Below are positions 1 through 40,082 of a stretch of DNA of 40,082 nt, piece after piece. The notes below the pieces were generated by a model that did not search any database, had not been told where the DNA came from, and saw only the letters and a program-made list of their open reading frames with translations. The stretch comes from a virus. The DNA lies in IMG/VR virus record IMGVR_UViG_3300006735_000073, positions 1-40,082 of that record; one strand, 5' to 3'. Both the position numbers and the translations under genes were made by a program. How positions within the stretch are numbered: the stretch's first letter is position 1; each line of letters begins with the position of its first letter.

Positions 1-2961
1 GAAATTGGCTCTGTCCGAACTGTCAGACATTTTGCTGAGAATGTTCAAGCGGTTTCGGTCGCTTGGCTGAACGACAAGAGAGGTTATACCACTCACAGAA
101 GTATGCTCAATGATGTCAAAGTACTCGTTGACACAGGTACTTTGATTTGTCGTACCGAGCCCAAAGACCTGTGGCTGATTAAACAGTTCGTCATTGTCAA
201 CGACGGCGGCGGTAGTTCCTCCTCCCACTGTGACGCTGGTCGTCGTGACTGCTGTGATAGCACCGAGGTCCGTACCATCTGCTTTGTAGAGGCGGTCTCC
301 TGCTTCAAAGAAAGTAGTGGCATCCGCTCCGTCCACTGTCATAGCACCAGTGGTACTGGCGGCATAGCCTGAACCATTGTTGACAAGTATTCCAGTTCTT
401 GGCCTGTTACCGTTGAAGGCAAGTTGGGTTGTAGCACCCGCTAATTCTTCAACATCGGCCACCTCGCTCTTGTTACTCCTGACAAGTACTCTATGAAACA
501 CAGATTTGCGAGTGGACAGTTCGCTGGTTGCAAGAGCGATGGCTTGTGGAGTCGTAGAGGTCGGGTCAGTAGAAGTAAGTGGTAAGTAGTTTTCAGGACA
601 CAGGTCAAGGTTCAGCAACTTTTCTGCAACTAAGCCCTCTGCATTATCGCCTTCCAAATCACCATCGGATAAGCCGAGCATGCTCGGAGTTTCAAAGTCA
701 ATGACACCGCCGGGAGAAAAGACGGTGAGTGGGTTAATCGCCATAGAGTCGTGAATCAAATCAAGAATAGAGTAGGACCCTGTGAGAATTGTACTGACGC
801 TGGGCAATGACTTTTCAACCAATAGTTTAGGAGACAAGTCTACTTTCTGTACAATGGCTCCAGTCGTGGCGGCGGTTGCAAACGCTGATGCAACAGCGGC
901 AGAAAAGGTAAGCGTCTTGGCACTGTAGTTGATGGTTGCGAACACTTGACTATTGGTCGTGGCAGAAGTGTTTCCAATGCGTATATCCATACCCAGTATC
1001 GTTTGCCCGTCATGACCGAACGACTTGATGCTTTGAAGTGTAAGCACTTTGTTACTACCACTGATATTTCCGGTCAAGCGACTTGTGGCACCGACTGAAA
1101 ATTCAGTACCTTCGTAATCAAGGGCGTTGTAATGAAGTTGTACAAACGGAGCATAGCCGTATGCTGAAAGTGCAGGTAGTGAAAGAGTGGCTATGCGACT
1201 TTCTGTGGAAGGAATAGCGTGACGAGTGTTGCTGGTCTCTTCATGAGAAGGTACTGATTTGAGAAGGAATGGCACAGGATTGAAGCCTTCTCCACCAATG
1301 GCCAATAACTCACGCTTGGAATCGGCAATGTCAGACATACCGTTCTCAACCAAAGAAGAGACTACACTGGATGATGTGACACTTTGCACTTTGATGGGTG
1401 AGTGTATATCATAACTGGAGATGATGCTGTTGATGGGTACAGTGGAGCGAATCTCGGAAAACTGCGAAGGGAACACTGCCGTAATGATGTCACTGCTCAT
1501 GTCCAACTTTTTGTCAACGCTATGTTGACTGGTAGGAGGGAGCAGGCCCATAAACGAATGACTGGTGACATGGTTGAGCGCGTGGCGACCACAATGTCCA
1601 GCAAGTAAGTCGGAACCCATGTTGGTCGTGCTGGCAGAGAACTTGTTGTACTCGTGGCTGTCAACGGCCATACTCTGCGAAAAAACAACCCCGTGATTTT
1701 CATAATCACTCTCGTCAATGCAGACCTGCCCCTGTCGCTGAGAAAATTGCGTACCACTTCCATACGGTTGGAACTCATTTCCTTTACCTGTGTCAACGAT
1801 ACAATCACCTGTGATGATGACGAAGCGCCCTGCATCGTGAGCCATTAACGCTCCTCGGCGTCCAGTGGAAGCGTTGGCTTCAAAGTCAAGGTGAATGGAC
1901 TCAACGACGATAGTGCCCGCACTTGCGTCAACGGACATCAGTCTCATGCGTTCGGGTGCCTTGTTTGTCGGCTTACCTGTCGTTTGACTGAAACCCAGCG
2001 GATTGACAAGGATGTTATATGGCACTTTGGGAATCGTTGCTGTACTGGTAGACGACACAGCGTGTACCGTAACAGAGTATGCTCCGGCACTCCACGGGCT
2101 CGTTGTGAAGTCAGCCGAGGTCAAACCACTCTGTCCTGTCAATTCGTCAACAAGTGCTTGCGCCGCCGTTGCACCTATGTTGATAGTAGAACTGACACCA
2201 GTTGACGCTGATATGGACGGTGTAGTGGTGATGAGGCTGATGGGTTCAATAGGTTCTTCAAATCGCCAAAGACCAAGCGTGTTGTCGCTTTTGACAGGAG
2301 CATACTGTTGGTAGCCTGATGGTAGTGCTCCTTTTGACCAGTGAATTGATTCAAGTGTACCTCGGAAGTCGCCACCTCTGCCGCCCAAGTAAATGTGATT
2401 TTGTTGAGTGACAAGTTCGTGAGGCTCTTCTAAAGTCTGAGAGACAGCCAAATCTCCGTTGACAAAGAGACTAATGACGCGTCGGTCAAACATGACTGTC
2501 ACATTGAGTAGTTCACGATGGCCTGAGTTGAAGGCAGTGACATCGTCTTTACCTGCATCAGTCGCTAAGTAACTGTCGTGGACTTCATTGACTGCGGGGT
2601 ACAACACGCCGTCCCAGTAGGCAACCCTTCCGTTGGCTTTGGTCACCGGTTTTGCTGTAGACAAAGAGTAGACTGCTTCTCTACCACTGGCAGGGTTTTG
2701 CAGACGCACTTCAAAGGTCGCAGGAGCAGGACTGCTGGGACTGCCGACCGTCAAGCGCATGACATTCTCTTGCTCAAAAACAACACCGCCACAGTCGGGA
2801 ATGAACCATGTCTCCAGCGTAAACGCATTGAGTGCCGCTGGCAACGCTTGCCTGCCTTCGTCTTGAATGCCGTGAATTTTTTTGCTGTTCACAGGAACGA
2901 GAACGCTATCACTGATACCGTTGAACTTGAGTCCAAATCCGGGTTCAGTTAGTAGACTCAT
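1..2961 (-). CDS. Large tail protein with LamG-like lectin domain (3' end cut by window)
   Basis: The frame is open without a stop from the ATG at 2961 to the window edge, giving at least 987 codons; the C-terminus lies outside. It is preceded by AGGTG six bases before the ATG and starts one base after the stop of the upstream tail gene, so it is co-translated with it. Residues about 40-260 look like a concanavalin A/LamG sandwich: LETWFIP near the start, a FDRRVISLFVNGDLA strand pair, then IYLGGRGG and LGLWRFEEP. The remainder is Thr/Ser/Val-rich with Gly turns, typical of beta-rich tail-fibre or tail-tip proteins. Being the last and largest gene of the tail block, it most likely forms a distal tail or host-recognition structure. 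The lectin fold is inferred by eye; the specific ligand cannot be said. Confidence 0.85.
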   Translation of the reverse strand, partial: MSLLTEPGFGLKFNGISDSVLVPVNSKKIHGIQDEGRQALPAALNAFTLETWFIPDCGGVVFEQENVMRLTVGSPSSPAPATFEVRLQNPASGREAVYSLSTAKPVTKANGRVAYWDGVLYPAVNEVHDSYLATDAGKDDVTAFNSGHRELLNVTVMFDRRVISLFVNGDLAVSQTLEEPHELVTQQNHIYLGGRGGDFRGTLESIHWSKGALPSGYQQYAPVKSDNTLGLWRFEEPIEPISLITTTPSISASTGVSSTINIGATAAQALVDELTGQSGLTSADFTTSPWSAGAYSVTVHAVSSTSTATIPKVPYNILVNPLGFSQTTGKPTNKAPERMRLMSVDASAGTIVVESIHLDFEANASTGRRGALMAHDAGRFVIITGDCIVDTGKGNEFQPYGSGTQFSQRQGQVCIDESDYENHGVVFSQSMAVDSHEYNKFSASTTNMGSDLLAGHCGRHALNHVTSHSFMGLLPPTSQHSVDKKLDMSSDIITAVFPSQFSEIRSTVPINSIISSYDIHSPIKVQSVTSSSVVSSLVENGMSDIADSKRELLAIGGEGFNPVPFLLKSVPSHEETSNTRHAIPSTESRIATLSLPALSAYGYAPFVQLHYNALDYEGTEFSVGATSRLTGNISGSNKVLTLQSIKSFGHDGQTILGMDIRIGNTSATTNSQVFATINYSAKTLTFSAAVASAFATAATTGAIVQKVDLSPKLLVEKSLPSVSTILTGSYSILDLIHDSMAINPLTVFSPGGVIDFETPSMLGLSDGDLEGDNAEGLVAEKLLNLDLCPENYLPLTSTDPTSTTPQAIALATSELSTRKSVFHRVLVRSNKSEVADVEELAGATTQLAFNGNRPRTGILVNNGSGYAASTTGAMTVDGADATTFFEAGDRLYKADGTDLGAITAVTTTSVTVGGGTTAAVVDNDELFNQPQVFGLGTTNQSTCVNEYFDIIEHTSVSGITSLVVQPSDRNRLNILSKMSDSSDRANF

Positions 2962-2962
2962 A

Positions 2963-4999
2963 TCAGACACCTATTACAAAGTCCGTTGCGACGAGCAACA
3001 GAGTGAATGCGTAGTAGTTGTTCCCAGCATCATATCGCACATGAAGTTTTTCCGGCATAATACGGATACCACCGTCGTTGCCATGCGCTGGTGTATTAAG
3101 CGTAACGAATAAGTCTTCTACAGCGTTGGTCAAGAAACCGACAAGAGACTGCACAGTCTCAGGTACAACTGCGTCTATTACTTGGTCAAAGAAACCCTCT
3201 TTTGTGGACTCGTCTGTATTGCCACCGGCATCGCTTGACAAAATCATCTGCCTCATCAATTCCGAAGCCGAACGAGTATTGCTTGCCGAACCCTTTTCGG
3301 ATGTCGGAATGTCGCCAAAGGTTAAGAAAAAGTTCCTCGCTGTTCCTGACACACCTGAACTGGTGATGAGACTGTCGTAGGGAATCTGAATGCCTCGGAA
3401 CATGTCAATATCCTTATGTGAATTGGAAACCAACCCAACCAAGTCTTGTACTTTATCACCGGCTGACTTATTTGCACTGTTGCTTTTTGTACCGCCGCCC
3501 TGAAACACTTGCGGAGAGAAATTTTTACGAATACCTGTAGACAACACTTGAGGGTGGGTAATGTCCCTATTCGGTTTGTGAATCTGCTGTATAACCACGA
3601 TGGACTGGTGCCTTGATACTGTAAACGCATCTGCCAGTGTTTTGCCTGTTGTGCTAACATTTGATTTGCTGATATTCCCTGAAATCTCCAAAGCGTCTTC
3701 AAAGAGTTCGGCCATGATAACGGCAGGGTTTTTACCAGCAGTTGTCGCTATACCCTTGATAGGAATGTCAATTACAGCGTCGTAGTAGTAGGCATCTCCA
3801 ACAGGGGCAGTCAAGTTGGTATGGTTGATTGCGCGAGAGATTCTCCCCGCTACATGTACGATAGATATGCTGTCACTCCCTCCAAGAAGAGAGGGAGTCT
3901 TGTTGGCATTGAATCGGAAACGAATACCGAGGTCGCAGTTGCCTTTTCCTACCATGACATCCGATTGACACAGTGAACCTTTAGAATTACGAGATGGTGA
4001 TTCAAGCCAGTATGAAGGGACGAGTTTGATAAATTCGTTGTGCAGTGCCGCTTCTACACCGCTGTAACTTTGGTTGATACTCAGCGTATCGCCGTTTTGG
4101 ACATTGGCTTCAATGTTCCCTGTGAACTCAATGTACCACTGTGCTTCACTTCCTTGACTTACGCTGGAGTCGTCGTACAGACCTGTAACAAATCCGACAA
4201 ACTGGTTTCTGTCGTTGAAGCATCTTGGTGTGACATAAAGTTCATCGTTGGCAGTGATAGCAGAAGTCAACGCTACTTTGAATGTTACAGTAGCGTCAGC
4301 CAATGCTGAGACTTCTCCTAAAAAAGTACCATCGTTCTTGACCACTCTGTCTCCTATGTTTAACAGAGCGGCGGCTCCAAGTTCGTCCGGGTTGGTTGAT
4401 ATAGCGATAGCAGAGCCTGCTACTGACAGCGTGGTACTGACCGCCAAAGCACCTGTCGCTCCTATACTGTGCCCACCTGTAAATTTCAACTGAGTTTGAA
4501 TTTTAGGTGCAAGGTTGGTAGAAGACGGCCAACCTTTGATACGCCAATGACCCGAAGCACTGGTTCCGCTGATGATGTTTGTTGAACCAATGGTAAATTG
4601 CTGATTTGTTGTAAAAGTAGGGAACTGTTTGGTACGATTACCAGTAGCGTACGAATAACTGGTCAAGTGAAGTGCGGCAAAACTTGTCGGCTTGAATGAA
4701 CTAAAGGGTTCGCTGGGCAACATGCTACCGAAATTGATGAGTGTACGGAGTGGTAGAGAGCCGTCCGCAATGGTACTGCCTCCTTGCTGTACATCAACTC
4801 CCTCGTCACCAATGATAATACCGTTCATCTCAAGCATCACTCTCGGCGTGTTCGTATCAATAGCGAACCGCTTAAGGATGTTATTTGGAGTTGGGAAATG
4901 TGAAGCGTTTCTGTCAACGGTAATGTCAATACTTTGAGCAAGTAAGTCCATTTGCAGTTCGTTCTGCAAGCCGCCCAAGAGTCTGATTGGAGTTGCCAT
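2963..4999 (-). CDS. Tail-tip/baseplate-like protein, paralogue of the next gene upstream
   Basis: 678 aa, ATG preceded by GAGGTGA four bases away. The N-terminal ~80 residues (SIDITVDRNASHFPTPNN, then FAIDTNTPRVMLEMNGI) and the C-terminal region (FRGIQIPYDSLIT followed by ARNFFLTFGD) match equivalent positions in the 847-aa protein encoded at 5009-7552, so the two are diverged tandem paralogues. This copy lacks the LamG insertion of its sister and has a beta-rich middle instead. The product follows the tape-measure-like gene in gene order, the place where distal tail, hub or baseplate proteins sit. I cannot assign a specific named family; virion location and beta-rich structure are inference. 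Confidence 0.85.
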   Translation of the reverse strand: MATPIRLLGGLQNELQMDLLAQSIDITVDRNASHFPTPNNILKRFAIDTNTPRVMLEMNGIIIGDEGVDVQQGGSTIADGSLPLRTLINFGSMLPSEPFSSFKPTSFAALHLTSYSYATGNRTKQFPTFTTNQQFTIGSTNIISGTSASGHWRIKGWPSSTNLAPKIQTQLKFTGGHSIGATGALAVSTTLSVAGSAIAISTNPDELGAAALLNIGDRVVKNDGTFLGEVSALADATVTFKVALTSAITANDELYVTPRCFNDRNQFVGFVTGLYDDSSVSQGSEAQWYIEFTGNIEANVQNGDTLSINQSYSGVEAALHNEFIKLVPSYWLESPSRNSKGSLCQSDVMVGKGNCDLGIRFRFNANKTPSLLGGSDSISIVHVAGRISRAINHTNLTAPVGDAYYYDAVIDIPIKGIATTAGKNPAVIMAELFEDALEISGNISKSNVSTTGKTLADAFTVSRHQSIVVIQQIHKPNRDITHPQVLSTGIRKNFSPQVFQGGGTKSNSANKSAGDKVQDLVGLVSNSHKDIDMFRGIQIPYDSLITSSGVSGTARNFFLTFGDIPTSEKGSASNTRSASELMRQMILSSDAGGNTDESTKEGFFDQVIDAVVPETVQSLVGFLTNAVEDLFVTLNTPAHGNDGGIRIMPEKLHVRYDAGNNYYAFTLLLVATDFVIGV

Positions 5000-5008
5000 G
5001 TTTTCACC

Positions 5009-7552
5009 TCACAGTATAATGTCAGCGGCTTCAAACCTCAAACTGAACTCATATGCCTTCATCTCGGCTTCTCTACTTACACTAAAGTCTGTCACCAATC
5101 CACTGATGCCGTTTTTACGATGACCCTCTGCACTGTGCGAAAACAACCTTGAAGCGTGAATTTCGTTGATACTGGACAGTTTGCCGCCAGTTGAACCTTC
5201 GGTTGTTAAGAAGAAATTACGCTGAGCCACATGCGAATCCAACACATTCTTGCCTTTGGTGACATGGCTAAGGTATGGAATCTGAATGCCCCTGATGTAA
5301 TCGCCCGTGTGGTCTACTGGCTTAATTTGATTCTCCAAGAAGTCAACGCCCATGCTGAGGATTTTTGTGGCGAAGTTGAGGTCAGGATTGCCAGCGTAGT
5401 TGTTGCTGTTGGCAAGAATACCCAGCAAATCCTGCGCTTTGTCTCCGCCACTCTTCACGCGCTTTCCACTACGACCGCCTGAGAAACCTTGCGTGACAGG
5501 CATTTGTCCCACACCAAGCGTAGTGTTGATGGTGTCCGACAAGGCTCCCAGTGACGATGCGTACTGCTGGGTAATGGTCAAACGACAATCGCGGTCGTGT
5601 GCTGACTTTGCAATAGCGACCGAGAACGCCTTGTCTATAGTAGTGTTACCCAATGCGTCCACGACCTTGCCCAAATCAATGTACGAAGCAGTCAATGCTT
5701 TGGAAACTAACGAGGTGATGTATTCGTCGGTTCTCGTAAATGTGTTACCGTCCCTCGCCGAACCATCTTGGTGTGTTGGAAACTCCGGTCCGACTGCTTT
5801 TTCAGGAGAAGCAAAGTCGCTGAAGGTGTCAGCGTTTTTGATGGGTAGAATGATGACAGGCGAACCTGTGCGTCCAATCAGTCCGGGGTTAGAATAATTG
5901 ATGGGAGCAATGTAGATTTTGTCACCTGCTTGCAATGTCACGCCTGTGCTGTGCGGGTTGATGGTCAAAGCATCAGCCGTGACGCTGACAACTGAGCCGA
6001 AAAAAATGTCATCATTGGAGTCGGTGACGAAACTTGAATCGCGCAAAAATGCTACACGATTCAGTCGCTCACTTTCTGTAGGCTCAAACCACTGATTCGG
6101 CTGTCCACCAGTGACTGTCAGCGTGTTGCCCGATACGCCTCCCGACGCAATCACCATACTGGTGTCTCTCTGCTTGTTAAAGAATCCATGCGGCTCGTTC
6201 TTGCTGGCGACCATATGCTTGTCAAAAGCCAAACGAACATGCTTGCTGTTATGGCTGTACTGTGCTGTACCTGCATATTCGTGGCCCGCAGGTAGATTGA
6301 TACCGTACTTGTAGGAGAGATAACCCTCTACATTTTCACGCTCGGAAGTTGTAAGGACACGATTGTAAATAAGAATCTCGTAGATGTCGCCTTGGAAAAA
6401 GTTGCTGTTCATTACGCCTATTTTGAAGTTAGTTGCTGTGTTGGGTACATAATCCACGCCGCTGGTTTTGCTGACCTTTTCATCACCGTTGATGAAGAGT
6501 TTTGCTGTGTCTGCCTGAGCGTTAGCATCTGTATCGTCCATCGTGTAGGTGAGTATGAGAGCGTCTGTGTTTTTAACAGAGTTGGCCGCACTCGTTATAA
6601 TGTCGTCTGTACTTGCTTCTCTCCAAATAGCAGAAGCGTCCTTGTTAGAAGCATCGTAAATGAGAGCATAACCAGCGGCATCACCTCCTCCAGTCGTCCC
6701 TTCTATAGAACTAAAAATAGGATGGTCTCCTCCGATTGCACTGTGCTTGGCAACCGTAAACACAGTGAACTCTTCTGTGTTGAGGAAAGCAGAAAAAGCA
6801 ACTTCCATAAATTCGTCTGAGCCGTTGAAGCGGACATACGGATGACCATTGACACCTTCTGTACGGTATCTTGGTTGCTTGGAACTATCAGGTTGAGAAG
6901 CAATTCTACCATTACCACTACTGTCTACCCATGAAGGGATAGATGTACCCGAAGCGTGGGTCAATGCGTCTGCTTTGAGCCACAACTGTAGACCACTGGA
7001 AACCGGATTGAGGAGGGCACCGCTCTCTTCTATCCAGTATGCTATAGGAAAATCAATGTACTTTTCATTCCAGTATTGTAGAATGCGGTTGCCGAGGTCG
7101 TTAATGTCTATCACCGTACCGCCGAGCGAGCCGCCCATGCCGCCTGAAAACGAACCACTGTTGCCGGTTGTACCGCCCAACCCAGTTGTACCTCCAAGGA
7201 GTGCACCTGTTGAGACTTGAGTGTTAAAACCCGAAGTTACAGGTCCGCTCGGACCGCCGCCCCCTGCACTGGGTCGGCCCCAAGTGACCATTTGCTGAGG
7301 TTGATAGAAATCAAGTATAGCAGTGGCTTGGGCTGTCACCTCTTGTCCACCATCGTCGGCCAACACGCCTTGTATTTCAATCTGTACAGACGACTGGTTA
7401 AGGTCAATTCCCATGCGCTTAGCATCCATGAGGGGCATAGCGAAGTTTGACTGTACTCGTTCTACCACGATGTCTACGCTGGTCGCATCAAGGGAGATGG
7501 TATCGCCGTTCTCTTGTACGAGACGGACAGGTAACCTCTCCCCTTCATCCAC
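5009..7552 (-). CDS. Tail-tip/baseplate-like protein with inserted LamG lectin domain
   Basis: 847 aa. The start is GTG: AGGAGTGG sits six bases upstream and no ATG is near. The N-terminus (SVDIVVERVQSNFAMPLMDA, then IDLNQSSVQIEIQGVLADD) and the C-terminal region (IRGIQIPYLSHVT, AQRNFFLTTEG, ending FEAADIIL) match the 678-aa neighbour. After a Gly-rich linker (about residues 95-150), residues about 175-420 read as a bacterial-style LamG/concanavalin A domain: LQLWLKADA, WVDSSGNGRIA, VRFNGSDEFMEV, KLFINGD, then GDIYEILIYNRVLT. Such domains bind carbohydrates, so this copy could contact the host S-layer glycans or another surface sugar. Overlapping gene signals (TGA just before GTG) indicate coupling to the tape-measure-like gene. 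Confidence 0.87.
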   Translation of the reverse strand: MDEGERLPVRLVQENGDTISLDATSVDIVVERVQSNFAMPLMDAKRMGIDLNQSSVQIEIQGVLADDGGQEVTAQATAILDFYQPQQMVTWGRPSAGGGGPSGPVTSGFNTQVSTGALLGGTTGLGGTTGNSGSFSGGMGGSLGGTVIDINDLGNRILQYWNEKYIDFPIAYWIEESGALLNPVSSGLQLWLKADALTHASGTSIPSWVDSSGNGRIASQPDSSKQPRYRTEGVNGHPYVRFNGSDEFMEVAFSAFLNTEEFTVFTVAKHSAIGGDHPIFSSIEGTTGGGDAAGYALIYDASNKDASAIWREASTDDIITSAANSVKNTDALILTYTMDDTDANAQADTAKLFINGDEKVSKTSGVDYVPNTATNFKIGVMNSNFFQGDIYEILIYNRVLTTSERENVEGYLSYKYGINLPAGHEYAGTAQYSHNSKHVRLAFDKHMVASKNEPHGFFNKQRDTSMVIASGGVSGNTLTVTGGQPNQWFEPTESERLNRVAFLRDSSFVTDSNDDIFFGSVVSVTADALTINPHSTGVTLQAGDKIYIAPINYSNPGLIGRTGSPVIILPIKNADTFSDFASPEKAVGPEFPTHQDGSARDGNTFTRTDEYITSLVSKALTASYIDLGKVVDALGNTTIDKAFSVAIAKSAHDRDCRLTITQQYASSLGALSDTINTTLGVGQMPVTQGFSGGRSGKRVKSGGDKAQDLLGILANSNNYAGNPDLNFATKILSMGVDFLENQIKPVDHTGDYIRGIQIPYLSHVTKGKNVLDSHVAQRNFFLTTEGSTGGKLSSINEIHASRLFSHSAEGHRKNGISGLVTDFSVSREAEMKAYEFSLRFEAADIIL

Positions 7553-7554
7553 AC

Positions 7555-7974
7555 TCAGCCACTCCTGTTGAATCCACTCTGCGTAAGCGAGCCGCCCATT
7601 TTACTTCGCAACTCCTTGGTCACCATAGTGCTGATTTCCTTAGCAAGTTTTTGTTTGTCAGTCTTGTCTGTGACGCCACTGACATCAATCCTGAGATTAA
7701 CCGTTACATTGCTGGACTGGCTTCCTCCGCCCCCACCTGCGAGTTGACCTTGTTGGGCTGGCCCCTCCATCATCTGTTGGAACGGCTGAGACTTTTCCAT
7801 GTTCTTAAGCGAGGCAGTGAGGTCAGTGCTGTTCACCTTGGTCATTTCCATGGACTTGCTGAACTTGTCCATTTGAGCCTGCAAGGCTTTCATGTTCTCA
7901 CCTGCTTCTTTGCTGTACTTCTTGAATTTCTCCATCGCTTCTACAGAGCGGGGGTCAATGTCGCCGTCAATCAT
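7555..7974 (-). CDS. Short tape-measure-like tail protein
   Basis: 139 aa; ATG overlaps the stop of the tail-chaperone extension (ATGA). Residues 14-65 are a charged, Met/Lys-rich helical segment likely to form a coiled coil; a Gly-rich linker (about 78-86) leads to a conserved-looking tail, NVTVNLRIDVSGVTDKTDKQ then ALAxEI-type helix and ELRSKMGG. That tail resembles the C-terminal peptide of many phage tape-measure proteins, and the gene sits exactly where the tape measure should be, directly after the G/GT chaperones. At 139 residues it is far shorter than usual (typically 600 or more). It may be a genuine mini tape measure, or only a tape-measure companion. Confidence 0.7.
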   Translation of the reverse strand: MIDGDIDPRSVEAMEKFKKYSKEAGENMKALQAQMDKFSKSMEMTKVNSTDLTASLKNMEKSQPFQQMMEGPAQQGQLAGGGGGSQSSNVTVNLRIDVSGVTDKTDKQKLAKEISTMVTKELRSKMGGSLTQSGFNRSG

Positions 7975-8243
7975 TCCGAGCCCTCCAGTGGAGGCACATG
8001 GTCATAGCCCAAATACACTGCGTCTTTGGGCACCTCTTCTTCACTCTGCATGGCCTGTGCCCAGTACAGAAGTTGTTTCGCATCATCAATTGACAAACCC
8101 CTAACCTCCCGTAAATTCATCCCGTAGTGCGTCATCAAAAGGTACTCCATCCCTTCTCGTTGGTAGCGAAGTCGGTCGTTGACACCTCGGTTATGGAGGT
8201 ATCGTTTGATGTTGCCGACTTCGCCTCCCGAAAAACCAACCAT
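7971..8243 (-). CDS. Tail assembly chaperone, GT-type extension (probably reached by -1 frameshift)
   Basis: The frame is open from a stop upstream of 8261 down to 7971, lies in the -1 frame relative to the chaperone G gene, and overlaps it by at least 109 bases. The first ATG (8243) has no Shine-Dalgarno of its own. Read after a -1 slip on the T5 run (plus-strand 8231-8235), the G frame continues into SGGEVGNIKRYLHNRGVNDRL and on for about 85 residues, ending VPPLEGSE. This matches the classic G/GT arrangement of caudoviruses, in which a minor frameshifted product recruits tail-tube subunits to the tape measure. The helical, charged content (YLLMTHYGMNLREVRGLS, DDAKQLLYWAQAM) fits. Independent initiation at 8243 is the alternative. 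Confidence 0.75.
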   Translation of the reverse strand: MVGFSGGEVGNIKRYLHNRGVNDRLRYQREGMEYLLMTHYGMNLREVRGLSIDDAKQLLYWAQAMQSEEEVPKDAVYLGYDHVPPLEGSE

Positions 8244-8497
8244 TCCATGACCTGAGAAGGCTCAGGGAGAAGGTCAGCCAGTGCTTTTCCTTCTTCGGGA
8301 GTCAGAGACTCAACCTCTATAGAAGGGTTATAGCGAAGCCAGTTGTAAAATGCGTAACGCCAGTAGTTGGAAAAATCCATGTCACCGCTTGCAAACAGCG
8401 GTGCAATTGCTTGAACATCAAAGAATGTCAGCCGTTTGGCTGAAACTTGCACGGGGTTTCCGTTGATGTTAATTTTATTCGTCTTCTCCTCCAACAT
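8135..8497 (-). CDS. Tail assembly chaperone, G-type
   Basis: 120 aa. ATG at 8497 is preceded by GAGTGA six bases upstream and overlaps the preceding small gene by 23 bases. The N-terminal half (NKININGNPVQVSAKRLTFF, then DVQAIAPLF) is the form usually seen in short tail chaperones placed between tail tube and tape measure. The last ~35 codons overlap the GT-type frame. The unshifted protein ends with a Ser/Thr-rich tail after WLVFREAKSATS; the shifted one would leave at the TTT of WLVF. The function assignment comes from position, size and overlap architecture, not from a strong sequence family match. Confidence 0.75.
   Translation of the reverse strand: MLEEKTNKININGNPVQVSAKRLTFFDVQAIAPLFASGDMDFSNYWRYAFYNWLRYNPSIEVESLTPEEGKALADLLPEPSQVMEWLVFREAKSATSNDTSITEVSTTDFATNEKGWSTF
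8230..8236 (-). promoter_or_regulatory. Probable -1 frameshift slippery site in tail chaperone
   Basis: Minus strand reads GTT TTT CGG in the G frame; the run of five T lets tRNA-Phe on TTT re-pair perfectly one base back, moving reading to TCG GGA GGC. It lies inside the overlap of the two open frames. It is not a canonical X XXY YYZ heptamer. Confidence 0.5.
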
Positions 8498-8693
8498 ACT
8501 TACTCACTCGTGTCGCTGAGTCTGCCGAATCGGGAGACTCGTCCTCTTGCTGGTGAGCGAATGGATTATCACTGGCTCTTCCTGCTTCGGGATTGAAGAG
8601 GTACTCTCCGCCCTCTTCTTCTTCATCATTGACGGTAACCGTACCGTCAAATGATTGGAATGGATTCAGGGACTTGATTATTCTTAGCGGCAA
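8475..8693 (-). CDS. Small acidic protein between tail tube and chaperone
   Basis: 72 aa, probable TTG start at 8693, placed seven bases after the G-run of GAGGGGGG that also carries the stop region of the tail-tube gene. It is very acidic in its second half (NDEEEEGGEYLFNPEAG, then HQQEDESPDSADS) with a basic first ten residues. It overlaps the following chaperone gene by 23 bases. I recognise no family. Position suggests a tail assembly factor or minor tail protein. The weak start codon is the main doubt. Confidence 0.6.
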   Translation of the reverse strand: MPLRIIKSLNPFQSFDGTVTVNDEEEEGGEYLFNPEAGRASDNPFAHQQEDESPDSADSATRVSKYVGGEDE

Positions 8694-8705
8694 TCCGGTC
8701 CCCCC

Positions 8706-10799
8706 TCAACAATGGTAATCGGTGTCAATACTTATCACTTTCACATTCTGTGGCTTGAGTTTCATAGTGGTGAACAGCAAACCTTTGTCGTCGGGCATGG
8801 GTATTGGAAGTTCGGTGATGTAGTAATCGTCAATGATAACGCGAAGAGAAGGAGCAGTGCCACTGGCGGCTATCGGTTTAGTGAAGTGAAGCATGATGGT
8901 TCCTCCAGTGGCTCCGACAGTGCCGCCTCGTTCTACATGCGACCTGAGTTCATGGAAGAGATTTGCATCCTCCAATGCAAGTACAATCTCCATTTCAAAC
9001 TCTTCACGGCCTTCTCGGATGATGCTGGCGTTTCTCGTGCCGCCGTAAGGAACTTGCTTCAGGCTTAGGTTGGACGCGTTGACAGACTCGGGGACCGGGT
9101 TACCTTGGATGGTATGAAACAGTTCTACGCCTGTCTTGCCTCTAAGTTCAAAGGCACTAACGAAAGCCAAGTTTTGGTCAAAGGCCGATACAGTACCGTT
9201 GTAAAACATAAATGGCTTCTCTGAGTTCTCTGCTATACCGCTGGCCTTTCTGCCTTTCTTCGTGTCGGCTGTATTTTGAAACATACGATGAGCCGTATAG
9301 CGGTCGCCAGCGTTGCTGGATTCAAGGCGACCTGTGTCAGTGTAGCAAGCAAGTGCATTGAAAATGCAACGATACTTGAGTTCAGCATCCACCGTAGATG
9401 ACATTTCCCACTCAACGACTTTGCACCCCTTGAACACTCTCGTCAACTGCTTGCTATCGTTAGCAGAACCCGGCGAGACGGTAGACTCACCTGTGGCGTT
9501 AAATGAGCCAATGTCTCTCGTTCTGACACTGTGCTCTATGCAAAAACTGGGAATGGTTTCGGCAGAAAACAAGAGGCGCTTGACATGATTGTTGATGGTC
9601 CTTGATGTGTTGGCATGTGGGCTGTTACTGGCATTGTCTGCATATTTGCGAAGTTCAATGGTGTCATCTGTCGTGTGAGGGAATTGCCAACCGTCGTCTA
9701 CATACACCCTGTACACATAACGATGAGTACCTGAGCCCAAATCGCTAAGGTATTCAATGGCAGAAATACGGCGGCATTCACTGGACTCGGACCATTCAAA
9801 GTGCACAGCATCGCTGGCAAGGCCCGACCCCGAGGATTCAGCAGGAAAGTATTTGTTTGTGTCTTTGTTTGGTGTTTTGTAAGTCGTTGTTGGAATCAAA
9901 GTTGTGTTCTCTATGAGTAGGTAATCACCTACTGCGGCATCGGTACCTGAACCAAAGCGAACACTGCCGCTCTGACTACTTGTCACATCAATGTAACCTT
10001 GCCCCGGTTCAATATCGGACCGAATAATAGCATCACTGGAAAGCCCCGTGTAAGGCTTTGACCCACAATTGTCTTTGCTAACCGTCTCTCTACCGAGGCT
10101 GTAGTACAACCACTTGGCACTGTGCATAGGCATTTCCAACGCACCGCCTACATGGTGCACTTTACCTGTCTGCTGGACAGCGACTTGGCGACCAAGACCG
10201 ACGACATGGTAACTGTGCAAGTCAACCTTGGTATCAGGAAGCGTCATGAAACTTGCCAGCCCGATAAACTGGTCAACAAGGCTGACCTCCTTTGATGAAC
10301 TTGCGGCGCTCGTCATAGCGGAATTGGTATCACCCTGCACAGTCGGCATGCCAATTGCATGAATGAGAATAGAGTCTCCGGTATCGCTGTTCAGTGAAGT
10401 CGTTGTAGGAAAGGCCGGAACGATTTTAAGGTGCGTAGCGTCAGCGCCGTCACTGTTACTCTCCAGCGTGTGGTCTACGATTGTATACACTCTGCTTTTG
10501 AGTGTGCTGTTGTAAAAGTTGGAGAACGCATTGTTGCCAGCAGAGATGGCGTGGAAAGTTAGTTTCTGCCCGATGAGCATACCGAGAGGGGCTTTGAGAA
10601 TAGGTTTGCTTTGTTCAAAGATACTGGTATTGGTGATTGAAGTAGTCCCTCTGAACTCAATGGTTGTAAAGTCACGAGTTGAATCTGTTGTTTTAGCCGT
10701 CCATGTCCTCGGCTGATTATGCTCAATGACAAGGCTTGTTTCGTGACCCATGGTGACTTCGGAAACATCACCTTTGTAGTGTGCTCCAAAACCACTCAC
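8706..10799 (-). CDS. Putative major tail (tube) protein, large
   Basis: 697 aa with a GTG start: GGAGTTGA stands four bases before it and the start overlaps the upstream stop as GTGA. A segment around residues 430-480 (FKGCKVVEWEMSSTVDAELK, then RCIFNALACYTDTGR) looks like the strand-helix pattern of tail-tube subunits, and a late segment has FEMEIVLALEDANLFHELRS. Gene order, after the tail completion protein and before the chaperones, is that of the tail tube. It is two to three times longer than usual tube proteins (150-350 aa), so it may carry surface domains, perhaps the beta-rich N-terminal half. Assignment is by context with modest sequence support. Confidence 0.65.
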   Translation of the reverse strand: MSGFGAHYKGDVSEVTMGHETSLVIEHNQPRTWTAKTTDSTRDFTTIEFRGTTSITNTSIFEQSKPILKAPLGMLIGQKLTFHAISAGNNAFSNFYNSTLKSRVYTIVDHTLESNSDGADATHLKIVPAFPTTTSLNSDTGDSILIHAIGMPTVQGDTNSAMTSAASSSKEVSLVDQFIGLASFMTLPDTKVDLHSYHVVGLGRQVAVQQTGKVHHVGGALEMPMHSAKWLYYSLGRETVSKDNCGSKPYTGLSSDAIIRSDIEPGQGYIDVTSSQSGSVRFGSGTDAAVGDYLLIENTTLIPTTTYKTPNKDTNKYFPAESSGSGLASDAVHFEWSESSECRRISAIEYLSDLGSGTHRYVYRVYVDDGWQFPHTTDDTIELRKYADNASNSPHANTSRTINNHVKRLLFSAETIPSFCIEHSVRTRDIGSFNATGESTVSPGSANDSKQLTRVFKGCKVVEWEMSSTVDAELKYRCIFNALACYTDTGRLESSNAGDRYTAHRMFQNTADTKKGRKASGIAENSEKPFMFYNGTVSAFDQNLAFVSAFELRGKTGVELFHTIQGNPVPESVNASNLSLKQVPYGGTRNASIIREGREEFEMEIVLALEDANLFHELRSHVERGGTVGATGGTIMLHFTKPIAASGTAPSLRVIIDDYYITELPIPMPDDKGLLFTTMKLKPQNVKVISIDTDYHC

Positions 10800-11269
10800 G
10801 GTATCAACTCCGCAAGAATGACAACCTCAACTTGGAAAGTGTGCCTGAACAGTTTCTTTGTACGGTCGCTGAGGTCAGTCCTGACCTTGAGAATCATACG
10901 GTCAAAGTTCGCACCGTCACCTTTGCGATTCACATGGATGATTCTTCGCATCTCGTTTTCCATTTTTCGCAAACGACTGCGACCTCTTGATGTACGCATG
11001 TCAACGGTGATGTTGACTCGTGTTGTGACGAAGTTGTACAAGAGGTCAGGGACTTCTTCGTTGAGTGCGGTCTCGTAGCACAAGATGTAATCATGCCGTT
11101 GAAGGTCAAGTCGCTTACCTCGCTCCGGCCCCTCCGAAGCAATGTCAAGAATTACGGGCTTGATGTTGTCCGAGTTGGCTCTGTTCCAACCCAAGCCTGT
11201 ACCTGCATCGTGGTCAGCCTTGAGAATATCAATGACCGTATCAAGCGGCTCTTTCCAGTCAGCCGTCAT
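10796..11269 (-). CDS. Putative tail completion / neck protein
   Basis: 157 aa; ATG overlaps the adaptor gene's stop as ATGA, with GTGGTGG upstream. The protein alternates charged helix and strands: an N-terminal helix (LDTVIDILKADHDAGTG), then NIKPVILDIA, LQRHDYILCYETALNE and NFVTTRVNITVDMRTSRGRS with a C-terminal FQVEVVILAELIP strand. That size and pattern (helix, five or so strands, R-rich loop) is typical of the proteins that cap the neck and join the tail tube. Its position between adaptor and tail tube supports this. No specific family is claimed. Confidence 0.65.
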   Translation of the reverse strand: MTADWKEPLDTVIDILKADHDAGTGLGWNRANSDNIKPVILDIASEGPERGKRLDLQRHDYILCYETALNEEVPDLLYNFVTTRVNITVDMRTSRGRSRLRKMENEMRRIIHVNRKGDGANFDRMILKVRTDLSDRTKKLFRHTFQVEVVILAELIP

Positions 11270-12909
11270 GAGAAGACCACCACTTCCTTGTAGCGAGCAA
11301 TGATGTCCATGGCTTCTCTGCGAAACAATTGTGCCTTAGAACCGAGGTCTATGTTTTGACTCCCTTCGGGTATAAGCACACTTCGGTCGTCAGACATCAG
11401 CAGTTCGCTCGCTACAAGTTTTGTGGCGGCTTCTTCAATCGCTTTCTCAAGGTATCGCTCACCGTAGATGTAAGCCACTTTGACAGAGTTGTACTCAAAA
11501 AACGGGTAAGAGTTGTTGAAGTAAATGATGCCCATCTCGTGGTCAAGCCACCAATCTCGCAAACGAGCACTGTCTCCACTGCTACTCCTGTCCACTGTGG
11601 TTTCACCAGTGATGGCGTCAACGACTGTACTCTGTGAGCCTGCTTGTAAAGACAGAGAGAATTTGTGTTGAGTTATCGTTCCGGTGATTGCTCCCAAACT
11701 ACCGACGAGGGCTACACAACCTGTGAAGGATGTAGCGGTCTTTCCTGTGTAGCGAAACACATCACCGCTTGCATCTATGGCTACACCTGTATTCACAAAG
11801 TCTGTTGTAGAAGCCACATTGACAGTCGTACTGTCAAGACTGACGAAAGTAGTGGTGTTGCGGGAGGCATGGTCTATGGCGATGTCAGATGATGTCGTGA
11901 CGATACTGCACTCTTCACCTGCCTTGACAGGTCGCATTGAAGTTATTTTGACAATGCCCGTACCGTAGTCTGCGTTGGCCGAAGCCAAGAACTCATTGTG
12001 GACTGCCACGGCATCTGTACTACCTTCCAAAGTAAATGTGGTACTGGCGTCGGCAAGGTTGGTGAGAAAGTTCACAGCCGCCTTGTTCACCCTGTCTTCT
12101 TTGTTAATGAGGTCGGCGATGTTTTGAGCGACGGTCGTAGCATCAAAGTCGTCACGCCACTGATTGCTCGCAGTGCCTTGTGCGAGTTCAGCAACGCTAC
12201 CGTTGCCGGGAGACAAGAACACCTTTGCTGATGCAAGGTTTGACACATCGCTGAAATTGAGGCGAGCCTCTGCACCGCAAATCTCCCGGTAGTCTTCACC
12301 TTGCCATAACTCAATACGCAGAATCTGCTGAACATTGCGGAATAACACAGGAGCCGTGCCCACATAATCGGTAAAGTATCGGCGTCGGTAGGGCTTGTAG
12401 GTGTCAAAGTTGATGTACTCTGCTGACACGAGATAAGGTCTCCAAGCGTTGTGTGTGATGTTGTCAATCCTGTCTTGGATTCTCTTGATGTGGTCATTGA
12501 CGATGTTCTTCGTCACACCTCTTCGCTTGCCGTTGGTGAAGATTGTTTTGTTTTGAATTTCGGTGTTTGCCGTCGTCGTGTAGTTGGCGTGAGTGACGCT
12601 GGTTGTTGGGAGTTTGACATACTTTGTGCCGCTGACATCCACGACCGCTGGGGCCGTAATGACAAACTCAGTGCCGAGCGGGTCAAGGTCGCTGTGAACG
12701 AGGATGGTATCTCCACTCTCAAACCCATGCTCTCTGAAATCAGTGCCTGAAATAAAGAAGCCGTCGGACACAGCGTTGGCCGCTCCAAGCACAGGCTCGC
12801 CTGCGGCGATGCCGAGAAGTTGCCCTACCTTGTCCCCAGTCGTGTAGACGATAGCCTCCGGGTCAAGCGGCCTTGTTTCAGGCTCACCGGGGCTGAACAC
12901 TACGGGCAT
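11266..12909 (-). CDS. Head-tail adaptor (connector) with large beta insertion
   Basis: 547 aa, ATG at 12909 after GGGAGGAC. The C-terminus (SVKVAYIYGERYLEKAIEEA, then ATKLVASELLMSD, and a last helix with IARYKEVV) is the helical bundle pattern of gp6-type head-tail adaptors, where a GxRY turn precedes helices packing on the portal. The conserved-looking stretch ITHNAWRPYLVSAEYINF followed by YKPYRRRYFTDYVG lies near residue 150-185. Between about residues 210 and 440 there is a long Thr/Ser/Ala/Val beta-rich segment not needed for an adaptor (usual length 100-150 aa), probably an exposed inserted domain. Gene order, after head genes and before tail completion, agrees. Confidence 0.65.
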   Translation of the reverse strand: MPVVFSPGEPETRPLDPEAIVYTTGDKVGQLLGIAAGEPVLGAANAVSDGFFISGTDFREHGFESGDTILVHSDLDPLGTEFVITAPAVVDVSGTKYVKLPTTSVTHANYTTTANTEIQNKTIFTNGKRRGVTKNIVNDHIKRIQDRIDNITHNAWRPYLVSAEYINFDTYKPYRRRYFTDYVGTAPVLFRNVQQILRIELWQGEDYREICGAEARLNFSDVSNLASAKVFLSPGNGSVAELAQGTASNQWRDDFDATTVAQNIADLINKEDRVNKAAVNFLTNLADASTTFTLEGSTDAVAVHNEFLASANADYGTGIVKITSMRPVKAGEECSIVTTSSDIAIDHASRNTTTFVSLDSTTVNVASTTDFVNTGVAIDASGDVFRYTGKTATSFTGCVALVGSLGAITGTITQHKFSLSLQAGSQSTVVDAITGETTVDRSSSGDSARLRDWWLDHEMGIIYFNNSYPFFEYNSVKVAYIYGERYLEKAIEEAATKLVASELLMSDDRSVLIPEGSQNIDLGSKAQLFRREAMDIIARYKEVVVFS

Positions 12910-12922
12910 TCATAGTCCTCCC

Positions 12923-13111
12923 TCAAGCATTTCCGGCGGCTGATGGAAAACGACCGGAGGGTCTTAGTGGTTCTTGTGGTAAAGCACCGTGCCTACGCAG
13001 GGCATCCAACATTTGACTAAGTTCGTACTGCCGCTTTTCCTCTTCTGTCATAAAGGACAAATCCTGCGTGCGACCTTTCAAAAAAATCCAAGACTCGCTG
13101 AATGCACTCAT
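12923..13111 (-). CDS. Short AWS-motif protein, paralogue 2
   Basis: 62 aa from the ATG at 13111; the longer reading upstream is only the shadow of the duplicated leader. AGGAGTGA precedes the ATG at the same distance as in paralogue 1. The protein begins MSAFSESWIFLKG, almost identical to the MSAFNESWIFLKE of the gene at 13143-13424, then diverges into a Glu/Lys/Arg helix (MTEEEKRQYELSQMLDALRR) and a Pro-rich tail. The leader, Shine-Dalgarno and first 12 or so codons lie inside a 67-bp direct repeat. The role is unknown; small helical proteins here may be head-assembly or maturation factors. Confidence 0.75.
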   Translation of the reverse strand: MSAFSESWIFLKGRTQDLSFMTEEEKRQYELSQMLDALRRHGALPQEPLRPSGRFPSAAGNA

Positions 13112-13141
13112 TGTTCCTTCACTCCTAAATTGAAATCCATT
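13075..13141. repeat. 67-bp direct repeat, copy A
   Basis: Matches 13388-13454 at 63 of 67 positions; mismatches cluster in the first codons of the short proteins. On the minus strand it includes the end of the Zn-ribbon reading frame (as a non-coding remnant), AGGAGTGA, the ATG and about 12 codons. Confidence 0.9.
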
Positions 13142-13142
13142 C

Positions 13143-13424
13143 TTAATCTTCAAGAGGCCTACCCGTCTGCTGTTGATATTGAGTGGCGAACTCTTCCGCT
13201 TGTCGGTCCATTTCGGCCATTCCTTGCCTTCTCTTTTCCTCTCGGAGTTGGATGGTGCGGGGGTCATTTTCATACGCTTCTTCTTGGAGTTGCCTTATGG
13301 CCATCTCCTTCCTTTCCTTTTCACCGGGACTGTCGTAATGACCTGCCCGAAGTTCATCGGGAATAGCCGCACGAGTTGCGGTCATTTCTTTCAAAAAAAT
13401 CCAAGACTCATTAAACGCACTCAT
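13143..13424 (-). CDS. Short AWS-motif protein, paralogue 1
   Basis: 93 aa from the ATG at 13424, which overlaps the upstream stop as ATGA and follows AGGAGTGA. It begins MSAFNESWIFLKEM and continues as a strongly charged helix (GEKERKEMAIRQLQEEAYEN and REEKRRQGMAEMDRQAEEFA), probably coiled coil, ending PLED. It shares only its first 12 or so residues and leader with paralogue 2. The short Trp peptide recurs in other virion proteins of this window. No known family recognised. Confidence 0.8.
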   Translation of the reverse strand: MSAFNESWIFLKEMTATRAAIPDELRAGHYDSPGEKERKEMAIRQLQEEAYENDPRTIQLREEKRRQGMAEMDRQAEEFATQYQQQTGRPLED

Positions 13425-13454
13425 TGTTCCTTCACTCCTAAATTGAAATCCATT
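13388..13454. repeat. 67-bp direct repeat, copy B
   Basis: Partner of 13075-13141, 313 bases apart. Here the first part of the repeat is the true 3' end of the Zn-ribbon gene, so copy B looks like the original and copy A the duplicate. Confidence 0.9.
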
Positions 13455-13708
13455 TGTTTGCCGCATGTCCTGCACTTGTCAACCCAGCAGAAGTACAACA
13501 TTCCACAATGCTTGCACCTCGTACCGGAGCCGATGTTGAGAACATCACCTGCATTCTTATTACGGTTGCGCTGTTTGAGCGTCAAGCCACCGAGTGGATT
13601 GTCGTCGTCCGTCCTCACCGAAGCCCCGTAGGACTCGTTAAGGCGGATGCCACGCTTCTGTAGACGAGCGATGTCATCAAGACCAAGGCTACCATACTCC
13701 TTCACCAT
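13421..13708 (-). CDS. Small zinc-ribbon protein
   Basis: 95 aa. GAGGTGG precedes either the ATG at 13708 or the next codon, a GTG at 13705, which has the better spacing; an upstream GTG overlaps the Shine-Dalgarno and is unlikely. The C-terminal part has C65-x2-C68, C74 and C79-x2-C82, a four-to-five-cysteine ribbon that should bind one Zn. The N-terminal half is basic and helical (LDDIARLQKRGIRLNE). It is followed by two short paralogues whose shared leader is copied from the end of this gene (see the 67-bp repeat). Probable head-assembly or minor virion protein, by position only. Confidence 0.75.
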   Translation of the reverse strand: MVKEYGSLGLDDIARLQKRGIRLNESYGASVRTDDDNPLGGLTLKQRNRNKNAGDVLNIGSGTRCKHCGMLYFCWVDKCRTCGKQMDFNLGVKEQ

Positions 13709-13715
13709 AACCACC

Positions 13716-13889
13716 TCAACTGGTAGTCACGATAATGAAGATGTTCCCAAGGACGATATGAGGGTCAGCCGTAGTACAGGTGTTGGAACCTATAGCCGTG
13801 CTGATAGCCGTTGCTATCGCCGTACGAGCAGTGGAGTCTTGGAAATCCTTTGGAGGATATGGACCAAGAATGGTGACGCTCTTTGCCAT
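13716..13889 (-). CDS. Small hypothetical protein (57 aa)
   Basis: A 57-residue frame from ATG 13889 to TGA 13716, preceded by GAGGTGG five bases before the ATG and ending just ahead of the next gene's Shine-Dalgarno, so it fills an otherwise empty 180-bp gap exactly. Sequence begins MAKSVTILGPYPPKDFQDST, has an Ala/Ile/Thr middle helix and ends with a hydrophobic strand, IVLGNIFIIVTTS. I recognise no family. Size and place, among small head genes, suggest a minor capsid or head-closure component; inference only. Confidence 0.7.
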   Translation of the reverse strand: MAKSVTILGPYPPKDFQDSTARTAIATAISTAIGSNTCTTADPHIVLGNIFIIVTTS

Positions 13890-13899
13890 TTAAGCCACC

Positions 13900-14226
13900 T
13901 CATCGGCGACCAATAGCGAAGAAAGTTCCAGCCTGTGCAGGTGCTGTGTTTGCAACATCACCGGGGTCTTGCAGACCAGCCGCCAAACGAATGGTTGTAC
14001 CGTCAATACGAGCATCTACTCCAAAGTGTACAGTTTGAAGTGGTGGTGATGCACCAGTGTCGGTAATTGCTCGTCCTGCGATAGCACCGCTTGAGTTTGC
14101 GCCAGCGAAATCAATGCTTGACAATAGACTACTCAAGTCAATAGCGTTATCACCTGCGGCATAAGTACCTGTGATTATCATTCGGTCGCCAAAGTAGGTT
14201 GGTCGGGGGTCAATTGTTACTGCCAT
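13900..14226 (-). CDS. Small head protein, unknown
   Basis: 108 aa; ATG overlaps the upstream stop (TAATG) and follows GGAGATGA. Residues form alternating strands with small residues (RMIITGTYAAGDNAIDLSSL, then GAIAGRAITDTG, VHFGVDARIDGTTIRLAAGL). It has no Cys, no transmembrane segment and no coiled coil. The beta-rich composition near the capsid gene is compatible with a decoration or stopper protein. No family recognised. Confidence 0.75.
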   Translation of the reverse strand: MAVTIDPRPTYFGDRMIITGTYAAGDNAIDLSSLLSSIDFAGANSSGAIAGRAITDTGASPPLQTVHFGVDARIDGTTIRLAAGLQDPGDVANTAPAQAGTFFAIGRR

Positions 14227-14627
14227 TATTCTTCATCTCCTGTTGGGGTTTCTGTGGGTTCCTCTGCCGTTGCAGGTTCCTCTACTACAGGCTCAGGGGC
14301 TGAGGGATTTAGATGTTCCTCAACCAAAGCCAGTAATTTGGACTTTGTTGCGTAGCCGGGAAGGTCAATGTTTCGCTCGTCAAGCCATGCGCCAATCTCT
14401 TTCTTGGTCCAGCCTGAATCGGGGATACCGTCGTTGCCTTCGTCTACAGAGACTTCGGCACTGGCATCGCCTTCAACAAGGAAGGCCGTAGGGTTGGAGC
14501 AAATAGGAACTCGGTATCGGTCAAGCCATTCTTGGCTAACCTCTACAGGTTCCTTGCGGACCCAAGTATCTGCGCTGTCAGGTCGCTTGCGGTAGACCGC
14601 AGACCCGATGTAGGTGATTGTAGGCAA
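14226..14627 (-). CDS. Small head protein with HeH/SAP-like helical motif
   Basis: 133 aa with a TTG start fixed by GAGGTGA six bases upstream; no ATG is available in frame nearby. Residues about 70-106 (SGWTKKEIGAWLDERNIDLP then TKSKLLALVEEHL) match the helix-extended loop-helix pattern of HeH/LEM or SAP-type motifs, which in phages often lie at the C-terminus of head proteins and may contact DNA. The tail is Pro/Glu/Thr-rich (about residues 108-133), a disordered acidic linker. It sits two genes after the major capsid gene and just before a TAATG-coupled small gene, so a head-joining or capsid-associated role is likely but unproven. Confidence 0.75.
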   Translation of the reverse strand: MPTITYIGSAVYRKRPDSADTWVRKEPVEVSQEWLDRYRVPICSNPTAFLVEGDASAEVSVDEGNDGIPDSGWTKKEIGAWLDERNIDLPGYATKSKLLALVEEHLNPSAPEPVVEEPATAEEPTETPTGDEE

Positions 14628-14638
14628 GCCTACTCACC

Positions 14639-15127
14639 TCAAGCGCCAAGCAGTAGAACAGTGACTTGGCAAACTTGGTTTGCGCTTTCCGATTCCAAGA
14701 TAAGACAAGGCAAGTCGCCACCTGTGGCGAGAGGTGCGACTGTTGCGTCTGCACCCACTTTACCTGTGTTGGTCATCGTTGCTGTGACATCTTTTGCAGA
14801 GGTTGCCGAAGCAAGTCCGACAATTCCAAGAATCTTTGAAGCGCCTGCTGAAAACAATAGGGGCTCAACGGTTGTCGCTTGAACAATGTTTACCGTGAAG
14901 GTCACCATTCTGAGTCCGCCCACTGCGCCGCCATCGGCGTTGCTTGCAGTGAAACCAGTGAGGCTACCGGGGTAAGAGCCGCCGGAATTGCCGTTCAACC
15001 AGCCAGTTTCATCAACTGGTGTACCTTGTCGCATATCAATATCAGCAAGAATGTCCACGAGCGTGAAATCGCTGTCGGCCACTTTGATGCTAAGTCCTTT
15101 TTCTGTCGTTGTGGTTGTTGCTACCAT
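14639..15127 (-). CDS. Putative capsid decoration / cement protein
   Basis: 162 aa; ATG preceded by GGAGATGATGAATT. It follows the major capsid gene directly. The protein is Thr/Ala/Gly/Val-rich with strand-like segments (LRMVTFTVNIVQATTVEPLL, then SKILGIVGLASATSAKDVTA, and a VCQVTVLLLGA end). Beta-rich composition, size and gene position fit a decoration protein, but no specific family can be named from sequence alone. Confidence 0.65.
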   Translation of the reverse strand: MVATTTTTEKGLSIKVADSDFTLVDILADIDMRQGTPVDETGWLNGNSGGSYPGSLTGFTASNADGGAVGGLRMVTFTVNIVQATTVEPLLFSAGASKILGIVGLASATSAKDVTATMTNTGKVGADATVAPLATGGDLPCLILESESANQVCQVTVLLLGA

Positions 15128-15163
15128 AATTCATCATCTCCTGTATTTTTTCTCCATGAAACC

Positions 15164-16291
15164 TCATTGAAGGTCGCGGATTGAACCTTGACCCCCGAAG
15201 AAAGTAGTCCACACCTCACCCATGGTTCGGTAAAGACCTTCTTGACCGAGGCGGTTGATGGCGAATGGGTCGCCAGTTTCAATTCCGCTCTCAAAGTACT
15301 GCGTAGGCTTTGCGGTGGAGAAGTACACATAGTCCGTGTCCAACATGTAGATACGGCTGATACCGTCGCCAGCCATCTCCTTGGTAGGGATGATTGGAAC
15401 ACCGTTGTAGGTAGCCACGATGAATCCGGCTTCAACACCGGGAACACCCTTGACACCGTTGAAGGTGGGGACGACTCGCTTCTCTTCCATAAATCGCTGT
15501 TGTGCTTGGAGGAGTTGCTGGATTCGCATCAAAGTGTCGTATCCAGTGAGCATAACCTTGGGGTTGCCTCCTCTCTGCCAAATGAGGCGGAAGATTTCAT
15601 CCAAGTGGTCAAGCGAAAGAGTACGGTTGGCAGATGAACTGTCAGCCGAATCCTCAGCAAACGACCAAGTGTTGGCACTGCGGTCAATGCTGTACATGTC
15701 TTCGTCGTTGGTGTCGTAGTGCGTACCGGAAGTCATGCTGTTGTTTCCAGTGGTGATTCGGTCAAGCGACTCAATGTCGTTTCCTGCAACCGTGGTGACA
15801 TCCGTGGTCAACATGTCATTGATGTGCTCTGCGTGGTGCTTACCCATCTCTTCCTTGAGGACAGAGCGGATGTCGCCAAGTCCATCGTCCTTGTCGTTAA
15901 GGAAGATGGCCGTTTCGCTCATGTCAAAAGAGTGAGCAACGGTCTTTGGCTTTGCGGCCACATTTTGGAATGTTGGCTTGGTGGTGTCAGGTAGAGTACC
16001 GTTTTCTGCGATACCGCCGCCGACCGTCTTGGAAGGCTTAGCGGTGACGACACGCCATCCACTTCGGTCCCAAGGCTTCTTGGGGAGGATGGAGAAAGCG
16101 TTGAACTCTTGGTTCAATTGCGACCAAACTTTGCGTCCGTAGATGGCTTGGTAGGTACCAGCCGTCGTAGACAACAAAGGTGCGTCTGCTTTCAAAAGTT
16201 CACTACCACTGTAGGAGTAGCCCATGCTTGAGCCTGCACCATAGTAGTATCGTTCCATGTCGTTGATTGTTCTCATGTAGTTTCTTGCCAT
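15164..16291 (-). CDS. Major capsid protein, HK97 fold
   Basis: 375 aa; ATG preceded by GGAGTGATGAAGA. It directly follows the protease/scaffold gene, the standard HK97-type order. Sequence supports the fold: an N-terminal arm, an early extended region with GTYQAIYGRKVWSQLNQEFN (E-loop/spine entry), a long helix (LDHLDEIFRLIWQRGGNPKV), and a C-terminal strand series with YFSTAKPTQYFESGIETGDP and a final FFGGQGSIRDLQ. The N-terminal ~30 residues (Tyr/Met/Ser-rich) could be an N-arm. The protein assembles the icosahedral shell; the upstream protease would mature it. Family is inferred from context and pattern; strong enough to call as MCP. Confidence 0.88.
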   Translation of the reverse strand: MARNYMRTINDMERYYYGAGSSMGYSYSGSELLKADAPLLSTTAGTYQAIYGRKVWSQLNQEFNAFSILPKKPWDRSGWRVVTAKPSKTVGGGIAENGTLPDTTKPTFQNVAAKPKTVAHSFDMSETAIFLNDKDDGLGDIRSVLKEEMGKHHAEHINDMLTTDVTTVAGNDIESLDRITTGNNSMTSGTHYDTNDEDMYSIDRSANTWSFAEDSADSSSANRTLSLDHLDEIFRLIWQRGGNPKVMLTGYDTLMRIQQLLQAQQRFMEEKRVVPTFNGVKGVPGVEAGFIVATYNGVPIIPTKEMAGDGISRIYMLDTDYVYFSTAKPTQYFESGIETGDPFAINRLGQEGLYRTMGEVWTTFFGGQGSIRDLQ

Positions 16292-16306
16292 TCTTCATCA
16301 CTCCTT

Positions 16307-17173
16307 TCATTGTTGGTGGAAAACACTGCCAGCAAGTCTGTGGACATCTGACCAATCCATGTTTCCAAGTTCTGCCGTTGATGGGATTTCAACGGTGGAG
16401 GTTGATTTGCGAAGTTCCGTGCCGGTGGAGGACGAACCAATGTTGTCAATTCGTGTGCTCAGGTCGGACAGAGCCTTCTCAATGTTTGCGAGAGGGGTGC
16501 GTGCATCAAAGGAATGTGCGGCTCGTGCGTCAGCATCGGCTCGCATTTCCTTGGCGAGTCTGTCAGCGAAGACAGAGCCAAGGTTGCCCTTGAATTGCTC
16601 CTCAAGTGAAGCGGCCTTGTAGACCTCGTAAGCGGCCTCAAGGTCAGCGGCACTCACATCAGATGGAGCGAGGTATCCCTTAGCGACTGCGCCGCTACCG
16701 CCGGAGTTGATTTTGCCGATTGCGTTGGTGGAAGGAGAGCCGCCCTCTTGGGCACGGCCCTTGACTTGACCAGCGAAGTAGTCAGCACCGTCTCCGATTT
16801 GCTCAGGAGTGGAGCCGAGGTTGGCTTTGGAAACGCTGTCAAAGTGGTTGCGAGCACCACTGATGTCAACGCCTTGAGATTTCAAGGTGTTTTCCATCCA
16901 GTTCAGGTAGTCAGTGGTGATAACATCGCTGTATTCACCTTTGGCCATGTCGCCACCGCCGTACATTCCTTCTTTCTTGTCTTCGTCAGCCATTTCTTTC
17001 GCCTCGTCTTTTTCTTCGTCTTTTGGCTTGTCGCCTTTTGGCTTGTCGCCTTTCTTGTCAGCCATGTGCTCTTTCAAGCCTTCGGGCATTTCACCCTTTT
17101 CCATAGCATCAAGTCGTCCGTTCAATCTGTCCAAAACACTGGACAAATCGCCCAATACATTTTCATCACTCAT
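16307..17173 (-). CDS. Nested scaffold protein (internal start in protease gene)
   Basis: In-frame ATG at codon 180 of the protease gene, directly after the protease domain, has a strong AAGGAGGA seven bases upstream. It would give a 288-aa acidic scaffold identical to the C-terminal part. Lambda C/Nu3 is the known precedent for a scaffold read from within the protease gene. The internal Shine-Dalgarno is stronger than that of the full-length start, which appears leaderless, so scaffold alone may be made in excess. The internal Shine-Dalgarno is seen; use of it is inferred. Confidence 0.65.
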   Translation of the reverse strand: MSDENVLGDLSSVLDRLNGRLDAMEKGEMPEGLKEHMADKKGDKPKGDKPKDEEKDEAKEMADEDKKEGMYGGGDMAKGEYSDVITTDYLNWMENTLKSQGVDISGARNHFDSVSKANLGSTPEQIGDGADYFAGQVKGRAQEGGSPSTNAIGKINSGGSGAVAKGYLAPSDVSAADLEAAYEVYKAASLEEQFKGNLGSVFADRLAKEMRADADARAAHSFDARTPLANIEKALSDLSTRIDNIGSSSTGTELRKSTSTVEIPSTAELGNMDWSDVHRLAGSVFHQQ

Positions 17174-17710
17174 AGTTGTGTCCTCCTTCAATATACGGAA
17201 TGTCGCCTCCGGGTTTATACCTTTTTCACAAATGGTAACTTCGTGCAGTTCCAGTTTGGAGATTTCGGTGTAATCACCGTGTTGCTGGTCACTCTTACGC
17301 ATGCGCTTGAATGCCTGCCCTCCAATACTGAACCCACGAAGAGCCCCTTTGCGAATTTCATTAGCCACTTCACGGGCCTTTTCAATGTCGTCTCTCAACT
17401 GAATAACGACAAACATACCAGCGTCATCAACGCCGGATTTCCAAACACGACCGTCAGAATCAGTGTAGGCAGGTATAACTTCTCCAACTTGAATGTTAGA
17501 GTGTGCGAGTTGTACATTTCGGTAGCCATCGGCTTTCATGAAACCGTTGAAAGCATTCTTGAGAGCCCCTCTCGTAATGAGGTCGCCCTGCTTGTCAACC
17601 ATCTCTACCGAAGCATATCCGGCAATAACGAGGTCATTGTCCGCCTTGACGATGCTAATGTTCCCACTGTGCTGGACAGGGGAAGTTCGCAGAGTCAGTG
17701 CAGAAGCCAT
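16307..17710 (-). CDS. Prohead maturation protease fused to scaffold domain
   Basis: 467 aa from the ATG at 17710. The N-terminal ~175 residues are an HK97-type prohead protease (peptidase U35-like): DLVIAGYASVEMVDKQGD early, the catalytic His in NVQLAH70SNIQVGEVI, the Ser in ALRGFS128IGGQA, and KLELHEVTICEKGINPEA closing the domain. Residues ~176-467 are an acidic, Lys/Glu-rich, mostly helical scaffold (for example MEKGEMPEGLKEHMADKKG), ending at NMDWSDVHRLAGS. Such fusions remove scaffold and process capsid during expansion. The ATG lacks a Shine-Dalgarno but an AT-rich TATA-like box lies about 29 bases upstream. A second start at 17173 may give scaffold alone. Confidence 0.88.
   Translation of the reverse strand: MASALTLRTSPVQHSGNISIVKADNDLVIAGYASVEMVDKQGDLITRGALKNAFNGFMKADGYRNVQLAHSNIQVGEVIPAYTDSDGRVWKSGVDDAGMFVVIQLRDDIEKAREVANEIRKGALRGFSIGGQAFKRMRKSDQQHGDYTEISKLELHEVTICEKGINPEATFRILKEDTTMSDENVLGDLSSVLDRLNGRLDAMEKGEMPEGLKEHMADKKGDKPKGDKPKDEEKDEAKEMADEDKKEGMYGGGDMAKGEYSDVITTDYLNWMENTLKSQGVDISGARNHFDSVSKANLGSTPEQIGDGADYFAGQVKGRAQEGGSPSTNAIGKINSGGSGAVAKGYLAPSDVSAADLEAAYEVYKAASLEEQFKGNLGSVFADRLAKEMRADADARAAHSFDARTPLANIEKALSDLSTRIDNIGSSSTGTELRKSTSTVEIPSTAELGNMDWSDVHRLAGSVFHQQ
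17181..17188 (-). promoter_or_regulatory. Internal Shine-Dalgarno for nested scaffold
   Basis: AAGGAGGA on the minus strand, seven bases before the internal ATG at 17173, at the boundary between protease and scaffold. It is one of the strongest Shine-Dalgarno sites in the window. Confidence 0.65.
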
Positions 17711-17729
17711 TGAACCAAGAGACAACGCT

Positions 17730-17746
17730 CTTTGTATATAATTAAG
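17730..17746 (-). promoter_or_regulatory. Archaeal TATA-like promoter for protease/scaffold and capsid genes
   Basis: On the minus strand TTAATTATATAC is centred about 29 bases before the ATG at 17710. That fits an archaeal TATA box with transcription starting at or near the start codon; the gene has no Shine-Dalgarno. The TAA stop of the giant gene lies inside the box. Sequence is seen, promoter use is inferred. Confidence 0.6.
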
Positions 17747-20700
17747 TACGGAAGACAGCCTTGTCAGATGAGACCTCAAGAACACCCTCTTCCATAGGCA
17801 CAGTCATGCGTTTTTCAGACTCTTCGTCGTCTTCTTTTGGCTCAATGGTGAAATCTTCTCCGGGCCGCTTGCGATTGTCGTAGTCAGGCATAGTTTTCTC
17901 ATCGTTGAGATTGGTTGGACCCGATGGAGATTCAATCGGAGTAGCGTAATCTATCCCTAAGCCCATTGTACCAGTGCTTGATTGGCCAACGGCTCCTGCT
18001 CCACTCTTCAAAAATTTGTCAATGAGCATCAAGCCTTTGACCAAGACCTTCTTTTTCTGTTTCTCTTCCCACCAGTTCGTATCTTCTTCCTTGTGAGGTT
18101 CAATGAGCGGTTCGGCCTCACCTTCGGATTCGTGAATCTCTTCTTTCTCTGCTATCTCAAGTCCAGCCTTCAACAGCGCACCTGCTACTGGACTCCAATA
18201 CGGTCGCTGACTTTCAGCAAGACGAATCAGATAGTCGTTATTGGCCAGTGGGGAATGCACCGTCCACATATTACCTCGCTGTGTACACTTGTAGAGAACA
18301 TCGCCTTGAGGCATGGTAATACGAACACCCGACTTGGCTCTGCTGATTTCGCACAACCACTGGTCGCTTTCGGACTTAGCCAGCATACCAAGTGTTTCCC
18401 TACTAACCAACCCCTCGCCTTCGGCTTCTCCGATGATTTTGGAACCTGTTAGCGTGTACACATCATCACCACCGGTCGTTTCCACCTTGCCGACATTGGC
18501 AACATTAACTCTAACATGGTCACCTTCGTTGAATTTCTCAGGACTGTTGAACGCCACACCGACATCCATGTACATCTCACCTTCGGATTCTACAGCCCTG
18601 TCACCAATCTCTTCGTCTTTTGTAATCGGTCCAGTGCCAAGTCGGTAGGTGTAGGGGTCAGAACCTCGGCGCTCCAACACTCGCAAGACAACATCGCTAC
18701 CGGGTTTGAGCATGACCCACTTCGGATGGCGCAATTCGCCAACCATGTAAACTGATTTGGCATCCCTGAGCAAAAGCGACTCGTGTGTCTCCATCAAACT
18801 CTTTACCGTGACTTTGAGTCCTTCATCATCGGTTAGTCTTGTATCGCTGGCACTGGGAACATGAATGTTCTCAACACCCTCCAACCCACCTCGTACAATC
18901 TTGATACGGTCGTTGAGCGGTACATCGTGAACTGCTTTCTCAGCAAACTCAATCACATCAAAGATGTAGTAGCCTTCTTCGGTCTTGATGACATCGGCAT
19001 GGAAGTCCTCGTCTGTGACTTTCTTGAAGTTCTCTTTGTCTTCATCGCTGAGACTGAACGACTTGGACGACACTTCGTCATCCTCTTTCTTGACAAAGCC
19101 TCGCTCACCTTCGGGCATGTGAGAAACAATCCAGTCGCCTGTGAATCCTCGCAGGTCTTCAAGGTCGTCCAGTTCAAAAATACGGTGCATGGGTTGGAGT
19201 ATAGGTACTTTCTTGCCCAAGTCTTTGCGGATGATGTCAGGGTTGGTCAAGTCGGCCAATCCAATTTCAGCCTTGGTAGTGGAATGCTTGTCACCGTGAC
19301 GAGTGAGGCCTCGTTCGTCCGGCTTGAACTGCGCGCCCATACGGTCCAGTCTGTTGAGCCCGTCACGATGAACTTGGTGGTCAGGGTGTCTCAGCATCTC
19401 CATCCATTCGGAAGGTGCAACTCTGTCCCAAAACTTACCGAGCGGTTGAATCAAACGCTGTGCGTGCCCTTCGGGTACAGGCGTGATACTGACATTCCCG
19501 TTTCTTGAGATGCGGTACTTGAAGTTGGGGCGAAACTCATCGCCGAACTCGTGACGCAGACCTGTGGAATTGTACACGCTGTGAACAGAGTGAGCGTTGG
19601 GTCCGAACTGGTCAACGGGTACATCGGTCATTTCGTCAGAAGTCTCGGTGACGCTTTCAGGCATAGGTACACTGGGGTCGTTGGTCAGAATGCTGTCCAA
19701 CTTCTGCATGACATTCCAATAGTCGTTTTGGTACCTCAATGTCTTCTTTCCGCCGAACTTCACATTTTTCGGAGTAGAGGGTTTGGTCTCGTGAACAATT
19801 TCACCCTGCTTACTTTCCTTGCGCTGACGACGAGGGTCACTGTTGAACGCCAAGTGGTGATGAAGGCCAAGTTGTGAGTTGCGTTCTTCGGCTCTGTGGC
19901 CGACGGTGTTGTAAATTCCGTTGACCAATCTCAAGAAGTCCATATTTCTACTTCTTGGGTCTTTCTTCAACGATTCATGCTCTTTCTCAATATCAAGGTC
20001 GGGGTGTAATTGTTGAAGGAACTGGCGCATGGTCATGATAGGCGCTGAATACGAGGGGTCTTGCTGATAATTTGGAAGGAAGGTGTTTTGGATGTAATCA
20101 AGGAAGGTGGCGTTGTGGTATTCGTTGTTGGGGTCAAGTCCCAACTGTTGCATCAGTGCCTCGTTGTCGCCCAAGGTCTCGGCACTCATCATCGTCTCGT
20201 GACCTTGAAACGCCTGCTTGACCTGCGAGCCAATGTCAAGTTGCCCACTCAATCCCTCTTTGGTGACTCGGTTATGACCTCGTGTGCGAATACCGTGCTG
20301 GTCGTGCGGTACAGTGTTGAGATAGTCGTTGGCCATCATGGCGAACATTCGCATGTTCGCTTCCACTGTTTCGTGGTCCAAGTTGGGATTGAAAATGTGG
20401 TTGAAGAGTTCAGGGTCGGACTGGAGTAGATTTTTGAGATGCACTCCTGCACTGGTCATGGCGTTGGTATCGGCCACCAACTTGTCTTGCAGAATGCCGT
20501 CGTGACCATCAACAGAAAACCTTTGACCGCGCTTTTCACTCGCCGCTTCCAACCGAGCCTCCAAGTCGTCCAATCGTTGGTTGTTTTCAACCATGCGTCT
20601 ACGGATGTCTTCCATTCCGGCTTCGTCTTTGATTTCCCGATGAACCTCCATTGATTCTTGTAAAAGTGACATCTCTGCAATCGCGTTTTCATACTCTTCC

Positions 20701-23429
20701 GTCGCAGGTGACGGTGGCTGTCTTGATAAAATCGGGTCAACCAACCCTTGCGGACCCATGATTGTACGGTAACCAAAGTCCTGCATGGTAGGTATGTGGT
20801 GTCTTTGTCTATGTTCTTCTTTCAAACGCTCCAAAGTGCGCTCGTATTCCTTATCCAACATGTCGTGCTGTTCATCAGTGACGGCCTTACCTTTGTCCGA
20901 AGAATACCGTTGCTCAAGTGCTTCTATTTCTGCGTCCAAATCACCCATTGCTAACTCATCAGGATGTCGGCGGAGTGACATAAAGTCCTCTTCGTGGTTT
21001 CGCAAAGTTGGCTGAATCCGACGGTCCTTGATGTGCAGAACATCCTGATGCGGATTCATCGGAGCATTGGCGGCACCGAGCATGGTACCGAGAAGTGCGT
21101 AACTGTGCGCTCCGTGCGACATCATTCTTTCGTCACTGAGCGAGCCGCCTACGGCAAAGAATGGCTGGGCTACGCTCAACACACCTCTGCCGAGCAACTT
21201 TTGGTGACTGGTATCAGCCGCTTCAGCATCACCTGTACGACGGCCTTGATGGTAGTCCGAAAGTACTCGGTTATTGTACGCAGAATCCACCGTCGCACCG
21301 TGCCGTGCGAACTGAGTGTTGTAGCCGCCCGTACCTGCGATACTGGACGACATGGAAATGTTGTGAGGATTGAGATTGGTGGCCGAATCTTCCATGTGGC
21401 CTCGCACATTTGTACGAATGAGTTTTTTCCCTTGCCGCATCTCAAACATTTGATTCTCTTTCTGACCAAACGGTGCAATAAACGACATCATCCCGTAATC
21501 TGTAACTTCCCCCAGTGGACTGTACTCATGCCGACCCTCAATGCCTGCCTTGGTTCGTGAGAACAAAAGGCTGTGTTCTCTGACGCCCTCGGTTTCAGGC
21601 TCGTACTCTACCTGTGCTTGTTCTTCTTCGGGCAGATAACCTTCGGCAAATCCACTTAAAAAATTGTTTTCGTTTGACTGTTGTGCTATTTCTTTGTACG
21701 ACAGCGTGTGATGGTGAATTTTGTCAAACAATTCGTTCGGGTGTTTATGAAGGCCGCCCTTGCCCTTGAACGGCAGTTGCCAATAAGTAGAGAGCGTTTC
21801 ATGACCCTGCTCAGGGTTCATGTAATCGTACGCTTCATTGTCCATGGCAAAACCGTAGTGCATCGGAGCATGGTTTCTCGCCATTCTACCAACGCTGACT
21901 ACATGCTTCGCATCAATGGTCCTTTTTTCAAAAATCTTGTCAATCTCTTCTTGTGTGAACTCCCCACCGTCCCACAACTCGCCGTAGGTGGGATGCTCAC
22001 CGGCAGGGTACAGTTGGTGATTTTCATCTACGCCGAGAAGCATTCGCATGGTTTGGTAGCCGGGGTAGTATTCCTCCTTTCTACCCGATTTGTCCGTGCC
22101 TTGAAGTTTCTTGTAGCCCACAACTTGCAGACTTTCTCTTCCGAACTCGTCTTTGACTTTCTGCATAACAGGTACTTCTGCGTTGCTCATGGGCTCGTAA
22201 GGGCCGAGCCCTTCAACGATGTATCGGTCCGCCTCCATCTTGTTGTGATGAGCGACGGCACGGTCGTACGCATTCGGTTTACCCGGCGTTTGTGTTTCTC
22301 TCATCGCTTCATAGTTTTGAGACGGGTTGACTTCACTGGCCGAACTCGGCAGTGCTTTGGGACGAATCATCAGACCTTCACCGGGCCGTCCGGGGTCTCT
22401 TATCCAATGGTTGTAGAGTCCCGAAAATCGCTGATGAAAGTTTCTGATGAACCGTGGCATCCAGTTGGGGTTACCGTTGTGTGTGTTGGTGCGGAAGGGT
22501 TCATCGGGATTTGCCCCGTTCTTTTTCATATGGTCGTAAGCGGCGTTGCGTTGTTCGGGCGTGAGCCATTCCATACCGAAGAAGTAATCCATGAAACCAA
22601 GGTTATCCTTCCACTCCGCCTTTTTCTCGTTGATGTGACGCTTCCTCAACTCGTGCGCTACTTGGTCTTCATCCATACCTTGTTCTTCTAACGAAGCAGT
22701 CAATCTGTCTATGGACTGCTGATTGCGCTTCGTCCACTCACGATAATCATGTTCGTAAAATGCGTGATTAGTACCGTGTTCAGTATCAAGTTGGCCGTAA
22801 TGAAACTTGTTGTGCAAAAAGCCGTGGTCTTCGTTATCCCTCACCCACTGCTCCCATCTACCTTCCCTATGATGGGCTTTCTGACTTTCTGACTCTGCAT
22901 ACGGGTCGTCAGGATGTGCATAATAATCACCGACTATGTTGTGATACTCCCCGTGAAGTGGGTTCATGTCGGAGCCAAGGTAGTTGTGCGTGCGGTACGG
23001 GTCGTTTTTGTCACCGTCTACCATCTGCCACGGTCGTCCAGCGAGTCCTTGTCCGGGGTCGGGCGGAACAATACGACTCTTGTCGTAACTGGGATTGTCG
23101 GCGAGGTTCATTCCTGCACCGTGCCCCATGTAATACGACATCTGACTTTGTTGCATACCACCGGAGGACTCCATACCCTCACCCTCAGTGTTAAGGTCGT
23201 ATGAAGACGAAGGACCAGTCACCTGTTGCTCGTCCGCCTTTTTGATGACGGAGTTGAACATTTTCAACAGGGCTTCGTCTTCGTTACTGAGGATGTAGCC
23301 TCTGCGTTCTGCACTGATAGCAGAGAAGTAGAAGTCAGCACCAGCGTCAAACTTACCAATGCCGTCAATCAACGACTTGTAGAAGACTTGACGGTTCCTA
23401 TCAAGGGTGTCCAGTGGGCCTTCTCGCAT
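17742..23429 (-). CDS. Giant virion-associated protein with degenerate DNA-ligase-like C-terminal region
   Basis: About 1895 aa from ATG 23429, which follows GGTGA five bases away; an earlier TTG frame start is less likely. Residues ~1-1400 are His-, Asn- and Tyr-rich and match nothing I know, with a coiled-coil stretch near 910-970. Residues ~1400-1700 resemble an ATP-dependent DNA ligase: LQPMHRIFELDDL, then WIVSHMPEGERGFVKK in the place of the KxDG motif, LLLRDAKSVYMVGELRHPKW in the place of motifs IV-V, and an OB-like YRLGTGPITKDEE after it. The motif I Lys is Met (VSHMPEGER), so covalent catalysis should be lost. The gene ends inside the TATA element of the next gene. Role unknown; position next to portal and protease suggests a virion or head protein. 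Confidence 0.85.
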   Translation of the reverse strand: MREGPLDTLDRNRQVFYKSLIDGIGKFDAGADFYFSAISAERRGYILSNEDEALLKMFNSVIKKADEQQVTGPSSSYDLNTEGEGMESSGGMQQSQMSYYMGHGAGMNLADNPSYDKSRIVPPDPGQGLAGRPWQMVDGDKNDPYRTHNYLGSDMNPLHGEYHNIVGDYYAHPDDPYAESESQKAHHREGRWEQWVRDNEDHGFLHNKFHYGQLDTEHGTNHAFYEHDYREWTKRNQQSIDRLTASLEEQGMDEDQVAHELRKRHINEKKAEWKDNLGFMDYFFGMEWLTPEQRNAAYDHMKKNGANPDEPFRTNTHNGNPNWMPRFIRNFHQRFSGLYNHWIRDPGRPGEGLMIRPKALPSSASEVNPSQNYEAMRETQTPGKPNAYDRAVAHHNKMEADRYIVEGLGPYEPMSNAEVPVMQKVKDEFGRESLQVVGYKKLQGTDKSGRKEEYYPGYQTMRMLLGVDENHQLYPAGEHPTYGELWDGGEFTQEEIDKIFEKRTIDAKHVVSVGRMARNHAPMHYGFAMDNEAYDYMNPEQGHETLSTYWQLPFKGKGGLHKHPNELFDKIHHHTLSYKEIAQQSNENNFLSGFAEGYLPEEEQAQVEYEPETEGVREHSLLFSRTKAGIEGRHEYSPLGEVTDYGMMSFIAPFGQKENQMFEMRQGKKLIRTNVRGHMEDSATNLNPHNISMSSSIAGTGGYNTQFARHGATVDSAYNNRVLSDYHQGRRTGDAEAADTSHQKLLGRGVLSVAQPFFAVGGSLSDERMMSHGAHSYALLGTMLGAANAPMNPHQDVLHIKDRRIQPTLRNHEEDFMSLRRHPDELAMGDLDAEIEALEQRYSSDKGKAVTDEQHDMLDKEYERTLERLKEEHRQRHHIPTMQDFGYRTIMGPQGLVDPILSRQPPSPATEEYENAIAEMSLLQESMEVHREIKDEAGMEDIRRRMVENNQRLDDLEARLEAASEKRGQRFSVDGHDGILQDKLVADTNAMTSAGVHLKNLLQSDPELFNHIFNPNLDHETVEANMRMFAMMANDYLNTVPHDQHGIRTRGHNRVTKEGLSGQLDIGSQVKQAFQGHETMMSAETLGDNEALMQQLGLDPNNEYHNATFLDYIQNTFLPNYQQDPSYSAPIMTMRQFLQQLHPDLDIEKEHESLKKDPRSRNMDFLRLVNGIYNTVGHRAEERNSQLGLHHHLAFNSDPRRQRKESKQGEIVHETKPSTPKNVKFGGKKTLRYQNDYWNVMQKLDSILTNDPSVPMPESVTETSDEMTDVPVDQFGPNAHSVHSVYNSTGLRHEFGDEFRPNFKYRISRNGNVSITPVPEGHAQRLIQPLGKFWDRVAPSEWMEMLRHPDHQVHRDGLNRLDRMGAQFKPDERGLTRHGDKHSTTKAEIGLADLTNPDIIRKDLGKKVPILQPMHRIFELDDLEDLRGFTGDWIVSHMPEGERGFVKKEDDEVSSKSFSLSDEDKENFKKVTDEDFHADVIKTEEGYYIFDVIEFAEKAVHDVPLNDRIKIVRGGLEGVENIHVPSASDTRLTDDEGLKVTVKSLMETHESLLLRDAKSVYMVGELRHPKWVMLKPGSDVVLRVLERRGSDPYTYRLGTGPITKDEEIGDRAVESEGEMYMDVGVAFNSPEKFNEGDHVRVNVANVGKVETTGGDDVYTLTGSKIIGEAEGEGLVSRETLGMLAKSESDQWLCEISRAKSGVRITMPQGDVLYKCTQRGNMWTVHSPLANNDYLIRLAESQRPYWSPVAGALLKAGLEIAEKEEIHESEGEAEPLIEPHKEEDTNWWEEKQKKKVLVKGLMLIDKFLKSGAGAVGQSSTGTMGLGIDYATPIESPSGPTNLNDEKTMPDYDNRKRPGEDFTIEPKEDDEESEKRMTVPMEEGVLEVSSDKAVFRT

Positions 23430-23445
23430 TCGCATCACCAGCCGT

Positions 23446-23838
23446 TCAAAGAATACGGCTGGAGATTCGGTCAACGGACTTCTTTAAATCACTCATTTTT
23501 GGCCCGTCGCCGCCTGTGAAGTTTTCAAGAGCGCCTGTCGTACTGAAAGCCGTCGGGTAGTAAGGGGAGGTCCGCGTCAATACATCGCTGTTTTCGGAAA
23601 TGGCACCTTTGTTAGCGACATCCTCAACCTTAGGGACGGTGTTGTTGGTGTTGTAGAAAGCATTGGGAATACCAGCAGGTTGAATTTCAAAGCGAGCATG
23701 GCCCACATCAGAGCCTTCTTCTTGACCGGAGTAGTCAGGCATGCTACCTTCTTTCTTAGCAATGCGGGCTTCAAGAGCCTTGGCGGCTTTGAGAAGTTCG
23801 TATGCTTTGTCGTTCGCTTGTACAAATCTCGGTTTCAT
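23446..23838 (-). CDS. Small hypothetical protein before the giant gene
   Basis: 130 aa from ATG 23838, preceded by GGAGTGA that holds the upstream stop; an earlier GTG overlaps the Shine-Dalgarno and is rejected as start. It has a basic helical N-terminus (AYELLKAAKALEARIAKKEG), then a Gly/Asn-rich middle with RFEIQPAGIPNAFYN, and ends SVDRISSRIL. The FEIQP-x-G peptide recurs in the 486-aa protein at 32101-33561. No family recognised. It sits between two small genes and the giant protein gene, so a head-associated role is plausible. Confidence 0.75.
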   Translation of the reverse strand: MKPRFVQANDKAYELLKAAKALEARIAKKEGSMPDYSGQEEGSDVGHARFEIQPAGIPNAFYNTNNTVPKVEDVANKGAISENSDVLTRTSPYYPTAFSTTGALENFTGGDGPKMSDLKKSVDRISSRIL

Positions 23839-23843
23839 CGTAT

Positions 23844-24218
23844 TCACTCCATACCCATTTGGTTGCCTAAAGAACCTGCATCCTTGGATTGTTCAGCCAA
23901 GGCGTGAATCTCTGACCACTCCATGTTGTGGAAGTCAGCGTTGGTCTGTGGCATATTCAAATCACTACCGTCCTGTGCTTTGAGAACCATAGCGTCAGAA
24001 ATTTCACCTCTAAAGCCATCAACAAGAACATCTTCCGGTCGCTGAGTACGGGCCTGCACAAAACCTGCTTTCCTCAACATCAACGAAGGGTCACTCATTA
24101 TTTTTTTGAGTTGGCGATTTTCGGCTTTCAAATCACGAAGGCCTGCATCCATAGATTCCATTTTTGTAATCAACGCACTCATCAGGCGCTCTGCAACATT
24201 TTCTCTCTCTTCTGCCAC
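23844..24218 (-). CDS. Small coiled-coil protein with C-terminal WSEIH motif
   Basis: 124 aa with a GTG start fixed by GAGGTGA four bases upstream; the TGA of the preceding gene is part of that region. Residues ~3-42 form a coiled coil (ERLMSALITKMESMDAGLRD, then LKAENRQLKKIM). The end carries HNMEWSEIHALAEQSKDAG, close to the NMDWSDVHRLAGS that ends the protease-scaffold protein. A shared peptide at C-termini of two capsid-assembly genes hints at a common binding partner such as capsid or portal. No named family. Confidence 0.78.
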   Translation of the reverse strand: MAEERENVAERLMSALITKMESMDAGLRDLKAENRQLKKIMSDPSLMLRKAGFVQARTQRPEDVLVDGFRGEISDAMVLKAQDGSDLNMPQTNADFHNMEWSEIHALAEQSKDAGSLGNQMGME

Positions 24219-24227
24219 AGTCTCACC

Positions 24228-24575
24228 TCACAGAGTTCGGTTGTTCAATCTGCGGTTAAGAGTTCCGAATCGGTTGGTTCGGATAGTACCGGGGAGAATG
24301 TTGGAAGTAGTAGTGTGCACAGACTGTACTTCGTTTATCTTTTGTACAGGGACACCACCTGCGTAGATGTCGTTGATACCAGCACTTGATGTCATCTCAC
24401 TCTTCATGACTGTGGTTTCAATGTCCTTGTTGATGTAATCGGCGTACTTCATTATTTCGTGAATGTGCGTTCTCGCAGTGATGCCGTCTTGCTTTGATAG
24501 AGCGTCATAGAACGCATCTACATGAGAGCGCATTTTTCGTGCCATAGGGTCAAGTTTCACCAAGTCCATACCCAT
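24228..24575 (-). CDS. Small hypothetical protein downstream of portal
   Basis: 115 aa from ATG 24575, eight bases after GGTG; a TTG two codons earlier lies too near the Shine-Dalgarno. The first half is helical (VDAFYDALSKQDGITARTHI, then HEIMKYADYINKDI), the second half extended with Thr/Asn and a basic end (RTNRFGTLNRRLNNRTL). It follows the portal gene after a 29-base gap, so it may be a head-assembly factor. I recognise no family. Confidence 0.72.
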   Translation of the reverse strand: MGMDLVKLDPMARKMRSHVDAFYDALSKQDGITARTHIHEIMKYADYINKDIETTVMKSEMTSSAGINDIYAGGVPVQKINEVQSVHTTTSNILPGTIRTNRFGTLNRRLNNRTL

Positions 24576-24604
24576 GTCCAATACACCACTTGACTTTAAG
24601 TTTC

Positions 24605-26383
24605 CTAAGCCCCTCTCGGGTTCCTTGCATTAAGAATACCTTGACTGGCTTGCTCTACGCCGCCGGGTGTGGAGCCCCTCTGCTGAACACTGGACATAGG
24701 ACTACCGGACCCCATGCTGGTTCTGTTCTGCGGACTCGCAGGCCCTCGGTTTCTCAACCCCATACCTTCGCCGCCGGGGTTAGGCATACCGGCCTGCGCC
24801 TGTTGGGCCATACGAGCGGCCAACTGTGGAGGAATGTTGCGACTTGGTAGTGCTCCGGGCGTTCCCATACCGCCACCCATTCGCATACCGCCCATAGGTA
24901 CGCCACCGGGAGGCATACCGCCGGGAGGCATACCGCCGGGTGGTGCACCCTGTTGTGGTTGCTCAGCAGGGTCAGGTTGCTTGTAGATGAAACGAATGTC
25001 CCGATTAGCGTCTTCTTTGAGTTCAGGCTTATAGCCCAGCATCATCATGCGCTGAGCGATGTTGACTTCCATCTCATCTCTGCGTAGACGAGTGACTTCA
25101 TCCTCTTCTTCATTTGGATAAAGCGTGAGTTTCCAATCAGTAACATCCATTTGGGAAACCATTCTTGGGAATAAATGGTCAATGTATACTTTGTGACCAA
25201 ACTCTACAGCACGGTTGGTTACAAGAATCTGCATACCTTCGTTGTTCAATCCGCCGGATTTACCAGTGTCCATCATGAACACATTGGAAACGCCGTAGAA
25301 CGCCGCAATGCGCTGTCGCATTTCGTCACGGGCGGGTATGTACTGCATTTCTTCAAGGCTGTCCATGAGTTTAACCCAGTTGACACCACCTTTGCCGCTA
25401 CCTTCTGTTGCAATTTTAGGAATGTAATGCGGGTCTCTCTCCAACTTTTCATCAGTGGCTTTCCAAAATGCTTTCATTGATTCAAGATTGTCGGTGTTGA
25501 TACTGAGTATACCTCGCGGAATCCTACGCTTTGAATAGGCAGTGTACATGTAGTTGTCCATAGCCGTCAAAGTCATGGCCTGTCGCCACAGCGTGGACAC
25601 AGGCGACCTTCCGTACAACTTGGAAGGCTGATACTTACTTACATGGATGACTTCACCCTTGAGATAATACTGAGTTTTGCCGCTACCAGCAGTGTTGACA
25701 TGGTGTACATCTTCCATTTCAGTACCGCAAGTAGGACAGGATTTGTTGTCATCTGAATACGACTTTACTTCGTTTCGGTGAATTGGACAAACACGGAAAC
25801 GCCCTCCTCTTACACCACGCTTGTCGGCAATAATACGCATGAAAATGGGGTCGCCACGCACGATTTCTTTAATGCGATAGAACGCCATTTCATTGGTTTC
25901 AGGGTCAATGAAATACTCTTTGATGAGGATTAAAAAGGCATCATCAGTGATGTTAAGGTCGTACTCAATTTCTCTCATGACATCCATAAAAGTCTGTTCC
26001 ATAGAGTTGCGCTGTTCAAGAAGCCACCTTGGATACATCAACTGATTAGGGTCAGGCTCAATCAAATCCATGCTTCCGCATTCTTTGCATTCTTCTACAT
26101 CGTGCTGATATTCCTTGTCACAAGCAGTACACTTCTTGTGAAACTTTTTGTCCCAATAGTAGCCTCGGCGAAAAATTTCTTGTTGAAGTGTGCTGAGAAC
26201 CGTTCTCAAAATGAGGTTCTCAGTAGCAACTGCGTACAGAGCAGGAATGGTGATACCTTGTGCAAGAACAGGTTCTTGGATGCCCGTTGTCCACAAAGGC
26301 ATCTGCGGCTCAGGAGTGCTTCTCCTACGGAACGGATTACCGATAGATTCCAACAGTCTGCCAACTCTTCCTTTCTCTGCCAT
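24605..26383 (-). CDS. Portal protein with two zinc-knuckle insertions
   Basis: 592 aa from ATG 26383, which overlaps the upstream stop as TAATG and follows GGAGGG. Pattern is that of a phage portal: NLILRTVLSTLQQEIFRRG near the N-terminus, KGEVIHVSKYQPSKLYGRSP in the middle, then a long helical stem and the crown-like RQRIAAFYGVSNVFMMDTGK region. Two Cys pairs are inserted: C85-x2-C88 with C99-x2-C102, and C199-x2-H202 with C216-x2-C219; each should bind one Zn. The C-terminal ~130 residues are Pro/Gly/Met-rich (PPGGM repeats) and probably disordered. The protein forms the dodecameric DNA channel at the capsid vertex. Confidence 0.85.
   Translation of the reverse strand: MAEKGRVGRLLESIGNPFRRRSTPEPQMPLWTTGIQEPVLAQGITIPALYAVATENLILRTVLSTLQQEIFRRGYYWDKKFHKKCTACDKEYQHDVEECKECGSMDLIEPDPNQLMYPRWLLEQRNSMEQTFMDVMREIEYDLNITDDAFLILIKEYFIDPETNEMAFYRIKEIVRGDPIFMRIIADKRGVRGGRFRVCPIHRNEVKSYSDDNKSCPTCGTEMEDVHHVNTAGSGKTQYYLKGEVIHVSKYQPSKLYGRSPVSTLWRQAMTLTAMDNYMYTAYSKRRIPRGILSINTDNLESMKAFWKATDEKLERDPHYIPKIATEGSGKGGVNWVKLMDSLEEMQYIPARDEMRQRIAAFYGVSNVFMMDTGKSGGLNNEGMQILVTNRAVEFGHKVYIDHLFPRMVSQMDVTDWKLTLYPNEEEDEVTRLRRDEMEVNIAQRMMMLGYKPELKEDANRDIRFIYKQPDPAEQPQQGAPPGGMPPGGMPPGGVPMGGMRMGGGMGTPGALPSRNIPPQLAARMAQQAQAGMPNPGGEGMGLRNRGPASPQNRTSMGSGSPMSSVQQRGSTPGGVEQASQGILNARNPRGA
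24902..24945. repeat. Short GGM-coding tandem repeat in portal gene
   Basis: About three imperfect 15-bp units (accgccgggaggcat type) coding PPGGM-like peptides in the portal C-terminal tail. Confidence 0.7.
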
Positions 26384-27702
26384 TACAATCCCTCCGCCCA
26401 ACTCATGACAGTTTCACGGTCTACTCCCCATTCTCGCAAAGAGTCCTTGCCTTTAACGGTTCCATCTCTGTTAGAGAACTGTACAAACCGCTTCAACTGT
26501 GTTTTTCGCACGGGGTCTTTCTCTCCGATGTACGCCAATACTGCCTTTGCCTGCATGTCTTTCATTCTAAGATGAGGAGTTAAGTTGTCAAGGAGTTTGT
26601 TTAAATCATCCTTGGCATAAAAACTAACACGGTGCTGACTCCGTTGGTTGTCCGAGTACACTTTTTGGTCAAGTTGTAAAACGCCTGCACCAATATGCTT
26701 GTGCAACTCTTCACAGTGCATACGACCTCGGTCACCTGTGGCAATGAAGCCTGCTCTTGGCTCACCTCGTTCGGTGATGGTAATGTAACCGTCAGCGTCA
26801 AGGAAGCCAGCGGCATAAGCCCAAGCGTCTTTGAGAATTAAACCTGAACGGTCAACGCACATGTATTCTCCTTTGCGATGCGATTTGATGATGTTGATTT
26901 CTTCACCGTACATGTTCAACAACTTTGACAAGCGTGTGGAGTTAAGCCGTGGTACCCCTTTTTCTATAAGGTTCTGCGCTATCGTCCTTCCTTTCATCGC
27001 TCCTTTTTCTTTGAGTTCTTCTTTGGCAAGGTTCATCCACTTCTGTTGTTCTTTGGACAGATTATCAAACTGGTGAAGAGCGTTTCTCCAAACCTTTCTT
27101 GCGTCCTGCTTTTGTTTCATAGCACCAACCCAAGCGTTCTTTTCTTCTTCGCCCCACACATCATCAAACTCATCCAACTTAGCCAACGAGCCCTCGGCAC
27201 TGTCCCAAATATGACAGGCTCTGAGTAGACTGGATTTTCTCGTGTTACCAAACAAACGCAAGGCTCGTAGGTCTTTGTTGCCCAATCCCATTTTTCGCAT
27301 GGTGTCTTGATGACCGTCGGCCCAGTTCAACTTGGCCAGTGTCGCCTCTACTTCCAAACTTTTCAACGCTCGGACGCTGGCAATAATACTGTCAATTTCA
27401 CCCTTGTCTTCTTTGAAAACACGACGCGCTTTTCGCAAATTGCGAATTACGGCATTAGCACTCTTGCCCAATTTATCTTCAAACCAACCTTCTCCGGTTG
27501 GACTGAAAGGAGCATACTGCGGAACTGGTAAACTCTCTTCGCTAACCAACAAAGACTGCGATGCAATGGACTTGGCGATGGTTTCGTCTACCATTGGATG
27601 GCCAAGAAGATTACTGGCGATGGTGTTGAGAATCTCATGTCCCATGTCCACCGAATGAACGGCGTTTCCTACACTCAAACTGGGCCACATAGTATCGTCC
27701 AA
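26383..27702 (-). CDS. Head-region protein with C-terminal LAGLIDADG domain
   Basis: 439 aa. Residues 1-285 are helical and charged (AVIRNLRKARRVFKEDKGEI and EKNAWVGAMKQKQDARKVWR are examples). Residues ~290-400 carry one LAGLIDADG-type motif, AAGFLDADGYITI (297-309), followed by strands and helices that fit a half-domain of that endonuclease family, for example GRMHCEELHKHIGAGVLQLD and KDMQAKAVLAYIGEKD. One motif per chain normally means a homodimer. The gene lies between TerL and portal. The start is uncertain: TTG 27702 follows GTGATACC; ATG 27690 is the alternative. The domain could be a homing or packaging-related nuclease, or a DNA-binding relic. Confidence 0.8.
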   Translation of the reverse strand: MDDTMWPSLSVGNAVHSVDMGHEILNTIASNLLGHPMVDETIAKSIASQSLLVSEESLPVPQYAPFSPTGEGWFEDKLGKSANAVIRNLRKARRVFKEDKGEIDSIIASVRALKSLEVEATLAKLNWADGHQDTMRKMGLGNKDLRALRLFGNTRKSSLLRACHIWDSAEGSLAKLDEFDDVWGEEEKNAWVGAMKQKQDARKVWRNALHQFDNLSKEQQKWMNLAKEELKEKGAMKGRTIAQNLIEKGVPRLNSTRLSKLLNMYGEEINIIKSHRKGEYMCVDRSGLILKDAWAYAAGFLDADGYITITERGEPRAGFIATGDRGRMHCEELHKHIGAGVLQLDQKVYSDNQRSQHRVSFYAKDDLNKLLDNLTPHLRMKDMQAKAVLAYIGEKDPVRKTQLKRFVQFSNRDGTVKGKDSLREWGVDRETVMSWAEGL

Positions 27703-27720
27703 CTTTTGGTATCACATAAA

Positions 27721-29202
27721 TCATGCTGTGTACCAAGTTGCTCCTGCGACATTTCGTTGAGGTACATCGCCAAACCAACTATCTACACCTTCAAGGTAGT
27801 CGTCCAGTAGAACAATCGTACCTCTGAACTCCTTTGTTGCCCAGTTTGCTAACGCTACGCTGACAGCCAAGTCGTCGTGACTGCCGACTGATTCCAATCT
27901 ACCGTTCTTCTGCATGCCGAACCGACTTAGTTCGGTCTCAAGTGTCCTTGTGAACTCTTTGCTTCTCTCGTCGCCCCAAGGTGTCTTGATGTGCCCTTGC
28001 TCAAAAGCAAGAAGTAGACTCATGAACATGGACTCTTTCTTGGCCCTTGTCGTCATAAAAATTTTGATAGGCATGTCTGCCGCCATCTCTCGCATCTCGG
28101 CTTCAAGCATACGCTGGAAGTTGTTGCCTTCCAATTCAATGAGGTCGGGTTGGAACTTGCTGTTGAGTGCAACCATCATACGCTTCTGTGCCATAGACGA
28201 CAATCCCTTTTCGTGAACACTGTGAATCAACTGCTTCACATCTTCACCGGGCAACATACGCATGACCGTCATGGCCGTGTAGTCAGCGTTTTTGTCCGAG
28301 GAGATAGCAGGGTCGTAGCCAATGAAGTGCTGTCCGAAAATACCCGTAGACTCTCCTTTGTCGTCATACTCGTACTCGGCTTTGTCCATGAGTCGGATAC
28401 TGGGGTCACGAGCCTTTTCAAGCAGACTCATGGGGAACATACTGGACATGTCGTGAATAGGTTCACAGAGGTATTCACGAGCGAACTTGATAGCAGGCAT
28501 GGATTCTTCACGCTGTTTAAGAGCCGCAAGGTCCCATCGCTGAGGCCAAAGTGCTTCTCCTTTGGTGTTGATAGCAGGGTAAGTCTCTACAGTGAAGGTG
28601 TCTTTGTCCTCCAGTTCGGCGTACAAATCGTTGTACGAAAACGGCGTACCGACCATCATCAGACGACCAGTGTGGTGAAGGACAGGAAGAAGAACGGTGT
28701 AAAACCAGTCAGCCGCTCGTTGCAGTTCACCGGAAGTGGTACCCCACAAGATGTCATCGCAAACAACGACATCAGGGTGGAAACCACGAGTAGCACCACC
28801 AACCGACTTAGCCATAATACGACTGCCGTTGGTGAACTCAAAGTAAGATTTAGCCCAAGGCTTCCCTTGAGGCTTGAGTCCTGTGAGTATGTCAGCAGAC
28901 TCAATGTTGTTTCGGATGAAGCGCATGTGTTCCAAGGTCTGCTCAAGGCTGTGACTAAACACCATGACATGCGTGTTAGGATTAAACGCCGCCAGCCACA
29001 GAGCGTAAGACATGAAGAACACGGACTTACCGTGGTCACGAGATGCCTTGACGCAGTAGTATTTGTTCTCATTCAAACCCTTGAGCCACTGTTCGTGATG
29101 GTGTGACAGTTCAAAGTCAAGAATCTCAGTGAAGAAATAAGCGAACGACTTCTTTGACATTTGCGTGTCCATCTCATGAACGAGGTCATTGATGTCAGCC
29201 AT
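27721..29202 (-). CDS. terL: Terminase large subunit (packaging ATPase-nuclease)
   Basis: 493 aa from ATG 29202, overlapping the previous stop (TGATG) with GGTGG upstream. Motifs are in order: Walker A-like ASRDHGKS at 53-60, Walker B VVVCDD at 145-150, the coupling motif MMVGTPFSYNDLY around 182-194, and the RNase H-like nuclease with GYDPA (D297), LIELEGN (E358) and GSHDDLAVS (D443/D444). This is the motor that packs viral DNA into the prohead and cuts it. Length is typical. The family call is firm from motifs. Confidence 0.96.
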   Translation of the reverse strand: MADINDLVHEMDTQMSKKSFAYFFTEILDFELSHHHEQWLKGLNENKYYCVKASRDHGKSVFFMSYALWLAAFNPNTHVMVFSHSLEQTLEHMRFIRNNIESADILTGLKPQGKPWAKSYFEFTNGSRIMAKSVGGATRGFHPDVVVCDDILWGTTSGELQRAADWFYTVLLPVLHHTGRLMMVGTPFSYNDLYAELEDKDTFTVETYPAINTKGEALWPQRWDLAALKQREESMPAIKFAREYLCEPIHDMSSMFPMSLLEKARDPSIRLMDKAEYEYDDKGESTGIFGQHFIGYDPAISSDKNADYTAMTVMRMLPGEDVKQLIHSVHEKGLSSMAQKRMMVALNSKFQPDLIELEGNNFQRMLEAEMREMAADMPIKIFMTTRAKKESMFMSLLLAFEQGHIKTPWGDERSKEFTRTLETELSRFGMQKNGRLESVGSHDDLAVSVALANWATKEFRGTIVLLDDYLEGVDSWFGDVPQRNVAGATWYTA

Positions 29203-30209
29203 CAATTACCACCTTGTTGTTGTCGTTCAAGTGCTTCTTGTTCTTGAATGCGCTGAAGGCTTGTGTCAACTACGCCCACAACACCCGGATTCGTGCCCGG
29301 ATTTGGCATCTCGTCTTCTTCTTCCTCTGTATCTTCGTCTCTATCGGTGACGGCTACCTTATTGCGATTAAGTGCACTGTTCGTAGCATTCGTATTAAAT
29401 TGAGTACCCCTATTGTTATCCTTGTCGTTTTCAGCACCTGCACCTTCGGCTGGTGGTTGGGTAGGTGGCGGTAACATAAGTTGCGGAGGTACAGGTAAAC
29501 CGGCGGCGTTGGTAGGTGCCACTGCGCCGGAGTGGTCTACCGGGTCTTCTTCAAACTGGGCAGGCTCAACTCTGACAACATTTCCGGCTCTTTGATTAAA
29601 CATGTTTTGCTTTTCGGGGTCAAATGCACCTTGGAAGGCCTCTTCCATCTGTGCCATTCGGTCAGCACGGCCTTTGTCTTCTTTACCCCGCTTTATACCA
29701 AATGCTTTCGCCCTTGCCATCCTTTCTGCCTGTGCTTCTTTTGCTTGTTGAGCGGCAAGTTCGTCTTCTTGGTTCACTTCTTCAACCCGACGACGCATTG
29801 TTGCGGGATTTATACGGTCGTTGACATCGTATCGTCTGTTTTCAAAACGACCCCTTGCGCTCATACGAGCATAATCCCTTTTTGCTTCTTCGTCATAATC
29901 AGCACGAGCCTGTCGTTGACGACCTACGCCTACGAGTTTGCTTCTGCCGAGTGCTCCACCGAGTGCTTTGCCTTGGGCTCCGCCGCTTATCATTGCTTGA
30001 ACGAGGCCACCAAGACTACGATGTTTTCCAGCAAGTGCGCCAAGTACACCGACAGTGCCTCCAGCGAGGCCACCTAATCGTTCTCGCTTCGTTCTACCCA
30101 CGGCTGGTCCGCCGCTACTACGACCGCCGCCCACCATCATAATAGGCGGACCGCCACTAACCGTGTTGTAATTTGGCTCAATGGCCTTTACAACGAGAAC
30201 CTTGTCCAT
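29202..30209 (-). CDS. Gly-rich, basic then acidic low-complexity protein
   Basis: 335 aa; ATG overlaps the previous stop (TGATG) after GAGGTGA. The first ~100 residues are Gly/Leu/Arg-rich (RLGGLAGGTVGVLGALAGKH, SGGAQGKALGGALGRSK), which could insert in or lie on a membrane or bind DNA. Then a charged helix rich in Ala/Arg/Glu (about 105-200), a Pro/Asn linker and an acidic tail with DEDTEEEEDEMP. Nothing resembles a known enzyme. It sits between a His-rich protein and TerL in one coupled operon. A packaged or internal virion protein is possible. Confidence 0.82.
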   Translation of the reverse strand: MDKVLVVKAIEPNYNTVSGGPPIMMVGGGRSSGGPAVGRTKRERLGGLAGGTVGVLGALAGKHRSLGGLVQAMISGGAQGKALGGALGRSKLVGVGRQRQARADYDEEAKRDYARMSARGRFENRRYDVNDRINPATMRRRVEEVNQEDELAAQQAKEAQAERMARAKAFGIKRGKEDKGRADRMAQMEEAFQGAFDPEKQNMFNQRAGNVVRVEPAQFEEDPVDHSGAVAPTNAAGLPVPPQLMLPPPTQPPAEGAGAENDKDNNRGTQFNTNATNSALNRNKVAVTDRDEDTEEEEDEMPNPGTNPGVVGVVDTSLQRIQEQEALERQQQGGN

Positions 30210-32101
30210 CAGAACTCACCTCGTAGGAAGCCATCAAAGTAGCCCATCTTCTTCCGAATCAAATCAATGTCGCTCACGACATCACGGCTGGTACGGATGT
30301 CAGGATTCTGTTGCACCATCTCGCCTGTGACTGTGTCAAAGAATCGTTGACGAGGGTCAAGGCTCTGCTGTTGCTGAAACGCTTGTTCAGCAGGCGATGC
30401 CATGCGAGTTGCCATAGGTCTTGGCGCAACACCGACCGTGCCGCCAGCCATGGGTGCAGGTGCCGCACGAGGAGCGGGGTCAGGCTCAGGTGCCATACCA
30501 CCACCCATGCCACCGCCCATACCGCCACCCATACCGCCGCCCATCATAGGCTCTTCTCGCACTGTAGAGCCTTCGGGAGCAAGCATGTGGTTGCCGTGAT
30601 AAACGCGAGATTGCCAGTGTTCGGGAGCATCGTGTCGCCCAAAGTCAGGCACGGGCGTTTCAAGGTTATGGTCTTCATAACTGGTCGGGATGTCGCCGAA
30701 ACTGAAACGCTTGTGCTCACTGGCTCCGAGTAACTTGTCAATGATACCTTGCACTTTATCCCTGTACTCATCAGAAACATCGGATTCTGCATCAGAGGCT
30801 CGCAGTTGTGTCAAAACACGCTCAAGTGCCTCGTCTTGCGATGCGCCGTCAGCCATCAATTTACCTGCGGCGTTGCTCAAATGCGCTACCATTTGCTTTG
30901 CTCTGTTATTGGCAGAACGAGCGAACGGTGTCTTTTCGTCCGTCTTTGCACCTGCGGCATGCTGTGCATGGAGGCGATAAGTTTCATCGTTGTGATGAGA
31001 CCCAATGTTTCGGAAAATCGTACGAAAACGCTTGGCTACTCCTTCTCCGCTGTCAGAATTTAAGTTATGCGTTCCACCTTGAAAGAGTAACCGAAGCATA
31101 GACGACCTTGCGATTTGATTGAGTTCTTCGGGTTTGTGCCCGTGGTCCAACCCCAACTGGTCAAATATGGCCTGCAATTTTTGTCCGTTGAATCCTGCAC
31201 CTACACCTTTACCGCCAGCACCCATCATCCTGAACGCATCGTTTGGCATCAACTCAGCGAGTTGGTGAGCGTGGACTTCAGGGTGCATTCTTTGGTCTGA
31301 CATGGACTGACGCTGGTCGCCTGTCAAGTAATGGTCAGGCAACTGACCTGTGTTTTGGTACTTTTCAAAATCTTGGGTTGCAATAGACTGAACAATGCCA
31401 CCGCTGAGGTCGCCGGGAAGCAAGCGGTTGAACTTTACATACCGTAGATTGTTGACCATTTTTGGGTCAGCACCATAGTTTCTCAGGACTTCGCCCAACT
31501 CTCGGTTAAAATGAGTGTACCCGCCATCAATCCAAGTACCCTCTGCTCCGCCGGGGACATTTCCGACATTCAGTGAATAAGTCATGAGTGGGCGTGGTCC
31601 GCCTTCGTGAACAGGGTCAGCACCTCTAACGAGTCTTCTGTGAGTATCTGTGTTGTTATCGTAGTACTTTGAAGCATGCACCTTGCGCCACTGTGGGCTA
31701 TCAAAGTTGGGAAGTGTGTGATTGGACTGTCCTTTTCCATGAGCAACATCGTGCCGACGATTGTAAAGGTCAATGGCTTCCTGCATGACAGTCTGAGCCG
31801 ACCTTGGGTCAAGTCCGAAGTCTCGCATCATTTCACGGTGCATCCAATCAATGGGATGAAGGCCACCTTCCAGTAGTTCACCCGTCTTAGGGTGATGATT
31901 GAATGGCGGATGGTCGTGTTCTTCGTGGTCATCACTGAGTCCGGCAGGCGTCGGAGCCCAACCGTGTGCAAGTTCACCATCAAAAGTAAGCCCTGCGGAC
32001 TTCAAAAGAGGCTTGTTGAGAGCCTTAAGAAAATGATTCGTCCCGAAAAACGGAGTCTGCTTGAGTAGATAACTGGTCGCAGGCAGGTGAACTTTCCACA
32101 T
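30209..32101 (-). CDS. Large His-rich protein with GGGM repeats
   Basis: 630 aa from ATG 32101 (TGATG overlap, GGAGGG upstream). The N-terminal part is His-rich (HEEHDHPPFNHHPKTGELLE), a style also seen in the giant protein. The middle is helical and charged, and a Met/Gly repeat MMGGGMGGGMGGGM stands near residue 530, followed by Pro/Ala-rich and Gln-rich linkers. It lacks any motif I can name. The coupled operon position between two low-complexity proteins and TerL suggests a virion or DNA-packaging role. Confidence 0.82.
   Translation of the reverse strand: MWKVHLPATSYLLKQTPFFGTNHFLKALNKPLLKSAGLTFDGELAHGWAPTPAGLSDDHEEHDHPPFNHHPKTGELLEGGLHPIDWMHREMMRDFGLDPRSAQTVMQEAIDLYNRRHDVAHGKGQSNHTLPNFDSPQWRKVHASKYYDNNTDTHRRLVRGADPVHEGGPRPLMTYSLNVGNVPGGAEGTWIDGGYTHFNRELGEVLRNYGADPKMVNNLRYVKFNRLLPGDLSGGIVQSIATQDFEKYQNTGQLPDHYLTGDQRQSMSDQRMHPEVHAHQLAELMPNDAFRMMGAGGKGVGAGFNGQKLQAIFDQLGLDHGHKPEELNQIARSSMLRLLFQGGTHNLNSDSGEGVAKRFRTIFRNIGSHHNDETYRLHAQHAAGAKTDEKTPFARSANNRAKQMVAHLSNAAGKLMADGASQDEALERVLTQLRASDAESDVSDEYRDKVQGIIDKLLGASEHKRFSFGDIPTSYEDHNLETPVPDFGRHDAPEHWQSRVYHGNHMLAPEGSTVREEPMMGGGMGGGMGGGMGGGMAPEPDPAPRAAPAPMAGGTVGVAPRPMATRMASPAEQAFQQQQSLDPRQRFFDTVTGEMVQQNPDIRTSRDVVSDIDLIRKKMGYFDGFLRGEF
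30495..30545. repeat. GGGM-coding tandem repeat
   Basis: Imperfect 12-bp units (accgccacccat type) coding a Gly3-Met repeat in the His-rich 630-aa protein. Confidence 0.7.
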
Positions 32102-33561
32102 CAACCAACCCTCCCGCTACCGGGGGCGGCAAACAGAGTTGATGGTGCGCCCCAGTTCTTGGGGTCGTTCTCCAAGTCTTCTGTTGCACCTTCGTTTCTC
32201 GTGGTACTGTCCTGCCCTTCACGATGACCTGCCTTTCCTTTCTCACCGGGACCGCTGGAGACTGCTCCTTTCTTGCTTTTGTCTTTGCGTTCCAAAGCAT
32301 CCTTGAGGTCTCGCATGAGTCTTCGCATCTGCGTGAACTGCATGTAGTTCATTTTCTTTCGCACTTCTTCCATGTCGGAACGAATACCTTCTATGGATTT
32401 AGCGAAACCTTTGCCTTTTTCTCGGATTGCCTGTGGCTCCTTTATTTGACCCGAGCCGCCCACCTTGGGAACGCGTGGGTTGTAATCGGTTTCTGCACCA
32501 ATACCGTGCCCTGTGGGGATTTGCGGAACATTCCCCATGAGTTTTCGTCGTGCTTGGGTCGCCTGTTGCTGTCCATACTTCTGTGCGTCCAATCGCAGAG
32601 GCTGTTTGGTCTCAACACCCAAGTGCGTTCGGTGAACAGCCAATGGGGCTCGGTCCAGTCCCTGCTTCTTGCCGGGACTGACGGTTCGTGATTGTTGCTT
32701 TGAACGACGAGAGGTAGCAGTTTCAATACGAGCACCACCCGGTTGAATCTCAAACTGAGGCTGTCGCCATGACTTGTCCTTGCTTCGCCCTGCTTCGTCC
32801 AACTTGGACTTCATCAACGAGGACCAAGCGTCGTTCATTGGCTCGCTTCTATGAATATCTTGAAAAGTAGGGTGAAATCCCGCATCGCTTACAGCACTAC
32901 CTTGTGCGTTAAGGTCATTTTCAACCAATCGGTAATTGTACTCATTGAGTATCTCTTCGTCATATTCAAGAATACCTTCAAGCATCCTTTGTACTTGTGT
33001 GTCCAAAACACCATTATCCATTGTTGCATATGGCCTTGGGGTGTCGGGATTCATCACTTCGGGCCTTACTTCTTCGTCAAAATACCGCTGAGTGTCTTCA
33101 TCCGAGCCATCTCCAACATCGTGTACATGGGGGTCTTGCTTTAGCAAACTACTCCAAGCATCCTCCATCGGCTCACCCGTAGCGAGCATACCGCCGGGTG
33201 CTGGCATTGTACCAGTAGCGGCACCAAGACTGAGATTGCCCATGTCAGGCATACCCGTCATGGCACCGAACTGTTGTCCCTCGTTGAACTGGTCGTCCAT
33301 CTCAAGTGGCTCTTCTTCTTCCTCGTTCATCATCGGAGGCATCATCGGAGGTTCGGGCTTGGGTGTAGTAATCTGTAAGTGAGGAAGTTCTTCACTCATC
33401 ACAGGCTTTTCTTTTTCTGCCTGCTTTTGGTCACGAACCTGCTCCATCTCCTCAGGGTCGCCATAGCCATGCTTGTAGTCGTCATCGTCCTTGGAATAAC
33501 CAAGGTTGGACTCACTACGAGGCGAGTACATGCGAGTGTCGGAACCTGTAGCCATTGGCAC
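32101..33561 (-). CDS. Disordered acidic/basic protein with two AWSSLxK motifs
   Basis: 486 aa, GTG start five bases after GAGGTGA. Residues 1-170 are acidic, Met/Pro-rich and likely disordered. Two near-identical peptides, EPMEDAWSSLLK (130-141) and EPMNDAWSSLMK (240-251), stand 110 residues apart. FEIQPGG follows the second. The C-terminal half is basic and includes helices IEGIRSDMEEVRKKMNYMQF and RRLMRDLKDALERKDKSKKG, then a Gly/Lys-rich tail. The repeated Trp peptide looks like a docking motif. The function is unknown; its composition is that of a scaffold or internal protein. Confidence 0.83.
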   Translation of the reverse strand: MPMATGSDTRMYSPRSESNLGYSKDDDDYKHGYGDPEEMEQVRDQKQAEKEKPVMSEELPHLQITTPKPEPPMMPPMMNEEEEEPLEMDDQFNEGQQFGAMTGMPDMGNLSLGAATGTMPAPGGMLATGEPMEDAWSSLLKQDPHVHDVGDGSDEDTQRYFDEEVRPEVMNPDTPRPYATMDNGVLDTQVQRMLEGILEYDEEILNEYNYRLVENDLNAQGSAVSDAGFHPTFQDIHRSEPMNDAWSSLMKSKLDEAGRSKDKSWRQPQFEIQPGGARIETATSRRSKQQSRTVSPGKKQGLDRAPLAVHRTHLGVETKQPLRLDAQKYGQQQATQARRKLMGNVPQIPTGHGIGAETDYNPRVPKVGGSGQIKEPQAIREKGKGFAKSIEGIRSDMEEVRKKMNYMQFTQMRRLMRDLKDALERKDKSKKGAVSSGPGEKGKAGHREGQDSTTRNEGATEDLENDPKNWGAPSTLFAAPGSGRVG

Positions 33562-33571
33562 TCATCTCACC

Positions 33572-34273
33572 TCACAATATGTCAAGGATGTCGTCATCCA
33601 CTGTTCCGTCTGCGTTGGCGAGTAGGCTGGCCTTGACTCGCTTCCAAACATCGGGACTCTCTTTGCCTAATTCAACTTTGAGGACATTGATGGTATTATT
33701 GGCGACATTGGTCGTTGGTTCGGCCCACTTCTCTTGGTAAGCACTGAGGTCTTTCAGCGTCTCTCTAACTTCCTTGTGAAGTCGTACCATGTCGCTGATA
33801 ACGCCATCATCGTGGATATTGGTTTCTAACATGTACTGAGCCAGTTTACCATTGAGTCCTTGGACATTGTTTCGCAGGATGTCAACTTCTTCGCCGACTT
33901 TGATAGCGACCACTGCCGCCGAACTCTTCTTGACAAGCGGTTGAAAGTGATGCTTCATGTGTCGGTATACCGAATCTTCACTGCATTCTAACTCATCAGC
34001 GATACTCTCACTGGTACGGTCGCCTTCAAAGTAAGCAACTTCCAATGCACTGCGATGGTCACTGGTGCAAACTGCACAGGAATGGTTCGCAGTGCTGTGG
34101 TATTCACCAACATGGTTTTTCATATGACGCTCCGCAGTATTGGTTCGCCAACCCATATCCTTGTCCATCACTTGAGGGTTAGCGATACCGTCAATGATAC
34201 TCTGTTCCAAGGCATCTCGGTCAGGATGTTGACAAAAAGGACAACTTCGCTTTGTCTGACGAACCCCTCCCAT
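33572..34273 (-). CDS. terS: Putative terminase small subunit with two Zn-finger/HTH modules
   Basis: 233 aa. ATG at 34273 lacks a Shine-Dalgarno; earlier readings to 34315 start with TTG and are weak, so the mRNA may be leaderless. Two modules repeat: C11-x2-C14 with H50-x3-H54, and C66-x2-C69 with H105-x3-H109. The second includes SESIADELECSEDSVYRHMK, a helix-turn-helix. Tandem CCHH/HTH proteins upstream of packaging genes are often small terminases, and this gene lies a few kb upstream of TerL in the same strand. Residues ~115-190 form a coiled coil. Call rests on motif and neighbourhood. Confidence 0.7.
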   Translation of the reverse strand: MGGVRQTKRSCPFCQHPDRDALEQSIIDGIANPQVMDKDMGWRTNTAERHMKNHVGEYHSTANHSCAVCTSDHRSALEVAYFEGDRTSESIADELECSEDSVYRHMKHHFQPLVKKSSAAVVAIKVGEEVDILRNNVQGLNGKLAQYMLETNIHDDGVISDMVRLHKEVRETLKDLSAYQEKWAEPTTNVANNTINVLKVELGKESPDVWKRVKASLLANADGTVDDDILDIL

Positions 34274-34294
34274 ACCATATCGCAGGAGGCTGAC

Positions 34295-34660
34295 ATGAAT
34301 AACCTTTTTGAACAAAGTGCCCTACGAACACTGATGAAACTTCCTCGTATCAAGCCCAAAATCATGGGTGTTCCTGTGTCTATAGAGACTGTGAGAAACT
34401 TGTCAAGAGCAGGAAGAGACATTGCTATGATGAGATATGTTCCTGATGATGTTAGGCAGATTCGGCTTGACATTTGTAAAGGATGCCCCAGTTGGAAAAA
34501 CTACCGCTGTACCGAATGCGGCTGTCAAATGAGGGTCAAGGTCAGCCTAACATCAAGCGAGTGCCCCCTCAAGAAATGGGGCAGGCATGTCCCGTCGTTA
34601 AATCTCGGAGATGCGGGAATAGATACCAGTGAGCATGAAAAACGCTCCAAACAGTCCTAA
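34295..34660 (+). CDS. Small zinc-ribbon protein, only plus-strand gene
   Basis: 121 aa from ATG 34295, preceded by AGGAGGCTGA; a longer upstream reading overlaps TerS coding. C61-x2-C64, C72-x2-C75-x-C77 and C90 form the CxxC...CxxCGC...CP pattern of small phage Zn-ribbon proteins that often lie near terminase genes. The N-terminus is basic and helical. It is divergent from TerS with only 21 bases between starts, and its last 63 bases overlap the 3' end of the minus-strand membrane gene. Strong Shine-Dalgarno and motif make it real; role unknown. Confidence 0.82.
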   Translation: MNNLFEQSALRTLMKLPRIKPKIMGVPVSIETVRNLSRAGRDIAMMRYVPDDVRQIRLDICKGCPSWKNYRCTECGCQMRVKVSLTSSECPLKKWGRHVPSLNLGDAGIDTSEHEKRSKQS

Positions 34661-34840
34661 CACAAGATAAGCCATGCTGTTGCTGTCCATTTTACTACTG
34701 GAAGTTAGCAACAACATAGACAGCGTGACAATAATAGTCAAGAGTTGAACCATTATCATGTCAACGATGACACTCTTTCTTGGAGCAAAAATCTCCATCG
34801 CTGTGTTGGATAAGCCCGTAAATCCGTAATCTCTCATCAT
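34598..34840 (-). CDS. Two-helix membrane protein
   Basis: 80 aa; GGTGA four bases before ATG 34840, and a second ATG follows at once. Two hydrophobic segments at about residues 24-46 and 56-74 flank a short SSSKMDSNS loop; the N-terminus (about 20 residues) is polar with APRKS next to the membrane. Its 3' end overlaps the plus-strand Zn-ribbon gene tail to tail. It is the last gene of the membrane/GTPase operon. Size and topology suggest a membrane anchor, or a holin-like protein, but no family is recognised. Confidence 0.8.
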   Translation of the reverse strand: MMRDYGFTGLSNTAMEIFAPRKSVIVDMIMVQLLTIIVTLSMLLLTSSSKMDSNSMAYLVLGLFGAFFMLTGIYSRISEI

Positions 34841-34844
34841 GTTA

Positions 34845-35483
34845 TCACCGTGTCCCCATCATTCTGCCCATAAAACTACCAGCGGCAGAGCCCGCTTTGT
34901 CCATGAATCCGTCATTTGCCAAAGCCGCGTTCAAAGCCCCTCCCATCATGGACTGCTGTGCAAATGCCGCAATCTGCTGTTGTTGCATTTCTGCCTGTTG
35001 AATACTTTGTTGACTGGCCATTTGCAGTGAACTAAATTGATTTTTGACATTCTCGGCACTCATGGTTTGAAGATTGTCAGGAAGTGAAGTGACATCCATT
35101 TTCATTTTACCTTCCTTTTCGTCAATGATGAACTCAGCGTTTTTGAGAACTTCCAACACTGAAAAACTCACGAGGTCGTTGAACATCTGCAAGAAAGTTG
35201 CCATCTGTGCTCCAACGACAAAACGGTCAATGGGTGCAAGTGTACGCATCATGGCCAGTTGAATCTCCATTTCGCTGGGAGGTGCCATTGGTTGTTGCAT
35301 CATACCTTGTTGCATACCTGCTCCTCCCATCATGCCGCCCATAAACGCGTTGTTTTGGGCTTGTTGCATCATGCCATTTTGCTGTGCAAATGGGTTCATT
35401 TGAGAGTTCATAGGAGGAGCGTTAGATTGCGCTCCAAGGTTAAGTGCACCGTTTTGTTGTTGTCCATTGTTGCCAAATAACAT
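34845..35483 (-). CDS. Gln/Met-rich protein in the GTPase operon
   Basis: 212 aa; ATG after GAGGTGA, its stop TGA lies within the next Shine-Dalgarno. Residues ~1-70 are Gln/Asn/Met/Gly-rich and probably disordered. Residues ~75-145 look folded (MRTLAPIDRFVVGAQMATFL, then NDLVSFSVLEVLKNAEFIID), followed by a Gln-rich helix (ASQQSIQQAEMQQQQIAAFA) and a Gly/Met-rich end with GSAAGSFMGRMMG. There are no transmembrane segments. Unrecognised; operon with GTPase and membrane proteins is the only clue. Confidence 0.82.
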   Translation of the reverse strand: MLFGNNGQQQNGALNLGAQSNAPPMNSQMNPFAQQNGMMQQAQNNAFMGGMMGGAGMQQGMMQQPMAPPSEMEIQLAMMRTLAPIDRFVVGAQMATFLQMFNDLVSFSVLEVLKNAEFIIDEKEGKMKMDVTSLPDNLQTMSAENVKNQFSSLQMASQQSIQQAEMQQQQIAAFAQQSMMGGALNAALANDGFMDKAGSAAGSFMGRMMGTR

Positions 35484-35492
35484 TTTCTCACC

Positions 35493-36494
35493 TCACTGTG
35501 TAAATAGCCCTTGCTCTGTTTGTGGGAGGGCACCTTGATTCATAACACCATTGGTCACCTCTTGGGGTAAATTTTGAGCCACGCTGGGTGGCGGGTGTTG
35601 CATAATACCGAGATTACCGATAGCATCGGAAAGAGTCGGCGTCATGTTGGTCATTTCCTGTTGAAACAATCTTAGGTCAAAGACAATCATAGTCACATCG
35701 TTGATGCCGGTTTCCGGGTTTTTGTAGTGAAGGAGGTTAATACCGTTGTAAGCCTTGGAGTCTTTTTCCAACTGCATAAAGAACGGCTCATACTTCTTGA
35801 GGAGTTCAGGAGTATTGTCTTTCTTTCGGACTATGGATATTGGCACTGCTACTGTAGAAACCCCTTTCTTAACCATTTCTCGCATACCTGTTTTGGTCTT
35901 GTTGTGGTCTTTGTCAGCCTCGGATTCCCACTTGCACAACAAATGATACAAGTGAAGATGTTCAGGGCAGTAGGTACCCTTCATTTTGCGACCGTTCGTA
36001 ACTTGTTCCCGTGCCACAAACGGCTCCGGCGTACCTGTTACTGGATTTTGCCAATACATTTCCCACAAACTCTTACCGCTTTCCTCATCGGTAATTTTAG
36101 CGTACAAGTTGTCGTACTTGATGAGTTCTTCGCAGTCGCACCCGTCAATGACGCATAGGTTGCTTTGACGATTGTAGCGATATTTCCGTCCCCAAACCCA
36201 GCGGAGAGGGTTAAACAAACTTCGCTTTGTAGGAGTTAGCAACTTACGAGCCTGCTTGATGTCCTGTTTGCGAGCCTTTCTTGGGTCAGGATGACGACTT
36301 GGGTAGAAGTTCACTTTAGGTACCTCAATGTTCTGCTTGGCTATTTCTTGCATACCTTGCTGTGCGGCTTGCATTTCCATCAACTGTTCATGACTTGCGT
36401 TCCCTTGCTGGCCCAAGGCCACCAAATGAGACTGACTCATGTTTGCCAAATTGGCGTCACTCTGCGGTACTCCATATCCTCGTAATCTCATCAT
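35493..36494 (-). CDS. Basic protein with Cys/His cluster in the GTPase operon
   Basis: 333 aa from ATG 36494, five bases after AGGTGA; an earlier GTG overlaps the Shine-Dalgarno. The first ~60 residues are Gln-rich. A basic region (RKARKQDIKQARKLLTPTKR) leads to CVIDGCDCEEL and, about 70 residues later, YCPEHLHLYHLLC; these Cys/His residues could form a Zn site. The C-terminal part (about 200-270) has mixed alpha/beta pattern with VSTVAVPISIVRKKDNTPEL and DVTMIVFDLRLFQQEM, then a Pro/Gln tail. No family recognised. It is coupled directly after the GTPase gene. Confidence 0.82.
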   Translation of the reverse strand: MMRLRGYGVPQSDANLANMSQSHLVALGQQGNASHEQLMEMQAAQQGMQEIAKQNIEVPKVNFYPSRHPDPRKARKQDIKQARKLLTPTKRSLFNPLRWVWGRKYRYNRQSNLCVIDGCDCEELIKYDNLYAKITDEESGKSLWEMYWQNPVTGTPEPFVAREQVTNGRKMKGTYCPEHLHLYHLLCKWESEADKDHNKTKTGMREMVKKGVSTVAVPISIVRKKDNTPELLKKYEPFFMQLEKDSKAYNGINLLHYKNPETGINDVTMIVFDLRLFQQEMTNMTPTLSDAIGNLGIMQHPPPSVAQNLPQEVTNGVMNQGALPQTEQGLFTQ

Positions 36495-36504
36495 TTTCTT
36501 CACC

Positions 36505-37221
36505 TTAACTTAACAAATCCAACATTGTATTTTCTACATTCCAACCAATTTTCGTAGCCATCATTCCCCTCTTCGTAGGAACACCCGCTTTTTGGAGGCG
36601 TACGAGGTCTTCTCGGAACGGGTCAAACATTCTGTGTTCACCAAGGCGTTGCTGTTGCCACAGTATGTTTGCTTGCTCATCCCACCATTCATCCGCTTTG
36701 TTTGCCACCAACATAACCATTTTCGGAACATATCTCTTACCTTTCCAGCGACTTTTCAAATTACGATAGCGATACTGCCTATGAACGATTGCATCTACAA
36801 GAAATTTAAATCCTCCTACGGCTTGCACAGCAGGGTCTCCTCCTTGTGTACAGCGATGGTCAAACAAAAATATGATGGCCTCTACTTGTCTCGCTACCAT
36901 GTCGTCCGTCCAAAGATTCCAAAAGCGTTCTTCTCCAGCAATGTCAGAGGAATATACCACACGCTTGTCGCCTTTCCAAGAAACACGCTTCCGAGTCGCA
37001 CCGGGAAGTAAAAAGCGATTGAAACCGGGTACTTTGAAGTGCTTGGTACGCTCGTCAAGTGGAATGTCCTCCATCTCTCCGGGCGTTGTCATGTAGCGGT
37101 CAAGCGTAGTTTTACCAACCATTGTCGGACCGTATACGCCTACTCGCCTTGGTTTCCAGTAGTGGTACAACTCTTTGGCGAACACCACGCCGCCAACAAG
37201 TGCGCTACCTCCCAGTGACAT
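36505..37221 (-). CDS. Ras-superfamily small GTPase
   Basis: 238 aa from ATG 37221 (TGATG overlap, GGGGAGAG upstream); a longer TTG reading is rejected. The G motifs are present in order: G1 GPTMVGKT at 31-38, G3 DIAGEERFWNLW at 93-104, G4 NKAD at 174-177, and a G5-like ATKIG at 222-226. The G3 pattern is like DTAGQERF of Ras/Arf/Rab, but the catalytic Gln is Glu. Residues 1-22 (MSLGGSALVGGVVFAKELYH) form a hydrophobic/amphipathic lead that could sit on a membrane. The neighbours upstream are small membrane proteins. Such GTPases act in vesicle and membrane dynamics; a virus-encoded one in an archaeal virus is unexpected. Confidence 0.88.
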   Translation of the reverse strand: MSLGGSALVGGVVFAKELYHYWKPRRVGVYGPTMVGKTTLDRYMTTPGEMEDIPLDERTKHFKVPGFNRFLLPGATRKRVSWKGDKRVVYSSDIAGEERFWNLWTDDMVARQVEAIIFLFDHRCTQGGDPAVQAVGGFKFLVDAIVHRQYRYRNLKSRWKGKRYVPKMVMLVANKADEWWDEQANILWQQQRLGEHRMFDPFREDLVRLQKAGVPTKRGMMATKIGWNVENTMLDLLS

Positions 37222-37478
37222 CAGTCTCTCCCCGAAAAAATAGCGTTTGACCAACTCTGCAACTTACCTTTGAGCCAATCACCTGAAGATTCCCACAGAT
37301 TCCAATCAGTGTAAAATTCAAAAGCACTGACAACAAATGCAGTTGTCGTTGAAAATATCACCACTTTCAACCAACCCCAGCCGCGTTCGTAAGCAACATC
37401 CACCGTGTTGGCGATGTGCATGCTACGAAGGGTTTCCTCCACAGCGTCGTCGCTGGGGGTCTTGAAAATGCGACCCAT
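37221..37478 (-). CDS. Single-span membrane protein
   Basis: 85 aa; ATG 37478 after GTGATGCCAC. One hydrophobic segment at about residues 36-56 (WLKVVIFSTTTAFVVSAFEF) separates an acidic N-terminal part (DDAVEETLRSMHIANTVDVA) from a Trp-rich C-terminal part (TDWNLWESSGDWLKGKLQSW), which may lie on the membrane surface. It precedes and overlaps the GTPase gene by one base, so both are made together. It could recruit the GTPase to a membrane; inference from neighbourhood. No family recognised. Confidence 0.82.
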   Translation of the reverse strand: MGRIFKTPSDDAVEETLRSMHIANTVDVAYERGWGWLKVVIFSTTTAFVVSAFEFYTDWNLWESSGDWLKGKLQSWSNAIFSGRD

Positions 37479-37484
37479 GTGGCA

Positions 37485-38075
37485 TCACTTGTCCTTTTTC
37501 TTGAATGTCCCGTCAGCGTTTCGCTGAGGTTCCTTGCCATCGTCAAAGTCAAATCCGAGAGAAAGAGGTGCAGAGGTCTTAGCAGGTACGAAGTCAACAG
37601 TACCGGTACCAGCACCCTTCATGCGTTGCTCAATCCAAGGTGGTGTTTTACCGGGGTTATGTTCCATCCAGTTAAGTTCGGACTCCAATTGTGCCTCTTG
37701 CATGCGGATTTCCATGTCTTGTCGGCGTCGGTCAAATGACATTTCCATGCTACGGTAGCGTGTACGGCGTTGCTTTTCCTGAGAAGCAATCCTTGCCCGT
37801 TCGTCCATACCTTGCTGGAAGAACATTTTGAACAAGTAGTAGGCTACACCTTGTACTGCAAATGCGGCCATAGCGTAAGTGATTCCGTTGACTGTCGGGT
37901 CATCCAATTTAAGCCAGTAACCTGCATCAAAAACAGCAATGGCTATCCCTATTGACACGGCTTGGGTGAGAATCAAACCCATCAATCTTATCTCTGCTTG
38001 GTCAGCGTCTCTCATTGGCTCTCTACCGCTCTGCACAACAATCCCTCTCGGTGTTCGCACCACTGTTGTACTCAT
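37485..38075 (-). CDS. Two-span membrane protein with coiled coil
   Basis: 196 aa. ATG 38075 after GTGATACC. Hydrophobic segments at about 31-52 (LMGLILTQAVSIGIAIAVFD) and 63-86 (VNGITYAMAAFAVQGVAYYL) flank a short loop, then a charged helical arm (~87-145, for example SMEMSFDRRRQDMEIRMQEA) likely coiled coil, and a Lys-rich end. The basic arm is probably cytoplasmic. It is the first gene after the terminator-like gap at 38076-38153 and thus may head the GTPase/membrane operon. No family recognised. Confidence 0.83.
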   Translation of the reverse strand: MSTTVVRTPRGIVVQSGREPMRDADQAEIRLMGLILTQAVSIGIAIAVFDAGYWLKLDDPTVNGITYAMAAFAVQGVAYYLFKMFFQQGMDERARIASQEKQRRTRYRSMEMSFDRRRQDMEIRMQEAQLESELNWMEHNPGKTPPWIEQRMKGAGTGTVDFVPAKTSAPLSLGFDFDDGKEPQRNADGTFKKKDK

Positions 38076-38153
38076 AAAGGTATCACAAAAATATGAAAGG
38101 AGGGCCGAAGAGGGAGAGAGTGCCCCTCCGACCCGGTCACTGCGAAGCAGTCA
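38076..38153 (-). terminator. Intergenic gap with two hairpins and a T-rich end
   Basis: On the minus strand after the TGA at 38154: a perfect ACTGC-TTC-GCAGT hairpin (38139-38151), then GGAGGGGC (38122-38129) that pairs with GCCCTCC (38099-38105, one bulge), then TTTCATATTTTTG. This is the longest gap in the window. A stem followed by a T-rich run is terminator-like, and the T-rich stretch just before the 38075 gene could also hold a promoter. Function is inferred. Confidence 0.45.
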
Positions 38154-39353
38154 TCACTCTTCTTTCTTTTCAGAGTCAAGTTTTTCCCGCTTGCCGTCCT
38201 TTGAGGGACCGGGGCCTGCTTTAGAGCCGATAACAATGACCATACCGTGGGCTGGTTTCTTGCTTTTTTTGTCATCTGCCTTTTTCTTGTCATCGCACTT
38301 ACAGTTTTTACCACATTTAGGGCACTCTGCTTTATTCATACTACAGTGCATTTTACCGATGCAGTCTTCTTTATCGCACTCGGAGCACTTTGCTTTGTAC
38401 ATCATTTCTTCTACTTGCTTTCTGATTTCTTCACCTGTGTTATTCACAAACATATTCTCACCTTTCGTTGTTCCAAATCCACCGAACTCTTGCTGTGCTT
38501 CAAAGCCAGTGGCCCTTGGGTCGCTACGATAAGCGTCCGGGTTCCATATCTGACGGTCAGCAACAGTGTTGCCCTGTACATTGGAAATATCATTGATGCC
38601 GAGTCCTCCTGACCCGAATCCTTGGGTTTGGCCTTGCATACCAAAGCCGCTATCTTGGTCGTTGTCTTGTCCAAGTAGTGATTGTGCGCCGTAAGCACCC
38701 ATGAGCGTAGCGGCAACGGGGCCTAACTGCTCTTCTGCTTGTCCGAGTGCTTGGAAACCACGACCAAGTGTACGGTTGAATCTGCTGTCGCCAACTCTCC
38801 GTAGACCTGTGGCACCTGCATCAAAGCCTCGCCCCGCTGATTGTCGCGCCGCACCAAAAGGCGTCATGGTGGAATCAATGTAGCCTTCGGGCGTCACCTT
38901 ACTACGCAAACCGGGGTACAGCATGTCCTGCTGACGAGCAACGGCCTCTGCGGTATCGCTACCAACTCGGCTGGCCGCTCTCGCTCTGTTCGCTTGCCGA
39001 CCTGCTCTGACTGCCTGTGCTCCTCTCCCTGCCCCACTGACATAAGCCAAAGGATTCAAACCCTGTAATGCACCAGTAGCGAATCCAAGTGCCCGTTGAC
39101 CGCCTGTAGCATCTTCAATTTCTTTTTCTGCAAGTAGACCACCTGTAAAAGGGTCTTGGAAAGTAGCACCGCCATGAAAGCCGGGGTCAAGTTTTCCTGT
39201 CTCGGGATTGAAAACCCTACCCCCTGCGCCTGTGAATCCACCCAATAAACCGAAAGCGGCGGGAACGGCCAAAGGTAAAATCTTCTCAACCTTGTCAGGG
39301 TCACCTTTCACGACCGACCAAGCGTGGTCAATCGGTAAAGAAGACTCCGACAT
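38154..39353 (-). CDS. Gly/Ala-rich protein with AWS motif and eight-Cys tail
   Basis: 399 aa from ATG 39353; an earlier TTG reading lacks a Shine-Dalgarno, though this ATG also has none. The N-terminus has LPIDHAWSVVKGDPDKVEKI, matching the Trp peptide of other virion proteins. Residues ~30-290 are Gly/Ala/Arg-rich, with GGFTGAGGRVFNPETGKLDP and ARGxxRAASRV-like helices. C323 to C353 hold eight cysteines (C323, 326, 331, 337, 344, 347, 351, 353), enough for two Zn ions, before a Lys/Asp-rich end and the hydrophobic MVIVIGS. No family recognised. Overlaps the preceding gene by 26 bases. Confidence 0.78.
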   Translation of the reverse strand: MSESSLPIDHAWSVVKGDPDKVEKILPLAVPAAFGLLGGFTGAGGRVFNPETGKLDPGFHGGATFQDPFTGGLLAEKEIEDATGGQRALGFATGALQGLNPLAYVSGAGRGAQAVRAGRQANRARAASRVGSDTAEAVARQQDMLYPGLRSKVTPEGYIDSTMTPFGAARQSAGRGFDAGATGLRRVGDSRFNRTLGRGFQALGQAEEQLGPVAATLMGAYGAQSLLGQDNDQDSGFGMQGQTQGFGSGGLGINDISNVQGNTVADRQIWNPDAYRSDPRATGFEAQQEFGGFGTTKGENMFVNNTGEEIRKQVEEMMYKAKCSECDKEDCIGKMHCSMNKAECPKCGKNCKCDDKKKADDKKSKKPAHGMVIVIGSKAGPGPSKDGKREKLDSEKKEE

Positions 39354-39531
39354 GTATGCTGGCAGGCCTTTTATCGTGATAAGCCTGTTGGAGATACGAA
39401 TAATGCTCAGAAGCCTCAATCAGCAGACACAGAGCCTCGTCGCTACCGTCCTGCAACTCTTGGATTTTCTGCAAATTCCACTTGCTGACCTTTAGAATCT
39501 CAACAAACAGGTCGTCCCAAATGCGTTGCAA
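39328..39531 (-). CDS. Small hypothetical protein with TTG start
   Basis: 67 aa; GAGGAG six bases before the TTG at 39531 decides the start, and no ATG lies nearby. The product is helical (IWDDLFVEILKVSKWNLQKI, then DEALCLLIEASEHYSYLQQA) with a short extended end. It overlaps the next gene by 26 bases and starts 12 bases after the DUF5872-like gene's stop. No family recognised. Confidence 0.6.
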   Translation of the reverse strand: MQRIWDDLFVEILKVSKWNLQKIQELQDGSDEALCLLIEASEHYSYLQQAYHDKRPASIHVGVFFTD

Positions 39532-39542
39532 GTCGTTCTCCT

Positions 39543-40082
39543 CTATCTGACCAGCACGACATCCGACTTAAGTGTGCCTCGCTCTTTAAAGTGGCGGGCT
39601 CTATTGGCGTGAGGGTCTTCGGCTACCAGCGTGTGGTCCTTCGTGTGGCTCATGTCAGGTCCACCCTTGCCGTCAATGCCACGGTGTCGGCGCTCTCGTC
39701 GGAGTTCACTGCGATACTTGACACGCTCCGGTGTAGACTCGTACTTCTTGTCGTACTCCAACTTGTGCCGCTTGGCTTCGGGGCTGATAGGGTTCTTGAG
39801 GACAAGAACCGATTTGACAATTGTCGGCTTCCCACCAACACCCTGCTTCTTGCTACGCTTACGCTTAGTCGCCGCACGCTTCTGCCCTTCGCTCATGGAG
39901 CCACTGGTCTTAGGAGTCTTGCTGGACACCTTAACTGATGGGCGACACTTGGGGTAGCCTTTGCTACCTTTCTTGGCCTTGCTCCTTCCGCACGGCGGGT
40001 GCTTACCGTCCTTGTCCTTGCGTGATACATCCACCCACTTCTCCTTGAACCAACGATTCAAGTCCTTAACGACGAGTGTATC
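39543..40082 (-). CDS. DUF5872-like basic protein (5' end may be cut by window)
   Basis: The frame is open to the window edge; a TTG at 40061 is possible but lacks a Shine-Dalgarno, so the true start is probably outside. Residues from WFKEKWVDVSRK through PPCGRSKAKKG, YPKCRPS, and the SEGQKRAATKRKRS stretch match my memory of the DUF5872 family found in marine phages and archaeal viruses. The C-terminal half (YDKKYESTPERVKYRSELRR, then DMSHTKDHTLVAEDPHANRA) recurs with it in marine virus proteins and looks DNA-binding or HNH-like. Highly basic; the function of the family is not established. Confidence 0.75.
   Translation of the reverse strand, partial: DTLVVKDLNRWFKEKWVDVSRKDKDGKHPPCGRSKAKKGSKGYPKCRPSVKVSSKTPKTSGSMSEGQKRAATKRKRSKKQGVGGKPTIVKSVLVLKNPISPEAKRHKLEYDKKYESTPERVKYRSELRRERRHRGIDGKGGPDMSHTKDHTLVAEDPHANRARHFKERGTLKSDVVLVR

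Follow-up and report, generated by a model that had tools for sequence, protein, structure and literature searches.

The window analysed here, a 40,082-nucleotide stretch of viral DNA (IMG/VR record IMGVR_UViG_3300006735_000073), encodes on its minus strand a Ras-superfamily small GTPase of 238 aa (36505..37221), whose gene belongs to the core set and sits in a cassette common to two groups of viruses, rather than being the oddity of a single virus. Neither the collections searched nor the papers available to us yielded a precedent for such a core, cassette-linked GTPase in an archaeal tailed virus.

A conserved GTPase gene and its cassette in the late module

The reading frame of the GTPase starts with an ATG at 37221 and runs to a stop at 36505, which agrees in coordinates and product length with a first-pass annotation made from the sequence, where no strand was named. 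In the sequence TGATG this ATG overlaps the end of the 85-aa gene that lies upstream, which makes joint translation of the two genes probable. The nucleotide-binding motifs recognized in that annotation are indeed present in the correct order, i.e., G1 (G31-PTMV-GKT38), G3 (D93-IA-G96-E97), G4 (N174-KAD177) and a G5-like motif (A222-T-K224). A scan of IMG/VR returned 174 relatives of the GTPase, and conservation was counted over 102 distinct proteins. All 102 keep G31, G36, K37, T38, D93, G96, N174, K175 and D177, and show G1 (GxxxxGK[ST]), G3 (DxxG) and G4 (NKxD) in order, as does a second subfamily described below; the motifs can thus not be attributed to chance. The G5 column reads MAT[KR] in the group of the window virus and VSAK in the second subfamily, and the assignment is confirmed by this canonical SAK in the second. 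Further invariant residues are T46, G48, E49, R58-T59, W101, W104 and D121, among which T46 and R58-T59 are both candidates for the switch I threonine of G2, in a region that is poorly modelled. The family also has conserved motifs of its own (TTPGEM, RTxH, WNLWxDD, EH and GWNVE). From the intact nucleotide-binding motifs, the window protein is predicted to bind and hydrolyze GTP.

At the position of Ras Gln61, the window protein carries a glutamate, as had been noted before, but this is not a trait of the family: the catalytic glutamine after DxxG is present in 46 of the 102 distinct relatives, with E in 44, D in 11 and H in one, so that the glutamate of the window virus is one of several alternatives. 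In the second subfamily the position is occupied by Glu in 65/65 proteins. The glutamine is not strictly defining, and other branches of the Ras superfamily lack it. Compared to its nearest distinct relative, the window GTPase shows a dN of 0.036 at a dS of 1.2, and compared to the other relatives 7–13% of nonsynonymous sites differ with synonymous sites near saturation; the gene is under strong purifying selection. The hydrophobic N-terminal lead proposed earlier corresponds to a helix (residues 3–22) in the AlphaFold models. This helix resembles a TM segment in 88% of the proteins of the second subfamily and is only mildly hydrophobic (1.07) in the window protein itself.

In the group of the window virus, the GTPase is the third gene of a minus-strand cassette located upstream of the terminase gene, whose order is kept in essentially all of 82 loci. 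It begins with a 196-aa membrane protein (37485..38075) in which a clear hydrophobic segment is accompanied by a weaker one and then by a charged tail, followed by the 85-aa protein (37221..37478) with a single hydrophobic segment (residues ~37–55) that scores a marginal 1.52 in the window virus at a family median of 1.64. Downstream of the GTPase follows a 336-aa Cys/His protein (35493..36503) with a candidate metal site formed by C-x4-C and GTYCPEH, each Cys and His of these motifs being kept by 96% or more of 95 relatives. The next gene encodes a 212-aa Gln/Met-rich protein (34845..35483), a probable cassette member that has a counterpart in matching position in the second virus group. Beyond these five lies a gene (33572..34315, minus strand) for a 247-aa protein, possibly a small terminase or a regulator in view of a weak helix-turn-helix signal, which is tied to the cassette in 82/82 loci of the window group only. 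The cassette is a conserved unit of the late module and not dispensable cargo. A DUF5872-like protein (Pfam E 3e-9) is encoded at 39543–40061 of the window, and similar pieces occur at varied places near the cassettes of relatives.

Fold and placement within the Ras superfamily

As a single query, the window GTPase gave no match in Pfam or PHROG and no meaningful one in NCBIfam, and phmmer against the PDB returned nothing usable; the usable family signal came solely from relatives and profiles. Among 42 relatives, Pfam models for Roc (25 proteins, best 4e-4), Arf (7, best E 0.005) and Ras (5) were matched, all of which describe Ras-like GTPases, and in a PDB search with the family profile Rab33B was the sole GTPase (E 0.43). 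Two AlphaFold models (pLDDT 76 and 78, i.e., moderate overall, with low confidence around the P-loop and switch I) have the strand and helix order of small GTPases (beta1-alpha1-beta2-beta3-alpha2-beta4-alpha3-beta5-alpha4-beta6-alpha5) and an extra N-terminal helix. Small GTPases fill the top 50 PDB matches listed by Foldseek, led by Rab27B, Sec4 and Rac3 (E about 1e-7 to small GTPases), and the matches at E<=1e-3 number 803 for the first and 640 for the second model, at TM-scores of about 0.4–0.65. In local profile-profile (HH) comparisons with Asgard reference sets, which were built for this purpose and are small (E-values refer to single comparisons), the family scored 96% with Arf, 96% with Rag and 95% with Ras. 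Column-shuffled Arf controls reached 0.1–0.7% and the viral terminase, itself a P-loop protein, at most 1.3%. Membership in the Ras superfamily (TRAFAC small GTPases), as initially suggested, is hence firm on the agreement of fold and profile comparisons, and neither a fold other than that of small GTPases nor phage P-loop ATPases as closest homologues were encountered. The profile scores do not set Arf, Rag and Ras apart, and at about 20% identity over about 130 columns a tree with Asgard GTPases would not give a reliable placement; the specific candidates named at first (Arf, Rab or OapA) are not supported.

With Arf (PF00025), the viral protein shares the GKTT P-loop, NKxD, an N-terminal membrane-type helix and a G3 region in which D-x-G-G is followed at equal spacing by Leu-Trp (DLGGQ-x5-LW in Asgard Arf, DIAGEERFWNLW in the window, DIGG in most relatives). 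It differs from Arf by an identity of only about 20%, by the lack of a PF00025 match of the window protein above the Pfam gathering score, by the Glu replacing Gln in the window virus, by ~12 extra residues after switch I and ahead of beta-2 and a longer alpha3-beta5 region, and by the lack of a Gly2 for myristoylation, and profile scores do not bring it nearer to Arf than to Rag or Ras. The Rag/Gtr1 and Rab/Ras families (PF04670, PF00071) share the fold, the order of G1–G5 and a profile match of about the same level as Arf, whereas the viral GTPase lacks both a C-terminal Cys for prenylation and a clear signature of any subfamily and has motifs of its own.

The closest functional parallel described so far is ArvA (OapA) of Haloferax, a small GTPase with an amphipathic N-terminal helix and a neighbouring Zn-ribbon protein proposed as its GAP, whose knockout abolishes vesicles and whose overexpression leads to vesicles in excess (PMC10927574). 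Like the ArvA(OapA)-ArvB-ArvC system, the viral locus combines a small GTPase carrying an N-terminal membrane helix with an adjacent gene for a Cys-rich metal-type protein. The P-loop and switch I region is locally ArvA-like (GxYG...GKTTL and IPxxRT), and the ArvA profile aligns to residues 20–61 of the viral GTPase only (HH 83%). In contrast, the G3 motif of ArvA is the Era-like DMPG, and the viral locus adds TM-like proteins and sits in a late module. OapB (PF09846) and OapC had no Pfam match among the ten proteins scanned (window 29202–40061), and homology to ArvC was not seen. By analogy, we infer that the viral cassette may work like ArvA(OapA)-ArvC although it lies outside that family.

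The viral structure collection BFVD contributed 39 matches at E<1e-3, all from giant viruses of eukaryotes, which likewise encode Ras-superfamily GTPases. Such Ras-type proteins of giant viruses are already known. They are annotated as eukaryotic-type Rab, Ran and Ras, whereas the gene described here is part of the core set of an archaeal tailed virus, within its morphogenesis block.

Virus identity, distribution and a second virus group

The minus strand of the window also encodes the terminase large subunit (27721..29205), the portal protein (24605..26401), the head maturation protease (16307..17785) and an HK97-fold major capsid protein (15164..16291). The matches of portal and capsid are confined to archaeal tailed viruses, with the Druskaviridae of HVTV-1/HCTV type on top at about 29–32% identity (about 32% between the capsid protein and that of HVTV-1), and these matches and the gene context support the early assignment of the GTPase to the late, structural gene block of an archaeal tailed virus. 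Between terminase and portal, an HNH-endonuclease-like protein is encoded at 26383–27702, and HVTV-1 has an HNH gene at the same place; between portal and head protease lies the gene for a 1,910-aa protein (17742–23474) that has no PHROG match.

The window region recurs at near identity in a 101-kb contig (G001). This contig is organized in two oppositely directed gene blocks and encodes a family B polymerase, a group II chaperonin, an HMG-CoA-lyase-like protein and a clamp-loader-type AAA protein, a gene set of the type found in the marine, Poseidoniales-associated Magrovirales (PMC10768690, PMC12999244). With that order it shares a genome size within ~90–110 kb, the family B DNA polymerase, chaperonin and HMG-CoA lyase, the two divergent blocks, and structural genes near those of Druskaviridae. 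Judged by gene content, the window virus belongs to the magrovirus-type tailed viruses of marine archaea; the assignment to marine Poseidoniales as hosts follows from this Magrovirales-type gene content and not from comparison with exemplars, no magrovirus record being among the phage-collection matches to terminase, portal and capsid.

Among related marine contigs, found via the capsid protein, the GTPase is present in 20/20 that reach the locus, as opposed to 0/3 haloarchaeal relatives that do so (HVTV-1, HCTV-5 and a 104-kb relative). A real loss of the gene in some marine contigs was considered and rejected, because all of those without GTPase end before the locus. In INPHARED no record matches either GTPase subfamily, in line with the initial impression that prokaryotic viruses offer no precedent. 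This lack of relatives in the records of prokaryotic viruses searched here suggests that membranes or particle assembly are regulated here by a switch known mainly from cells. We know of no earlier core small GTPase of a prokaryotic virus. Titles and abstracts on magroviruses, Poseidoniales or archaeal viruses and GTPases contained no prior report, although the 2017 and 2025 magrovirus genome papers might carry an earlier annotation.

No close cellular homologue of the GTPase was found in the genomes searched either. The sole two genome matches, in an Asgard and a Maricaulis genome, were rejected as cellular homologues, both being 8-kb contigs with a viral cassette in mislabelled bins. Magrovirus-type contigs (L082, L083, L287, L288) occur in MAGs labelled as Asgard archaeon and Maricaulis sp., with at least three different viral-type GTPase variants in the Maricaulis bin. 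This binning is likely contamination and could mislead searches for cellular homologues.

The second GTPase subfamily, reached via a mislabelled MAG, is represented by 188 IMG/VR stretches and is 32–37% identical to that of the window. Near-complete contigs of this group are mostly 92–97 kb long; their polymerase is split, and their chaperonin has a lower score with the TCP-1/cpn60 model. The group thereby resembles Aoguangviridae, for which split PolB and GroEL have been reported. The contig L318 (IMGVR_UViG_3300021958_000021, 184,733 bases) has two polymerase and two chaperonin copies and is, given this doubling, probably made up of two ~92-kb genomes joined in assembly. The first five cassette genes have the same order as in the window group (seen in full in two contigs) and follow shortly after the major capsid gene, between it and the tail genes, with the cassette neighbours present in about 77–79 of 80 loci. 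Homology across the groups is clear for the GTPases (HH 99.9%) and for the Cys/His proteins (HH 94%, E 1e-7), which in the second group too follow the GTPase and in both groups conserve C-x(2-4)-C and GTYCPxH. The 212-aa protein and its 212–218-aa counterpart match weakly (HH 12%), although nothing else in that row scores higher. HH comparison found no homology across groups for the two small membrane proteins, which agree in position and hydrophobicity only, the cassette neighbours being TM-like in both. That the cassette is intact although its genomic place differs argues well for a functional unit, and an origin before the split of the two groups is suggested by its occurrence in both.

A possible role at the host membrane

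We tentatively favour, at a little below an even chance, that the GTPase acts as a membrane-bound switch which, together with its Cys/His partner, works on the host membrane in virus assembly or exit. The GTPase would be held on the host cytoplasmic membrane by its N-terminal helix together with the two small membrane proteins of the cassette, and would cycle there between GTP- and GDP-bound forms under control of the adjacent Cys/His protein, a putative GAP, exchange factor or effector. Recruitment or membrane deformation driven by GTP might then serve assembly of virions at the membrane and/or their release, with a bending or organizing of the host membrane modelled on ArvA-ArvC vesicle budding in haloarchaea. 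Manipulation of host membranes or vesicles had been proposed from the GTPase alone; the adjacent conserved TM-like genes and the Cys/His protein make it more plausible, though binding to the membrane, the roles of the partners and the stage of the virus cycle are all still inferred. Counting against a membrane switch are the marginal hydrophobic segment of the 85-aa protein, the mildly hydrophobic N-terminus of the window GTPase, the small membrane proteins that HH comparison did not match across groups, the local likeness to ArvA and the moderate confidence and TM-scores of the AlphaFold models.

The main rival is a soluble, GTP-dependent switch of particle assembly that acts on virion proteins in head-tail joining, packaging or capsid maturation, the cassette then being an assembly toolkit and its TM-like proteins parts of the virion or tape-like. 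The location between capsid and tail genes in the second group and upstream of the terminase in the window group would suit this, as would a conservation resembling that of other late genes, but membrane-type neighbours are conserved in both groups, HVTV-1 and HCTV-5 share homologous portal and capsid proteins and lack the GTPase, and we know of no tailed-virus assembly GTPase; we regard it as unlikely, though a serious contender. The position inside the structural cluster and the membrane-type neighbours could also be read as signs of a packaged GTPase that, with the small membrane proteins, helps DNA to cross, or reseals, the host membrane upon entry. An intracellular late role fits a GTPase switch better than a single entry event, and no tailed virus is known to us to deliver a small GTPase, which leaves a role in entry quite improbable.

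Two further readings concern the protein itself. Its host-type fold and fully kept nucleotide-binding motifs would be expected of a decoy of host small GTPases that binds host regulators (for example of motility, polarity or vesicle formation) and alters host physiology. Genes for host takeover usually have a fast turnover and differ among relatives, unlike this strongly conserved gene of invariant place, and with no close cellular homologue found, a decoy appears improbable. That the protein might be a P-loop NTPase other than a GTPase, only resembling Ras, could be argued from the failed single-sequence searches and the low-confidence P-loop model. We consider this highly improbable in view of the guanine-specifying NKxD in 102/102 relatives, the Roc, Arf and Ras matches, a fold search listing small GTPases only, and negative HH controls.

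Returning to the membrane-bound switch, the cassette may represent an ancestral core small-GTPase membrane system (GTPase, metal-binding partner and membrane anchors) that buds, wraps or releases tailed virions through the archaeal membrane, a possibility that we consider less likely than not. Archaeal cells lack bacterial-type peptidoglycan, and to our knowledge the exit of tailed viruses from them is largely unknown. A GTPase and membrane-protein cassette in abundant ocean viruses thus provides a defined, testable candidate for archaeal virus exit and, if confirmed, would mean a GTPase-driven, virus-encoded route of assembly or exit in prokaryotic viruses. It would also add a new branch, apparently older than the split of the two groups, to a superfamily central to eukaryotic membrane traffic.

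Two other features of these genomes deserve mention. The peptide xxAWx(1-2)[LVIM][LVIM]K, mostly near the N-terminus, has 12 occurrences among 10 hypothetical proteins of G001, against 0.18 expected in shuffled sequences, with occurrences in the window within 38154–39419 and 32101–33561 (twice) and in minus-strand genes of G001 (the contig of L003) at 85970–100750 and 13602–14432; it is possibly a shared targeting or virion-packaging signal. At the other end of the window (1–2960, minus strand), the G001 counterpart belongs to one ORF of 5,489 aa, which probably encodes a giant tail protein extending beyond the window.
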